Assembly: GCF_000687475.1 (NCBI RefSeq)
Contig: NC_057322.1
Location: 1,612,001-1,676,000 of the forward strand
DNA length: 64,000 nucleotides
Reading direction: 5' to 3'
DNA from: Ustilaginoidea virens
Lineage: Eukaryota; Ascomycota; Sordariomycetes; Hypocreales; Clavicipitaceae
Each line of letters begins with the position of its first letter. The first letter of the stretch is position 1. Below are positions 1-64,000 of the stretch, piece by piece. The notes under the pieces were generated by a model that saw nothing but the letters and a program-made list of their open reading frames with translations, was not told the DNA's origin and made no database searches. The position numbers and the translations under genes are program-made.

Positions 1-353
1 TTTCTTCTCAAAGTAAGACCTTTATAGCATAGAAACCTTGTCCCTCCAAAATTATCAAGAGTACATGTTTTGTACCGTTGAAATTTTTTCAACCATTTTC
101 CTGCCAAGCATTTTTTGCTTACCCATACATCTCCGTAACCAAGCCGAAAACACTTCATGAACACGAATTCGGTGAGTTTAGGATGGGGGAGCAGCGCCAC
201 GTCCACGACCAGCACCACGGCTATTGCACCTGTTAGCAAACGATGCAGGGGTCTACGCTGAGTTGCTCCGGACAAGGCCCATATGCTGATGCGCAAAGCA
301 CACAGCCGCACAAGCTTTCCTCCACAGCCGATGGGCGGCGACGGAATAAAGAC
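1..353. other. 3' flank of rps10, no gene seen
   Basis: I see no supported coding exon here. It is downstream of the minus-strand rps10 stop codon and probably holds its 3' UTR. Confidence 0.5.
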
Positions 354-911
354 TTACAATTGAGGAGCAAACTCGCCAGGAGCACCACCCTCCTTGCCCT
401 CGCCAGCATCTCGTCGTCGGTATCCACCCTCACGGTCGCCACGGTCGCCACGGTCGCCACGGTCACCGCCACGGCCACGGCCAAAGGGTCGTCGCTCGCG
501 CTCACCCTCGCCGAGCATGCCACGGGGAGGAGCGTGTGATCGCTGCTGCTTGATGTGGGTGGCAGGAACGATCTCGGCGGGCAGGTGTAGCCATTCGCGG
601 AGGTAGTCGAGACCCTCGGGGGTCAAGGTGTAGTAGTAGTATTGCCAGGAGAACTGGGTCTTGACATATCCGCGGGAGTTGAGGGACTGGCAAGCCTTGA
701 TGACGAACAGGTTCTTGGTGTCGATGTCAGGGTGCTTGGGCAGGTTGAAGTCCTTCTGGGCCACGAGGACACCCTCACGGAAGAGGTACTGAATTTCAGA
801 ATATTTGGTCAGCCACAAATAGCTCGCACATCATCTGTCCGGGTTCGTTTTTTTTTAAAGGCGCGTAAATACCTCGTGGATCTTCTTGCGGTCGGCCTTG
901 GGAATCAACAT
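354..911 (-). CDS. rps10: 40S ribosomal protein S10
   Basis: Structural protein of the cytosolic small ribosomal subunit. Two exons: 911-873 encodes [13 protein letters not shown], an 84-nt intron (GTATTT...TTCAG) follows, and 788-354 continues with [14 protein letters not shown]. The spliced protein is 157 residues, normal for eS10. The S10/plectin winged-helix domain fills roughly residues 1-95, with the typical [20 protein letters not shown] block. The tail is rich in Arg, Gly and Asp (repeated RGD-like units) and is encoded by an imperfect 9-bp repeat at about 425-475, so tail length may vary between strains. The gene is head to head with sde2, with 349 bp between start codons. Confidence 0.96.
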
Positions 912-1260
912 CGTGGCGGTTTGGCGTGGTGAGGTCGATGTTGAGAAATGGCAGGGCAGGATTTCGCACTCCAAGTGACTGGATTACTTTTGTGGGCGCA
1001 GAATTCAAACCCTACCAGAAATTGGAACCTAGCGAAGTGGGGTGGTTCCAAGGCGTTTTCCCACCGAGTGGCTGAGTCACGTGCTCTCGGCCCATGACAT
1101 TGAGTTGTGGCGCGTGAAATGACTGACTATCGTCTCGTCGCTTCCATCCATCATTCGTTGTCTTCATCAACTACCTCGTTACTACTACGTCAGCCTGAAC
1201 AGCAGAAACCATCGTTACCTCTTCCTCTGTTGCAGTAAAAGAGAAAAACTACCTGCGAAC
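912..1260. promoter_or_regulatory. Divergent promoter rps10/sde2
   Basis: This 349-bp stretch separates two start codons pointing away from each other. It contains TGAGTCA (1073-1079), the AP-1/Gcn4/CpcA-type site, overlapping CACGTG (1078-1083), the class B bHLH or Cbf1 core. Neither site has been tested. A CT-rich leader precedes the sde2 ATG. Confidence 0.55.
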
Positions 1261-2097
1261 ATGGATTCTCGGAACATCAACGTCCTGGTCACTACCTTTG
1301 GTGGTCTGGGCATTCCCTCTACTCTGGCGGTGCCAGTGCCTCCCTCCACCTCCATATCAGAACTCCGTGAAGAGATTCTTGATCGCCTGCCAGTCACTGA
1401 TAGCCGACTCATCATCACAACCATATCAAATCGGCAACTACCTGAAGTTTCAGCAGCACCCATATCCACATATCTGTCTAGCAGTGAGGATCATTTTCTC
1501 TCGTTGCGCCTGGCGGTTCCGCTATGTGGTGGAAAAGGTGGTTTCGGCTCTCAGTTGCGAGCCGCCGGTGGCCGCATGTCATCTCGCAAGAAGAAAAACC
1601 AAGAAGATCATGGCTCCAGCAGGAACTTGGACGGCCGCAGACTAAGGACCGTGAATGAGGCAAAGGCCCTGGCTGAATATCTGGCCATCAAACCAGAAAT
1701 GGACAAGAAAGAAAAAGAAAAGCGCCGTGAGCGCTGGGAGCAGATCGTTCAAGCGTCTGAGGAGAAGCAAGCGCAAATCAGAAGCGGAGGCCAAGTCCGC
1801 TTGGACGGCAAATGGGTCGAGGACAAGGAGGAGAGCAGCGAGAGAACCCGAGAGGCTGTGGCGGCAGCAATCAAAGCTGGCAACTACCGCGATAATCTCT
1901 TCAGCACATCTCATGGCTCAACTTCTAGTGAGCAGCTTGAGGAACAAGCAAGTTCGGAAGAGGACAAGTCCAGCTCCAATGGGTCATCTCCCGCGGAAGC
2001 TGCTGGATCTTTGTCAAAGGGCAAATCCCGGGCCTTTTACTGTTTTGACGAGGACGACGAGTTTATGAGTTCGTCGGATGATGAGGCTGATACATGA
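1261..2097 (+). CDS. sde2: Sde2, ubiquitin-fold splicing and genome-maintenance factor
   Basis: Intronless, 278 residues. The N-terminal ~90 residues form the Sde2 ubiquitin-like domain and end in the diagnostic [11 protein letters not shown] motif (Gly90-Gly91, then Lys92). In the family a deubiquitinase cuts after the GG; the released C-terminal part starting with Lys joins the spliceosome, promotes removal of particular introns and supports telomeric silencing and genome stability. The cut site, the following [13 protein letters not shown] segment, a Lys/Glu-rich helix (about 140-180) and an acidic Ser-rich C terminus ending in DDEAD are all present, so the protein looks functional. Identification rests on the cleavage motif and its context. 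Confidence 0.93.
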
Positions 2098-2446
2098 CGA
2101 CATGATATTTACTCGGTACATATATTGGGGGCTTGATATTTTGGTTATTTCAACAGCGTGTATGGCGTTTCGGGTTTCAAGGACAGGACAATCTAAAATG
2201 GCCTCTTATACTATGGCAGCAACAGCTCAGTTTGACTTGATGCTCGTTTTTGAAAGTCACGATTTGTTACGCATCATTTTGTTTGCGCTTGAAGAGAAGG
2301 GGCGCAACAAATCATGTTTCTTCAAATAACAACTTTGCTACGTATCGTGTACCTGAGATTTTCGAGTAATACACATGTGGCATGCCTCCAAGCCCATGCT
2401 CTCTATGAACATAATGGCAACATGCACCACGCGACCGCTATTGAAT
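2098..2446. other. Convergent 3' region sde2/cox12
   Basis: 349 bp between two converging stop codons. It should hold both 3' UTRs. I see no gene. Confidence 0.5.
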
Positions 2447-3006
2447 CTATGAGTCCAGCTTGACGGGGAAGTTGCCAGCCTCTGTTTCCGCGAGTTAGCA
2501 GTGAAACCCAATGATATCTCATACGCAACCTCGTACCTCGCTGCTCGTCCCACCGAGCGTACCATGAAGAGGGGCACAATGATCGGTAGGCGATTTTAAA
2601 CTAATAAATTATTAGTGTCTCACTATCACGCCTTAACAGTCAATGCCATAAGAAATGTCGTACCTGATGGCAAGGGGCAAAATCCTCTCCTTTGGCGATG
2701 ATACACTTGTGATGGTCGACGTAGTTTTGCCAGCAGTGCTTGGTCTGGTTCACATTGGGGAAGCGGGCGTCGGTGCCTGTGGCCAGGAAGTGTCAGTCCT
2801 GGTGTAATTACTTGTCGGCGCAACTGAGCCATTCGGGGATGCTGCGCGCTGGGGTTCCATCATGGGAAGAGAGCGTACCGGCTGCGAAACTGTTAGCCTC
2901 GGATTCATGCGTCAACCGACTTTTTTTCTCAGGGGGATTGAACAGACATACCGGTGACGAACTTGAAGGGCTTGGTGACAAGCTCCTGACCATCTTCTTC
3001 GGCCAT
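2447..3006 (-). CDS. cox12: Cytochrome c oxidase subunit VIb
   Basis: Intermembrane-space subunit of respiratory complex IV that sits at the dimer interface. Four exons: 3006-2952, 2776-2664, 2600-2537 and 2481-2447, which join in frame to 88 residues. The protein has the CHCH pattern, CX9C ([11 protein letters not shown]) followed by CX10C ([12 protein letters not shown]), used by the Mia40 import pathway, and ends [10 protein letters not shown], typical of fungal Cox12. Exon 3 begins after ATTAG and exon 4 after ACAG; both preserve the family sequence, which is why I trust them. It is head to head with the gene at 3305. Confidence 0.94.
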
Positions 3007-3304
3007 GATGACTCTATTTCGCTGGATACCTGAGAAAGTGGTAGAGAATGAAGCGCGGTGCTGTCCAATTGCAAGTTGACCACGTAGGTAGACGACGTTG
3101 GCAACCTTGGAATCAGGTCGTAAATGGTGGCTCAAGTTCGTGCCTCAGGCTCGCACCCCATCGGCATAAGGCAACTACAGACGACAAAGTGGGCCGACCA
3201 AGTTAGTAAACCTCCAAGACAGCGAGGCAAAAGGTGCCGACAATTCCTGTGACAATTGCTTCGCAAAGTCCGATTATATTGTAGAACAACCTCTCTTCGA
3301 ACAG
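3007..3304. promoter_or_regulatory. Divergent promoter cox12/MLRQ-like
   Basis: 298 bp between the start codons of two small mitochondrial respiratory proteins. A CCAAT box lies at 3065-3069, the site of the HAP complex that controls respiratory genes in fungi. The shared promoter suggests co-expression. This is an inference from position and one motif. Confidence 0.55.
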
Positions 3305-3783
3305 ATGCGTCCTACCGCCACCCTCAGGATGTTCCGTCCTACGACGCGCATGATGCGTCCGGTCCCCGTAAGCACAGGACTTTACTTTAAACCTATTTAT
3401 TGGAACAGATACTGACTATCGTGATGTTGTAGAAGGAGGACCAGGCCGGTACGTACTGCTCGCGCCCCCACGGAGGACACTCGTGCATTTCACTTGATTA
3501 CAGACCGCGAATGAGGCATTTTGGGTCAGGAACTAATCGAAGTACAGGCCACACCATCTCCCAACGGTTGCGCAAGCTCAAGCAGATGCCTGCTGAGCTG
3601 ATTCCCCTCGGTAAATAGACCTCGACCAAAACTTCTGCAGAGCTTCCTCTTCTGACTCGTACAAAAGCTGTCGTCGTTGGCTTCGCCATATTTGCCGCCG
3701 GTTACTCGTCCGCTCGAAAACTCGTCGTTGACAAGAACCTACGACTTTCCCGGCAGGGATCTGCTGGTCGAGAAGATCATTAG
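3305..3783 (+). CDS. NADH-ubiquinone oxidoreductase MLRQ/NDUFA4-like membrane protein
   Basis: Four exons: 3305-3367, 3433-3448, 3548-3610 and 3668-3783, giving 85 residues. The N terminus is Arg/Met-rich without acidic residues (MRPTATLRMFRPTTRMMRP), like a mitochondrial presequence. After a basic linker (QRLRKLKQMPAELIPLG) comes one membrane segment (AVVVGFAIFAAGYSSARKL) and VVDKNLRLSR, the arrangement of the MLRQ/B12D family (NDUFA4). In mammals NDUFA4 was first placed in complex I and later assigned to complex IV. Exon 2 is only 16 nt. The third acceptor (3546-3547, TACAG) was chosen because it alone restores the frame. Confidence 0.8.
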
Positions 3784-4051
3784 ATGCTTGGACTGCCCAG
3801 GAAACTACATACTCGGGAGATTCAAATTGATTGCAGATGGCAAGATACTGTGTGTGTTGATTGAAGGAAATCAAGTTGTCAATAGGACTTTGCCCCAGAT
3901 GTATTATGTTTTATTTACTCCGTTCTTCGGTGGCTCAAAATGAAGACGCACCTTTTCCGAGGTTTTCCAGAAACTCCATGACACCGTTCGCTATGCTATG
4001 CAATCATCCAAGTCATGATGAAAAGTCGGTACAAATAAGTTACGACGAGGC

Positions 4052-4566
4052 TCACGCTGGTTTCGGCCCAGCTACATCCAGGCCTTCTAAGCCTTGCATT
4101 GGGTCAAGTGCTGAACCATTTGCTGATGTAGCCTGTCCCTCCACGGCTCCAGCTCGTTCCTCCGCAGCATGCTCTGCCAACCAATTTTCCTGTTGAGATG
4201 CTGTCAGCCTTGATTGTAGATGTGAGCGTCACAGATGCTACGAACCTGTTCCCAAACTGCTTTTCGGCTGCCCAGGCCTTCCTCTGCGCTTTTTGGTATT
4301 TTGGCTTGCGAAACTTTCAAGATTTTGCCATAGAACTCCGATTGGTCCATGTTGTCAATAGCTTCCTTTGCATCATCGGCATCTTCAAACTCGACATATG
4401 CGAACCCACGATGGGGGTCTGCAGATTTGCGAGAGTCGGCTGGTGGTAATTGGACTTCGACAATCTCGCCAAATGGAATGAATGCGTCAAATAGATGGCC
4501 AGTGGTCACGACGGGCGACAGGCCACCAACGAATACTGTGGCTTTCCAACGAGCAGCCTCTGTCAT
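4052..4566 (-). CDS. Single-RRM protein resembling the Cyp33/PPIE RRM
   Basis: Two exons, 4566-4246 and 4189-4052, split by a 56-nt intron with an uncommon GTTCGT donor and a GCTGAC branch point. The protein is 152 residues. An RNA recognition motif fills about residues 6-90: RNP2 is VFVGGL and RNP1 is RGFAYVEF, with AFIPFGEIVEVQLP and EAIDNMDQSEFYGK between and after. These match the RRM of the nuclear cyclophilin Cyp33/PPIE, but no cyclophilin domain follows; the tail is short and Ala/Glu-rich (ENWLAEHAAEERAG). Probably a nuclear RNA-binding or spliceosome-linked protein. The frame is open upstream of 4566, but MTEAARWKATVFVGG is the natural start. Confidence 0.83.
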
Positions 4567-5131
4567 GATTTCGAGATGTAAGCTAGCAGCTTGTGAGCTT
4601 GGGGCAAGAGATTCTTCCGTCGCGTAAACTACCAGTGCGTAGTAGGGGACTTCTTCAATGAAGTACCTAAATGAATCTTGACGCAATGTTCTCAACTTCG
4701 CATACACATGGAAATTGGCTCGTAGACTTCTGAGCACTGCAAGCCCAGCAAACTTGGAGCAGGGTTGTGACGGTCACGTGACGGGTACCCGCTTCCCCCT
4801 GTTGTTCGCTCCTGGTGAAATTCAACCAAGGAGGCGAGTCCCTCACTAGTAGCAAGTGAAGAGGGTCCCTTCCTAGTTATGCTGGACCGTTATGAGCCAG
4901 CTTGCAATCTGGCAACATATCATATCAATCCATGACTTGGATGCCATTGCGCCAGCCTCACAGCATCCACTTTGGTGCGTATCCCTTGCAAAGAATCGCC
5001 AAAATCGGATCTCGTCTAATATGGTAAAGTAGGCTCAAAATCTGAGCTCGAAAAGGCTGAGAATCTCGCACCATCTTGACAGCATCTCGAGATTGTGTCT
5101 CTGATTGTCTTCGACCACCCCGCCTGCCATC
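4567..5131. promoter_or_regulatory. Divergent promoter RRM gene/sec31
   Basis: 565 bp between diverging start codons. It holds a perfect 10-bp palindrome GTCACGTGAC at 4773-4782, a strong E-box or Cbf1-type site. No coding exon seen. Confidence 0.5.
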
Positions 5132-8100
5132 ATGGTGCGCCTTCGAGAAGTGCCCCGAACGGCCACCTTTGCCTGGTATCCCGAATCCGGCAAACCTCTT
5201 CTGGTGACTGGAACCAGAGCCGATGCCTTCGACCCTGATTTTTCCAATGAAAGCAAGCTAGAACTTTGGGACCTTTGTCTGGATGACCAACAACAAGGGC
5301 TAGAGCTTCAACCACTCGCCAGCTTCACAACCGATTCAAGGTACACGCGTTGGGAACTCGCTCTAGTCATAGATTTCAGCTACTGACACTGAACAAGATA
5401 CTATGATATTGCTTGGGGGCCTGCATATTCCCAGTATACACAAGGCATTATCGCTGGCGGCCTCGAAAATGGCTCCCTCGAGCTGTGGGATGCCGCCAAG
5501 CTCCTGGCTGGTGCTTCGGACGCGCTCATCTCGCGAACTACCATCCACACCCATGGTATCAAAGCATTAGAGTTCAATCCTCTCAAACCACAATTCCTGG
5601 CCACTGCAGGAGCCAAGGGAGAGCTCTACATATTTGACGTCAATGACATGGAGAAGCCCTTTAGGCTGCAAAGCCCCGCCGCCCGCTCCGATGACATAGA
5701 ATGCTTGGCCTGGAACAAAAAGGTGTCACATATACTGGCGACTGGCAGTTCTGGGGGGTTAGTCACTGTCTGGGACCTGAAAACCAAAAAGGCATCCCTG
5801 ACGTTGAACAACAACCGGAAAAGTGTCGGCGCCATTGCATGGGACCCTAATAACTCTACCAAGCTGCTTACGGCTACCCCGGACGAGAACACGCCTGTAA
5901 TCTTGCTGTGGGATTTACGCAATTCCAACGCTCCGGAGAGGACCCTTCAAGGACATGAACGGGGCGTCTTGTCTCTGTCATGGTGTTCTCAGGATAGTGA
6001 CCTGCTTTTATCGTCGGGCAAGGACAATCGCACAATTGTGTGGAACCCTCAAACAGGCGAGCGATATGGCGAGCTACCCGAGATGACCAACTGGACTTTC
6101 CAGACTCGGTTCAACCCTCGCGATCCCAACTTGTCGGCGACGGCAAGCTTTGATGGCAAGATTACGGTTCAGACTTTGCAGAACACCAACCCGGATACCT
6201 CCCAAAAGTCGGCCGAGACGAATCTGGACGGCGAGGAGTTCTTCCGGGCTGCCCAAACACAACCCCAGGGTGCGTCTTGGTCGCTCAGCAAGGCACCTAA
6301 ATGGCTCGAGCGCCCGGTCGGGGCTACTTTTGCTTACGGTGCCAAGCTCGTGGTTTTCAAGGCGAACCCAGCTCAGCCAGGACAGAAGCGCTCCTCCAAG
6401 ATTATCATTACGAAGTTTTCTGCCGACGCAGGTGTGTCGGAGGCGAGCGAGAAATTTCAGCAGGCTGTGGGATCGGGCAATGTCGCGGCCATTTGCGAGG
6501 AGCGTGTACAACAAGCCCAAACCGAGGAAGAAAAAGCTGATTGGAAGGTTATGCAAACGCTTGCTGGGGATAACTCGCGAGCCAAGATTGTTGAGTATTT
6601 GGGCTTCAAAGAGGATGAGCTTGTCAATGGCGAATGCAAGGAAGATGGTGATGTTGCCGAGAAACCCACCGACGAAGCCGAATCTGAAAACGATGCCGAA
6701 AAGAAGAAGGAAGAGGTGTCCGACTTCTTCAGCGGCGGAGACGACGGTGACGACTTCCTTTCGAGCGTTGCCGGCACCAAAACGGCAAACGACAATCCGT
6801 TCCAGCTTTTCTCGGATGGGGATGGCTCCGTCGAAAAGGACATCACCAAGGCACTTATGCTTGGCAACTTTGCCAGGGCTACCGACATATGCTTGAGAGA
6901 AGAGCGCATTGCCGACGCTTTCCTCATTGCAAACTGCGGAGGCCAGGAGCTCGTGGACAAGGTGCAGTCTGCGTACTTGGCCAAGAAGAATGGGATGCCG
7001 AGCTACATGCGCGTGCTCGGATCCGTCATTTCCAAGAATCTGTGGGATGTGGTCTACAATGCGGACCTTGAGAGCTGGAAGGAGACCATGGCAATCATCT
7101 GCACCTTCTCCGACCCCACCGAATTCCCCGACCTTTGCGAAGCGCTCGGTGATCGAATATACGACCACGGGTCTAGGAAGGACGCCTCTTTCTGCTACCT
7201 GGTTGGTTCGAAGTTGGAAAAGGTGGTGACCATATGGACCGCCGAGCTGGATGAAGCCGAGAAGGAGGGCTTGAAGGCGGCGGCAGGGGGTTCTGGATTC
7301 TCGGTCCACGTGAAGTTGCTTCAAAACTTTATTGAGAAGGTCACCATCTTCCGGCACGTCAGCAAGTTCCAGGATGCCGAGCAGAGCCAGACCTCTGGCT
7401 GGAAGCTGGCTACTCTGTACGACAAGTACACCGAGTATGCCGACATCCTCGCCGGTCACGGTCAGCTGGAGGTGGCTCAGAAATACGTTGACCTCTTACC
7501 GTCTAGCTATCCTGCGGCGGACATTGGCCGAAACCGCGTCAAGCTGGCGATGCAGAAACCAGCAGCTCCAGCTGCCGTTCGTCAACCTGCATCCAAGGCT
7601 GCCAGCAGAGCGCAGCCCAATGTCGGCTACCCAATGTCTCCTCAAGCGGCAACTCCCGCGCCTTCTGCCAACCCATACGGCGCGTACGGACAGGCGCAAG
7701 CTCCTCCGGCCCAGCCGTCACCGTACGCGCCGTCGCAGAACCCGTATCAACCACAAGGCTACCAACAGCCCTCGGGGGCTTATCAGGCACACGCCCAGCC
7801 CGCGTACGGCGGTGGCATGGTTCCTCCTCCGCCGACGGGAACCGGTCCCCCCCGAAGCTCAACTCCAGCGCAGTCTGGGCCCCCTCTGAGCAAGGCCAGG
7901 AACATGCAGAACTGGAACGACGTGCCGCTGGTGACCAAGGCTGTACCCAGGCGATCTACCCCGGTTGCCCCCATAACGTCTCCCTTTCCAGGATCATCAA
8001 GCACAGCAGGCCCTCCGTCGGGCCCTCAGACCGGACCACCTTTGAGCGGCCCTTATGGACCACGCACCGGGTCGCCTATAGCCCCTCCTCCCAAGGGCAG

Positions 8101-9047
8101 CGCACCTCCGCGAGTCCAGTCACCACTGACCTCGCCGCCTCCGCCCCAGGGCATCCCCCCTCCTCCCAGACCCTCCTCCACCATTGCAAACCAGTATACG
8201 CCTCCCGTGCCTCAGCCTGGCGCCGTGCCATCAGCGATGCCTCAGGGCGTCGCGAGAACGGCGTCTCCGTACAACGCGCCCCCGTCCGGCGCGCCGCCCT
8301 CCAACAGATATGCCCCTGCCCCGGCGGCTCAGCAAGTGAATCAGCCTCCAGCGGCAGGGTTCATGCCTCCTCCGCCATCCGGACTGGCCAGCAGACCACC
8401 GCCTCCAGCGAATCCTTACGGAGCGCCGCCACAAGCACAACAGGCGACGCCCCAGAGCCAATACGCCCCATCACCGTATGCTCCCCAGCAGAGCCAAGGG
8501 ACGGGCCCGCCACCAACAGGTCCGCCCCCATCCGGGTTGCCTCCTGCCCAGCTAGCAACGGCCCCACCACCTCCTCCAAAGGCAGCAGCAGCAGCAGCAT
8601 CTCCTCCTCCTCCCAAAGCTAGGCATCCTCCCGGCGACAGATCCCACATTCCGGCCAACGCGCAGCGTCTTTTCGACAACCTGACCCAAGACATGCAGCG
8701 AGTTGCTGCCAAGGCGCCCGCAACATTCACCCCGCAGGTCAAGGACACGCAAAAGAGGCTGGACCTGCTATTTGACCACCTGAACAACGAGGAGCTGGTT
8801 CAGCCATGGACTATTGAGCGGCTCACGCAGCTGGCGGATGCAGTCCAAGGCAAAGATTACGCGACGGCGCAAAAGCTGCAGGTTGAGATTCAGCGAGACA
8901 GAACTGACGAATGCGGCAACTGGATGGTAAGCTTTTTTTTTCTTTTTCTTGTGTCGAAGTTTGCGCGTGAATCAAAGAGTAGATGTGCTAACGTGACGAC
9001 AGGTTGGTGTGAAGCGTCTCATCAGCATGAGCAAGGCGACGCCCTGA
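5132..9047 (+). CDS. sec31: COPII coat subunit Sec31
   Basis: Outer-coat protein of COPII vesicles budding from the endoplasmic reticulum; it pairs with Sec13. Three exons: 5132-5340, 5398-8926 and 9003-9047, giving 1260 residues, a usual size. N-terminal WD40 propeller about residues 1-330 (repeats such as [29 protein letters not shown]), an acidic linker, a helical ACE1-like region about 545-700, a long Pro/Ala/Gln-rich segment about 800-1150 (binds Sar1-Sec23 in the family), and the conserved C-terminal helical domain from about 1150 ([20 protein letters not shown]). The last intron (GTAAGC...GACAG) brings in [14 protein letters not shown], whereas reading through it would give a low-quality tail. 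Confidence 0.96.
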
Positions 9048-9657
9048 TGTATGAAAGCCGAGGGGTGGGAAGGGTAGAATAGGCTGCATCAGGCTAGGGG
9101 AGGCGGTATGAGAAGAGAAGAGCCATGAGCGGAAAATGGGTACCGGGGCGAGTAAAACGAACTATGTAATCAGAAAAGACGATGTTGCCGATGTTGGTTA
9201 TTGACTTGGTCTTGAGTGAAGAAGCGTGACGCCCTGTGGTTGCCGAAGTGGGATGAGTTTGGCAGTCGGTGCCTCGGACTGACAAATCTACCCTGACAAG
9301 CATGACAAGAATGACAAGCATGACAAGCATGGACCATGACGCAGCTAAAATAAAGAACCTGATGCGCAACGTCGCCTGAATCATAGGCCCAAGTGTCATG
9401 AGCAGCTGCCGACCCAGCAAGGGAACAAAGCCGCCCGGACCCACCGCACCGTAATCGATAACGCGCGAGGCCAATTCCCTCCCAACGGTCACCCCAATTC
9501 CCCCGCGTCGCTTCTCTCTTCCTCCTCTCGTCTTCTGCCTTTTCTTTTTCTTTTCTTCCATTTTTTTTCTTTTTCTTTTTTTTTCTTTATTCTTTATTCT
9601 TTATTACCCCGTTTCCCTAGGGTCCCAGAGATATTCCACCCCCGCCGAGTCCGCAGC
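9048..9657. other. Intergenic sec31-get2 with a small repeat
   Basis: Contains an imperfect tandem of ATGACAAGC-type units at about 9293-9331 and a long CT/T-rich tract (9500-9605) just before get2, typical of fungal core promoters. No coding exon seen. Confidence 0.5.
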
Positions 9658-10550
9658 ATGACCGATACCGCCGACGCATCTTCCGCCGCGCCCGCCGCGC
9701 AGCGGGCCTCGGAGCAAGCCCGTCTGCGCAAGGAGCGCCGCGAAGCCAAGCTCAAGGCCGGCGGCGCCGACCGCCTCAGCAGGATCACCGGGATGGGCGG
9801 CCGCGTGGTCGGAGGTGCGTGACGGCTGCCACCCAGCCCGGACTTTCTCTCCCCCTTTCCTCCTTTCCCCCCTTTCTCTTTTTCTTTTTTGTTTTTGTAC
9901 TTTTGCCTTCTCTTCTCTTCTCTTCTGTCCACACATTCCACGCGCTGACCCTGGCGGGCTGCGGCAGAAGCTCCCGCGCCGGCACGCGCGCCCGCGCACC
10001 CGGACCCCGAGGAAGTCGACATCTCGCAGCGCGTGTGGGAGCCCCCGCGGCCCGAGCAGCCCGACGCGCTCCTGCAGGCCATGCTAGGCGCGCGGGGCAT
10101 CCCGCATCCGCAGGCGCACACGCACACGCACACGCACACGCACACGCACACGCACACGCAGAGGGCGCCCAGCGGCCGCGCGTGGGCGTGGCGGCTCGCG
10201 CACGCGGTGGTATCGCTCGCCCTGGGGGTCTGGCTCGTCCGCCTGGCGGGCTTCTCGGGCAGCGAGGCCGGGCGGGCGGCCGGGAAGGGTGGCGGGGAGG
10301 ACGACGAGCGCCGGCGCCGGTTCGTGTGGGCGTTTGCGACGGCCCAGGTGGTGCTGGTGGCGGCGCGGCTGGCGGTCGAGGGGGGCGGTCGCCGGATGGC
10401 GGGGCGGGCGCGGTGCTCGGGGTGCTGCCGGAGCCGCTGAGGGGGTATCTGGTCGTGGGGTGGAGGTACGCGCAGGTGATGGGGACGGTGAGGACGGACG
10501 TGCTGACGTGTGTGTTTGTCCTGGGCGCGGTGTACTGGGCGAGGGGGTGA
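9658..10550 (+). CDS. get2: GET complex subunit Get2, with apparent one-base frameshift
   Basis: Membrane receptor half (with Get1) for tail-anchored protein insertion at the ER. Exon 1 is 9658-9814, intron 9815-9967 (GTGCGT...GGCAG), exon 2 from 9968. The cytosolic N terminus has the basic QARLRKERREAKLKAGGADRL-type Get3-binding motif (residues 20-45); then an (HT)n run, and membrane segments HAVVSLALGVWLVRLAGF and FVWAFATAQVVLVAARLAV. The frame then hits TGA at 10438-10440, while the third segment (VLPEPLRGYLVVGWRY...TDVLTCVFVLGAVYW) continues in another frame to TGA at 10548-10550. A change of one base in the G run near 10379-10386 would explain it, and no good intron does. It is either a sequencing error in a homopolymer or a real truncation. 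Confidence 0.85.
10115..10160 (+). repeat. Coding CACACG microsatellite in get2
   Basis: About seven CACACG units read in frame as a His-Thr run in the cytosolic linker of Get2, upstream of the first membrane segment. Non-coding relatives of this repeat occur at 16690-16722. Confidence 0.85.
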
Positions 10551-10774
10551 TGGTGGTGATGGTGGTGATTCGTGTGACGGGGGGCCGGATCGGCCGCGGT
10601 GCTTGGCACCGGGGGGGTCCCAGATTGGTGCCGGAGGAATGGACCCTTCGTCAACGGCAGTCACGGAACAAGCTGCACGGTAGAGTAGTTCTGCACAGCA
10701 GCAACTAGTTCTTGGCCAGCCACGTCGGAAAGCATCGTCGTCATCCTGCTCTTCACGATGCACCGCCACGCCGC

Positions 10775-12736
10775 TTACTCCTTCATCGTCCATCCCAGGA
10801 TGCCGCCCAGCATGCCTCGCACCCTGCCCGGCTTCTCCATTGCGCACGTAAACACCACGGCGGTGCTTGCCGCAAACGCCAGCCTCTCCCTCCACCGCAC
10901 CTCCATCCTGTACTGTCTCGGCAGCAGCGTGGCCATGGCCCGAGGAGCCACAAACAGCGCCATGTCCCTCCTCCGACCTGCCGTCTCTATCAAGACGCTC
11001 CAGCCGCACAGGAAGCACCCCACGGCGACGCAGTACCCGCCGTCTATGCGTTGCCGGCACTCCGCGTCTCTCCCCCAAACGCGAGGACCGATTCGCGTTC
11101 GGCCGAGACAAACGCCGTAGTAGAACAGGGCTACAAAAGTCCCCAGGAACGCCGACGATCGCGTGGCGGAAGCGACGGCAGCCCTGACGCTGCTGCGCCT
11201 GGGCCTGCGAAGCTGAAGCGCAAGCGCCAGCGGCAGGTACGTGTACATGGACCACTTCCAGGAAAGCCAAAACCGCCGCCAGGCGTGATACTCGCACGAC
11301 GGGCCGCGGCCCATGTGGACAAGGTCGCAGGGGAAGGGGATGGCCTTGCACGGATCGCCCCATTCGTAGGGGAGGTGGTAGTCTCTGCACATGGAGCCAA
11401 GCAGAGGGGCTTGGCCGTTGTCCCTGGCATAGCTGAGCTCCCTCGTCCGGCAGCGGCGAAGAGCCTCGATGAGCCGAATGTCCACCTGAGCTGCCGAAGT
11501 GATCCACTTGTTGTAGGCGCGAGGAAGATTGTCTGGGGCATAGAACCATGACCACATGATGAGGGCACAGGACGCTACAAACGACACCGAGTCTGTCATT
11601 CGTGAAACCAGGGCCTCGACCTGTTTGTATGCAGGACGGCAACGTTAGATTCTTGGCAGCCATTTCAGGGCAGTCGGCGGCGGACAAGACAGGGCAAGCA
11701 GGGCTTTCTTTACCTTGGTCCATTTGCGAGCCGCTTGGCGTCTCGTCTTGTGTCGCGCCCACAACTCGCCCACAATGACATCTACAGCTTGCGTGACGGC
11801 AAAAAGCGTCAAGTCAACGGTTCTGCCGGCAAGCTTCACACCGGTTTGCGGATCGACGTATCGACCAGCAGGGCCGGTGTGACGTCTGCGCCAAGTGTTC
11901 TTAGCTTGCAATAGCGTAAGGCTAAGCCATGCAGCAATGAATGTAGACAGCCATCGCGCAAGTCTGTGACACATGACCAGACAACGAGTGACGTTCATGT
12001 CAGTACAACGGTCGGATCGCTCTCAAGTCGCCGGTGAATCCGCTCGACATACCTGATTCGGGCTGCGTCGCCAAGATTTGCACTGGAGCGAGCTAGTATT
12101 GCGCTCAAGGGAGCCTATGGGAGATGCCCGTCATCGGTCAGCGAATGGATTTAGCCGAGGGGGCAGACAGATTTAGAAGGCGCGTGGGCAAAATTGGAGG
12201 GAAAACAGGGGTGGACAAGCTTGATGGAAGCAGAAAGCAGGCTTTATAAAGCACAAGCTGCGTTACATGCTCGCTACCCAGATGCGACAGTTTCCAACAA
12301 ACAAATTCGTTCAATGCAAAAACAAGTGACCCCCAGTAGAACTGAAGATATGCGGTCGAGGTGGGAGGAAACGGATTGTCTTGCTGTGCGCAGTAGGTTG
12401 GGAACGCCAAGGTGATGGATGTCAGACCTGTAAAAGAGTCGAACCGCCAACGAGGGCGGCGCAAAACGTTGGGAAGCGGCATGGATCCAAGCCTGTCCTG
12501 AGTATATGCTTGGCCGAATCCACAAACGAGGCTTGATCCCTTTCCGGCAGCGCGTACTTGGGCGTCGCGCGTTTTCTGTAGGAAAGATGCTGCAGAAGCA
12601 GGGTCAGGAGTCTTGGCAATACTGCAGATGCATAGCCCAGCAGGTACGCCCGAACCAACGGTCGGAGGGCCGGGGGAATCGATCGCAGCGGCAGGACAGA
12701 GCTTTTGGCCGACAGCCCCGTCGCTCGTGGTCCCAT
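10775..12736 (-). CDS. TMEM135-like integral membrane protein
   Basis: Four exons: 12736-12428, 12114-12053, 11963-11714 and 11620-10775, together 488 residues. Family features: RAYLLGYASAVLPRLLTLLL and FPTFCAALVGGSTLLQ near the N terminus, LARWLSTFIAAWLSLTLL and GRTVDLTLFAVTQAVDVIV in the middle, then a Cys/His-rich segment (GPSCEYHAWRRFWLSW) and several C-terminal hydrophobic segments. TMEM135 proteins in animals affect mitochondria and peroxisomes; fungal members are poorly studied. Intron 1 (12115-12427) is long for this genome and its donor (GTCTGA) is weak, so an extra exon or a different junction there is possible. Convergent with get2, 224 bp apart. Confidence 0.8.
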
Positions 12737-13374
12737 CTTGGGAAATGATGGCGAAGACTTGGGACGGGATGATGGGTTAGGGAAACGGGCAGCTGGAGAG
12801 ACTCGGGAGCCTAGGAAGCAACAAAGCTAGGTCACGTCAAGCGGCGGGTAAAGCAGGAATTGAAAGGTCTCGTTCGACAATCGTCCGCGGTTGACAATGA
12901 TGAGACTAAACGCCTGGGCCACGAACAAAGAGGGTGTGGGCAAATCGGATCTCTGTCGTCATGTCTAGGTCGCATTGGTGGCGCAGAGTTTGGGGGGGAT
13001 GCGCCAGTCCAAGGCGTCAAGTCAAGCATGGGCTAACCGAGCAGCTTGTCTGTTTTGGTGCTGTTGGATAACCATGAATTTTGTCTTTTTGCGCCTGCGT
13101 GTCGGAAGAAAACGCTTCATGTGCCGCGTCAAGTTGACGAGAACGAAGGAACCGAGATGACGCAGATGCCGGAGGACTCGAGGGAGAAGTCAAGGTTGAG
13201 TGGCAAAGCCCGATAGAACGGACCGTCTGAACTCCAAGGCGCTCCTGTCGCAGTAAATTGAAACTGTAATGCACCGAAGTTCAGTCCACAGCTGCTGCTC
13301 GTGCCATTGACAGCTCAACATGCTGTCTGTGTGGTCTGGTCCAACCGGAGCAACTTGAGGCTTTCTTGGCTGCC

Positions 13375-13407
13375 GGGTAGGTACATGTAGGTAGGTAGGT
13401 ATGTACC
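13375..13407. promoter_or_regulatory. TAGGTAC element cluster
   Basis: Repeats of GTAGGTA with an inverted GTACC end. Similar elements appear in six other intergenic stretches of the window. Confidence 0.4.
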
Positions 13408-13668
13408 AGGTGGTTCCTCTGGCACCTTGGGCTTCCAAGTTGTCTGGCGGCTGGCCAAGCCAGGTGATTGCGTCTGGTGGCTTGTGCAGACATCCACTGG
13501 CAAACCCGGCGGGGGGCAGTGCAGTGTGCAGTGCAGTGGGCAGCGCCCCGGAAATGCCCTGCCACCTCAAGGCTCAAAGGCAAGGAAGGACCAAGACGGA
13601 ATGGGGAGCGAGCAAGGGGCCGGTTGGACCCGGAAGGAGCGACGCAGGCTGCAATGACGTCTCAAGCC

Positions 13669-13713
13669 ACCAGACACACCAGACACACCAGACACACCAG
13701 ACACACCAGACAC
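13669..13713. repeat. 9-bp minisatellite CAGACACAC
   Basis: About five head-to-tail copies of CAGACACAC in non-coding DNA. Confidence 0.85.
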
Positions 13714-15853
13714 TTTCCTTCCCTTGCCTGTCCACTGACTCCAGCCTACCCCGCACTCCCTGGTCACCGTGAAATGACAGACACGCCAGGTACCGGCCCA
13801 GGGGAAGGGAGGGGGGGATCGCAGCTTATGTACCAAGCCCCGCATCATAGACGCGCGAAGCACGTTGGCAGGCCTCCTGCCTGGAGAAAGCGTCAAGCAG
13901 GGCAGTCAACGGTGAGGGGGGCTCGAGAAGCGGAATCGCCATCTGCTTTCATCTCGTCTTCCCGGGGCGGGAATATTTTGGTCTCATATTGCTGACTCTC
14001 TGTTTCCTTGCCCCTGTCCTGCCTAGAAGCACCTAATGCTCGTTCCAGAACACAGATCATCAGCCAGAACACGAACAGAACACCACCAGAAGGTCAGGAC
14101 AATCGTCATTTGCGCAATGGGGCACACCGCACAGTCCGAAACGGCCCTGGTGCATCGGCTCACCGCACAAGGGCCGTGGCCCCTGGACGGCATGCCTTCC
14201 CCCGTTCACATCCGCATCCAAGCACTGCGGTTGCTCACTGCCGAGTCCCAGCCATGCATGGTTCTCGAAGCCTACGATGACGGGTCTGGCTGGTCCCCTA
14301 CCACCAGCCTGTCTGTCGTTGTTCTAATCATTTCCCTCGACTCTGTCCAGGGAGCTTCCTTTGTTGGGTTGCTCCATACTTTCCATGGGTCCTCGCGTTT
14401 AGAAACTTGCACCGAAAAAAATGCACTTGTGTCGCGCCGATTCATGTTTCATGCGAATGCTGATCTCGACATGACTTGGGCAGCGAGATATCCCCGGATC
14501 CTTTCGAGGGTGAAGTTTGTCACAGCTCCGGTTGCAGGCGTCGGATGAGACAAGCATGGCTCTCCACCAACAAGCGTCTTCCTCCCAAGTTTGTAGCCTG
14601 CAGACGATGATACGTCCTACCACATAAAGCCACTTTCATTGAGGGATCATGTAACGAAACATCGAGCCGACTCGACGTCGCGGATGCTCTTGTTGGCGGC
14701 AAGCCCGCGTGGGGATTGTTCAGCCACCAGAGGTCGTCGGGCCATATCATAGTACATGGCTGATGAACCCAGGACAAAGGACCTCAGGGATCACTGTCAC
14801 ACACAGCAGTTGACTGCACCGCCATTGCTTGCGCTGGGTGGTGCGGCCCGAACTCTCTCGTACGAGAGCATGGCTTTTCATATCGACAAGGCTAGCAACT
14901 ACGTTTCAGTTCCTACGCCATCGTTCGGATTCCGGCTGCTCGTATTTCCTGCAGTTGCCTGGTCGCCGCGACAATGGGCAGCACTTTGAGCCTCAAGGTA
15001 GCTTCTACCACACAGTGTGTGTCTCTTTATGTCAGTCTTGCTTCCAAGGGGTGTTCAAGAGGATGACCTTGTCGTAATCCAAGCGACGGATGGTTGGTTG
15101 TATTCAACAGCGCCATGGGCCGAGTGGGATCGAAGAAACTTACCCCACGAATTGAGAAAGAGACCCAACCCAAAAACCCGTGGCACCTTGTCAAGTCGCA
15201 CAGATCAACCAGCACAATGCCTTGGGTTGCAGATGTTCCCAAGGAGACCGTACGGTTGGTAAGCAAACGATGGGCCACCTAGGGCGCGAGCCAGTCATTA
15301 TTGCGTTGCATCGGCACGTACCACGGAGCACAACGATGGATTTGACGGTGGGTGCGCGAAGAGCTGCTGCAACTGGCCAGGAGAAAGGCACCGTACCGAC
15401 CGTGTCCAGACGGGGTTGTGAGCCGTAACTGGCGTGGGATGCCTTCCGCATGGCGACCCAGAGACATGTGATTCGTGCGCGTACAAGAATATTCCCAAAG
15501 CTTCCTTCCCTCGCTTACTCGGTACAAAAAAGGTCGGCAGGGCCATGCAAAAGGGCGAGTTATGCTTGTTGTGGGGCGGGGTGGAGCCACATGATGACAA
15601 TCATCCCACTGCCTCAACTGGCTGGGGCGCCAGCTTGGGCAATGACGGACCAAGCAACACGTTGGCTTGAGAGTCCCAAAGTCAAGGGGCGGACCCGGAT
15701 CCGGACCCGATCCTTGGGTTACATGGGAGACGTCGCTTGGCAGAGCGTGCTGCAGAGACTCACTGACTCGTGCGTGATTCAGGCATATCCAGGGTAGCGA
15801 CGACTCACCGTTTCAGGTCATGACAAGTCATGGCAGGTTACATAACAAATTGT

Positions 15854-15885
15854 ATCGCATCGCATCGCATCGCATCGCATCGCAT
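15854..15885. repeat. 5-bp repeat ATCGC
   Basis: Six near-perfect ATCGC units, decaying to ATCAC at the right end. Confidence 0.85.
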
Positions 15886-16106
15886 CACATCACGGCTGTG
15901 CAGGCAGCAAATATCTTGTAGGTACGGCTCGTATTGGACAGTCTGCGTCTGGTAAGGACTGGAACCAGCTCGGAAGCCTGAGGTATCCAATTCAACAAGA
16001 GCCAGGACGGACGAGTTGCCAAGAGGTAGGTACCTAGGTACAAGTACCTCTTGTGAATACTCCGTACACTGGGCGCCTCTGAAGGAGCAATTCAAGCTGC
16101 CGTTTC

Positions 16107-16174
16107 TTTTTTTTCTTTTCTTTTTCAATATGGGCTGCTTTATGTATTTTTGTGGGCTTGTGAATGGCTTGGGG
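16107..16174 (+). repeat. Dispersed ~65-bp repeat, copy 1
   Basis: A T/C-rich stretch followed by a GGGCTGCTT-type segment and a 33-nt block (16141-16173) that is identical to 51071-51103. The two copies differ by a few substitutions and a 2-nt indel in the 5' half, then diverge fully on the right. Both lie on the plus strand in non-coding DNA. I do not recognise the family. Confidence 0.7.
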
Positions 16175-18053
16175 TATGTCCTCTACGGGTCCTGAAGCCG
16201 CGTCTCTGTGTGCCTGGCTTACAGAGGGGACGGGCTATCAAAGCCGACGGGGGCGACTTTGCGAGATTATGCGAACAGGATGACGATTCCGTAGCTCCTG
16301 GTGCAGCAAAGGGCAAAAATTGCGATGCCAATCTCCGTGATCTGGTTTGGTTTGCCTTGCTTCGGTGACCCCCGGTGCCAAAGGATTATTTCTAATTGGA
16401 CGTCGCGGCCTGACCTTATCTCGCTGCCCACTTGTACTTCCCCACTGGTTGGGCGGTGGGGGAGCAAGTCGCGGATTATAGTAGGGCCGCGGTCAGGCCC
16501 ATCACTCACGTGCGTGTGGTTGAAGGGGCCTTGTGTGGGGCCGCAGCCGCCACCATGCAAGGTATTCACTTCGCGAAAGCATCATCGTGCTAACAAAGTC
16601 CAGGTTACGTCAATGCAAGTTGAATTTTTTTTTTTCTTTTTTCCCTTTTTTCCCCCGCACGACCCTTTAGGGCAGGGTCGCGAGAACACCACACACGCAC
16701 ACGCACACGCACACGCTCACGCACAAGGCGCAAGGCACATCCCGGCAGTGGGCTCCGCTACCACCAAAGTCTCATCAAAGGTAAACTGAATCCCAGCTTT
16801 CCCCTCCGCAGCTGCATCGTCAGGGATTCTCAGGTGGGCGGGCTGCCGTCGCATTAACGCTGGTGGTGCGGACTGGGGGGACCCTCTTGTTGTTCTCCCG
16901 AGTCCTGCACTGCGGTACGTACACGGCACGTCCAGGCTGATGTCTGGTAGGAGAGGGGACTTGCAGAACAAGACATAACAAAGGGGAGGTGCCGGCCATT
17001 GGTCTTCTGGATTCTGGGCTTGCTTGGACCCGAGTTGACGCAAGCTGCTTGGTCACTGGTGGTGCCGGCTAGGAGGAGTAGGAGGAGGAGGGGGAGTCAG
17101 GTCCTGACTCCATGGCGTAGCGTCATTTCGAGTCAACTTTTTTCAGGTTGCGTCTGGCAGAGGACAGGACGGACAGACAGCAGGGGGCTTTTTGGCGTCG
17201 GCCAAGGCGGGACCCGCAAGAACTAGTGCTGAGACTCGATGCGCAGCGCGCAGCTGCACGCACAAGCCTGGGGCCTCTGGGCATCCGTCCAGCCGAGTCG
17301 GCTTGGTGCGCTAGGGATGCCGACGCCTCATGCTCAGGCTCATGCTCAGGCCTTGGGGGGGTCCGTTTCCATCCCCTGGTCATGGGGAGGTACAGACTGC
17401 TGGTAGCAGGTAACTACCTGGTAGCAGCAGCACCGGTCTGGGTCTAGTACATGTGTGTAGGCACCTACCAGACAGTAGCAGACCTCCTATGGAGCACTAG
17501 GAGGGACATGGAGGGACATGGAGGGACATGGCCAGGCGGTGGCGACCACAAAAGAACCACCAGAAGTCTGAAAACCAGACCGGACCAGACCAGGCCAGGC
17601 CAGACCAGCTGGTGGCCACCAGAATAAAAAGGCGCCAGCCGACTCGGCCCCACCCTCTCGCTGTGCAACTGAGTTTGTTCTGCTGCGCTCTTCAACGCCC
17701 GCCATCCTCGTCGACTTCCAACAAACTTGTCCCACGACCCGGCCTGGCGGTTTCTCTTCACCTTGCCCACTACCCCAGATTTCCGCGGCTGCCTTTCGTT
17801 TCGTTTCGTTTCGTTTGGTTTCCCCGCAGAACGGAGTCTCGAGACGAGACCTTTCGAGCGCCGAGCCTCGCCAAACGCACGCACGCACGCACGCACCATA
17901 AAGGCCGTCCGTCGGCCCTCTCCACAAGTCCCTGGCCGTCATTTGCTCGCACGCTTCCGGTCGCCCGGAGGAAGCCCGTCACGTCCCCCGCCATCCCGCC
18001 AGCCGACTCGACCCTCCCGACTCTCTTGCAACGCCGTCAAAACAACGATCCCC

Positions 18054-19292
18054 ATGCTCGCCGTGCAGCATCCTCCCAGGATGGGTTCGACGCAGCCTGA
18101 GTCCGATCCCTTGCTCATGTTTGGGTGTACGTGGTCCGCTTCCCGGCCTTTCCCCTCCTCCCCCGTTACTGCCATGTCCCCCCCGGGGGGCGGCGCGCGG
18201 CCGTTTTGCCGCTGTTGATTTGTTCACCATCTCCCCTGAGCTGACTCTTTGCGCATTTTCTTCCTTTGCCGCGTGTGCCCACAGACTCGGTGGACTCATC
18301 TCAAGAAAATCTCTTTGACGGCGCGCCCGAACCCGCGCCGGGGGCCCCGCTCCTTACGGAAAACGATAGCAAGTTTTTGAGCTCCTTTTTCGAGGACATG
18401 ACCTCGAACCAGTACAATATGCCGTCGTTTGGCGAGGGCCTCAACTTCAGCGACGCCTGGCTGGATCTTCCTCCGCAGTTTCTCGGATCTTCCACCTCTT
18501 TCGGGCCACAAGACACTCCCGGCGCCTTTGCATATTCCGTCGGTCAACACAACGATATGTCTCGAATTCTGTCCCCTGGATCAGGCATGATGATGCCGCC
18601 GCCGCCGCCTCCTCCCCCGCAGTCGCAGTCGCAGTCTCAGTCGCAGTCTCAGTCGCAGTCTCAGTCACAGCTGCAACCGCAACCGCAGCCACCGCACACG
18701 TTTCCCCTACAACATTCGGACGATGTCTTGAGTGCAGCGGCGACCTTGTTCCAGAATGGCTCTCGTGCCAGCGCCCCGAAAAGCGGCGGCGGCGGTACCA
18801 CTACCAGTGCCGAACACAGCAGTGCCCGGGGACCCGGCGTGTATCCGGTCGGGCACCTGAGACACCAGCCAATGGAGGAATTCGAGGAAGAAAATCGCCG
18901 AAGCGGTCAGATTGCAGAAGCCGACCACACATTCACCCGGTGGATGTGGGGTTCCAAGGGCGCGGCGTCGGCCTCAAAGTCGGCCGTGACAGACTTCCAA
19001 TGGGGATCAGATGCAAGCTTCACCGAAATTCAGGGATACGTACCCGAGCCGAGGAAGGAGTCTGTGGAATCCATGCACCAGACCCAGATGAAGTGCCTGG
19101 AATGCCTCGAGGTCAATCGGAGCGCGGTGAACAGCCGCCCTGCCAGCCCTGTCCACCGGCACCCCCCCACGAGCAGCAACGGGGACGCGCCCGTGTCCAT
19201 GAAGCGGGAAGACGACCCCAACGCGCCCCCGAGAAAGAGGAGGAAGAGCAAGATTGTTCCGAGAGGCGGCGGCGGCGGCGGCGGCGGCGAAA

Positions 19293-19326
<34 letters not shown>

Positions 19327-19702
19327 AGCGGGCGACTGCAACTCGTCGAAATCCGGCAGGAAGCGAAAGATCAAGCCGGAAAGGTCGGCCAGCGGCTCCG
19401 AGCCACCTTCGGATACCACCGGCAGCGGCGGTCGGCGCCGCAAAGCTGCCGTCAACGGGGCCAAGCCGCCGCGGGAGAATCTCTCGGAGGAGCAAAAGCG
19501 CGAAAACCACATTCGCAGCGAGCAAAAACGGCGAACCCTGATCAAGGAGGGCTTTGACGACCTCGGCGAGCTTGTGCCAGGCCTGCGGGGGGGCGGGTTC
19601 AGCAAGAGCACGACTCTAGCCATGGCTGCAGAATGGCTGGAGGACCTGCTTCGCGGAAACAAGGCTCTAACCATGCAAGCCTCGGCCCTGGAGCAACAAT
19701 AG
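18054..19702 (+). CDS. Basic helix-loop-helix transcription factor (class B)
   Basis: Nuclear DNA-binding protein. Exon 1 is 18054-18126 (a second in-frame ATG at 18081), intron 18127-18284 (GTACGT...CACAG), exon 2 18285-19702; 496 residues. The bHLH is at the C terminus, about residues 415-485: NHIRSEQKRR carries the His-Glu-Arg triad that reads CACGTG, then helix 1 (TLIKEGFDDLGELVPGL), a short GGGFSK loop and helix 2 (STTLAMAAEWLEDLLRGN). The rest is low complexity: poly-Pro, a (SQ)n run, poly-Gly and a 13-residue acidic run encoded by GAC repeats, plus a basic patch PPRKRRKSK, a likely nuclear signal. I cannot assign a target pathway. Confidence 0.88.
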
Positions 19703-20811
19703 GGCGGCAATTTGATTCTTTTTTTCTTCTTCTTCTTTTTTTTTTTTCAATTTATTTTAAACCACCAAAAAAAAGAGAGAAAACTGTTTCTCAAGCAAAG
19801 AAGAATCAAGATGACGAGACCTGTCTTTTCGTGGCGGAGAAACATGCGTCTCAAAGCCTCGCAGGTACGCATCCGATCACAAGGCACCAAGAGATGTGGG
19901 TTTTATTCTGGCTAGCATATCTGGGTGATACCACGGCGTTTGGTTGTTTTTCTTTTTCTTTTTCTTTTTCTTTTTTTTCCCCCAGCGGCCCTGGTCCATC
20001 GGGCCAGGCGGTGCAAGGACTTGCAGGGAGAACAAACGTCCATCTCCCTTGTATGCAAATGCAAAATGCAGTAAGCGAATAATGAAGACGGGACTACAAC
20101 AACGTAATGCGGCGACGCATATCGTCTAGGCGCATCTGGGGGGGGAGGGGGAGGGCGTGTAAGAGCCGGTCAAGATGTATTGACCCGGGGAGCAGGCTAC
20201 CGTTGGATTTTTATGTGGCAGCCGTAATAGAGTGTCTCGCAGGTGACGGTTGCTCCGGTCCCAGCCCGCTCGTGAGATGGCCCGAGTCCGTGATCGGCAG
20301 AGCATTTGTCTGGCAAGAGATGCTGGTTCCTGAGGGAATCTGCATGAAGATGAATGAATGGCGGGTCATGGTCATCCCTGGAGCTCTTGTACAGGTGACG
20401 CGGATGGGATGTGACGTGACGTTGGACGGACGCGCAGATATCACCACTTGTTGCACGCGCGGCTAACCGAGAAGACCATGTTGGTTTCAATGCATCTTTC
20501 TCGAGACGCCAGTCCCGGAGGAGGTGCACCACGCACGACAGGGCTATGGCAACAGAGGCAGCAAATGTATATAGAAAAAAAAGAAACAAGAAAATCATCA
20601 GTCCCAACATCCATCCAGCCCAGCAGCATCGACAGGGGTGAAAAATGCTTTTTTTTGCAACCAAAAAAAAAAAAAAACAAAACAAAAAAACGCCGTCCAG
20701 CTCTCACGGTTTTGCATGAAAAAAAAAGTGTAACCAGTCCCCGGGTGGGAGAGATGGGAGATGGGGGAAAAAAAAAAAAAAAGGAAAATAGAGCAGAAGT
20801 TGAAGAGAGTC
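19703..20811. other. Convergent 3' region bHLH/rvb2
   Basis: About 1.1 kb between converging stop codons, rich in poly-T/poly-A tracts. No coding exon seen. Confidence 0.5.
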
Positions 20812-22444
<1,633 letters not shown>

Positions 22445-23540
22445 GGTCGTGATGGTGATGGTGATTTGCTTTCCCCCCGCGAATCGGCCGGTGCAAGAGT
22501 CGAAAGGAACTAAGGATGGTTACGGAGGTTTAAAAAGAAGCTTGGCGCCTCGAGCCTTCTCAGGGTCGCACGGGCAACTTTTGCTGGGTTGGTTGCAGGG
22601 CCCCGCTGGCCAATCATGCATTGATGTAAGCGCAGCGCGGCAGCGCGGCAGCGCGGCAGCGCGGCAACACGGCGAACTTATGTACTTCGCCCAAGGCTTT
22701 GCGTCGTGTGTATTGATGCAACCTGGGATTATGGAATTGTTCAAACATACACAGCTCGTCCGCCAGCTCATCCACTGACGGCTTGATAACATGCCACATG
22801 CCAGCCTCGACATCATGTGCAGCATCTGCTCGTCCAAACTCACGTGTCAAAACACACGGCACGGGGACGACGTTTTTTCGCATTTGGCGCTTTATTGTGA
22901 GGGCTCTATTTGCAGCCGCGTTTGCGATGCTCTAGTTGCCTTTAGTGAAGCAGCCCTAGTGCCTTTGCTGCGCGCTGTTTTGACCAGCCGAGCCAGGTAA
23001 GCCAACCAGTTAGTTCTCTGCTCCTTATGGCAGCCTCACATATCAGGCAGAAATATGCCCTCTATTTCCATGGCCCGTTGTCGCCTCTCTTGTTACTTTC
23101 TGATAAATCACATATCCGTCGCCTTTTCCCTACCCTCACCGTCATCGCCCATCGTTCGTCATCGTCATCGTCATCGTCATCGTCGTCGTCATCAACATCG
23201 CGCACGCGCAAATTTCCAGCTGGCTCGCAGCACGTGACTTGATCTGGCAGCTGCTTTGGCAGGGAAAGGCGGCCGAAGTGCTGTCAGGTGATCCAGGCGA
23301 CGGACGATTTGTTTGATCAACTTTGATGAGCATCCCCCCCATGAAGTGCGCAAACCCCACTGGACCTTGACCTTGATTGGTATCGAAGCTGGAGAGGGAG
23401 TTATGACGATTACGACGGCAGTGGTGAAGGCTTTAGGAGCGTTGGCAGCCATCTGATTCACGCTGGACATGCGCCCTCACCCAAGGCTCGCGGTCCCCAG
23501 TCTGCAGATCGTCGCCAAACCAGTCAGCTCAAAGCAAGAG
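22445..23540. promoter_or_regulatory. Divergent promoter rvb2/coiled-coil gene
   Basis: 1.1 kb between diverging starts. It holds four CAGCGCGG units at about 22633-22665, a TCATCG/TCGTCG run at about 23155-23195, and CACGTG sites near 22843 and at 23231-23236. No coding exon seen. Confidence 0.5.
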
Positions 23541-25355
23541 ATGGCTTCCACCCGAGGCACCGCCAGCGCCATACCTCCAGGTATGTTTGAGCACAGAGAC
23601 CAGACCAGACGCCTTCCGCCGCCGGCCCCTACAAGAGCACTCGGCTGAACCCCCCCCCCCCCCCCTACAGGTCAACAACGTAGCCCACGTTCGCCAGACG
23701 CGCAGAATCAGCCACAGCCGGAAGCTGTCCCACAGCGGGATGGCGAGCTGAAGCGCCTCCTTGACTTGCAGAGCGACAGGACGTGGTGTTTTGTGCAATA
23801 CGAGCAAGAGGGCAAAAGGGAAAAGAAGTTCCAAAATGATCTCAGCCGTTGCCCGCCGAGCAGCGTCGAATCGGCACCCTACGTCAACATACTAAAGCAC
23901 CAGGTTGAGCAATGTCAAAAAAACAGAAAAAAATACTTGGAGCACATCAACTTGCTTGACTCCAAGTTCATCTCTGCTTCATACAAGTTTCTCGACAAGT
24001 ACGTGAGGAGCGAAGAGCCTGTGACGCAAGACAACGCTGTCAAGAGAGAAGAAGTCGAGGCTCGGCTGGAGGGGTTTCGCGCAGGGCTGAAATCCTCCTT
24101 CGGCAAGCAGCTGGACGATGCTGTCGACAAGATCAAGTCGTCTCAGTCCACTCTCGAAAGCGAAAACAGAGGTTTGAAAAGGAGCCTCGAGGAAGAAAAG
24201 GAGCGCAACGACAGGCTCGAGCGGAGGCTCGAGCTCTTGGACCAGAAACTCAACACTCTGAGCAGGGCTCATTCCGGACTCTCCACAGAGGTAGCGTCGC
24301 AACAGGGCCAGATGGACAGTGAAATGGCCAAATGGACCATTGAGCAAAAAGAGGTTCTTGGTCGGTTGGAATGGTTATCGCTCAACACGGTTGGCAAGGC
24401 AGACGTCTCCGAAACTCTCAAGGAGTTGGACAGCATGATGTCGTCAGACGATAGTAGCCGAGCAAGCAAACAGTCGCAGAACATGGACAACGCACCTGGC
24501 TGCAAGACCAGGGCACAGTTGCGAAAACTAGCAGACACGGTCGAAAGCATCAAATCAATCCTTCACAGCAACGAAGCCGACAGCAGCCTGCCCATGATTC
24601 AGAACGTGCAACGGGACATCAAGGACTGCGCCAAGGATATCAAGACGCAGTCGACGCAGTGCGCACAAATGTCCGAGGCAATCAGGTCTCTCGAGGCCTC
24701 CCTTCGATCCGACAAGCACAGCCGACAACCCGCTTCGAGGGCTTCCAGTGCCTCGAGTAATCACAAGGGCCCTCCGGACACGACTGCTCCCGACGTGATG
24801 GAAGAAAGGCTGCAGCGGCTCTCAGACTCTCTTGCCAGCCACATCAAGGCCGACATGCAGCTCAAGCTGAACAAGGTGGCGACGGAGATTGGGTCATTCG
24901 TCGACAAGGAACGATGCAAGACGCAGGAGGCGGCAGACAAGGCAGAAAAGTCGCAGGTCGAGGCGCAATCGCTGCGCAGAGACGTGGACCAACTAAAGGG
25001 GGATTTTTCGAGCTTCACGGCCTGGTCTCGCAGCCAGCTGGCGGCCCTTGACACGGGGATGCAGGTGTGCAACGACGCCCTCACGAACCTTGATGCTCGT
25101 TTGCGGGACGCGAGCAAAGAGAGCGCGGAGCATCTGCAGGCGTTGGCGGTGCAGCTGCAGGTGCTTCATGCGTGGCAAGCCAACTTTACCACAAAGCCGC
25201 TGTATCGCGATATAGTCGAGCACATCAACGCTACGCTTCCAAAGGGCATACCGAGGCAAGTCTCGGCGCTCACTGACAGAATATCTGCGCTTGAAGGAAT
25301 GCGCAGGCAGGACGACGAAGCGGAGTGGAGGAAGCGGAAGCTTCAACATAATTGA
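23541..25355 (+). CDS. Uncharacterised coiled-coil protein
   Basis: I do not recognise this gene. Exon 1 is 23541-23580 (MASTRGTASAIPP), the intron ends in a 15-C run plus TACAG, and exon 2 is 23671-25355; 574 residues. Residues 15-40 are Pro/Gln-rich; a compact, probably helical region with aromatic residues follows (RTWCFVQYEQEGKREKKF to KYLEHINLLDSKFISASYKF). Long heptad-rich stretches run about residues 110-230 (SLEEEKERNDRLERRLELLD) and 330-470, separated by a Ser-rich linker. No membrane segment or enzyme motif. The shape suits a scaffold, cytoskeletal or kinetochore-type protein, but that is only a guess. Codon use and the clean 1.7-kb exon make it a real gene. Confidence 0.75.
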
Positions 25356-26188
25356 CGACCGAAAAGGAAAAGGTACATGACAACGGGGGCCGACCTGGCA
25401 CGAAATAATCCGACTCTGCCACATTGCTTTTGGAGTTTTTTATTCTCATCCCCCCCCGGTAACTTGCTGGTGAAAGCTGCCACTCGGAAGAGTCACTCGA
25501 CTCGGGGGGGTCAACTGCCGACGTACACCGACATACACCGACATACACCTACATACCTAGCTGCAGTCGCCGCGTGGGCGGGTTCACGAAGCTGGCTGAG
25601 CGGCAACGGAGGTGACGGGCGAGTTCTGAAATGACGAGGCACCAGACATATTCTGCATCGTGGAGAAATCAGTGTTGCCTCTGAGCGTGCTGCGGCCTGG
25701 CGCTACCGTCACCGCGAATGCGTGTGGAATAAAGGACATGAAACATTAGGCTGCATGTGTGCTGGTGGCCAGTACCAAGCAGTTGGCCGCACAGCAGGTG
25801 TACTGGTAAAGAGCAGCACTGGCACATTTTCACCTAGCAGCAGTTTTCTGTAAAGGCTGATTTGCAGCTGTTTACTTGTTATTCCTGTCCAGGGTTTACC
25901 AGTGAAGGCGGGGATTTCAGCCCAGCGCGGATTATTACCTGCCTCCTGATCTGGGTACCTACCTACCTTAGGTAGGTAGTCAAACGGCGATTTTCCCTTT
26001 GACTACATGCATGTACCCGATCTTTCATCAATGTTATACCGTATACGTACCTATGATGCAGCTGGGCCGGGCAGACGCCAGCAGCGCTGTTCAACTTCCA
26101 GAGGGACAACGGCACGATTGACCGGACAAACGCTGACGTTGACGCGACGCAACGCAACGCAACGCAACGCGACGCCGCGTGCCCCTAG

Positions 26189-26236
26189 TACCCCTGTACC
26201 CCTGTACCCCTGTACCCCTGTACCCACGTACCCCTG
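26189..26236. repeat. 8-bp repeat TACCCCTG
   Basis: Four perfect TACCCCTG units followed by two degenerate ones. Confidence 0.85.
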
Positions 26237-26666
26237 AGGGCCAGGGGCGCAGGTGCCTGCACGGGGGTCCAGGGGAAGCCTGGCCGCGGGAAGTCAACAT
26301 GGAACCAAGCTGCACGACCAGGCCAGGAAGGCCAGTTGGCCACGGCGCCGCGGGTGCACCAGCCACACACCCTGCGCGGATGACAGGCTTGACATGGACT
26401 TTGAAAGGGGAGCAAGCCAGGCAGGCAACCAACCAGTACGTACCGGCAAAAAGTGAAAAACTCCGACGGGCGTGGCTGGTGTTTCTTCACGGCGGCTGCG
26501 TACCTTAGGTACATACCTTAGGTCCCTCTAAGGAGCTAGGTACCTGGTACCGGGTACGAGGGGAAGAGGTGAGACGGGCGGCCAGGGATTGGTGGATCTA
26601 TCTGGTCCCAAGGCAAGTCGATTCGATTCGATTCGCCACTCGCTTCCCGTCGTGCGGTTTTCTCTT

Positions 26667-26705
26667 GTGTGTGTGTGTGTGTGTGTGTGTTTTTTTTTTT
26701 TTTTT
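26667..26705. repeat. (GT)12 followed by poly-T
   Basis: A pure GT dinucleotide run passes directly into about 15 T. Confidence 0.9.
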
Positions 26706-26756
26706 CTCTTGGTCCCCCACCGGCCCTTCGTTTGCCTGCGAGGAAGCAAAGCAGGC

Positions 26757-26795
26757 CTGTGCTGTGCTGTGCTGTGCTGTGCTGTGCTGTGCTGT
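26757..26795. repeat. 5-bp repeat CTGTG
   Basis: Seven tandem CTGTG units. Confidence 0.9.
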
Positions 26796-26975
26796 TGCTG
26801 ATGCCTAGTGCCAGGTGCCACGCCGGCAGGGCCTTTTGTCCCCTCTGCATCGGGACATGCCAGCCAGACACCAGCTCGCCAGCAACCCAACATTGAAGCG
26901 TGCCGCCTGCCCGCCTGCCCTGTCGCCGTCGCCGTCGCCGTCGCCGTCGGCTTGGCTGGCCTTGGTCCCTTTCGC

Positions 26976-27023
26976 CAGCTGCACCAGACGCACCAGCTGC
27001 ACCAGACGCACCAGCTGCACCAG
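26976..27023. repeat. 18-bp tandem CAGCTGCACCAGACGCAC
   Basis: About 2.6 copies head to tail. Confidence 0.8.
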
Positions 27024-27145
27024 TCTCGTTCTCGATACATCAATTGGATCCAGGATCCATCAGTGGCCCCCCCCCCCCCCCCGCCGAATCGTCACCAGTG
27101 ACATTGCGACATTGCGGGAGTGAATCAGCTGTGGGACGCAGTGGC

Positions 27146-27198
27146 AATCCAATCCAGTCCAATCCAGTCCAATCCAATCCAATCCAATCCAATCCAAC
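27146..27198. repeat. 5-bp repeat AATCC
   Basis: AATCC units alternating with AGTCC on the left and pure AATCC on the right. Confidence 0.85.
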
Positions 27199-27696
27199 CC
27201 ACGCCCACGCCGGCTCCGACAGCCCATCCGCCCCATTCCTGGCCCTGACCTTGGCCCTGGATCCAACGACATACCAGACCCCGACCCTCATACCCTCTCT
27301 TCGCTCGCTGTCGCCTGCCCGCCGTGTTGCCGTCAAGTCACCACCATCACCATCATCATCACCATCACCATCACCGCCCAGCAGACGAGACGGCACGCCC
27401 GCGCCGACCATCCGCATCCACGCACCACATCATCTGGGCCGAGGCTTGGTTCGTCACGCTGCGTGCCCCAGACGCCGCAACACCCTCTCTCCCGGGGCCT
27501 TTTCTCTCCCTCTCTCTCTCTTTTGACCTTTTCCAACCCCCCCCCCCCCCCCCCCCCCCCACTTCCCAAACTCTTCCCTTTCTTCTGGCTGCTCCAGCCT
27601 CGATTTGCGCGCCATTGCTCGCCCTCGTCCTCGCCGCCGCCGCCGCCGCCACCGTCGCCGCGTCCTGCCTCTCGGTATGGTCACGCCCCGCGAACA

Positions 27697-29074
27697 ATGG
27701 AAGCTGCGGCGAAGACGGTCGAGGTGCTGTCCAAGCGCATCCTACCAGACAAACCACATCATCTGTCGCTCTCTCCCACCCGGCGCTACTGCCAGCTCCC
27801 GGAAGGCGACGACGCCCGCTCCTCTCGCGGCGCCAAACGCCGCTTCGAGGAATGGCACAACACCCGCCTGCAATACTCCACCTTCCTGTCCGAAGCCGAC
27901 CGCGGCACCCTGTTCACCCGCTCCTACTACGACATGCGCGAGGATCCCTCGGAACCCCTGCCTCGCGACGTAGGCGCCCTCTCCAGGGCCGCCAACGCCG
28001 GCGAGAAGAAGAAGCTGTCCCTGAGCGACTACAGGAACAAGAAGACGGGCGCGCTGCTGCCTGCCTCGGCCTCGCCGCCCGAACCAGAAGCCGCGGCCAA
28101 GAGGAAGGAGAGCGAGCGCGCCGCGCCGGCATCCGTCCCCTCGGCCGCGTGCCGCCCGCCCACGCCCACGCCCACGCCCGTCGACGTCGACGGCGGCAAA
28201 ACGCAACACCAAACGCAACACCCGGGCACGACCCGACGAACCGACCCCCCCAACGGCCCCAAGACGCGCGAGCCAGCGTCCCGCTTGTCCGGCGGCGCCA
28301 AGGCGAAACCGAGTCGCGACCGTGGGCCCGCGGCCGCGGAATCGAGGTGCGCAGAGGTTGCGGGAGCCAAGCAAGCGAGCCGCCAAGCTGACACGATCCC
28401 CAGCAGGCTGCCGCCGAAACCTGCCTCGCTGCCGCTCAAGCCGCCGTCGCCCGCGGGCAAGCGACGTGTGCTCGACGCGGATGATGATCGCCCTTCGAAA
28501 CGCTCCAAACCGGACGACCGGCCACAGCTGCTCAATCGCGACGATGCCCACCGGCGTAAGGACGGCAAACTCCCACCATTGTCGCGTGACCGTGACCGTG
28601 ACCGTGACCGTGACCGTGACCGTGATCGTGATCGTGATCGCGATCGCGATCGAGACCGCGGCGGGCCCCCCGCACCACAGCCGCAACCAGCGCCGCCGCC
28701 GTCGTCGTCAAGGGATGACCGAGGACATTCTGCACACTCATTGACCAACGGGAGGGCCAACCTTAAAGGCTCTGCTCCGCCCGGCCGCAGCACACCCCCT
28801 GCTGGACGGCCGCGAGGCGAAGCTGCTGCCAACGGCGTGCGCCCCAGCTCGGTCAACAGCAACCGGGGGACACCCACGAAAACCGACGCCGCCGCCAAGA
28901 CATTCGTACCACCCCTCCTCTCCCCGTTACACCTCAGCTTCGGTGGCCGGGAAAAGCGATCGCGCGCAGAGGACGACGATGCAATGACGAAAAGGGACAA
29001 GAAGAGGCGGGACGACGCGGGCGATGCTGCCGGCGCCGCCGCGACCAAGCCAAAGAGGCTTGCGGATGCGGCGG

Positions 29075-29106
<32 letters not shown>

Positions 29107-29594
29107 ACCACCACCACCACCACCAAGAGGCAAAAATTGCCCGTGGCCATACCGCCGCTGCTGTCGCCCACGCTGCCTCCAGCTGTCGAGGCCGAGCTGA
29201 GACGCCGCAAGAAGTCGTCGTCGGACTCGTCGGACGAGAAGACAAAGGATGGCCGCGACGCCTTGGGCATCAAGAGGCACCCGGCGGACGACGACGACGA
29301 TATCAACAACGACGACGACGGTGGTGGTGTCGGCGGCGGCGCGGAGGAGGTTGCCAAGCGCGTCAGCAAGCTTGGCCACCGCAGGAGACTGATCATGGTG
29401 CTCAGCGTGCCCAAGAGGCTGCGAGCGTCGTTTGCAAAGATTGTTGCGCGGGCGCCGCCGCCGCCGCCGCCGCCACCGCCGCCCTTGCACAGGAAAAACT
29501 CGCAGAGCCAGTCCGAACGGGAGCAGCAAGACCGGAAACCTTGCCGTGCGGCGGGCAGCGACGACGCCTTGCGACCGCAGCCGCAGCCGCAACG

Positions 29595-29630
<36 letters not shown>

Positions 29631-30245
29631 ACAGCAGCAGCAAGCACCGGCGAGGAAGCGGCCGATGATGGGCGCCGCCGAGGCAGGCGGCCCGTCCGAC
29701 GCGACAGCCGCGAAGCGACCGCGCTCGTCCGACGTCGCCGCGGCCGTCGCCGCCCCCGCCAAACTGGGCACGCCGTCGACGCCGTCCAAAAAGACGACGA
29801 CCATGTCGCGCGTCAGCTCGACCAACTCGGCGGCCCACACGCCCGCCGAGCCGGCCACCTCGACGACGCCCTCGGCCTCAGCCACGGACCGCCGCCCCAA
29901 CGGCGGCAGCGACCCCCCCGCGCCCGCAGGCAAGGCGGACAGGCCCGAGGCGCGGCTGATGAAGGAGAAGGAGGACCTCCTCAAGGCCGTGGGCAAGAAG
30001 CTCAAGCACCAGGCCGACCTGAAGCGCAGCCCCGCCGGCCGCGGCGACGCGCGGGCCCCGGCCGACGCCCACGCCCTCAAGCTCGGCTACGTGCTCAGCC
30101 TGGAGAGCATCATCGCCTTCGTCATGGGCTTCCACGCGCAGAACCTCCACCGCGGCATGCTCAGCAAGACGGGCGACCCGACCGGCTGGAACAGCATGTT
30201 CCCGCTCTTCGAGTTCCTGCAGGGCGAGATGCGCCGCGGCAACGC

Positions 30246-30276
<31 letters not shown>

Positions 30277-30654
30277 GACGCCGACGCGCCCGGCTGCCAC
30301 CAGCCCCTGTACGCCATGCTGCTGCTGCTGCACGCCGTCGCGCTCGACGAGATGCTCAAGTGCTACATCCACCTCGACAGCCCCGGCGCGCACGGCGTCA
30401 CCCTCGACGGCCTGGTGCGCAGCGAGCGCCGGAAGCACCGCCTGTGGCTGCAGGTGCGCGAGGCCAACGCCGCCGTGCGCCCGGCCCGCCTGCGCGTCGA
30501 CGTGCAGCCCTGGTCGACCGTCGACGACATTGCCGACGCCTCGCTGCGCGTCCTGCGCGCCTGGTGCGCCGACCAGGGCGTGGACTGGGTCCAGGAGCAG
30601 GCCCTCCGCGACAGCTGGCCCGTCAAGCCGGCGCGGCCGTCGACCGTCCCGTGA
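27697..30654 (+). CDS. Large low-complexity nuclear protein, possibly AF4/Ebp1-like
   Basis: Single exon, 985 residues, first good ATG at 27697. A conserved-looking N terminus (LSLSPTRRYCQLPEGDD; RRFEEWHNTRLQYSTFLSEA; KKLSLSDYRNKKTG) is followed by about 650 residues of low complexity: a (DR)n run near residues 297-320 from a CGTGAC repeat, poly-Thr, poly-Pro and a 17-residue poly-Gln run near 632-650, with many basic patches. The C-terminal ~200 residues are ordered and helical (KKLKHQAD; LGYVLSLESIIAFVMGFHAQNL; LLLLHAVALDEMLKCYIHLD). That layout, and the KKLKHQAD-type entry to a helical domain, recall AF4-family scaffolds and fission yeast Ebp1 of the ELL-EAF elongation complex. This is a weak, unverified resemblance. 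Confidence 0.75.
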
Positions 30655-32225
30655 GCCGTCCCGGCACAAGCGTCTCGGGGAAGAATAATAAAAGGGGGAA
30701 AAAAAGAAAGGAAGAAGGAAAAAAGAAAGACAGCACGCTGCCTGCTGCGTGATTTTATTCCCACCTCGTCCGTTTTTTCCTTTTTTCTTTTTCTTTTTTT
30801 TTTTTCCTGTACCGTGATATCCCAACCCCCTTGCGCACCAACCTTGCCCCTTTGCTGCCGCTGCTGCTATTATTGCCGCCGCTGCTGCTGCTCTTGCCGA
30901 TGGCGCTGTTGTTTTGTCCCCCTTCTTCCTCCGGCTCGAGGCGTCGGCCCGCATTCACATTCACATAGTACACGCATGTAAAACCCCCAGCTTTCCAGCT
31001 CGCCGTTTTTTTTTTCGCAAAACTCCTCCTTTCTTCTCCTTCCTAATTTTCTCATTTTTTTTTCTATTTTTTGGGTTTTATTTGATCCGTTTGTTCGTTT
31101 GTTTGTTTTGATTGTTTTGATTGTTGGCTGGCTTGGCTTGGCTTGGCTTGTTCTTGTTTTTGGGACCCGCCGTTCTTCCCCTTCGTGAACAAAACGCACC
31201 CGCTCACCACGGAAAACAAATTAAAAAAAAAAAAAAAAATAAGAAATAAAAATTCACGACGCATCAGGTGCGCGCGCCGCGGCCTTTTCAAACGGCCCCG
31301 GCGCCCGGGGACCCGTCAGACGGTCACACGGGGGGGCGCGTGGTTGCTGGCGCGGGTGTCTTGTCTTGTCTTGTCTTGTCGGGTGCGGGGGGGGGGAGGG
31401 AATCCGAGAAGGCGGGAGGGTAGGGGGGGGAGGGGGGTTCGGGTGGGAAATGATACCATGAATCGACAAAGTTATGGATTGCATGCTGCGGATTGCATGC
31501 TGCGGACGACTGTCAAACAACGGCAGGGTTTTTGTCCCGTCGTGCCTTTTTTTTCGCTGGGACGGGGTCGGCAGCCAGGAGCGTCTTTTTGCTGCTCACC
31601 CCGGGAAAACGTTAAACGATAGTTCTCCTTTATCCTTGTACTCTGTAGTCATCGAGATTCGTCCAGCTGCTAGTTCGTGGTAAAACCGCGCATGCATCAG
31701 AGCTGAAAAACCAGCTGTTGGTTGAACCGGCCACGGCTCACAGACACACGCACACGCACATCACAAGCCATTGCGTCAAATCACACGAGAAGCCAAAATG
31801 CCTAGACACACGCAGACACACGCAGACACGCAGACACGCAGACACGCAGACACGCAGACACGCAGACACACCCAAGACTCCATCATTTCCCTGCAAAGCT
31901 ACGTCTACTTCATCGCCGCTTCCTCTTTGCCGTTCCCAGAGGCTCATTTTCGTTTCATCTTCATAACGACGCAGATTCCTCATGGCTTTGTTTTTTTTTT
32001 CTTAATTCATTTTTCAAGAAAAACCCCGGTAATGAATATCGTCTCTTAAGCATCAACTTCCTCGACTCGTTCACTTTGGATATTTTCTGGGTCAATCCTC
32101 GGGAAACAGGCGGCGTCACTTGCTCAGCAGATCCTCCAAACCGGAACCCGGAACCCAAGACACGTGTGCGCACACATGGCTAGCAACGGACGCCTCGCCT
32201 CTTCCGTCGCATAAAAAAGGGGCAT
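30655..32225. other. Convergent 3' region, 1.6 kb
   Basis: Between two converging stop codons. Rich in poly-T/poly-A, with an 8-bp minisatellite (31813-31870). No coding exon seen. Confidence 0.5.
31813..31870. repeat. 8-bp minisatellite CAGACACG
   Basis: About seven copies of CAGACACG or CAGACACACG variants. It is close in sequence to the repeat at 13669-13713. Confidence 0.85.
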
Positions 32226-36164
<3,939 letters not shown>

Positions 36165-37601
36165 TCAGACAAAGGACGCTGTCGTCGTCCACCCATCTTC
36201 ACCATTGCCTGCGACTCGGAATTCAACGCCTTGGCCAAAATATCCAGCGTCTAGCCACGCCTTCATGGTTGCGGTGTCAAAGGGGCCTTGTTGAGCTGCG
36301 GCATCCCGACCGTCTGTCCACCGAAACTCCCACAGCTTGCTTGCATTGCTGGCATCATGGAGGGTTGCTTCATGTTTCTGTCGAGACAATGGCTCAACCC
36401 AATCTTCTCCCGTCTCGCGCCGATACGACCGAATCAACAGCTCGCGATCTTGGTCGTAGACTTCGTCAAAGTCACGGCTGAGCAGTTTGTCAGCTGCGTC
36501 GGTAACGGCGTTAATGTCGTCCTTGACCCGGGCCTGTTCCGGGTCTTCGGCCGCGTCCGTGTCCATTTCCGTGTCTGGAGCGCTCTTGTTCATCTTTTTC
36601 AACTTCCATTTGGGGATTTTTTTGGTCTTTGGCTGAACTTTCCCCAGGCGAGCCAGAGCTTCGAGTGGGGTCTCGGAGGGCTCTAGTCTTGTGATCAGCG
36701 CCTTGAGCAGGTCGGATACCAAGATGTCGGCTTCTTCTAGACGCTGTTTGCGTGCTTCAATAGCTCGTTTCTCGTGTGCCTCTGCTGCCTTCTTCATGTC
36801 CTTTTTGCTCAATCCATCCAACCAGTTGTCGTGGACGGCATCTGGGTCTCCCGCTTTGCGAAGGTAGTTGCCTGCTTGGTCGAACTGACCCTCTTCCATC
36901 TCCGCCTTCAAGTTGAAAGCCTCTATCTTTGGCGCGTTTCGTTTCAGCCCGCCTGCTCCTACTTCTTCATCCAGCCCTTCCTCTTCAGCTGCCAGCTGTG
37001 CCTCTATCTCGTCGTCGTCGCTCTCCTCGTCGTCGAGCCGTATGTGACCACCGCTTCGGCTGTCTTGTTCTTGGCCCATGATTTGCGCAGAATCGAGAAA
37101 TCGAACATCCTTCTTTTTCTTGCCAGACTTGTCAAAGTCGGCATTGTCATCTTCGATTCCCTCCTGGTCGCCGTTCACGCCATCAGTATGATGGCCATCA
37201 AAGGCAAACATGTCGTCCTCGTCCTCGTCCTTCTTTTCGCCTTCACGGTCGGCGATTGACCGGGAAACTGCAGCAGATCCTGCAGCTTCATAGTTATCCA
37301 ATTGGTCGTTGATGTCGACCTTGCCCTTCTTTCGTGCTGCTGCTTTGGCGTTGAAAGTTTCATTGTCCGAGTCGCTGTCATAGCCGTCAAGGTTGACAGC
37401 GCCGCGCTTGGTTGGATTCCTACCTCCAATAACATCTGCCTCCAGTATGGCGTCATCCTCTCTCGAGTCTGGCGCCAATATGGACGGGTTGCGGACGTCA
37501 AACTTGGCATAGGCGTTATCAGCGTTGGCATCATTGTGATGAGTACGAGCAAAGTTCTCGCCATCCCGATTGGGGCGTGCAGCTGAGTGACGCGACGACA
37601 T
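36165..37601 (-). CDS. lin1: Lin1/CD2BP2-type GYF-domain U5 snRNP protein
   Basis: Intronless, 478 residues. In the family it binds Prp6/Prp8 in the U5 snRNP. The order is typical: a charged N terminus with the RNPTKRGAVNLDGYDSD-type motif (about 60-77), an acidic/basic linker, RFLDSAQIMGQEQDSRSGGHIRLDDEE, the helical APKIEAFNLKAEMEEGQFDQAGNY segment followed by DNWLDGLSKKDMKKA, and a C-terminal GYF domain (about 413-478) with WEFRWTD, QQGPFDTATMKAWLDAGYF and VEFRV. The GYF core Trp, Gly-Pro-Phe and Trp are present. Start at 37601 is the first ATG. Divergent from ufd1. Confidence 0.92.
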   Translation of the reverse strand: MSSRHSAARPNRDGENFARTHHNDANADNAYAKFDVRNPSILAPDSREDDAILEADVIGGRNPTKRGAVNLDGYDSDSDNETFNAKAAARKKGKVDINDQLDNYEAAGSAAVSRSIADREGEKKDEDEDDMFAFDGHHTDGVNGDQEGIEDDNADFDKSGKKKKDVRFLDSAQIMGQEQDSRSGGHIRLDDEESDDDEIEAQLAAEEEGLDEEVGAGGLKRNAPKIEAFNLKAEMEEGQFDQAGNYLRKAGDPDAVHDNWLDGLSKKDMKKAAEAHEKRAIEARKQRLEEADILVSDLLKALITRLEPSETPLEALARLGKVQPKTKKIPKWKLKKMNKSAPDTEMDTDAAEDPEQARVKDDINAVTDAADKLLSRDFDEVYDQDRELLIRSYRRETGEDWVEPLSRQKHEATLHDASNASKLWEFRWTDGRDAAAQQGPFDTATMKAWLDAGYFGQGVEFRVAGNGEDGWTTTASFV

Positions 37602-38374
37602 GATGAAAGTCGTCGATTGAACGCCCAGCTATAGATTTGATAATGGGCATCAAAGGACAGAGTGTTTCGGAGGATGGTTGGACTGGACTGTAGTGAAGTG
37701 AGTCTAAAGTCCTGGAGGTTGAGCAAGGAGCTTAGTTGACTAAGGTAGGCACATGTAGCTAGCTGATTGGTCCAGGGGGACCTGGAACCAGCCAGACGTG
37801 ATTTGCGTTTCGTCACTCCGATGCAGAGCTTAAAAATGAGCGGGGGGAAGAGAGAGAGATGACAATCCAGGCTGCCATGGGATTAAAATTCCCTCTGTAC
37901 AGTAGTTCGTGAAGAAACTAGACCTAATATATGTAATAGTATTCTGCCTAAACCATTGAGATCTTCGCCAGTGCGAGGTTCGGCACCTTAGGTGAAAGCT
38001 CTAGGTACCTAGGTACTTACAAGGTGCCCAGTGCCCAGTGCCCAGTGCCCCCACTTCCCACGGCCCAGCCGCCTGCGTGTGATTACTGCGTCATGCGCAG
38101 AGCTGCCTTGAGCGGCCAGTCAACCTACATCTCAACATCGATGCTCTTTACTTTGCAGCTTCAAAGTCATCACTCGCAGCGTCAAGTGCAGACGCATCTC
38201 CGCTCTTCATCCAACGACTCGCCACCTCCTACGCAGAAACACTGGGTAGCCGCTTGGGCGACATCCGAGAAGTGGTAAAAACGTCACTGCCACGCGGCAA
38301 GCAGTCGGCCGCCTCAAACGGATAGGTGTATCCAGAGTCACCAAACTTATAGATATCACGACAGGCCGCTAACC
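37602..38374. promoter_or_regulatory. Divergent promoter lin1/ufd1
   Basis: 773 bp with a TAGGTACCTAGGTAC element at 38001-38016, further related motifs around 37741 and 37985, and three GCCCAGT units at about 38024-38049. The stretch around 38140-38280 has an open frame, but I could not join it to ufd1 in frame, so I treat it as leader. Confidence 0.45.
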
Positions 38375-39658
38375 ATGGTGCTTATGCATTCCTCGATACC
38401 TTCAAATCCGTTCTTCTCCAAGACTGCTAACCATGCTGTCTAGTTTCAACCTGGGTTTGGCGGCGGATTCGATCCGTCCAACCCGGAACATATGTATCTT
38501 ATGGCTCGGGGTCGGAGACCCATCATTCAGCGCTTCGACGAATACTACAGATGCTACCCGGTCGTCATGGCCCCTGGAGCCGAACGACCAGAGCTCAACT
38601 ATGGCTCTAAAATAATCCTTCCTCCGTCAGCACTGGACAAAGTCTCCAAGTTGCATGTTCAGTGGCCGCTCCTGATGGAGATGATCAACGGCGAGAAGGG
38701 GAGGCACTCGCACGCCGGTGTTCTGGAATTCATTGCCGAGGAAGGCAGGGCTTATATTCCGCAGTGGGTTCGTCACAGCTTGCCCCGTTGTTCCGTACCC
38801 GCGAAGCTCACGGGATGAATGGCTAAACCGGGGGTTTGCTAGATGATGGAGACGCTTGGCATGGATGTAGGCGACATGATTCAGATCCGAACGACGTCTC
38901 TTGAGTTGGCGAAAATGGTCAAGCTGCAGCCCCAGTCCGTCAACTTCCTGGAGATTAGCGACCCCAAGGCGGTGCTGGAAAGAGCGTTTCGAAACTTTGC
39001 CACGCTGACAAAAGGCGACGTGTTCAACTTTGAGTACAATGACGAGATATACGAGGTTGCCGTCTTGGATGTGAAGCCCGAGACGGACAAGATGGGTGTC
39101 AGCATGATTGAGACCGACGTGTCGGTCGACTTTGCCCCCCCAGTCGGCTACGTGGAACCGGAGAGGAGGAGCGGTGCCAACACGCCAGGAAGTTCCAGGA
39201 GCGGTGCTGCGGCAGGAGGAGTCCTTCACGGGCAGGGCACCATGGCACAGGCCATCGGCTTCAGCTCCATAGCGCCGTCAGTCACCAGCAAGCCGACAAA
39301 CTTCCTCGGCGAGGGACAGCGTCTGGTGAAGAAGGGGAGCAAGACCTCGACACCGAAGCCAGCCACACCTGCACCTGCGGAGACCGCCCCCGCAGCTGCC
39401 AAGAGCCGAACTGGAGCGCCAGCAGCGCTTCGCCTGGCGCCGAATAAGCTGTTCTTTGGCTACGAGTACAAGCCCCTCAAAACCACGGCGGAGAAGGAAC
39501 AGGAAGAAGCTCAGAATAAGCGACCGCGTTTCGCTGGCCAGGGTCAGAGCCTCCGCGGCGCAAATAAAAGGAAGGGCGAAGCTGACGACAAGTCGAAATC
39601 CCCGGAGAAGAAGGGCTCAGGCGAAGGCCACAGACTTGACGGCCGGCCTCCGAGGTAA
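38375..39658 (+). CDS. ufd1: Ufd1, Cdc48 cofactor for ubiquitinated substrates
   Basis: With Npl4 it recruits ubiquitinated proteins to Cdc48 for ER-associated and nuclear degradation. Exons: 38375-38377 (the ATG alone), 38444-38767 and 38843-39658; 380 residues. The N-terminal double-psi barrel spans about residues 15-205: QRFDEYYRCYPVVMAPG, LPPSALDKVSKLHVQWP, HAGVLEFIAEEGRAYIPQW, then SDPKAVLERAFRNFATLTKGDVFNF and SVDFAPPVGYVEP. The C-terminal part is disordered, with FLGEGQRLVKKG and RFAGQGQSLRG, which look like SHP-box-type Cdc48-binding motifs. The ATG-only first exon is inferred from branch point CTAAC, acceptor TCTAG and an in-frame stop upstream of FQPGF. Confidence 0.9.
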
Positions 39659-40556
39659 AGTGATTTTTGGGGGGGGGGCTTTGATACTTTGCGGCGTTTG
39701 GGTTTGACGAGGTAGGTCGGATGGATCTTTTGCAGTAGCACTGGACCGGGTCTCATAAATACTCCCTTTCTTTCTTTTTTTTTACGCGCCGGAAGCATGT
39801 TGAATAGCTAGGATGACGGGGAAATCTTGACATTTGCTCACTGCCTTGCAATTCCCACACATGTAGCCGGTGTAGGACCCAGGTCAACAAGACTTTGCTG
39901 CACGGGATGGCAAGCCACACTGCTTACCCCAACGAGTTGAAAAGAAGAAACAAAAGAGGATGCTTTTTTTCGCCAACAGTGCATAGCTCGGACGCCCAGA
40001 CTCATGTGTTTTGCGGAAGTAGGTAGGACAAAGACGAGGTGGAATCCAGAGGCAGCCGTGGGAATACGTCCGAGAGCGTCGCTTCCACGAGAAACCGCAT
40101 GGGCCATGGCAAGTCTGCCGCGCGGCTGCTACGAGACTGGGAAAAGGGCAGCTCACACCAGGTATGAGCAGGAGAGCCGGCCAGCGGCAGCGGTCGGTAC
40201 GCGGCATGGCGTAGGCATTCGCGCTGGCGCGAAACTGCTCAGCAAGGCGGCGCGACGGAGGTTACGTCGCAGTGCGCGTCATGCGCGTATTCGGCTTCAC
40301 GGTGGCTTTGCATTGCAGGGGCAAACGAGCTCTTGGAGAAGCGTCTTTGGTTTCACGCATGTATCTGTAACTGATTGGTCTAATAGTAGCACCGTCCTGC
40401 CAATGACTTCATTCTCTTCTAGCAAAACAGTGAGGACGGGTAGGTTCTGCTGCCCAGTCGACATTCAGCGATTGACCGATCGCATTTGGGTCTGAAGTAG
40501 ATGGGTTAGAGCGGAGCGAGGGCGGAGAGAGGGCGGAGAGAGGACAGACATGCCGG
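39659..40556. other. Intergenic between ufd1 and the Myb-like cluster
   Basis: About 0.9 kb between converging genes. No supported coding exon. It marks the left border of the Myb-like cluster. Confidence 0.5.
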
Positions 40557-41084
40557 TCATTCCATCTTGATGCGCTTGGCGAGCATCTTGTCGTCGGCGT
40601 CTTCGGCCTTGAACGGCAGCTCGTCGTCCATGTCAGAGTAGTACTCTGGAGCTACTTTGGACGTCTTGGAAGGGGCCTTGCGTTTGCGTGGCGTAGCGCT
40701 CTTGGTGGGAGAGCCGGCGCTTCCAGCGCCGTTGTTGGCTTTCTGGGGGGAGGTCTGATCCCGACGCAGTTTCTGGATGTGCTGCCTGGAAGCACGCAGT
40801 CTGTTAGCGAAAACGCGTGCCAAAAAGACGTGGATGAAAGAAAAGAAACAAGAACGGAAGGGAAGGAGGAAGAAAGAAAACGGGGAAAAGGGAGCAGAGA
40901 ATTGAGTGGTGAGATACGTCACGCCAGAGCACGTCGTCTGGAATCCGTGGGCCTGCATGTGCTCGGTAATCTTGGCAATGGCCTCTTTGTTCGGCTTGGT
41001 CACTTCGATGAAGGCTCTGAGGAGAGCGAAGTGCGAGACGTCGTCCCATTTGTGGGAGGCGGACGAGCGCTGCGTAGAGGCCAT
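40557..41084 (-). CDS. Myb/SANT-like small protein A
   Basis: Two exons, 41084-40918 and 40785-40557; 131 residues. A single Myb/SANT-like domain fills about residues 10-66: W-D-D start (HKWDDVSHFALLRAFIEV), second helix (KEAIAKITEHMQAHGFQTTCSG) and third helix (QHIQKLRRDQ). The intron (GTATCT...TTCCAG, phase 2) falls exactly between helix 2 and helix 3. The tail is basic (ATPRKRKAPSKTSK), then acidic, ending AKRIKME. Fungal proteins with this fold are presumed DNA-binding, but no function is known. Exon 2 has the only acceptor nearby that could also complete the two half-domains upstream at 41377-41528 and 41876-42039. Confidence 0.82.
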   Translation of the reverse strand: MASTQRSSASHKWDDVSHFALLRAFIEVTKPNKEAIAKITEHMQAHGFQTTCSGVTYLTTQFSAPFSPFSFFLLPFRSCFFSFIHVFLARVFANRLRASRQHIQKLRRDQTSPQKANNGAGSAGSPTKSATPRKRKAPSKTSKVAPEYYSDMDDELPFKAEDADDKMLAKRIKME

Positions 41085-41376
41085 GATGGATCAAGTGAGG
41101 ATGAGGTGAGATGAGATCAAGGCTCGAGGTGTCCGGCAGCGCGGAATGCAAAGCAGGGTTTGAAGGAAGAAAGGAATCCTTCACAAACGCAGGTTGTATG
41201 AAGTGAACGCGGGGGCAGTGTGTGAGAAGAAGAAAGGAGAAGGATGAATCGTAAAGCTGCGCAGAAAGATGGATACAAAAAAAAAAAAAAGGTGTAAACA
41301 TTGACAAAGTCGAGCCAAGGTGAAAAGCGGAAAGCCGACCACCAAAGGTTGGAAGAGGAGAAAAGGGTTGCATTAC

Positions 41377-41528
41377 CGAAGCGCGCTCTCGGTAAAGGTG
41401 TACCCTCGATCAGCCAGCTCGGCCATGATGGAGTTCGACTGAGCTGCCGAGAAGCTAACGTGCTGGAAAATGGCCATGAGTACGTCCTGATGGACTGTCT
41501 CGTCCCATCTCATGTGATTTCGGGTCAT
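41377..41528 (-). CDS. Myb-like half-domain exon B2 (alternative first exon?)
   Basis: An ATG at 41528 opens MTRNHMRWDETVHQDVLM, then helix 2 (NSIMAELADRGYTFTESALR), and the exon ends in a phase 2 donor CG|GTAATG at 41377. This is the first two-thirds of a Myb/SANT-like domain, cut at the same point and in the same phase as gene A. No helix-3 exon (QHxxxLRR) follows before gene A, so the simplest completion is splicing to 40785, giving ALRQHIQKLRRDQ and the gene A tail. Otherwise it could be an internal exon following B1 (through a rare GAG acceptor at 41509-41511) or a broken gene. RNA data are needed to choose. Confidence 0.6.
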
Positions 41529-41875
41529 TTCGAAGGACAGAAGTGCGGACAGGCGTTGCAAAACAAGGACAGGACGAAGAGACGGACAAGTTGCGACAGG
41601 ATCGAGGGGGTTTGTGACAAGCGAAGAGACGGAGGGATGATTTGCGTTGGGGGAGAGGAATTTAAGAATCGGTGCCCAAGAACGAGATGGGTTGGGGCAT
41701 AGGCAGGTGAGCCGGAAGTGAGACGGCTCGCGACCGGGTGGCATGTCGAGCAGGAGGGAGCTGAGGATCTCTTCCTTTGCGGTAAAGGAGGAGAAGAAGA
41801 GGAAGAAGAAGAGGAAGGAGAAGGAGGAAAATAAAAATACTAGGATACGCAGCAGGAAAAGGAGAAGTGGCTTAC

Positions 41876-42039
41876 CGTATCCCCTCCCACGTAACCTTGT
41901 GATGCATCTCATCCATGCGCGAAGTGATGGCGTTGCGAACCTCAGCCGTGTGTGCGCCCGTTTCGGCGCCGGCTTCGAAAAAGGCCACGACGAGGTCGTG
42001 CAGAAACGCGGCATCGGCCCAATGTCCTCCTGGTGCCAT
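41876..42039 (-). CDS. Myb-like half-domain exon B1 (alternative first exon?)
   Basis: ATG at 42039 starts MAPGGHWADAAFLHDLVVAF, followed by HTAEVRNAITSRMDEM and HKVTWEGIR, ending in a phase 2 donor CG|GTAAGC at 41876. It is again a Myb/SANT-like domain without its third helix. Scanning to 41528 shows no QHxxxLRR exon. A phase 2 join to 40785 would give GIRQHIQKLRRDQ, while a join to B2 at 41508 would give GIRWDETVHQ. A CT-rich leader lies upstream, as expected for a first exon with its own promoter. Confidence 0.6.
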
Positions 42040-42587
42040 GGCAGAAATGAGAGTGGTGCAAGTTGAGGATGAACAAGGAGCAAGTGGAAAGCCCGTGCTC
42101 GTGGGTATTCCTTGATTGATGCGAACGAGGAGAAACGATGGAGAGGATGGAGACGATGAAAGCCACGGAAGCAATGGAAACATATGAGTTGGGGCAGGAC
42201 GCTCAGTTCCGATGCTTGGAGGGGAGCGCGTGAGAGAAGACGTCGGCATCGGGAGAGCTGGTGTGGGTGAAGGCCGGGTGAGAAGAGAGCCCAGGCAGAC
42301 CAGGCGGTGACGGCGATGTGAGCATTTGGTGAGAGCGCCTAGTCGATTCTATCGGATGCAGCCGGCGCATCTGTGCTCAACCACTCGCTATTCGATATCA
42401 TGTCATCGTACACGGTCCTTTGCTTTATTTAGCACCTTGTCCCCAACCTTCGCATGATATATCCAACGGCGGGATTTTCCACACAAAGAAGAATATAAAC
42501 AAAGGAAAAAAAAAGGGGGGGGGATAGAAAGATACAGAGAAAAAAAGGAAACGCGAAAAAGAGGAAAAGAGGAAAAGTCCCCCCTGA
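42040..42587. other. Intergenic between Myb-like units C and B1
   Basis: About 0.55 kb. It would contain the B1 promoter and the 3' UTR of gene C. No coding exon seen. Confidence 0.5.
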
Positions 42588-43783
42588 TCATGCCTCATAA
42601 TCAAACCTTGATATTCCAAGTTAGAGCCATAGGGTTCACAGTTTGCAACCGGCAAGGAGAAGGGAGAGCATACTCTGACGAGTACCGGTGTGGACCTGCA
42701 GCGCCGTTATCTGCAGCCAACGCCAAGACTGCTTCGTCATCGAGTGGCGGCGACTGCTCGTCTTCGATTTGCACTTGCTGCGCCTCTATCCGCTGGCGCT
42801 TGATGGGAGGTTCGTCGTCCTCGCCGTCGGCGTCCTCATCAGCTTCCACCACTTCGCTCGTGCCATCTACGCGAGGTGCGGGTGCAACGGCCATGTCTGC
42901 CGCCGAGGGCACGGCGTCGAAACCATTGGCCCCGTCCGGCTTGCCCGGCTGCTCTGAAAGCATGCGCAGACCGCCCTGCGCTTGTGAAGCTTGCAACTCG
43001 TGGGCAGCAGTTGGCGGGGTGGACACGGCGCTGGGGTTTGGTCCGGCGCCCGTACTCGTCACCCGACCTGGCGGCAGTACAGGCTGAGCACCAGAAGAAT
43101 CCTGCTTCCTGGGACGGCCTCTGCCGGGCCCCGGCCGACGAGTGATGGGGTTCATGGTCGGGTCCGCCTGCCGAGCGGTGAGGGGGGCGGTGCTGTCTGC
43201 GTCGGCTTTGTTCTGCGCTCTGCGAAGACCCTGGAAGTGTTGACTATGGGGGAGACGTGTCAATGGGGAGACGCCTTTGATGGTGAGCAGAAGAATAGAG
43301 ATGGAGAGAAAGAGAGAAAGAGAGATGAAGAAGACGAGGACGACCAGGCAACAGACATTCAGGCAACATGCACAACCTCACTTGAAGTCGACAAAACGAC
43401 GTGGGGCAACAAGGACGCCATGATGTTGTTATTGTTTTTGCCGTTGCTGTTTAAGAAGGAGGAGGAGGAGGAGGAGGAGGAGATGGGTGATGGTGATTCA
43501 ATTGGAGAGTTGAGCGAAACGGGCCGCGGAAGCAATGCGCAAGATACTAAGCGGCTATTCATGTGTCGTCATCCAGCCCGGATAACTGGATAACATGCGC
43601 AGAAACCAACTATCGAAAGACATACCGGCATCCCTCATTGGTAAAACCGTATCCCAGGCTTCTCATCTGGTTACCAATGGTTGTCCATTCTGCACCACTG
43701 ATGACACCAATGTTCTTAACAGACAAGATGGTGAAGAAGAGGTCCTTGTCGGCACGGTCATTCCAGTTCTTGAGGTTCATCAT
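42588..43783 (-). CDS. Myb/SANT-like protein C
   Basis: Exon 1 43783-43626, exon 2 from 43243. The Myb-like domain is NWNDRADKDLFFTILSVKNI, then EWTTIGNQMRSLGYGF, then RQHFQGLRRAQNK, with a phase 2 intron at the helix 2/3 border just as in gene A. After an AT-hook-like GRGRPRK (about residue 90) the protein is disordered, with a DEPPIKRQRIE patch. At the 3' end I favour a further intron (donor at about 42690, CTCTAAC branch, CAAG acceptor) giving HRFDYEA and a stop at 42588-42590; without it the frame stops at 42601. The reading frame is open upstream to an ATG at 43966, so a 61-residue longer N terminus is possible. Confidence 0.75.
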
Positions 43784-44706
43784 GGGGGTGGGGACGGTGT
43801 AAGTCGGGACGGAGCAGCTGGGCAAAGCCAAGGAGGTGGTGCTGGTCCCGAGCCTGCGTTGCGGATAGGCCGTGTTAACGTGGCTGCCTGGTGCAGAGAG
43901 AAAATTGATAGTGTGATAAATGTCAGGCGGATTCGGGACAAGACTGGATGATTGGGGTTGCGCCATGACGTTTCCATGGCCCGTGCGTCGACGGCACTGG
44001 GGCCGACACACCGTTACGCGGATCGGCACTGAACAACATTATTCCGCGGCCCAGCGATCCCGTCTGCACCCTCTGAAGGGTGACTGAAAAAGGGAGACCT
44101 GCGAAAACACGAAGAAGGAAAAAAAAAAAAAAAAAAACCCCTCGGCATGAACGGATGACAGACGGTGACGCGGGTTTTTTGCCACTTTGAGCGCTTTGAA
44201 ATGGGCGCCTGCGTCTGTCGGGGGAAAACATGTCACTTGCTTCAGGTTGAGATGCGCAGACTTAGCCGGGGTTGGCACGGCGTTTACCCGGACTATCCCT
44301 GGCCAGCGGTGCCGCTAGTCAGGTCGCCCATGCCACTTATTCCTCTCGGCCAACAAGGGTGGGGGGAGCCTGACTAGAGACTACAATTCCTGCCTAGCTG
44401 CTTCATTAGACCGCTCACGTGAGTTCGTGGCAACCTGGCGAAAAGCTAGTTTCACAGGTCCCCGCACCAGGTCGCGCCCGTCGCGTCTCCCAACCACTTC
44501 ACCCCATCCCCTCCACGACGACAATCGCAGATTTGCAGCCGTTGCATTTCCATGGAGACGGAAAAAATCGGACCCAATGGCTATAGCGAAGCTTGTTTTC
44601 TCTGAACCAAATTTCCTCGGAGTTTTTGGGACTTTTGGGTGTCGAAATGTCAAAAATTCGCATCTTGTCGACTGTCATGAATGCCCCTCCTTTTTTTTTT
44701 TGGTTC

Positions 44707-44747
<41 letters not shown>

Positions 44748-46458
44748 AGAAAGGACAACGCCGTCGTTGCCTCAAAGGTATGATGACAGGGCCCTTGTGC
44801 TCGCATCCCCCCCTTTTTCCAGACAAATGCGGATCTGTTTGGCCCAAGTGGGAAGCTTGGCGGAACTCCGTGCTCGTTGGCAACTTGTTCATCTCGCATT
44901 GAGGCTCTGTGACCAAGTCTTCTCCCGTTTCTCCCCTAATGGTGAGCAGCTTCCCACGCGAACTCTTCGACTTGGCAAATACAAACAAGAACATGTCCCT
45001 ACGATGTCCTTTTGCAGGGAGATATTGGAACCGTGGCCGAATCTTCATCATGGGCAAGACTCTGGGTGGGCGTCAAATGCGCAGGCCTAGCGTAGCGCAC
45101 CACGGAGTCGAATGGGGCACGGAATGAATGAACTGCAGCGCCATCAATAATCAGACCATACACCCCTTTGGTTGTCTGTTTTTCTTTTTCTTTTTCTTTT
45201 CTTTTCTTATTTTCCTTTTCTTTCTTTGCTCGCCAGTGATGAGTCACACCATGTTTCAGTGGTCCATGCCGGCAAACGCTATCCCTGTCGTTTAAATGAT
45301 TTTCCCTTTCCATTATCGCGAATGCCATGGTCAACTAAATTGTTCAACTGTGTTACGAGGCTTGCGACACGGCCTGCTGGCACAATGAATGCAAAGCTCG
45401 CTGTCGGCCAGAAGAGCCAGCCGTTGACGTTGGTGGGGCTGGCTGACTGTTTGACGCTTTAGGCTTTGGACAGCCCACTAGCTCGCCATCGCATCCCCCG
45501 GACCGGGTGGCGACCCCCCCCCCCCCCATGCTGCCATGGAGCATGCCTCAACATGCCATGACCCATCCTCGACTAAACCCAGAATCTCTAGCCCCATTCG
45601 TGTTTGCCCATCGCATCACCTGCATGAGAACTTGGCCCTGCCGTCCAGAAAGGGACGCAGCACCAGGCATCCAACGACTAATCGCGATGTTCTCAACGCC
45701 GATTCGATGGAGTCTTCGTGGTTCCTGGATCCTCACACCCCTCCCCCCCCCCCCCCCCCCAACCCCGGGCACCTTGTTTTGCCTTGCCTCGCCTCGCCAT
45801 AAATATGGCCCATGTACCAGAACGATGGCACTTGACGAAGCCTGAGATTGATGCCTTTTAAGCCCAAGCACATCCCCAGGCCGCGACATCTTTTTTTTCT
45901 CCCTCTATTCGTTCAATCATTGACTCTCCTGCAAAGTCTTTCGTGCTCCCTTCGTCATCTCTTGCGTGGACCATGACATGACAGCCTCTTGAAAGCAACC
46001 ACAGCTTCTTTCAACTCCGACACCATTGCCGTTTACCACCGCCACTTCGCCTCGTCATTTCAGCATTCGCTCACAGAAACTCGTTTCGTACCTTTCTATT
46101 GATTTGTATCGGTGCTTTCTCTCGGCCAGTCCAACCAAGACACGCGGACCAAGCTTCATGCCCGCCTAGTCGCCCACCCGCTTTCACCCCCCGAATAAAA
46201 ACAGCCTCCTCACAAGTGACTGCATGCTGCCTCATCTTCCAGGTTGGACCAGAGCTGCCCAGGTGATCGATCAGTCGCCTGGATATTCACTCAAGGCGGA
46301 CTAGACCGATTCCTACACTTGACTTTGATCTTCATTTAAAGACCTTGCTTCTTCCTCTACCTCTCTCTCCCTCGTCAGCCCTGCTTGCTTGTCGTTGGCA
46401 ACCATTCGTCACATCGCACCCGTGATAAAGGGCTTTCTCTTCCAATTACTTGCTCATC
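43784..46458. other. 2.7-kb divergent region inside the Myb-like cluster
   Basis: Separates the minus-strand Myb-like units (A-C) from the plus-strand ones (D-H). It contains TCACGTGA at about 44414-44421, a 33-nt poly-A (44712-44744), an ATAAATATGG TATA-like site near 45798 and an AATAAAAA site near 46193. No coding exon seen. Confidence 0.5.
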
Positions 46459-47268
46459 ATGTCTCCCAACGGCGATAACGCCATGGCTCGCTTTCTTTTT
46501 GCCATTCTGAAGCAAAAAAATCTCAAGGATGTCCGTCACCTCTTCCCGGATTTCCCATCATAGCGCCGTGGCGTGCTGACGGTCAGTGAACAGATTGATT
46601 GGAACCAAGTCGCGCAGGATCCCGTCTTGCTGCAGCCAATTTCCAACGGACACGCTGCTAGAATGAGATATTCGCGCTTCCGAGCTACCGTCACGGGACA
46701 CGAACCTCAACGGCGGAATCGCCACGGTGAAAAGGATCGAGTTTCCAAGTCGTCTTCAAGGAAGGAAGACTCGTCCAAGAAGGGCGGCATCATCAAGTCG
46801 GAATCTGGCGTGAGCCTCGCATCTTTGACTCAGGTTTGTCCCTTGCTCTTCCATTGAGCCAAGTACGACTAGAGGCACTTCATTGACAAAAACCGCCGAC
46901 CCTAGTTCTCACCCGCCTTTCATTCACCCCCTTACTCGACAGATTACGAGGACTTGAAAACCCGATTCCTCACACCCTGTAGTGATGACATGACCCTAGC
47001 CATGTCAGTCAACCCTGCTGCCCTCGAGGACCGGCAGCACCAAAAGTCGGGTGCATACTCATCGACAATGGACTGCCACTCTGACTTGTTCACCGACCCT
47101 GGCAGTCTCACACACTCTCCGGCCTTTCCCGCCTTTGATGCCGCTTATGAACTGGACGGGTTCAGTGCTCATCCTGCCGAGCTGAATGGTCCAAATCTGT
47201 CAGATCTCAGCGGTACCCGGTGTGCGCCAGAGTGGAACGAGGACTTCCATGACCCTCAGCTGTTTTGA
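46459..47268 (+). CDS. Myb-like protein D
   Basis: Three exons: 46459-46530, 46594-46833 and 46906-47268; 224 residues. The Myb-like domain begins ARFLFAILKQKNLKD, continues IDWNQVAQ and ends NGHAARMRYSRFRATV. It belongs to the second type in this cluster (F-L/I start, DWN core, R-x-R-F third helix). Compared with its neighbours it has about seven extra residues (DPVLLQP) between helices 2 and 3. The tail lacks the acidic run of E-G and is Ser/Pro/Asp-rich (SPAFHSPPYSTDYEDL). The acceptor at 46904-46905 (CCTAG) was chosen because it keeps the frame open; the later CGACAG does not. Confidence 0.8.
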
Positions 47269-47925
47269 TACCCCGCGGAGCGAGACTTCCCAGAATATTA
47301 TCATGTGTCTTGGAAATTTGATTGCGAGGAGAAGTGGAACGGCATACGGTAGATCCTTCTCGCCGTGCTAATGATTTGACGATGAGGTGATGAAAAGGGC
47401 ACATTGAATCTTTTTTCTCTACAAGGGACAGGCGTTTGGGCAGATTTCTTGTTACAAATTGTATATTCGTCGCTGAGCTGCGTTTTCAAATAAAAAAGTC
47501 TGCGTTCAAGGATTTCTTCTCAGGGGGGCTCAAGCATTTTCTCCTGTATATTGCTGGCAAACGGCGCGGCTTCAAGGAGGGTATGGCACTGGCCATTTTG
47601 CCGATCAAGTACAACATGTTGATAACTCACATTCACATCACTTTGCCCCGGCTTGTCGCTCAGCGCTCTCTTATCACGACAACACCTGCCAAAATCTCAC
47701 CTTTTCCCTTTTGTTTCGTTTCGTTTCGTTTCCTTTCTTTCCGTTTCTGTTCCTTTTCATTCCCCCAACCGACACCCCATATCAAAACCACTGCTTACCA
47801 CCAAGGACTTTTCTTCCATCCACACCATCTACAGCTAACCATTTCCCCTTTGCACTTGCCGATAAGGTCTGTCGGCCATGCCACGACATGATTTCCTCCC
47901 CAAAACTGACATTTTCTAGCTCATC
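47269..47925. other. Intergenic between Myb-like D and E
   Basis: 657 bp; TTTCG/TTCCT-rich promoter-like stretch at 47700-47760 before gene E. No coding exon. Confidence 0.5.
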
Positions 47926-48486
47926 ATGGCCGAGACAACCCCCAAGAAGAAGGAACCCACCGCCTCGGAAGCCATGTTCTTCTTTGCAATTGTCAAGCAT
48001 ACCCGGAACAAGGCAGACATTGACTGGAACTCCGTGGCCATGGAACAAGGGTTCAAGAACGCCGAGGTAGCCAAGGTATGCGTGCTTTTCTGTGCTTGTA
48101 CCCGTGGGGGCACCCTGTGCTGATAGCTGCAGGTCCGCTTCGGCCAAGTCAAGCGCAAGCTGGGAATCTCTACAACCGACTCCCCTGGCCAGAGCGCGGC
48201 ACCACGAACCCCAACCAAGGTGAGGAGCGCGGCGGGTACGCCCACCAAGGTGTCCAAGGCTGCGGGACGAGTTGGAGGAAAAGGGAAGGGGAAGGGGAAG
48301 GGGAAGAAGGGGGCTGTAAAGAAGGAAGAAAGCGAGGAGGAGGACGATGATAATGGCGACGACGACGACGTTGATGACTCCGTTTCGGCGGTAAAGATGG
48401 AGGAGGATGGTGATGAGGATGAGGATGAGGACGATGCGGAGCTGCATAGGGAGGTCAAGCAGTTTCTGGAAGAGGATCCTTATTGA
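47926..48486 (+). CDS. Myb-like protein E
   Basis: Two exons, 47926-48075 and 48133-48486; 167 residues. The Myb-like domain covers about residues 15-62: EAMFFFAIVKHTRNKADIDW, NSVAMEQGFKNAEVAK, VRFGQVKRKLG. The phase 0 intron again lies directly before the third helix. Then comes a basic stretch with two TPTKV motifs and a (GK)n run, and a strongly acidic tail (EEEDDDNGDDDD). This basic-then-acidic layout recalls chromatin proteins. Function unknown. Confidence 0.85.
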
Positions 48487-49141
48487 AGGCTGGAGCTAGG
48501 GTCTTATAGCGGCGTGGGTTATCACGAGGCGCGAGTGGTATTCTGGCACGGCATTGGCAGCTTAGCGCTGCATCTCGTGTGAAAGTGGGCTGGGGCTACT
48601 GCCTGCATATGTGCCTCTTGCTAAAGGCACGGACAATACAAACGCGGATAAGACATGCTTGCCTGGGCGGAAGCACCAGGAGCATGGTGAGGCTTTTTGC
48701 GAGACCCTTCGTCCGGTGTATAAGCCCTTGGTCCAGAAACCCCAGGAAGAGGTGGCGAGTGTGCAATGGTCCGGAACATCCAGAGCCAGCTGGCAAGCCC
48801 TCAGTGACAGAGCAGCTGGCCGGCAACCCTGTCTCGGAAATTTACTTCAACTCACATCTCGCTGACATTCGCACCTCACGCCCGCCTCGCCCACCGGCCC
48901 TCTCGCCAGCGCGACGTTTCTCTCTCTACGCAGGCAAATCTGCTTCTTCCCCCTTCCTTTCCCCCTTCCTCCCCCCTACATCCAATTCCCTTTCCACCGT
49001 CTTCACCACGCTTCTCCCATCCGTTTCATAGGACTCATCTCGCGCAAGAAACCCATGCAGAAAGGGCTTGCTGCCAAACTCCATCGCCACATCGACACCA
49101 TACCCAAGGATTAAAGGCCTCGCAGAGAACCGAAAAGAAGG
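48487..49141. other. Intergenic between Myb-like E and F
   Basis: 655 bp with a CT-rich leader (48890-49020) before gene F. No coding exon. Confidence 0.5.
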
Positions 49142-49531
49142 ATGCCTCGCAAAGCAAACGTCACGGTCGCGACTCCCACACCCGGCGAAACCGACTCCTC
49201 CCCCGGCCTGACCGACAACGAGATGCGCTTCATCAAGGCCGTCTTTGACAACATGACGCAGAGGCCCGACGCGAACTGGGAGAGCGTGGCTGCCGACCTG
49301 GGGTTGAAGGACGCCAAGTGCGCCAAGGAACGCTTCCGGCAGATGTCTGTCCGGCACGGCTGGCGCGAACAGGCGGGCGGAGGCGCTAGTCCTCGCAAGG
49401 GGGGAGCAACCGGGGCGTCAGGCGAGGGTAGAGTCAAGAAGGTCCCGCGGACGCCTACCAAGAAGACGGCCAAGTCGGCCGCCGCGGTGGAGAAGAGCGA
49501 CGAGGAGGAGGACCAGGCCGCGGCGGAGTGA
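49142..49531 (+). CDS. Myb-like protein F
   Basis: Intronless, 129 residues. The Myb-like domain lies about residues 24-74: TDNEMRFIKAVFDNMTQRPD, ANWESVAADLGLKDAKCA, KERFRQMSVRHGW. The tail is basic (KKVPRTPTKKTAKSAAA) and then acidic (EKSDEEEDQAAAE). It shares the TPTKK motif and the tail layout with gene E, but lacks the helix-3 intron that E and G have. Confidence 0.83.
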   Translation: MPRKANVTVATPTPGETDSSPGLTDNEMRFIKAVFDNMTQRPDANWESVAADLGLKDAKCAKERFRQMSVRHGWREQAGGGASPRKGGATGASGEGRVKKVPRTPTKKTAKSAAAVEKSDEEEDQAAAE

Positions 49532-50179
49532 GCCTGGGCTCTGCAGAAGGCGGTGGATATGGCATGGGATTGAGGGCGGGACGACGGATGATGATGATCT
49601 TTGCCCAGAGAATGAAGCAAGGGGCCAAGTCTACGGGTCAAGTCGCAGAAAGCGCTCCCCGGGCTGATGGATGTACGAATGGGATTTATGTTTTGCGGAC
49701 GGGCTCCGGAGAGGAACGCCTACTACATTCAAAAAGATGATTTCAAAACTACAGATTGCTCACCTGGGGTTGTGTCAGTGACTGGAGGTTCGAACAAGCG
49801 TAGATGGCTGTTGCACCAAACGAAGTGACGCCACACCCGCCGACGCCACACCCGCCACCCCATGTGCGGCTCTACAGGGGCAACCTGCACTTGTGACGGA
49901 TGGACTGGCCAATCGGCTGCGGCCCTCGTGGTGCGGCTGCAACATCACTTTGCTCTCACTTACACCTGGTTGCCAGGCCACCAGGCCACCCTGCCCTTGC
50001 AACTGCAAACGAGTCACTCGCTTCACTATCAGATGCATAAGCTTCCTTTACTTCGCTCCTCGTCTTTTTGCACGACGGAACTTATCCCCAAACAAGCCGA
50101 AGCTCGCCACGTTTTCCTTAAAACACTGCTCTGCAGCAGAATTACCTTTCGAGAAACCACCCTTGAGACGTGAACCAAT
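49532..50179. other. Intergenic between Myb-like F and G
   Basis: 648 bp, with a short CGCCACACC direct repeat near 49830-49860. No coding exon. Confidence 0.5.
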
Positions 50180-50816
50180 ATGCCTTCCACGCAAGAACCG
50201 ACTGAACAGGTCAGGTTCCTCGTCTCTTGTATTGGACACACTAACAATGGACGCGTAAGCATGCCTCTTTAGCGTTGCAAGCGGAGAAAAACATGGACGT
50301 GACGGACGCTGACTCCTTTCTAGCCCGACTTTGCGGCCGTTGCTGAAGAGCTGGGCATTGTTTCCAAAGCCGCAGCGTACGACGCATCCTGCTCTATCTT
50401 AATCCCTCTAGCTAATCCTTGGAATCTAGCCAGAAGCGGTACGAGCGCATGCTCAAAGCCCATGGTGTCAGCACCGCCAGGTCGCCTGCCAAGGAGGCTG
50501 AGGAGCTTCCCAGCCCCGACACAACTCCCGTGAAGCGCAAGGCTGCGGCTCCCCGGGCTGCCTCCGGCTCTGCCAAGAAGCCCAGGGCTGGCAAAGCCAA
50601 GGTGAAGAAGCACGAGTCTGATGACGAGCCCCTTGACACCAAGGACGATGTCAAGAAGGCGGAGGATTCCGACTCTGGCCTTTCCGGTGAGATCCCGCCC
50701 CTGGTGAATGCCCCGCGACCGTGTCATTGCTCTTGCTGACTTTTTTTCTCCTTCTTTTCTTTTCCAACGAACCATGATGAGAAGATGTCCCTTTGATTGA
50801 TTGTTCAGAGATTTGA
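50180..50816 (+). CDS. Myb-like protein G
   Basis: Four exons: 50180-50254, 50324-50376, 50430-50686 and 50782-50816; 139 residues. The Myb-like domain is EQVRFLVSCIGHTNNGR, PDFAAVAEELGIVSKAAA, QKRYERMLKAHG; introns split it after helix 1 and, in phase 2, right before helix 3. A basic middle (VKRKAAAPRAASGSAKKPRA) is followed by an acidic part. The last intron (GTGAGA...ATGAG) is inferred: it gives GLSEDVPLIDCSEI, whereas reading through gives a stop at 50739. The GAG acceptor is uncommon, so the C terminus is the least certain part. Confidence 0.78.
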
Positions 50817-51824
50817 ACGCAGTGAAACGGGAATAAGAAAAACGGAGAAAACGAATGGATGAAAGAAACTCTGCGCCATTTAGGATTGCTTTTGGCTGGT
50901 GATGCGTAGTCAGTATAAGTGCCAATCGGCCACAGCGCGTTGCCAGGATACTAGACTAAACTTGTTGCTGACGTTCTTAAAGAGTGCGGTTAGGACCCAA
51001 GATGGGACACATTTGCATGGCGAACAGGATCTGCTTTTTTTTCTTTTCTTTTTCACAATGGACTGCTTTATATGTATTTTTGTGGGCTTGTGAATGGCTT
51101 GGGCCGCAAAAAGGATATATAGCTTAAGATTACAGGAATCGATAGCCACTTGATGGTCCAACTTCTGCTCTCGAATACCTGTGCCAATTCTTCGAGTGAA
51201 CCCGAGGTTGCTGTCGCTGCTCTTGAAACCCAGCCTTGACGCAGCCTTTGGAGGAATACAACCTTGCCTTTGGCGCGCAGCTGTTTGTATCGAAAGTTTT
51301 GCTTGCAGGAAAGCTTATGGCGCGCGGCGCGGCTTCGCATGCGGGCGTGCAGAATACTAAGCGAGCCTCGCCAGCTGTTGCAGCCGCCACCTCGACCAGA
51401 CGATGCCACAGACGACCAAATCTTTTACTCTGCATCAATTCGCCCGATTCCTTTCCCTCGGCCGAGTTTCTTCAACGGCGAGATAAACGCTCTTAAAAAA
51501 AAAGTCTGTTTTGCAGCTCTCGAGGGCACCTGTTTTTTTTTTTTTTTTTGTTTCTCATTTTTGGCTTTCTCACAAACAGTTCCCTCTTACTCACTTCGCG
51601 CAATCCACCAATTTGTTACGCCCACGCTTTTCTTGGCCCCCCCCCAGAGTCTCATCTCATTGTCTTGGAGCTAGATTCACTCATCTTTCCCAATTAACCT
51701 CACTCACTTCTCACTTTGCGACGTCGGTCTCACCATCATCCAAACGAAATTGCTCCCTGACAAACGGCCTCGTCTGGTTTTCTTAGAAGCTCGTTTCTCC
51801 TTCTCCCTCTTCTTGCTGGTTGAC
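50817..51824. other. Intergenic between Myb-like G and H
   Basis: 1.0 kb; holds copy 2 of the dispersed repeat (51033-51103) and a 21-T run at about 51530-51550. The right end is a CT-rich leader. No coding exon. Confidence 0.5.
51033..51103 (+). repeat. Dispersed ~65-bp repeat, copy 2
   Basis: Near-identical to 16107-16174 in the same orientation; the right 33 nt (51071-51103) match perfectly. It sits between Myb-like genes G and H. Confidence 0.7.
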
Positions 51825-53250
51825 ATGGGCTCAATCTCGTCCAAGAAGCCGGCTGCCAAGAAAGAACGCTCCCCTGCAAAGGAGCGCAGATCTCGGTCGA
51901 GGACCAACAATGCAGCGGCCTCACTTCACTCGTCTAGCAATACTAGCTCTCCGTCCAAGAAGAGCACGCCTCGGACTGCTAGGTACTCGCATCGCCTTCC
52001 CACAGACCAGCAGCGGAAGGGAAATGGACGTGTTCCTGGCCGAAGTTTGATCATGTGGAACCGTGAGTCCTTTTTTTGCTCCCTCCAGTTCCCCCCAATG
52101 GCCAGCTCGTTTGCGCTCACTCGGCCTGACAAATCGAGCAACAGGTCCTCGAATGGCTGAGAAACTGCTCCTCCACATCCAGTATGAGTGTAGTCGATAC
52201 AAGGTACAGTTACCATGGGACGCCATTGCTCATCGTCTTCACCCTGGCTCCTCCGGCCAAGCTGTCTGTCAGCACATCAGTCGACTTCGGAGAGAACTCG
52301 TAGCAGAAGGACATCTCGTCCCGCCTTTGGTGCCGAGGTCGGCCCCCCATACCGCCCCCGAGATCCGGGGCTACATTCGCCAGGACATGGAGGGCAGTGA
52401 CATAGAGACCACCCGTCCTGTGACGTTTGACGAGAAAATCGACGACCCCAAGTTCAGCCTGCCAGATTCGATAAACCTCCGCGAGGAGGAAAGCGTGCCT
52501 TACGAAGATGCTGATCGATTTGAACGATCCCCTTCGCCGTCTGTTTCGGTGGAGGAGTCTGTTTCGATGGAGGAACCTGTTTCGGCGGAGGAACCTGTTT
52601 CGGCGGATGAACCTGTTTCGATGGGGCAACCCATTCCGATGGAGGACTGGCAGTTCCCATCGCCTACGCCCCTTCCGCTAGCCCTGCCAACAGTTTCCGG
52701 TGGTGTTATGATAGCTCACGAGATGCTCCCGCCACGATTCCCGGCCTTGGCCGATGAAAATGTAAGTGGATTTTGGGCGTTGCCAAACGAGATACGAAGC
52801 TCAACAGTTTAGGAACAAAACTCGAAATACGACACTAGCTCTGCTTCTACGCTGGAGGCGACACAACCCCTGTTTGAAGATGAAGCATCGCCCAACGAGT
52901 CCTTTCAAAGCACTGAAATCAGGCCCGAAGAGGAACTTGCTGCCAAAGAACGGCATCTGCTGGGCGCTGGCCAGCGCGAACCCACGTTTGGCTACACGCT
53001 GGCTGCCGCTGGACCTTGGCCGCAGCACATCCTCTACCCTACCTTTGCTCCGTCAAATTTGTCCTCTGCTCCTGCTGTTGCCTTTCACGAGCACGAATAT
53101 TTCCGGTCGCCCTTCTCCATGCCCACGGCTGCTCATTACGCTTCATACCGTTCAATGGGTTCGGCCGCTTTGGGAGCAGAGGCACTTACTCAACCTTTAT
53201 CCAGACCCAAAATCGAGGATCCGAGAAATCGAGATCCCGGTGAGCCGTAG
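51825..53250 (+). CDS. Myb/SANT-like protein H
   Basis: The largest member of the cluster: exons 51825-52062, 52145-52761 and 52813-53250; 430 residues. A basic Ser-rich N terminus (SSKKPAAKKERSPAKERRSR) precedes the Myb-like domain at about residues 83-140: AEKLLLHIQYECSRYKVQLPW, DAIAHRLHPGSSGQAVC, QHISRLRRELVAEGH. Here helix 3 is not split by an intron. Downstream is a tandem run of 5-7-residue units around VSMEEP, VSAEEP and VSADEP (near 243-270), then Pro/Ala/Tyr-rich sequence that could activate transcription. Helix 3 places it with A-C rather than D-G. Confidence 0.82.
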
Positions 53251-53974
53251 CTAAAGGAGGGGGGAGAAATACGAAAAAAAACATGACGGCACAAAAATGT
53301 GCGCGTGTTCAAAGGTTGTCGGCTGCGACTTGAAAGAAGGTGATGGGATGGGAAGAATCAATAACTAGCACATTTAGCTCGTGGAAAACGTGTCGCTACC
53401 CACTGGTCTTTGGATCACATAGTTGCACATAGGGGGGACAGTAGGTAGTACAGAGCTTATCACTTGGCTTGCTGACCGCTGATAAGACGGGCAAAGCATC
53501 ATCTGGGTTTGCTGGTACAATAGAAAGGAAAGCCGGATAAAAATATGACTCGGTTCCGATAGTGCCGGAGCACGAGGCCGTTCAAAAGTATTAGAACTCT
53601 TTCGACGTGACCCGTGACGAGGTTGCGTACGGAGTACTACCCTCCGTATGGAGATTACGGAGATGGGTCCAAGCGGAGTACGGGCGCAGCTATGGAAGCT
53701 TGGGGCAATTGGCCAGAACATTCTCTGGGTCTCTGCGCTTGGCACTTGGCAGCTCAGCTCCATGGCAACATGTTTTTCCGACCGAGCCTCGCGGCGACAA
53801 TTTTTCTGCTTAAGCAGCAAGCAACCTCCAATTGCAACCAAGCCTGCCATCCACTTACTTTTCTCCTTGCTCCCCAGATCAAGAACAGCTGCTGCATCTC
53901 GCCAGCTACGCCTTGCATAAGTTTCTCTTCAGCCCCCTTGTTTGTATTCTATAATCCTGTCTTAATAGTCAACG
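53251..53974. promoter_or_regulatory. Promoter region of hsp60, with TACGGAGTA elements
   Basis: 724 bp between Myb-like H and hsp60. Around 53627-53690 it has GTACGGAGTACTA, CTCCGTATGGAG, TTACGGAG and CGGAGTACGG, that is, four copies of a CGGAGTA-type element in both orientations. I saw no clear heat-shock element. No coding exon. Confidence 0.45.
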
Positions 53975-55876
<1,902 letters not shown>

Positions 55877-57167
55877 GATGACGGGAGAAGCAAAAAAAAA
55901 GAAAGAAAGAAAGAAAGAAAGTTATGAAATTGTCATCCAAGGCATTTGTACAAAAGCCCACTCGGCATAGGATCTGGTGTTGTAGTGCAAGAGGGGAGGG
56001 AAAGGGGAGGAGTCGGTGGACTTTGCTTGCAATCTCCCCTCCATCACGTCAGTTGGCATGTTTTCCCCCATACATCATACCCTTTGAGATTTTTCAAGCA
56101 GATCGGAATGCCCTGTATTATATGAAGTATCACTTGACCATGTAGAACAGAAGTTTGGGAAAATTAAAGCACGACCAAGTCGAAGCAGTGCGTCGGACAC
56201 TCGACGTTTGTCTCGGTGTATTTCCGATGCTTCAGGTGAGGCAGTCTTGTTGACCTCGGTTACGACGGCAGCCCACAACACAACCTGATGGCTTCTATAG
56301 AAGGCTAGGAGAAGCTTTACCTGAGGAGCAGTGCGGCACATGATGATGTCGATAGAAGGTGCAAGAACCAGCAGCACCTGAGATGTGAGGACATGGTCGA
56401 CGGCAGACTCCAGCTGCTGGTCCAGCTGCTGGTCCCGCGCTGGGCTGCGGCCGGTCTGCGGCCGGTCAGTGATGCCAAATACAGTCGAATGAAATGTGCA
56501 ACACGGTCACGGGAAGGAATCCAGCTGTGATTTGGCAGACACTTTTGGTTCGTCAGGCTGATGCCGAATGGCTCTGGTTGCACCGGCTCGATTCGTTTAC
56601 TTTAGCTGACGAGCATCACGTGAAGCATCATCTCACGGCAACCCCTTCCCCCTCCCCCTCCCGCCCAGCAAGCTCGCTCGCTCGCTGTCAGTGCTGTGCT
56701 TTGGCCCGGCTTTGCCCCCCCCCCCTCCCCCCCGCACCTTTCCTTTTCCCTTTCCGAGCCCTGCTGGCGCTCCGCCCCAAGCTTACCCACTACTTATGAG
56801 CGGGACGTGCTGCCTTGCCTGGCCTGATGTCTGGTCGCTTCCTGGCCTCCCCATTCCTTTCCAAACGTACAACTTCCGCCAACAAAAAGCTCGAAAGACG
56901 GCATCTCGTGCCCAACGTATTGCGACACCACGCTTCCTTGGCCGCTGGTTTTTTTTCTTTCTTTCTTTTCTTTTTTTTCTGCTTCCCTCTCCAGCGTAAG
57001 TGGCATCCAGGGCCGGCCGAACGGGGGGCACACTCGTGTCGCTCGGGCTGATGGCTATTTTGCTCGTCTGGCACGACAAGCTGACGGGGCTGGCTGCGTG
57101 GTAGACGTGCTCCCCCCCCACCACGCACCCCTCACTTGCGCAGCGCTATTCCCGACACACCGCGATC
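55877..57167. other. Intergenic hsp60-cofilin, 1.3 kb
   Basis: No coding exon seen. Contains a GAAA-rich 3' UTR start, TCACGTGA at 56616-56623, and a C/T-rich promoter-like stretch (56640-56760). Confidence 0.5.
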
Positions 57168-58192
57168 ATGGTACGTGTATCCTCGCGAGAGAGAAAAACT
57201 GTGGTTTGGCGTGCCGGTTCTGATGTCGCTTTCTGCTGTGGGCGTAGTCTCAATCTGGGTGAGTGGTTTTTTTTTGTCCGGTCTGTCCTGCTTTGAAAGA
57301 TGGGTGTCGCGGTCGTTTCGCCTGCACGGATGGCTGTGGACGACGTATTCGACGTATTGAGCGGGGACGACAAGAATAAACACCAAAGAGGGGGAAAAAG
57401 AAAAAAAAAAGATAAGAAGACAAAAAGAAAAACAAAGAGAAAAGGAAACGAAAACAAGCGCCGTGCCGCAATCACACTGCATAATGGTGTCGCTGACTTT
57501 CATCATTTCCCTCACTGCAGCATAAGTGTACCCGCAGAGGTCACAGACGCCTTGAAAAAGCTGGGCAAGCCATACAAGTACATCATCTTCAAGATCTCTG
57601 ATGACCAGAAGACGATTGAAGTCGAGGACGCTTCCGAAGAGCAGGACTGGGAATCCTTCCGGGAGAAGCTGTTCAAAGCCACCTTTACCAAAAAGGTTGG
57701 AGTTGCGCTGCCGACGAGACGCCGCCCGCATCTTGGAGGAACAAGGAACTTGGCTGACGCGTAGGTGCATAGGGGGTTGTCGGGCCCGGCTGTCGCTATG
57801 CCGTTTACGACTTTGAGCCCGAGGTACCAGCTGGTCGAACACCGGTGTAAGTAGTCGGCGTGCAAATGACGGCCCAGAGGACAGCGCGCGTTGACAGGAC
57901 CGTTAGGAGGAAGAAGACCTTTATCATGTGGTCTCACCCCAACGCATCCCCATGGGTAAATGCCCCCTCCCTTTTCCTTTGTAGAGACACAAAGCGATAC
58001 AAAGCGGTCTGACAAAACTAACAAAAAAACCCCCCCCCCCGACTTTGTCACCAGGCCAATGTACCGTACGCTTCCTCCATGCCGGCAATGAAGGCTGCCA
58101 CCTCTGGCTTCCACGAGGTCGAGGCCAACGATTTCGAAGAACTCGAGTACGAGACCGTCGCCAAGGAGATAATCAGGCGCTACAGCCGTTAA
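57168..58192 (+). CDS. cof1: Divergent cofilin/ADF-family actin-binding protein
   Basis: Actin-filament severing family. Six exons: 57168-57170 (the ATG alone), 57248-57258, 57521-57695, 57773-57846, 57898-57955 and 58055-58192; 152 residues. MSQSGISV and KPYKYIIFKISDDQKTIEVE match cofilins, as do WESFREKL, RYAVYDFEPE and ANDFEELEYETV. The long actin-binding helix, usually SSKEAL-like with Lys, reads YASSMPAMKAATSGF, and the WSPDDA loop reads WSHPNASPW, so binding may be altered. All junctions were chosen for frame and family fit. It may be the only cofilin of this species or a diverged paralogue; this window cannot tell. Confidence 0.85.
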
Positions 58193-58673
58193 GTATGGAT
58201 GCAAGCGAGGAGGCTTTTTGGGGCACGCTGCGCATGTCAAACGTCGGCTTTTTCCATCACATGGTTGTGGAGATGTTGAGCAGTGATGAGGACTGGCGCC
58301 GGGGGTTTGAACCGTGACGCCAGAAAAATGGGAGCAAAGCAGCAGCGAAACGAGGGAGGATGGTTGATGTATTTGGGGGTGGGTGTTTTTTTTATAATGA
58401 TACTAAAAGTCAATTCCCATCAATTTGTATCTATTTGATGGTCCGGGCATCGGGATTCCACCTCGACGACCAAAGTGGGCTGTTGATCAGTTTGTGAGCC
58501 CTGGGTCGCGCTTCAGAGGCACCAGAGGCTTGTCCTCGTTAGTTAAAGAAATTGAGATTTGGCGTAGAAAGGGATCACGAGACATGAGGAATGAGGCGTG
58601 AGCGTGAGCGTGAGCGTGCCATCCCCTCATGATTCGCGCCAGGCAATCCGCACCCTGCACCAGTCTCCTCCCA
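58193..58673. other. Convergent 3' region cofilin/get5
   Basis: 481 bp with a GTGAGC run at 58600-58619. No coding exon. Confidence 0.5.
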
Positions 58674-59373
58674 TCACGGCAGTCCTCCATTCGCCCGACT
58701 CGCCTCCCAGCTCGCCTTGAACAGCCGCGCCAGGTCCGTCGCCGCGCGCTCATCCCGCAACCTCTGCGTCAGGAAGCCGCCCAGGTCCGCCCAGAAGGCA
58801 TCCGTCGTCAGGGCATCCTCCCCCGAGGCGGGCCCCCCCGGCGCCGCCGAGGCAGCAACCCCCGGCAGGGCGGCAGCACCCCCCATCACCATGACGGACA
58901 GCTCGAGCTTGCGGTCCGCCGGCGCCAGCACGTCAGCGAGGATCTTGCTATCCGCCAGCGGGCGCTTGTCGTGCAGCACCTTGATCTTGCCGACGGGGAT
59001 GCCGGTGCGCCGCGAAACCTGCGTCTTGATGTCCAGCACCGACGTGCTCACGGGCTGCGAGGCGAGGGTCATGTCGAGGGGCGGGCTGCGCAGCGACCGG
59101 ACGGCCACGGAGACGCTGCGCTCCTGCCCGGGGAGGGAGGTGTCTGCGCGGCTCATGGGGACCGGCATCCGGGGGAGGATGTACTGGAAAAACAAAAAGG
59201 ACGCGGGTTAGAACGGGCGGTTTGAGACAAGGGGGGCCCGGGGGGGGGGGGGGGGGGGATATGCGTACGGGCCGGGCGGGCAAGTTCCTGGGGTTCTCGA
59301 CATGGTCGGGGGAGAGCTTGACGGGCCGCGCGTCGAGGGTCGAGAGGAACGTCTTTGCGAATGCGGCTTCCAT
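58674..59373 (-). CDS. get5: GET pathway ubiquitin-like protein Get5 (Mdy2)
   Basis: Cytosolic partner of Get4 and Sgt2 that hands tail-anchored proteins to Get3. Exon 1 is 59373-59269 (MEAAFAKTFLSTLDARPVKL, the Get4-binding region), exon 2 59183-58674; 204 residues, close to yeast Get5. The ubiquitin-like domain is about residues 58-135 (VSVAVRSLRSPPLDMTL ... GIPVGKIKVLHDKRPLADS). The C-terminal helix (DAFWADLGGFLTQRL, about 165-185) is the homodimerisation domain. Its pathway partner Get2 lies in the same window at 9658. Confidence 0.9.
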
Positions 59374-59968
59374 GGTGAGTTGGGGGATGGGCGGCAATTG
59401 GGGGGGGGGTATCGTGAAGGATGGAGGAAGGCCTGGCGGGGTGGGGCGTAGGACGGGAGCAGGTGAGGAGTCGCGCGGGAGGCAGCTAGCTCCTCCCAAG
59501 CAGTCAGGCGAGGCAGCGGGATTTTTTTCTAGGCTCCAGATAGAATGAGCATCGCGAAAGGAGCCAGAGATGACCGAGAAGAACAGAAAGGAGGGCAAAG
59601 CACGCAAAGGGCGTGTCGTCACCGCGAATGGCCTCAGAACTCGGACGTGTGGCTCCAAGGCAGCCAGCCAAGGCAGCCAGCCAAGGCAGCCAGCCAGCCC
59701 GTGGCTGAGGCCTGGTGGCTGAGCCGTCCCCACCCCGATACGAGGTTTTGCCGGGCCGGCATCGCTCCTTATCAAGCTTGGCCGAAAAAAAAAGAAAAAA
59801 GGATTGGGTGGGGCAGCGACAGAAATCGCCATTTCTTTCTTGCAGAGCCCATCTCTGGTCCGTCCTGCACACGACCGACATTATTTTTTCTTTTTTTTTT
59901 TTCCCCAGCAATCCTTCTTGCCAGGCGTCGGTGGCAGGCGCAGCAGCAGCAAGAAGAATCAAAAGAAA
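59374..59968. promoter_or_regulatory. Divergent promoter get5/nop2
   Basis: 595 bp between diverging starts, with three 13-bp CAAGGCAGCCAGC units (59655-59699). No coding exon. Confidence 0.5.
59655..59699. repeat. 13-bp tandem CAAGGCAGCCAGC
   Basis: Three head-to-tail copies in the get5/nop2 promoter. Confidence 0.8.
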
Positions 59969-62041
59969 ATGGGACCTGGGAGACGCATGGGCAGGAAGCA
60001 GGGCGCCCCCGAGCCCCTGTCCGAGGAGCACTTTGCCAAGCTGAAGCGCAAGGCCGGCCTGCCCGTCGAGCCGGCCTCGGAAGCCCACGACCACAAGAGG
60101 CGGAGGACGGGGAAGAAGGCACAGGCCAAGAGCAAGACCGGGGCCGCCGCCGGAAAGACAAAGACGTCGTCGGGCGCCGGCGCACGGGATGCCGCGCCCA
60201 ACGGCAGGCCGAAGGAGAAGAAGAAGAAGAAGCCGGAGCCGGAGCCGAAGCCGAAAGCTACCAGGGCCAGCAGGGTGACGCCGCCCGCAGAGGACCAAGA
60301 CGGCCACGACGACCACGACGGCTCCGACGGCTCCGACGGCTCCGACCTGCACGTCGGCAAACTGTCCGACCTGGACGGCGGCGAGGGACCCGCGCCCTCG
60401 CTGGGCGACGACTTCCTGGGCTCGGATGATTCCGGCTCCGAGCCGTCCGTGTTCGACTCCGAAGCCGAGGACGACGACGACGGCGTTGCCAAGCCCGTCT
60501 TTTCCGAGGACGAGGACGAGTCCGGCGCCGAGGAGAAGCTGACGGCCGCCAACATCGAGGGCCTGTCGCGCCGGCTGGACCGCCGACTGGCAGAGGAGGC
60601 GGCCGCCAGCGCGGCGGAGCTGGCCGAGAGCGCGATGCAGACCAACATCCAGGGCGACCGGCCGCGCGTGGTGGACGGCGGCGAGGGCGAGGGCGAGGGC
60701 GACGGCGGTGCGGGCGCGGCGCTCGCGCCGGACCTCCAGCTGCTGCGCTCCCGCATCGCCGAAAACGTCCGCGTGCTCGACGACTTTGCCAGCCTCGCCG
60801 AGGCCGGGCGCTCGCGGTCCGAGTACACGGCCCAGCTGCTGCGCGACGTGTGCGCCTACTACGGCTACTCGGCCTTTTTGGCCGAGAAGCTGCTGGGCCT
60901 GTTCCCGCCGCGCGAGGCGCTCGCCTTCTTCGAGGCCAACGAGTCGGCGCGCCCCGTCGTCATCCGCACAAACACGCTGCGCACGCACCGCCGCGACCTG
61001 GCCCAGGCCCTCATCAACCGCGGCGTCACGCTCGAGCCCGTCGGCAAGTGGTCCAAGGTCGGCCTGCAGGTCTTTGAGAGCAGCGTGCCGCTCGGCGCCA
61101 CCCCGGAGTACCTGGCCGGCCACTACATCCTGCAGGCGGCGTCGTCCTTCCTGCCGTGCATGGCGCTCGACCCGCGCGAGGGCGAGCGCGTGCTCGACAT
61201 GGCCGCCGCGCCCGGCGGCAAGACGACGTACCTGGCCGCCATGATGCGCAACACGGGCGTCGTGGTGGCCAACGACCCGAGCCGCGCGCGCGCCAAGGGC
61301 CTCATCGGCAACGTGCACCGCCTGGGCGCGCGCAACGTCGTCGTGTGCGCCTACGACGCGCGCGAGTTCCCCCGCCCCATGGGCGGCTTCGACCGCGTCC
61401 TGCTCGACGCCCCGTGCTCCGGCACCGGCGTCATCGCAAAGGACCCCAGCGTCAAGACCAACAAGACGGAGCGCGACTTCCTGCAGCTGCCCCACGCCCA
61501 GAAGCAGCTGCTCCTCGCGGCCATCGACTCGGCCAACCACGCCTCCCGGACGGGCGGCTACGTCGTCTACTCGACCTGCTCCGTCACCGTCGAGGAGAAC
61601 GAGCAGGTGGTGCAGTACGCCCTGTCGCGCCGGCCCAACGTCAAGCTCGTCGACACGGGGCTCACCTTTGGCAAGGAGGGCTTCACCAGCTTCATGGGCA
61701 AGAAGTTTGACCCCTCGCTGCGCCTCACCCGGCGGTACTACCCGCACGCCTACAACGTCGACGGCTTCTACGTCGCCAAGTTTAAGAAGACGGGGCCCAC
61801 GGCTGCCGGTGCCGGTGCCGGTGCCGGTGCTGCTCCGGGCCGAGAGCAAGGGCAGGACGGCGGCGTCGTGGACAGGACCCCCATTTCCGAGGAGCGAGAC
61901 GCCGCCGCCGCCGCCGCGGCCGACGACGACGACTTTGGCGGCTTCGACGACGCCGAGGACAAGGCGTACATTGAAAGGGGCAGGAGGAACGCCATGCGCA
62001 GGAGGGGTCTCGACCCGAGGAGTCAGGCGGCCAAGAGGTAG
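59969..62041 (+). CDS. nop2: Nop2, 25S rRNA cytosine-C5 methyltransferase
   Basis: Nucleolar 60S assembly factor and SAM-dependent m5C methyltransferase (NSUN1 family). Intronless, 690 residues. The first ~230 residues are Lys- and acid-rich (KEKKKKKPEPEPKPK; FDSEAEDDDDG). The conserved core starts near LLRSRIAENVRVLDDFASLAE; motifs are RTNTLRTHRRDLAQALINRG, the SAM loop LDMAAAPGGKTTYLAA (about 408), DAPCSGTGVIAKDPSVK (about 481, release Cys) and STCSVTVEENE (about 534, catalytic Cys). Both cysteines are present. The C terminus is basic. Start 59969 is the first ATG that gives the usual MGPGRRMGRKQG. Confidence 0.96.
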   Translation: MGPGRRMGRKQGAPEPLSEEHFAKLKRKAGLPVEPASEAHDHKRRRTGKKAQAKSKTGAAAGKTKTSSGAGARDAAPNGRPKEKKKKKPEPEPKPKATRASRVTPPAEDQDGHDDHDGSDGSDGSDLHVGKLSDLDGGEGPAPSLGDDFLGSDDSGSEPSVFDSEAEDDDDGVAKPVFSEDEDESGAEEKLTAANIEGLSRRLDRRLAEEAAASAAELAESAMQTNIQGDRPRVVDGGEGEGEGDGGAGAALAPDLQLLRSRIAENVRVLDDFASLAEAGRSRSEYTAQLLRDVCAYYGYSAFLAEKLLGLFPPREALAFFEANESARPVVIRTNTLRTHRRDLAQALINRGVTLEPVGKWSKVGLQVFESSVPLGATPEYLAGHYILQAASSFLPCMALDPREGERVLDMAAAPGGKTTYLAAMMRNTGVVVANDPSRARAKGLIGNVHRLGARNVVVCAYDAREFPRPMGGFDRVLLDAPCSGTGVIAKDPSVKTNKTERDFLQLPHAQKQLLLAAIDSANHASRTGGYVVYSTCSVTVEENEQVVQYALSRRPNVKLVDTGLTFGKEGFTSFMGKKFDPSLRLTRRYYPHAYNVDGFYVAKFKKTGPTAAGAGAGAGAAPGREQGQDGGVVDRTPISEERDAAAAAAADDDDFGGFDDAEDKAYIERGRRNAMRRRGLDPRSQAAKR

Positions 62042-63202
62042 GTGGATGGGACGGACGCGTGGAAAATCGGCGCGGTGGCCAAGGCCAAACGGGTTGAGAA
62101 GCGGGATACCAGGTGGTGCGGATGCCGTTGAAGAAAGGCGAGGTGCGAGCATGTAAGCGTAGCAAAAGACAATGGCTGGAAGAACGGCATGGCGCTGTTG
62201 TGGCCTGTGAGCCGAGAATCAAGCAAGTCGAATCAAGAATTACTGGACAAAAGACACGGCGCAGTCTTTTACACGTCGCAAGGAGACAACTGATATTCCA
62301 TAATCATGATGTAAGAAGCAGAAATCAATATTAAATCAAGAAATAACTGGACAAAAGACGCGCAGTCCTGTACACGTCGCAAGGAGACAACTGATGTTCC
62401 ATGATCATAATGTAAGAAGCAGAAACCAGCATCAAATCAAGAAATAACTGGACAAAAGACGCGCAGTCCTGTACTCGTCGCAAAGAGAGGAGTATGTAAT
62501 GTAGCAGAGAGACCATGTTTCCACCATGCAGGCAGAATCAATCAACCGTCATCAACAAGCAGCCGCAACGGCACGCGCACCCGCAGACAACTCACAGCGA
62601 ACGATACGATACGATACATGCATACATTCCCCGGATCAGCTACAATCGAGCCAATGGCCCATACAAAGGAAAAAAAAGTCGACTCGAGTGTTCGCAGCAC
62701 CCTCTTCCCGCCGTTGCCCGCCAAACCAGAACCCCCGCGCAAGTTGTTCGTCAAGCATCATGTCCGTCATCTCAAGTCGTGAACAAAGGGAAAAAAAAAG
62801 AAAAAAAAAAAAAAAAGACGTGCTCCTGTTACCTCCAGCAGCGACCGCGGCCGGAGCGGTGCGCAAGCGCTGCTTGTCTTGCTGTCCGTGACGCTCCGGT
62901 GCTCCCCTTTTTGTCCCAAGTCCCCCCCGCCATCTTTGCCATGCCGAAGATATAAAAAAAAAAAAAAGAAAAGGAAATAAAACGACTCAACAAGAAGATG
63001 AAATACAAATGAGATAAAAATGACAAAATGAGAGACACAGCATCAGCAGGCGGCTCGCCACACTCACAACAAACCTCTGATCCGTGCAAAACGTCCGCGC
63101 ATGGCTCGAAATCATCGTCCAGGTGTGGTCGGTCGAGACGGTCAACTCACCACATGACACACACACGCAACACACGACCCCGACCCCGAGCCCGACCCCA
63201 GC
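62042..63202. other. Convergent 3' region nop2/byr4
   Basis: About 1.2 kb containing the tandem repeat at 62231-62485 and several poly-A tracts. No coding exon seen. Confidence 0.5.
62231..62485. repeat. ~102-bp tandem repeat, 2.5 copies
   Basis: Copies start at 62231, 62334 and 62435 (the last is partial). Units share AATCAAGAA, ACTGGACAAAAGACG, TCGCAAGGAGACAACTGAT and ATGTAAGAAGCAGAAA, and differ by scattered substitutions. It lies between the ends of nop2 and byr4. Confidence 0.85.
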
Positions 63203-64000
63203 CTACATCTGGAGCTCGTCAAATTGCGACACGAGATCTCGAATCGTCCACCGCCACATATCCCGATCCCGTGGCCCGCGAGCGACCCACTTCTCGCACT
63301 TCTTTCTCCATCTTTCCTCCTCTTCACCTTGTCTTCGGACAAATTCGGGGCCAACGTCAAACTCTTCCCCCACGAGCCAGTCGTCTTTGACGTCGCTCAC
63401 CCGTCCACCGCCTTCTCCCCCTTCTTCCTCGGCAGGCTTGTCTTCCAGATCCGGTATGTCCTTGAAAACATCTTCATCCTCGTCGTTGAGAGCGTCAAAA
63501 CCATCCATGGTGTCGCTCGCGTCCGATCTAGCCTTGCTCTCTTGTCCCAACTTCAACCAGCACATGGCTTGTGGGTCAAACACCATGCCGCTTACGACCT
63601 GGACGCCCTTTGTAGCGCTGATGTTGGTGATGAGAGCCGGACGTGGAGTGCACACCTCCTTCTCCCGCGCCACCTGGCTAGAGCCCGTGGCAGTTGATGG
63701 CGTCGCTGCTGCGGCATCAAACGCCTTCAGCACATTGTCGTTGCCTTCCCATCGAAAGGTGTCGGCATTGTAATACATGCCATTGACCACTTTCGACTCC
63801 TTTCCAGAGTTGAGGTTCGAAATGAGGTGCGGCTTCAGCTGCTGTGGGCGCTTTGTCTTTTTCTTGGAGCGAATAGAGGCTTGAGGCAAATGAGCGGAGT
63901 GCTGCTGCTGTTGCTGTTGGTGGTGGTGGTGGTGATGCATGTTCGGGCTAGGTCCAAGAGGAGCTTCTCGCTGGGCAGCAATGGAAGACAGAGACCCATG
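63203..64000 (-). CDS. byr4: Byr4/Bfa1-like mitotic exit GAP component, C-terminal part
   Basis: The frame is open to the right edge of the window, so the N terminus lies outside; stop at 63203. In the family Byr4/Bfa1 pairs with Cdc16/Bub2 as the GAP for the Spg1/Tem1 GTPase at the spindle pole, restraining septation and mitotic exit. The visible ~265 residues show a His/Gln run (HHHHHHQQQQQQH), then KKKTKRPQQLKPHLISNLNS, VVNGMYYNADTFRWEGND and, lower down, the related VVSGMVFDPQAMCWLKLG, an acidic linker, and a C-terminal WVARGPRDRDMWRWTIRDLV helix. The two VVxGM blocks are the signature I used. Confidence 0.85.
   Translation of the reverse strand, partial: HGSLSSIAAQREAPLGPSPNMHHHHHHQQQQQQHSAHLPQASIRSKKKTKRPQQLKPHLISNLNSGKESKVVNGMYYNADTFRWEGNDNVLKAFDAAAATPSTATGSSQVAREKEVCTPRPALITNISATKGVQVVSGMVFDPQAMCWLKLGQESKARSDASDTMDGFDALNDEDEDVFKDIPDLEDKPAEEEGGEGGGRVSDVKDDWLVGEEFDVGPEFVRRQGEEEERWRKKCEKWVARGPRDRDMWRWTIRDLVSQFDELQM

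Follow-up and report, generated by a model that had tools for sequence, protein, structure and literature searches.

Tandem first exons sharing one second exon: a probable variable/constant gene in a Myb/SANT-like cluster of Ustilaginoidea virens

Between ufd1 and hsp60 in the Ustilaginoidea virens genome lie nine Myb-like coding units, and the question raised by this locus is how many genes they represent and why two of them, B1 and B2, encode only half of a domain. The sequence-only reading of the window (the whole stretch of 64,000 nucleotides that was analysed) had described nine clustered Myb-like half or full domains. The nine domain units hold, B1 and B2 being halves, but neither separate genes nor independent proteins correspond to B1, B2 and A. 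B1 and B2 are half domains because three alternative first exons share a single exon 2. The region at 40557-42039 on the minus strand is likely to be one gene, with the alternative first exons B1, B2 and A upstream of that exon, and to constitute a conserved variable/constant locus.

The cluster between ufd1 and hsp60

Both flanks were identified by Pfam domains, ufd1 through UFD1_N1 (E = 8.2e-30) and UFD1_N2 (E = 2.6e-33) and hsp60 through Cpn60_TCP1 (E = 2.2e-44). No gene types besides the Myb-like units were noticed when the list of open reading frames in this interval was read through, a tRNA scan with bacterial settings found none, and a genome-wide search with PF00249 gave 18 matches, none of them in the 64-kb window. 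Pfam searches of unspliced open reading frames missed most of the domains because introns interrupt them, and spliced models were required; full identity links those of A, D and E with UVI_02001150 (131 residues), UV8b_08123 and UV8b_08124, respectively. The cluster is genuine and comprises seven genes, since only one exon 2 is available to the three first exons B1, B2 and A.

The gene C, on the minus strand, is built from an exon 1 (43626..43783) that encodes the same domain half and ends in a phase-2 donor (CG/GTATGT), and from an exon 2 of its own (42601..43243) that encodes QHFQGLRR and a tail. The other five genes lie on the plus strand: D (46459..47268; exons 46459-46530, 46594-46833 and 46906-47268), E (47926..48486; exons 47926-48075 and 48133-48486), the intronless F (49142..49531), G (50180..51199; exons 50180-50254, 50324-50376, 50430-50703 and 51146-51199) and H (51825..53250; exons 51825-52062, 52145-52761 and 52813-53250), which encodes a related domain (QHISRLRR). 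The extent of G given in the sequence-only reading is corrected here to an end at 51199 with a fourth exon, and the tail of its product matches UVI_02001090. An ancestral intron that the other units would share with the PF22980 genes was considered and set aside; E and G have introns that fall near the same place in helix 3 but are, by eye, 1 and ~3 nt off.

The PF22980 family (Myb_DNA-bind_8) accounts for part of the cluster, as D (39.8 bits), E (28.0 bits) and G (80.6 bits) pass its 27-bit cut-off and F falls below it (19.5 bits, E = 5.9e-4). A, B1 joined to exon 2, B2 joined to exon 2, C and H have no PF22980 match up to E = 10 and no Pfam family at its cut-off, and their kinship with the rest of the cluster rests on pairwise profile comparison. 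Such comparisons relate the C/H type to the A type (E = 7.1e-13), H alone to the A type (E = 2.8e-5, probability 74%) and the A type to PF22980 (E = 6.3e-8, in an alignment that extends into the low-complexity tail). By profile, then, the nine domain units are related members of one superfamily, as had been proposed. The suggested local duplication with divergence is likewise supported, by this profile kinship and by clustering in Hypocreales, and C and D to H probably arose in this way. In 23 of the 33 assemblies in which both gene types are listed, the two lie no more than ten genes apart, in line with the conserved clustering that had been anticipated; in U. virens itself, the best five of the six listed PF22980 matches sit in the cluster, and genome searches with C and H as queries matched only at their own loci.

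One second exon for three first exons

The three first exons lie in tandem on the minus strand, B1 at 41876..42039, B2 at 41377..41528 and A at 40918..41084. They are homologous, each has its own ATG, and their phase-2 donors (CG/GTAAGC, CG/GTAATG and AC/GTATCT, respectively) break the domain at an identical position, which is also that of C. The part of the predicted domain encoded by B1 is helices 1-2 together with the opening turn of helix 3. An in-frame stop lies 9 nt ahead of the ATG of A, and no YAG acceptor occurs in the 60 nt upstream of A. Most of helix 3 (QHIQKLRR) and a basic/acidic tail are encoded by the exon 2 common to all three (40557..40785), upstream of which a branch point GCTAAC was found at 40808 in a weak scan whose pattern also missed the intron of C itself. 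The intron of isoform A spans 40786..40917; its counterpart would be 40786-41376 in isoform B2 and 40786-41875 in isoform B1.

That a single exon 2 serves the three is indicated by a scan of AG sites downstream of the donors (68 for B1, 51 for B2 and 37 for A), in which QHxQxLRR was encoded only at 40785. With a consensus taken from exon 2 of A, this acceptor scored 41, against runners-up of 12 for B1, 12 for B2 and 8 for A, and the positive control, C's own exon 2, scored 30. Used as a genome query, the four-module Epichloe chain P0121 gave four matches, all at this locus and exon 2 among them, and exon 2, B1 and B2 as separate queries each matched only themselves. No second copy of exon 2 was thus found in the U. 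virens genome by these searches, which leave room for a much diverged copy, having missed C's exon 2 and one first exon from another.

Existing gene models contain the expected junctions. UV8b_08121 (P0002) joins B1 to exon 2 at 40785, precisely the predicted junction, in a model that begins 70 residues upstream of B1's ATG and does not confirm that start codon, and the junction of A with exon 2 is that of UVI_02001150 (P0001). Among 219 listed homologues, the locus is modelled variously as fused, halved or with one start picked, and direct junctions (a gap of at most 3 residues, nearly all in gene predictions) join exon 2 to A in 72 cases, to B2 in 13 and to B1 in three. The order B1, B2, A, exon 2 is kept in all 30 listed chains that have at least two A/B modules and lack C. 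Within each of three named species, two gene models pair different first exons with the same tail: exon 2 is identical at 75/75 residues in U. virens, 89/90 in F. falciforme and 109/109 in C. fioriniae, while the first exons are alike at 9/45, 7/45 and 10/44, respectively. A direct union of B2 with exon 2 also occurs in P0006, an intron-free reading frame on a 2907-nt 'lgn' contig, although intron loss may be another source of this junction.

Conservation and competing explanations

The three exon types are old as well as distinct. In a tree of the first exons, B1, B2 and A form pure splits (16/16, 34/34 and 81/81, with support of 0.98, 0.97 and 0.91), each of which spans Hypocreales and Glomerellales. 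Between U. virens and Epichloe, like exons are 53-64% identical (B1 54%, B2 64%, A 53%) and unlike exons 16-26%. Outside Epichloe, pairwise identity sorts the types less clearly, and B1 of Colletotrichum musicola (P0141) is 28% identical to U. virens B1 versus 36% to U. virens A.

These data bear on three other explanations. B1, B2 and A could be serial coding exons of one long multi-domain protein, given that at least two A/B modules follow one another in 30 of the 219 listed chains (for example P0121, P0123 and P0132) and, together with C, in P0098, that two in-frame acceptors could link B1 to B2 in U. virens, and that UVI_02001140 (P0083) joins these two without exon 2. This is nonetheless improbable, as no in-frame acceptor (phase 2, at least 40 nt from the donor) would connect B1 or B2 to A in U. 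virens, the stop ahead of A's ATG interrupts the frame, every module but the last would lack the bulk of helix 3, and the linkers vary widely among the fused models. An equally improbable account would make A the sole working first exon and treat B1 and B2 as relics of genes whose second exons have disappeared; the predominance of the A junction agrees with it, but B1 and B2 retain an ATG, an open frame and a phase-2 donor, are as well kept as A in Epichloe, persist as separate splits in both orders and serve as the annotated first exon in some named genomes. Least probable of all, and very unlikely, are nine separate small genes, the view derived from the sequence-only reading, whose clustering would reflect a coordinated module in regulation or chromatin: conserved clustering and membership of one superfamily fit this picture, but B1 and B2 alone make no full domain, since neither has a private exon 2 downstream and the genome searches found no other copy.

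With alternative first exons as the preferred explanation, B1, B2 and A would each be transcribed from its own presumed promoter, and one first exon at a time would be spliced to the shared exon 2, each choice completing a three-helix Myb/SANT-like domain. Helices 1-2 and the opening turn of helix 3 would come from the first exon, and the remainder of helix 3, with the tail, from exon 2. Promoter choice would thus exchange the front of the domain, and the tail would stay the same along with the greater part of the helix presumed to contact DNA. We lean, somewhat tentatively, towards a fuller model in which a locus that predates the parting of Hypocreales and Glomerellales sets different helix 1-2 surfaces before one common recognition helix and tail, so that its products may read similar DNA and meet different partners. 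Growth of the array by first-exon duplication, a part of this model, is suggested by gene models with two B1 modules in Colletotrichum truncatum and two B1-like modules in Verticillium longisporum.

Fold, related proteins and known systems

Predicted models of B1 and A joined to exon 2 both have three helices with a basic third (H10-26, H34-44 and H51-79 for B1, the last of these ending in a low-confidence stretch; H15-29, H33-45 and H52-67 for A), with block-mean pLDDT of 83-96 and 86-94, respectively, over residues 11-60, and the exon junction lies close to the start of helix 3 in each. Foldseek and VIA gave no confident match to a solved structure for either model, an outcome for which disordered tails and small size are suspected. 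The Myb label of the A/B domain is not secure: of 36 proteins of the A/B type, eight match PF08461 (HTH_12, a winged helix), with a best E of 7.5e-4 and inspected scores under its 21.4-bit cut-off. This family reaches 20.1 bits for B2 joined to exon 2 over residues 31-63, or about helices 2-3 only. Five of the 36 match PF13837 (Myb_DNA-bind_4), a family of the plant trihelix GT-1 type, with inspected scores under the 27-bit cut-off.

No paper was found for the PF22980 name or accession combined with related terms, and no account of this exon array or cluster was found, judging by titles and abstract openings. In Aspergillus nidulans, 14 of 21 MYB-like proteins have one repeat, of ~50 residues and three helices (PMC11199622). 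These 1R proteins resemble those of the U. virens cluster in their single three-helix Myb-like unit, and the passages describing them mention no exon sharing or cluster. Alternative first exons are called sporadic in Verticillium dahliae (PMC4035056). If the present interpretation is true, the conservation of such an exon array in two orders would clearly run counter to low promoter-driven protein diversity in fungi, a family of doubtful gene models would be corrected, and the locus would offer a natural experiment on the role of helices 1-2 in a small Myb-like domain with helix 3 nearly constant. Alternative promoters are generally considered to add little to protein diversity in fungi, and the variable/constant first-exon layout is best known from animals.

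Within the cluster, D, E and G belong to PF22980 and F lies near it, all alike in pairing one short domain with a tail of basic and acidic residues, whereas A, B1, B2, C and H stand outside and are tied to it by profile comparison alone. The vertebrate UGT1A and clustered protocadherin loci carry homologous variable first exons in tandem, any of which is spliced to a common set of constant exons, and the U. virens locus is like them in its tandem homologous first exons and one shared constant part. It differs in being fungal, in having three such exons within less than 1.5 kb in all, and in that promoter choice is here presumed. Its split, moreover, does not fall between larger parts of a protein but cuts through one helix within a small domain.

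First exons B1, B2, A and C and their acceptors

On the minus strand, the four first exons B1 (41876..42039), B2 (41377..41528), A (40918..41084) and C end at the same point in the Myb-like domain and in phase 2, the interrupted codon being one for Thr in A and one for Arg in the other three. The second exon of C is its own and begins QHFQGLRR, while that of A (exon 2, 40557..40785) begins QHIQKLRR. B1 and B2 had been counted as separate units in the sequence-only reading, but the scan of downstream AG sites (68 for B1 and 51 for B2) revealed no second exon belonging to either; QHIQKLRR-type sequence occurs only at A's acceptor, 40785, which scores 41 against 12 for the next site, a maximum by construction because the consensus derives from A's exon. 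As a positive control, C's own exon 2 scores 30 in the same scan. Searched against the whole genome, an Epichloe bromicola chain of B1, B2, A and exon 2 (protein P0121) gives four matches, all at this locus, and exon 2, B2 and B1 as single queries each match themselves alone, though the related exons of C escaped these searches, so that a strongly diverged copy of exon 2 may still exist.

The acceptor scan in U. virens found no in-frame acceptor for joining B1 or B2 to A, and a stop codon lies 9 nt before the ATG of A, so A is not an internal exon in frame with either. For joining B1 to B2 there are two in-frame acceptors: a GAG site, and a CAG site for which the branch-point pattern used gives no match. 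Across the B1, B2 and A intervals this pattern has a single match, GCTAAC at 40808, ahead of the shared exon; it counts as weak support because C's own branch point is likewise missed. The donors of B2 (41373-41378) and B1 (41872-41877) form CGG TAA, an immediate stop upon intron retention.

Exon 2 behind different first exons

Annotated proteins carry the same exon 2 behind different first exons. UV8b_08121 contains the predicted B1-exon 2 junction in a model beginning 70 residues upstream, and UVI_02001150, identical to the gene A protein (100% over 131 residues), joins A to a 75-residue exon 2 identical to that of UV8b_08121; UVI_02001140 joins B1 to B2 without exon 2. In F. falciforme, B1 (NW754_006852) and B2 (NCS54_00527300) each run into exon 2, alike at 89/90 residues, and in C. 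fioriniae B1 (COL5a_005242) and B1-B2 (COL516b_005997) share 109/109. Among proteins named Trichoderma viride, exon 2 of one B2 form (P0171) matches those of two A forms at 54/101 (P0107) and 93/103 (P0153), lower likeness suggesting that the strains may not be one species. An intron-free ORF on a 2907-nt 'lgn' contig (P0006), reading from B2 straight into exon 2, may be a transcript.

Two homologue searches yielded 219 distinct listed proteins (120 of 173 from one and all 119 from the other, which scored only the 7985 candidates with most shared words; 20 common to both), which were dissected with module HMMs. Direct exon 2 fusions comprised C (80), A (50), B2 (9), B1 (3), B2-A (12), B1-B2-A (6), B1-B2 (4), B1-A (3) and B1-B1-B2-A (1), and C stood alone in 13; the remaining 38 comprised 14 with exon 2 as their sole module, 13 with A as their sole module, 8 in which a gap separates A or a longer chain from exon 2, 2 with B1-B2 but no exon 2, and 1 in which C-exon 2 is followed by B1-B1. 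Exon 2 is thus joined directly to A in 72 listed proteins, to B2 in 13 (including P0006) and to B1 in 3. The order B1, B2, A, exon 2 holds in 30/30 listed chains with at least two A/B modules and no C. Two B1-type modules precede B2, A and exon 2 in Colletotrichum truncatum CTRU02_203757 (P0126), from which first-exon duplication seems to enlarge the array. The gene model of Verticillium longisporum HYQ44_000027 (P0098) places two B1-like modules after C and its exon 2, which suggests an array of different size in that species.

In a phylogeny built with FastTree from full-length modules, after C had been cut to the first 12 of 93 and identical rows then dropped, B1 (16/16, support 0.98), B2 (34/34, 0.97), A (81/81, 0.91) and C (10/10, 0.999) form pure splits, which represent consistency rather than discovery because the labels came from HMMs seeded on the same groups. 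In this tree both the B1 and the B2 set include members from Hypocreales and from Colletotrichum, and Verticillium longisporum is present in the B1 set. Between U. virens and Epichloe, like exons share 53-64% identity versus 16-26% for unlike exons, a gap that narrows in more distant species; B1 of Colletotrichum musicola (P0141) is 28% identical to U. virens B1 versus 36% to A.

The ufd1-hsp60 cluster

The interval between ufd1 and hsp60 holds two diverging arms of small genes, each with spliced models; the minus-strand arm comprises A, B2, B1 and C, and the plus-strand arm D to H. The modelled proteins of D and E are the same as UV8b_08123 and UV8b_08124, respectively, and these matches, together with that of A to UVI_02001150, identify the species as Ustilaginoidea virens. 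In G (plus strand), the frame open up to 50739 is read-through into an intron (region 50704-51199), and a fourth exon at 51146-51199 yields the C-terminus annotated in UVI_02001090. Elsewhere, long opposite-strand ORFs overlap at 27463-30654 and 59504-62152 in GC-rich stretches (GC up to ~0.70 per 2 kb), each perhaps one low-complexity coding gene with a shadow ORF.

The proposal that all units belong to one domain family is borne out by pairwise profile comparison, in which C/H-type matches A-type (E 7.1e-13), H alone matches A-type (E 2.8e-5) and A-type matches PF22980 (Myb_DNA-bind_8; E 6.3e-8, the alignment lying partly over the tail), but not by Pfam, where only D, E and G exceed the PF22980 cut-off. 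F reaches 19.5 bits, below the 27-bit cut-off, and none of A, B1, B2, C and H matches a Pfam family at its cut-off. HTH_12 (PF08461) and Myb_DNA-bind_4 match 8/36 and 5/36 A/B-type members, with the scores shown below cut-off, and the Myb label of this type is a judgement. In the species' own genome (37.16 Mb, 8 contigs), a six-frame PF22980 search gives six matches, the best five inside the cluster, and searches with C and H return the C and H loci only.

Conserved clustering, which the sequence-only reading had named as a supporting check, was found: A/B-array and PF22980 locus tags lie at most 10 apart in 23/33 assemblies, these being the assemblies with both protein types among the listed, tagged matches, with the PF22980 side a sample (120 of 498 matches listed). 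Of the other ten assemblies, five are from Claviceps and have short contigs, and four carry JGI-style protein numbers, an order that may differ from that of the genes; in Beauveria thailandica the tags are 20 apart. In Trichoderma cornu-damae, C is Trco_000249, between 000247 and 000251.

A proposed variable/constant gene

The simplest reading is that B1, B2, A and exon 2 form one variable/constant gene, with alternative first exons and one shared downstream exon. Transcription would begin at one of three starts (B1, B2 or A), and the donor of the chosen first exon would be spliced to the single common acceptor, producing a single-domain Myb-like factor with a common tail. Retention of the B1 or B2 intron would instead end translation at CGG TAA and leave a bare two-helix fragment.

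AlphaFold models of B1-exon 2 (P0191) and A-exon 2 (P0001) contain three helices and disordered tails, with block-mean pLDDT over residues 11-60 of 83-96 and 86-94, respectively, and no confident match among solved structures. The exon junction, at residue 55 (B1) or 56 (A), lies close to where helix 3 begins (51-79, its end at low confidence, and 52-67, respectively), so the shared exon is predicted to encode the greater part of helix 3 together with the tail. Isoform differences would lie in helices 1-2 and the first turn of helix 3; the isoforms may have a common DNA preference and different partners. Animals are known to have arrays of alternative first exons. In the literature searched (titles and abstract starts, with subscription papers largely absent), neither a fungal first-exon array of this kind nor a description of the ufd1-hsp60 Myb-like cluster was found.
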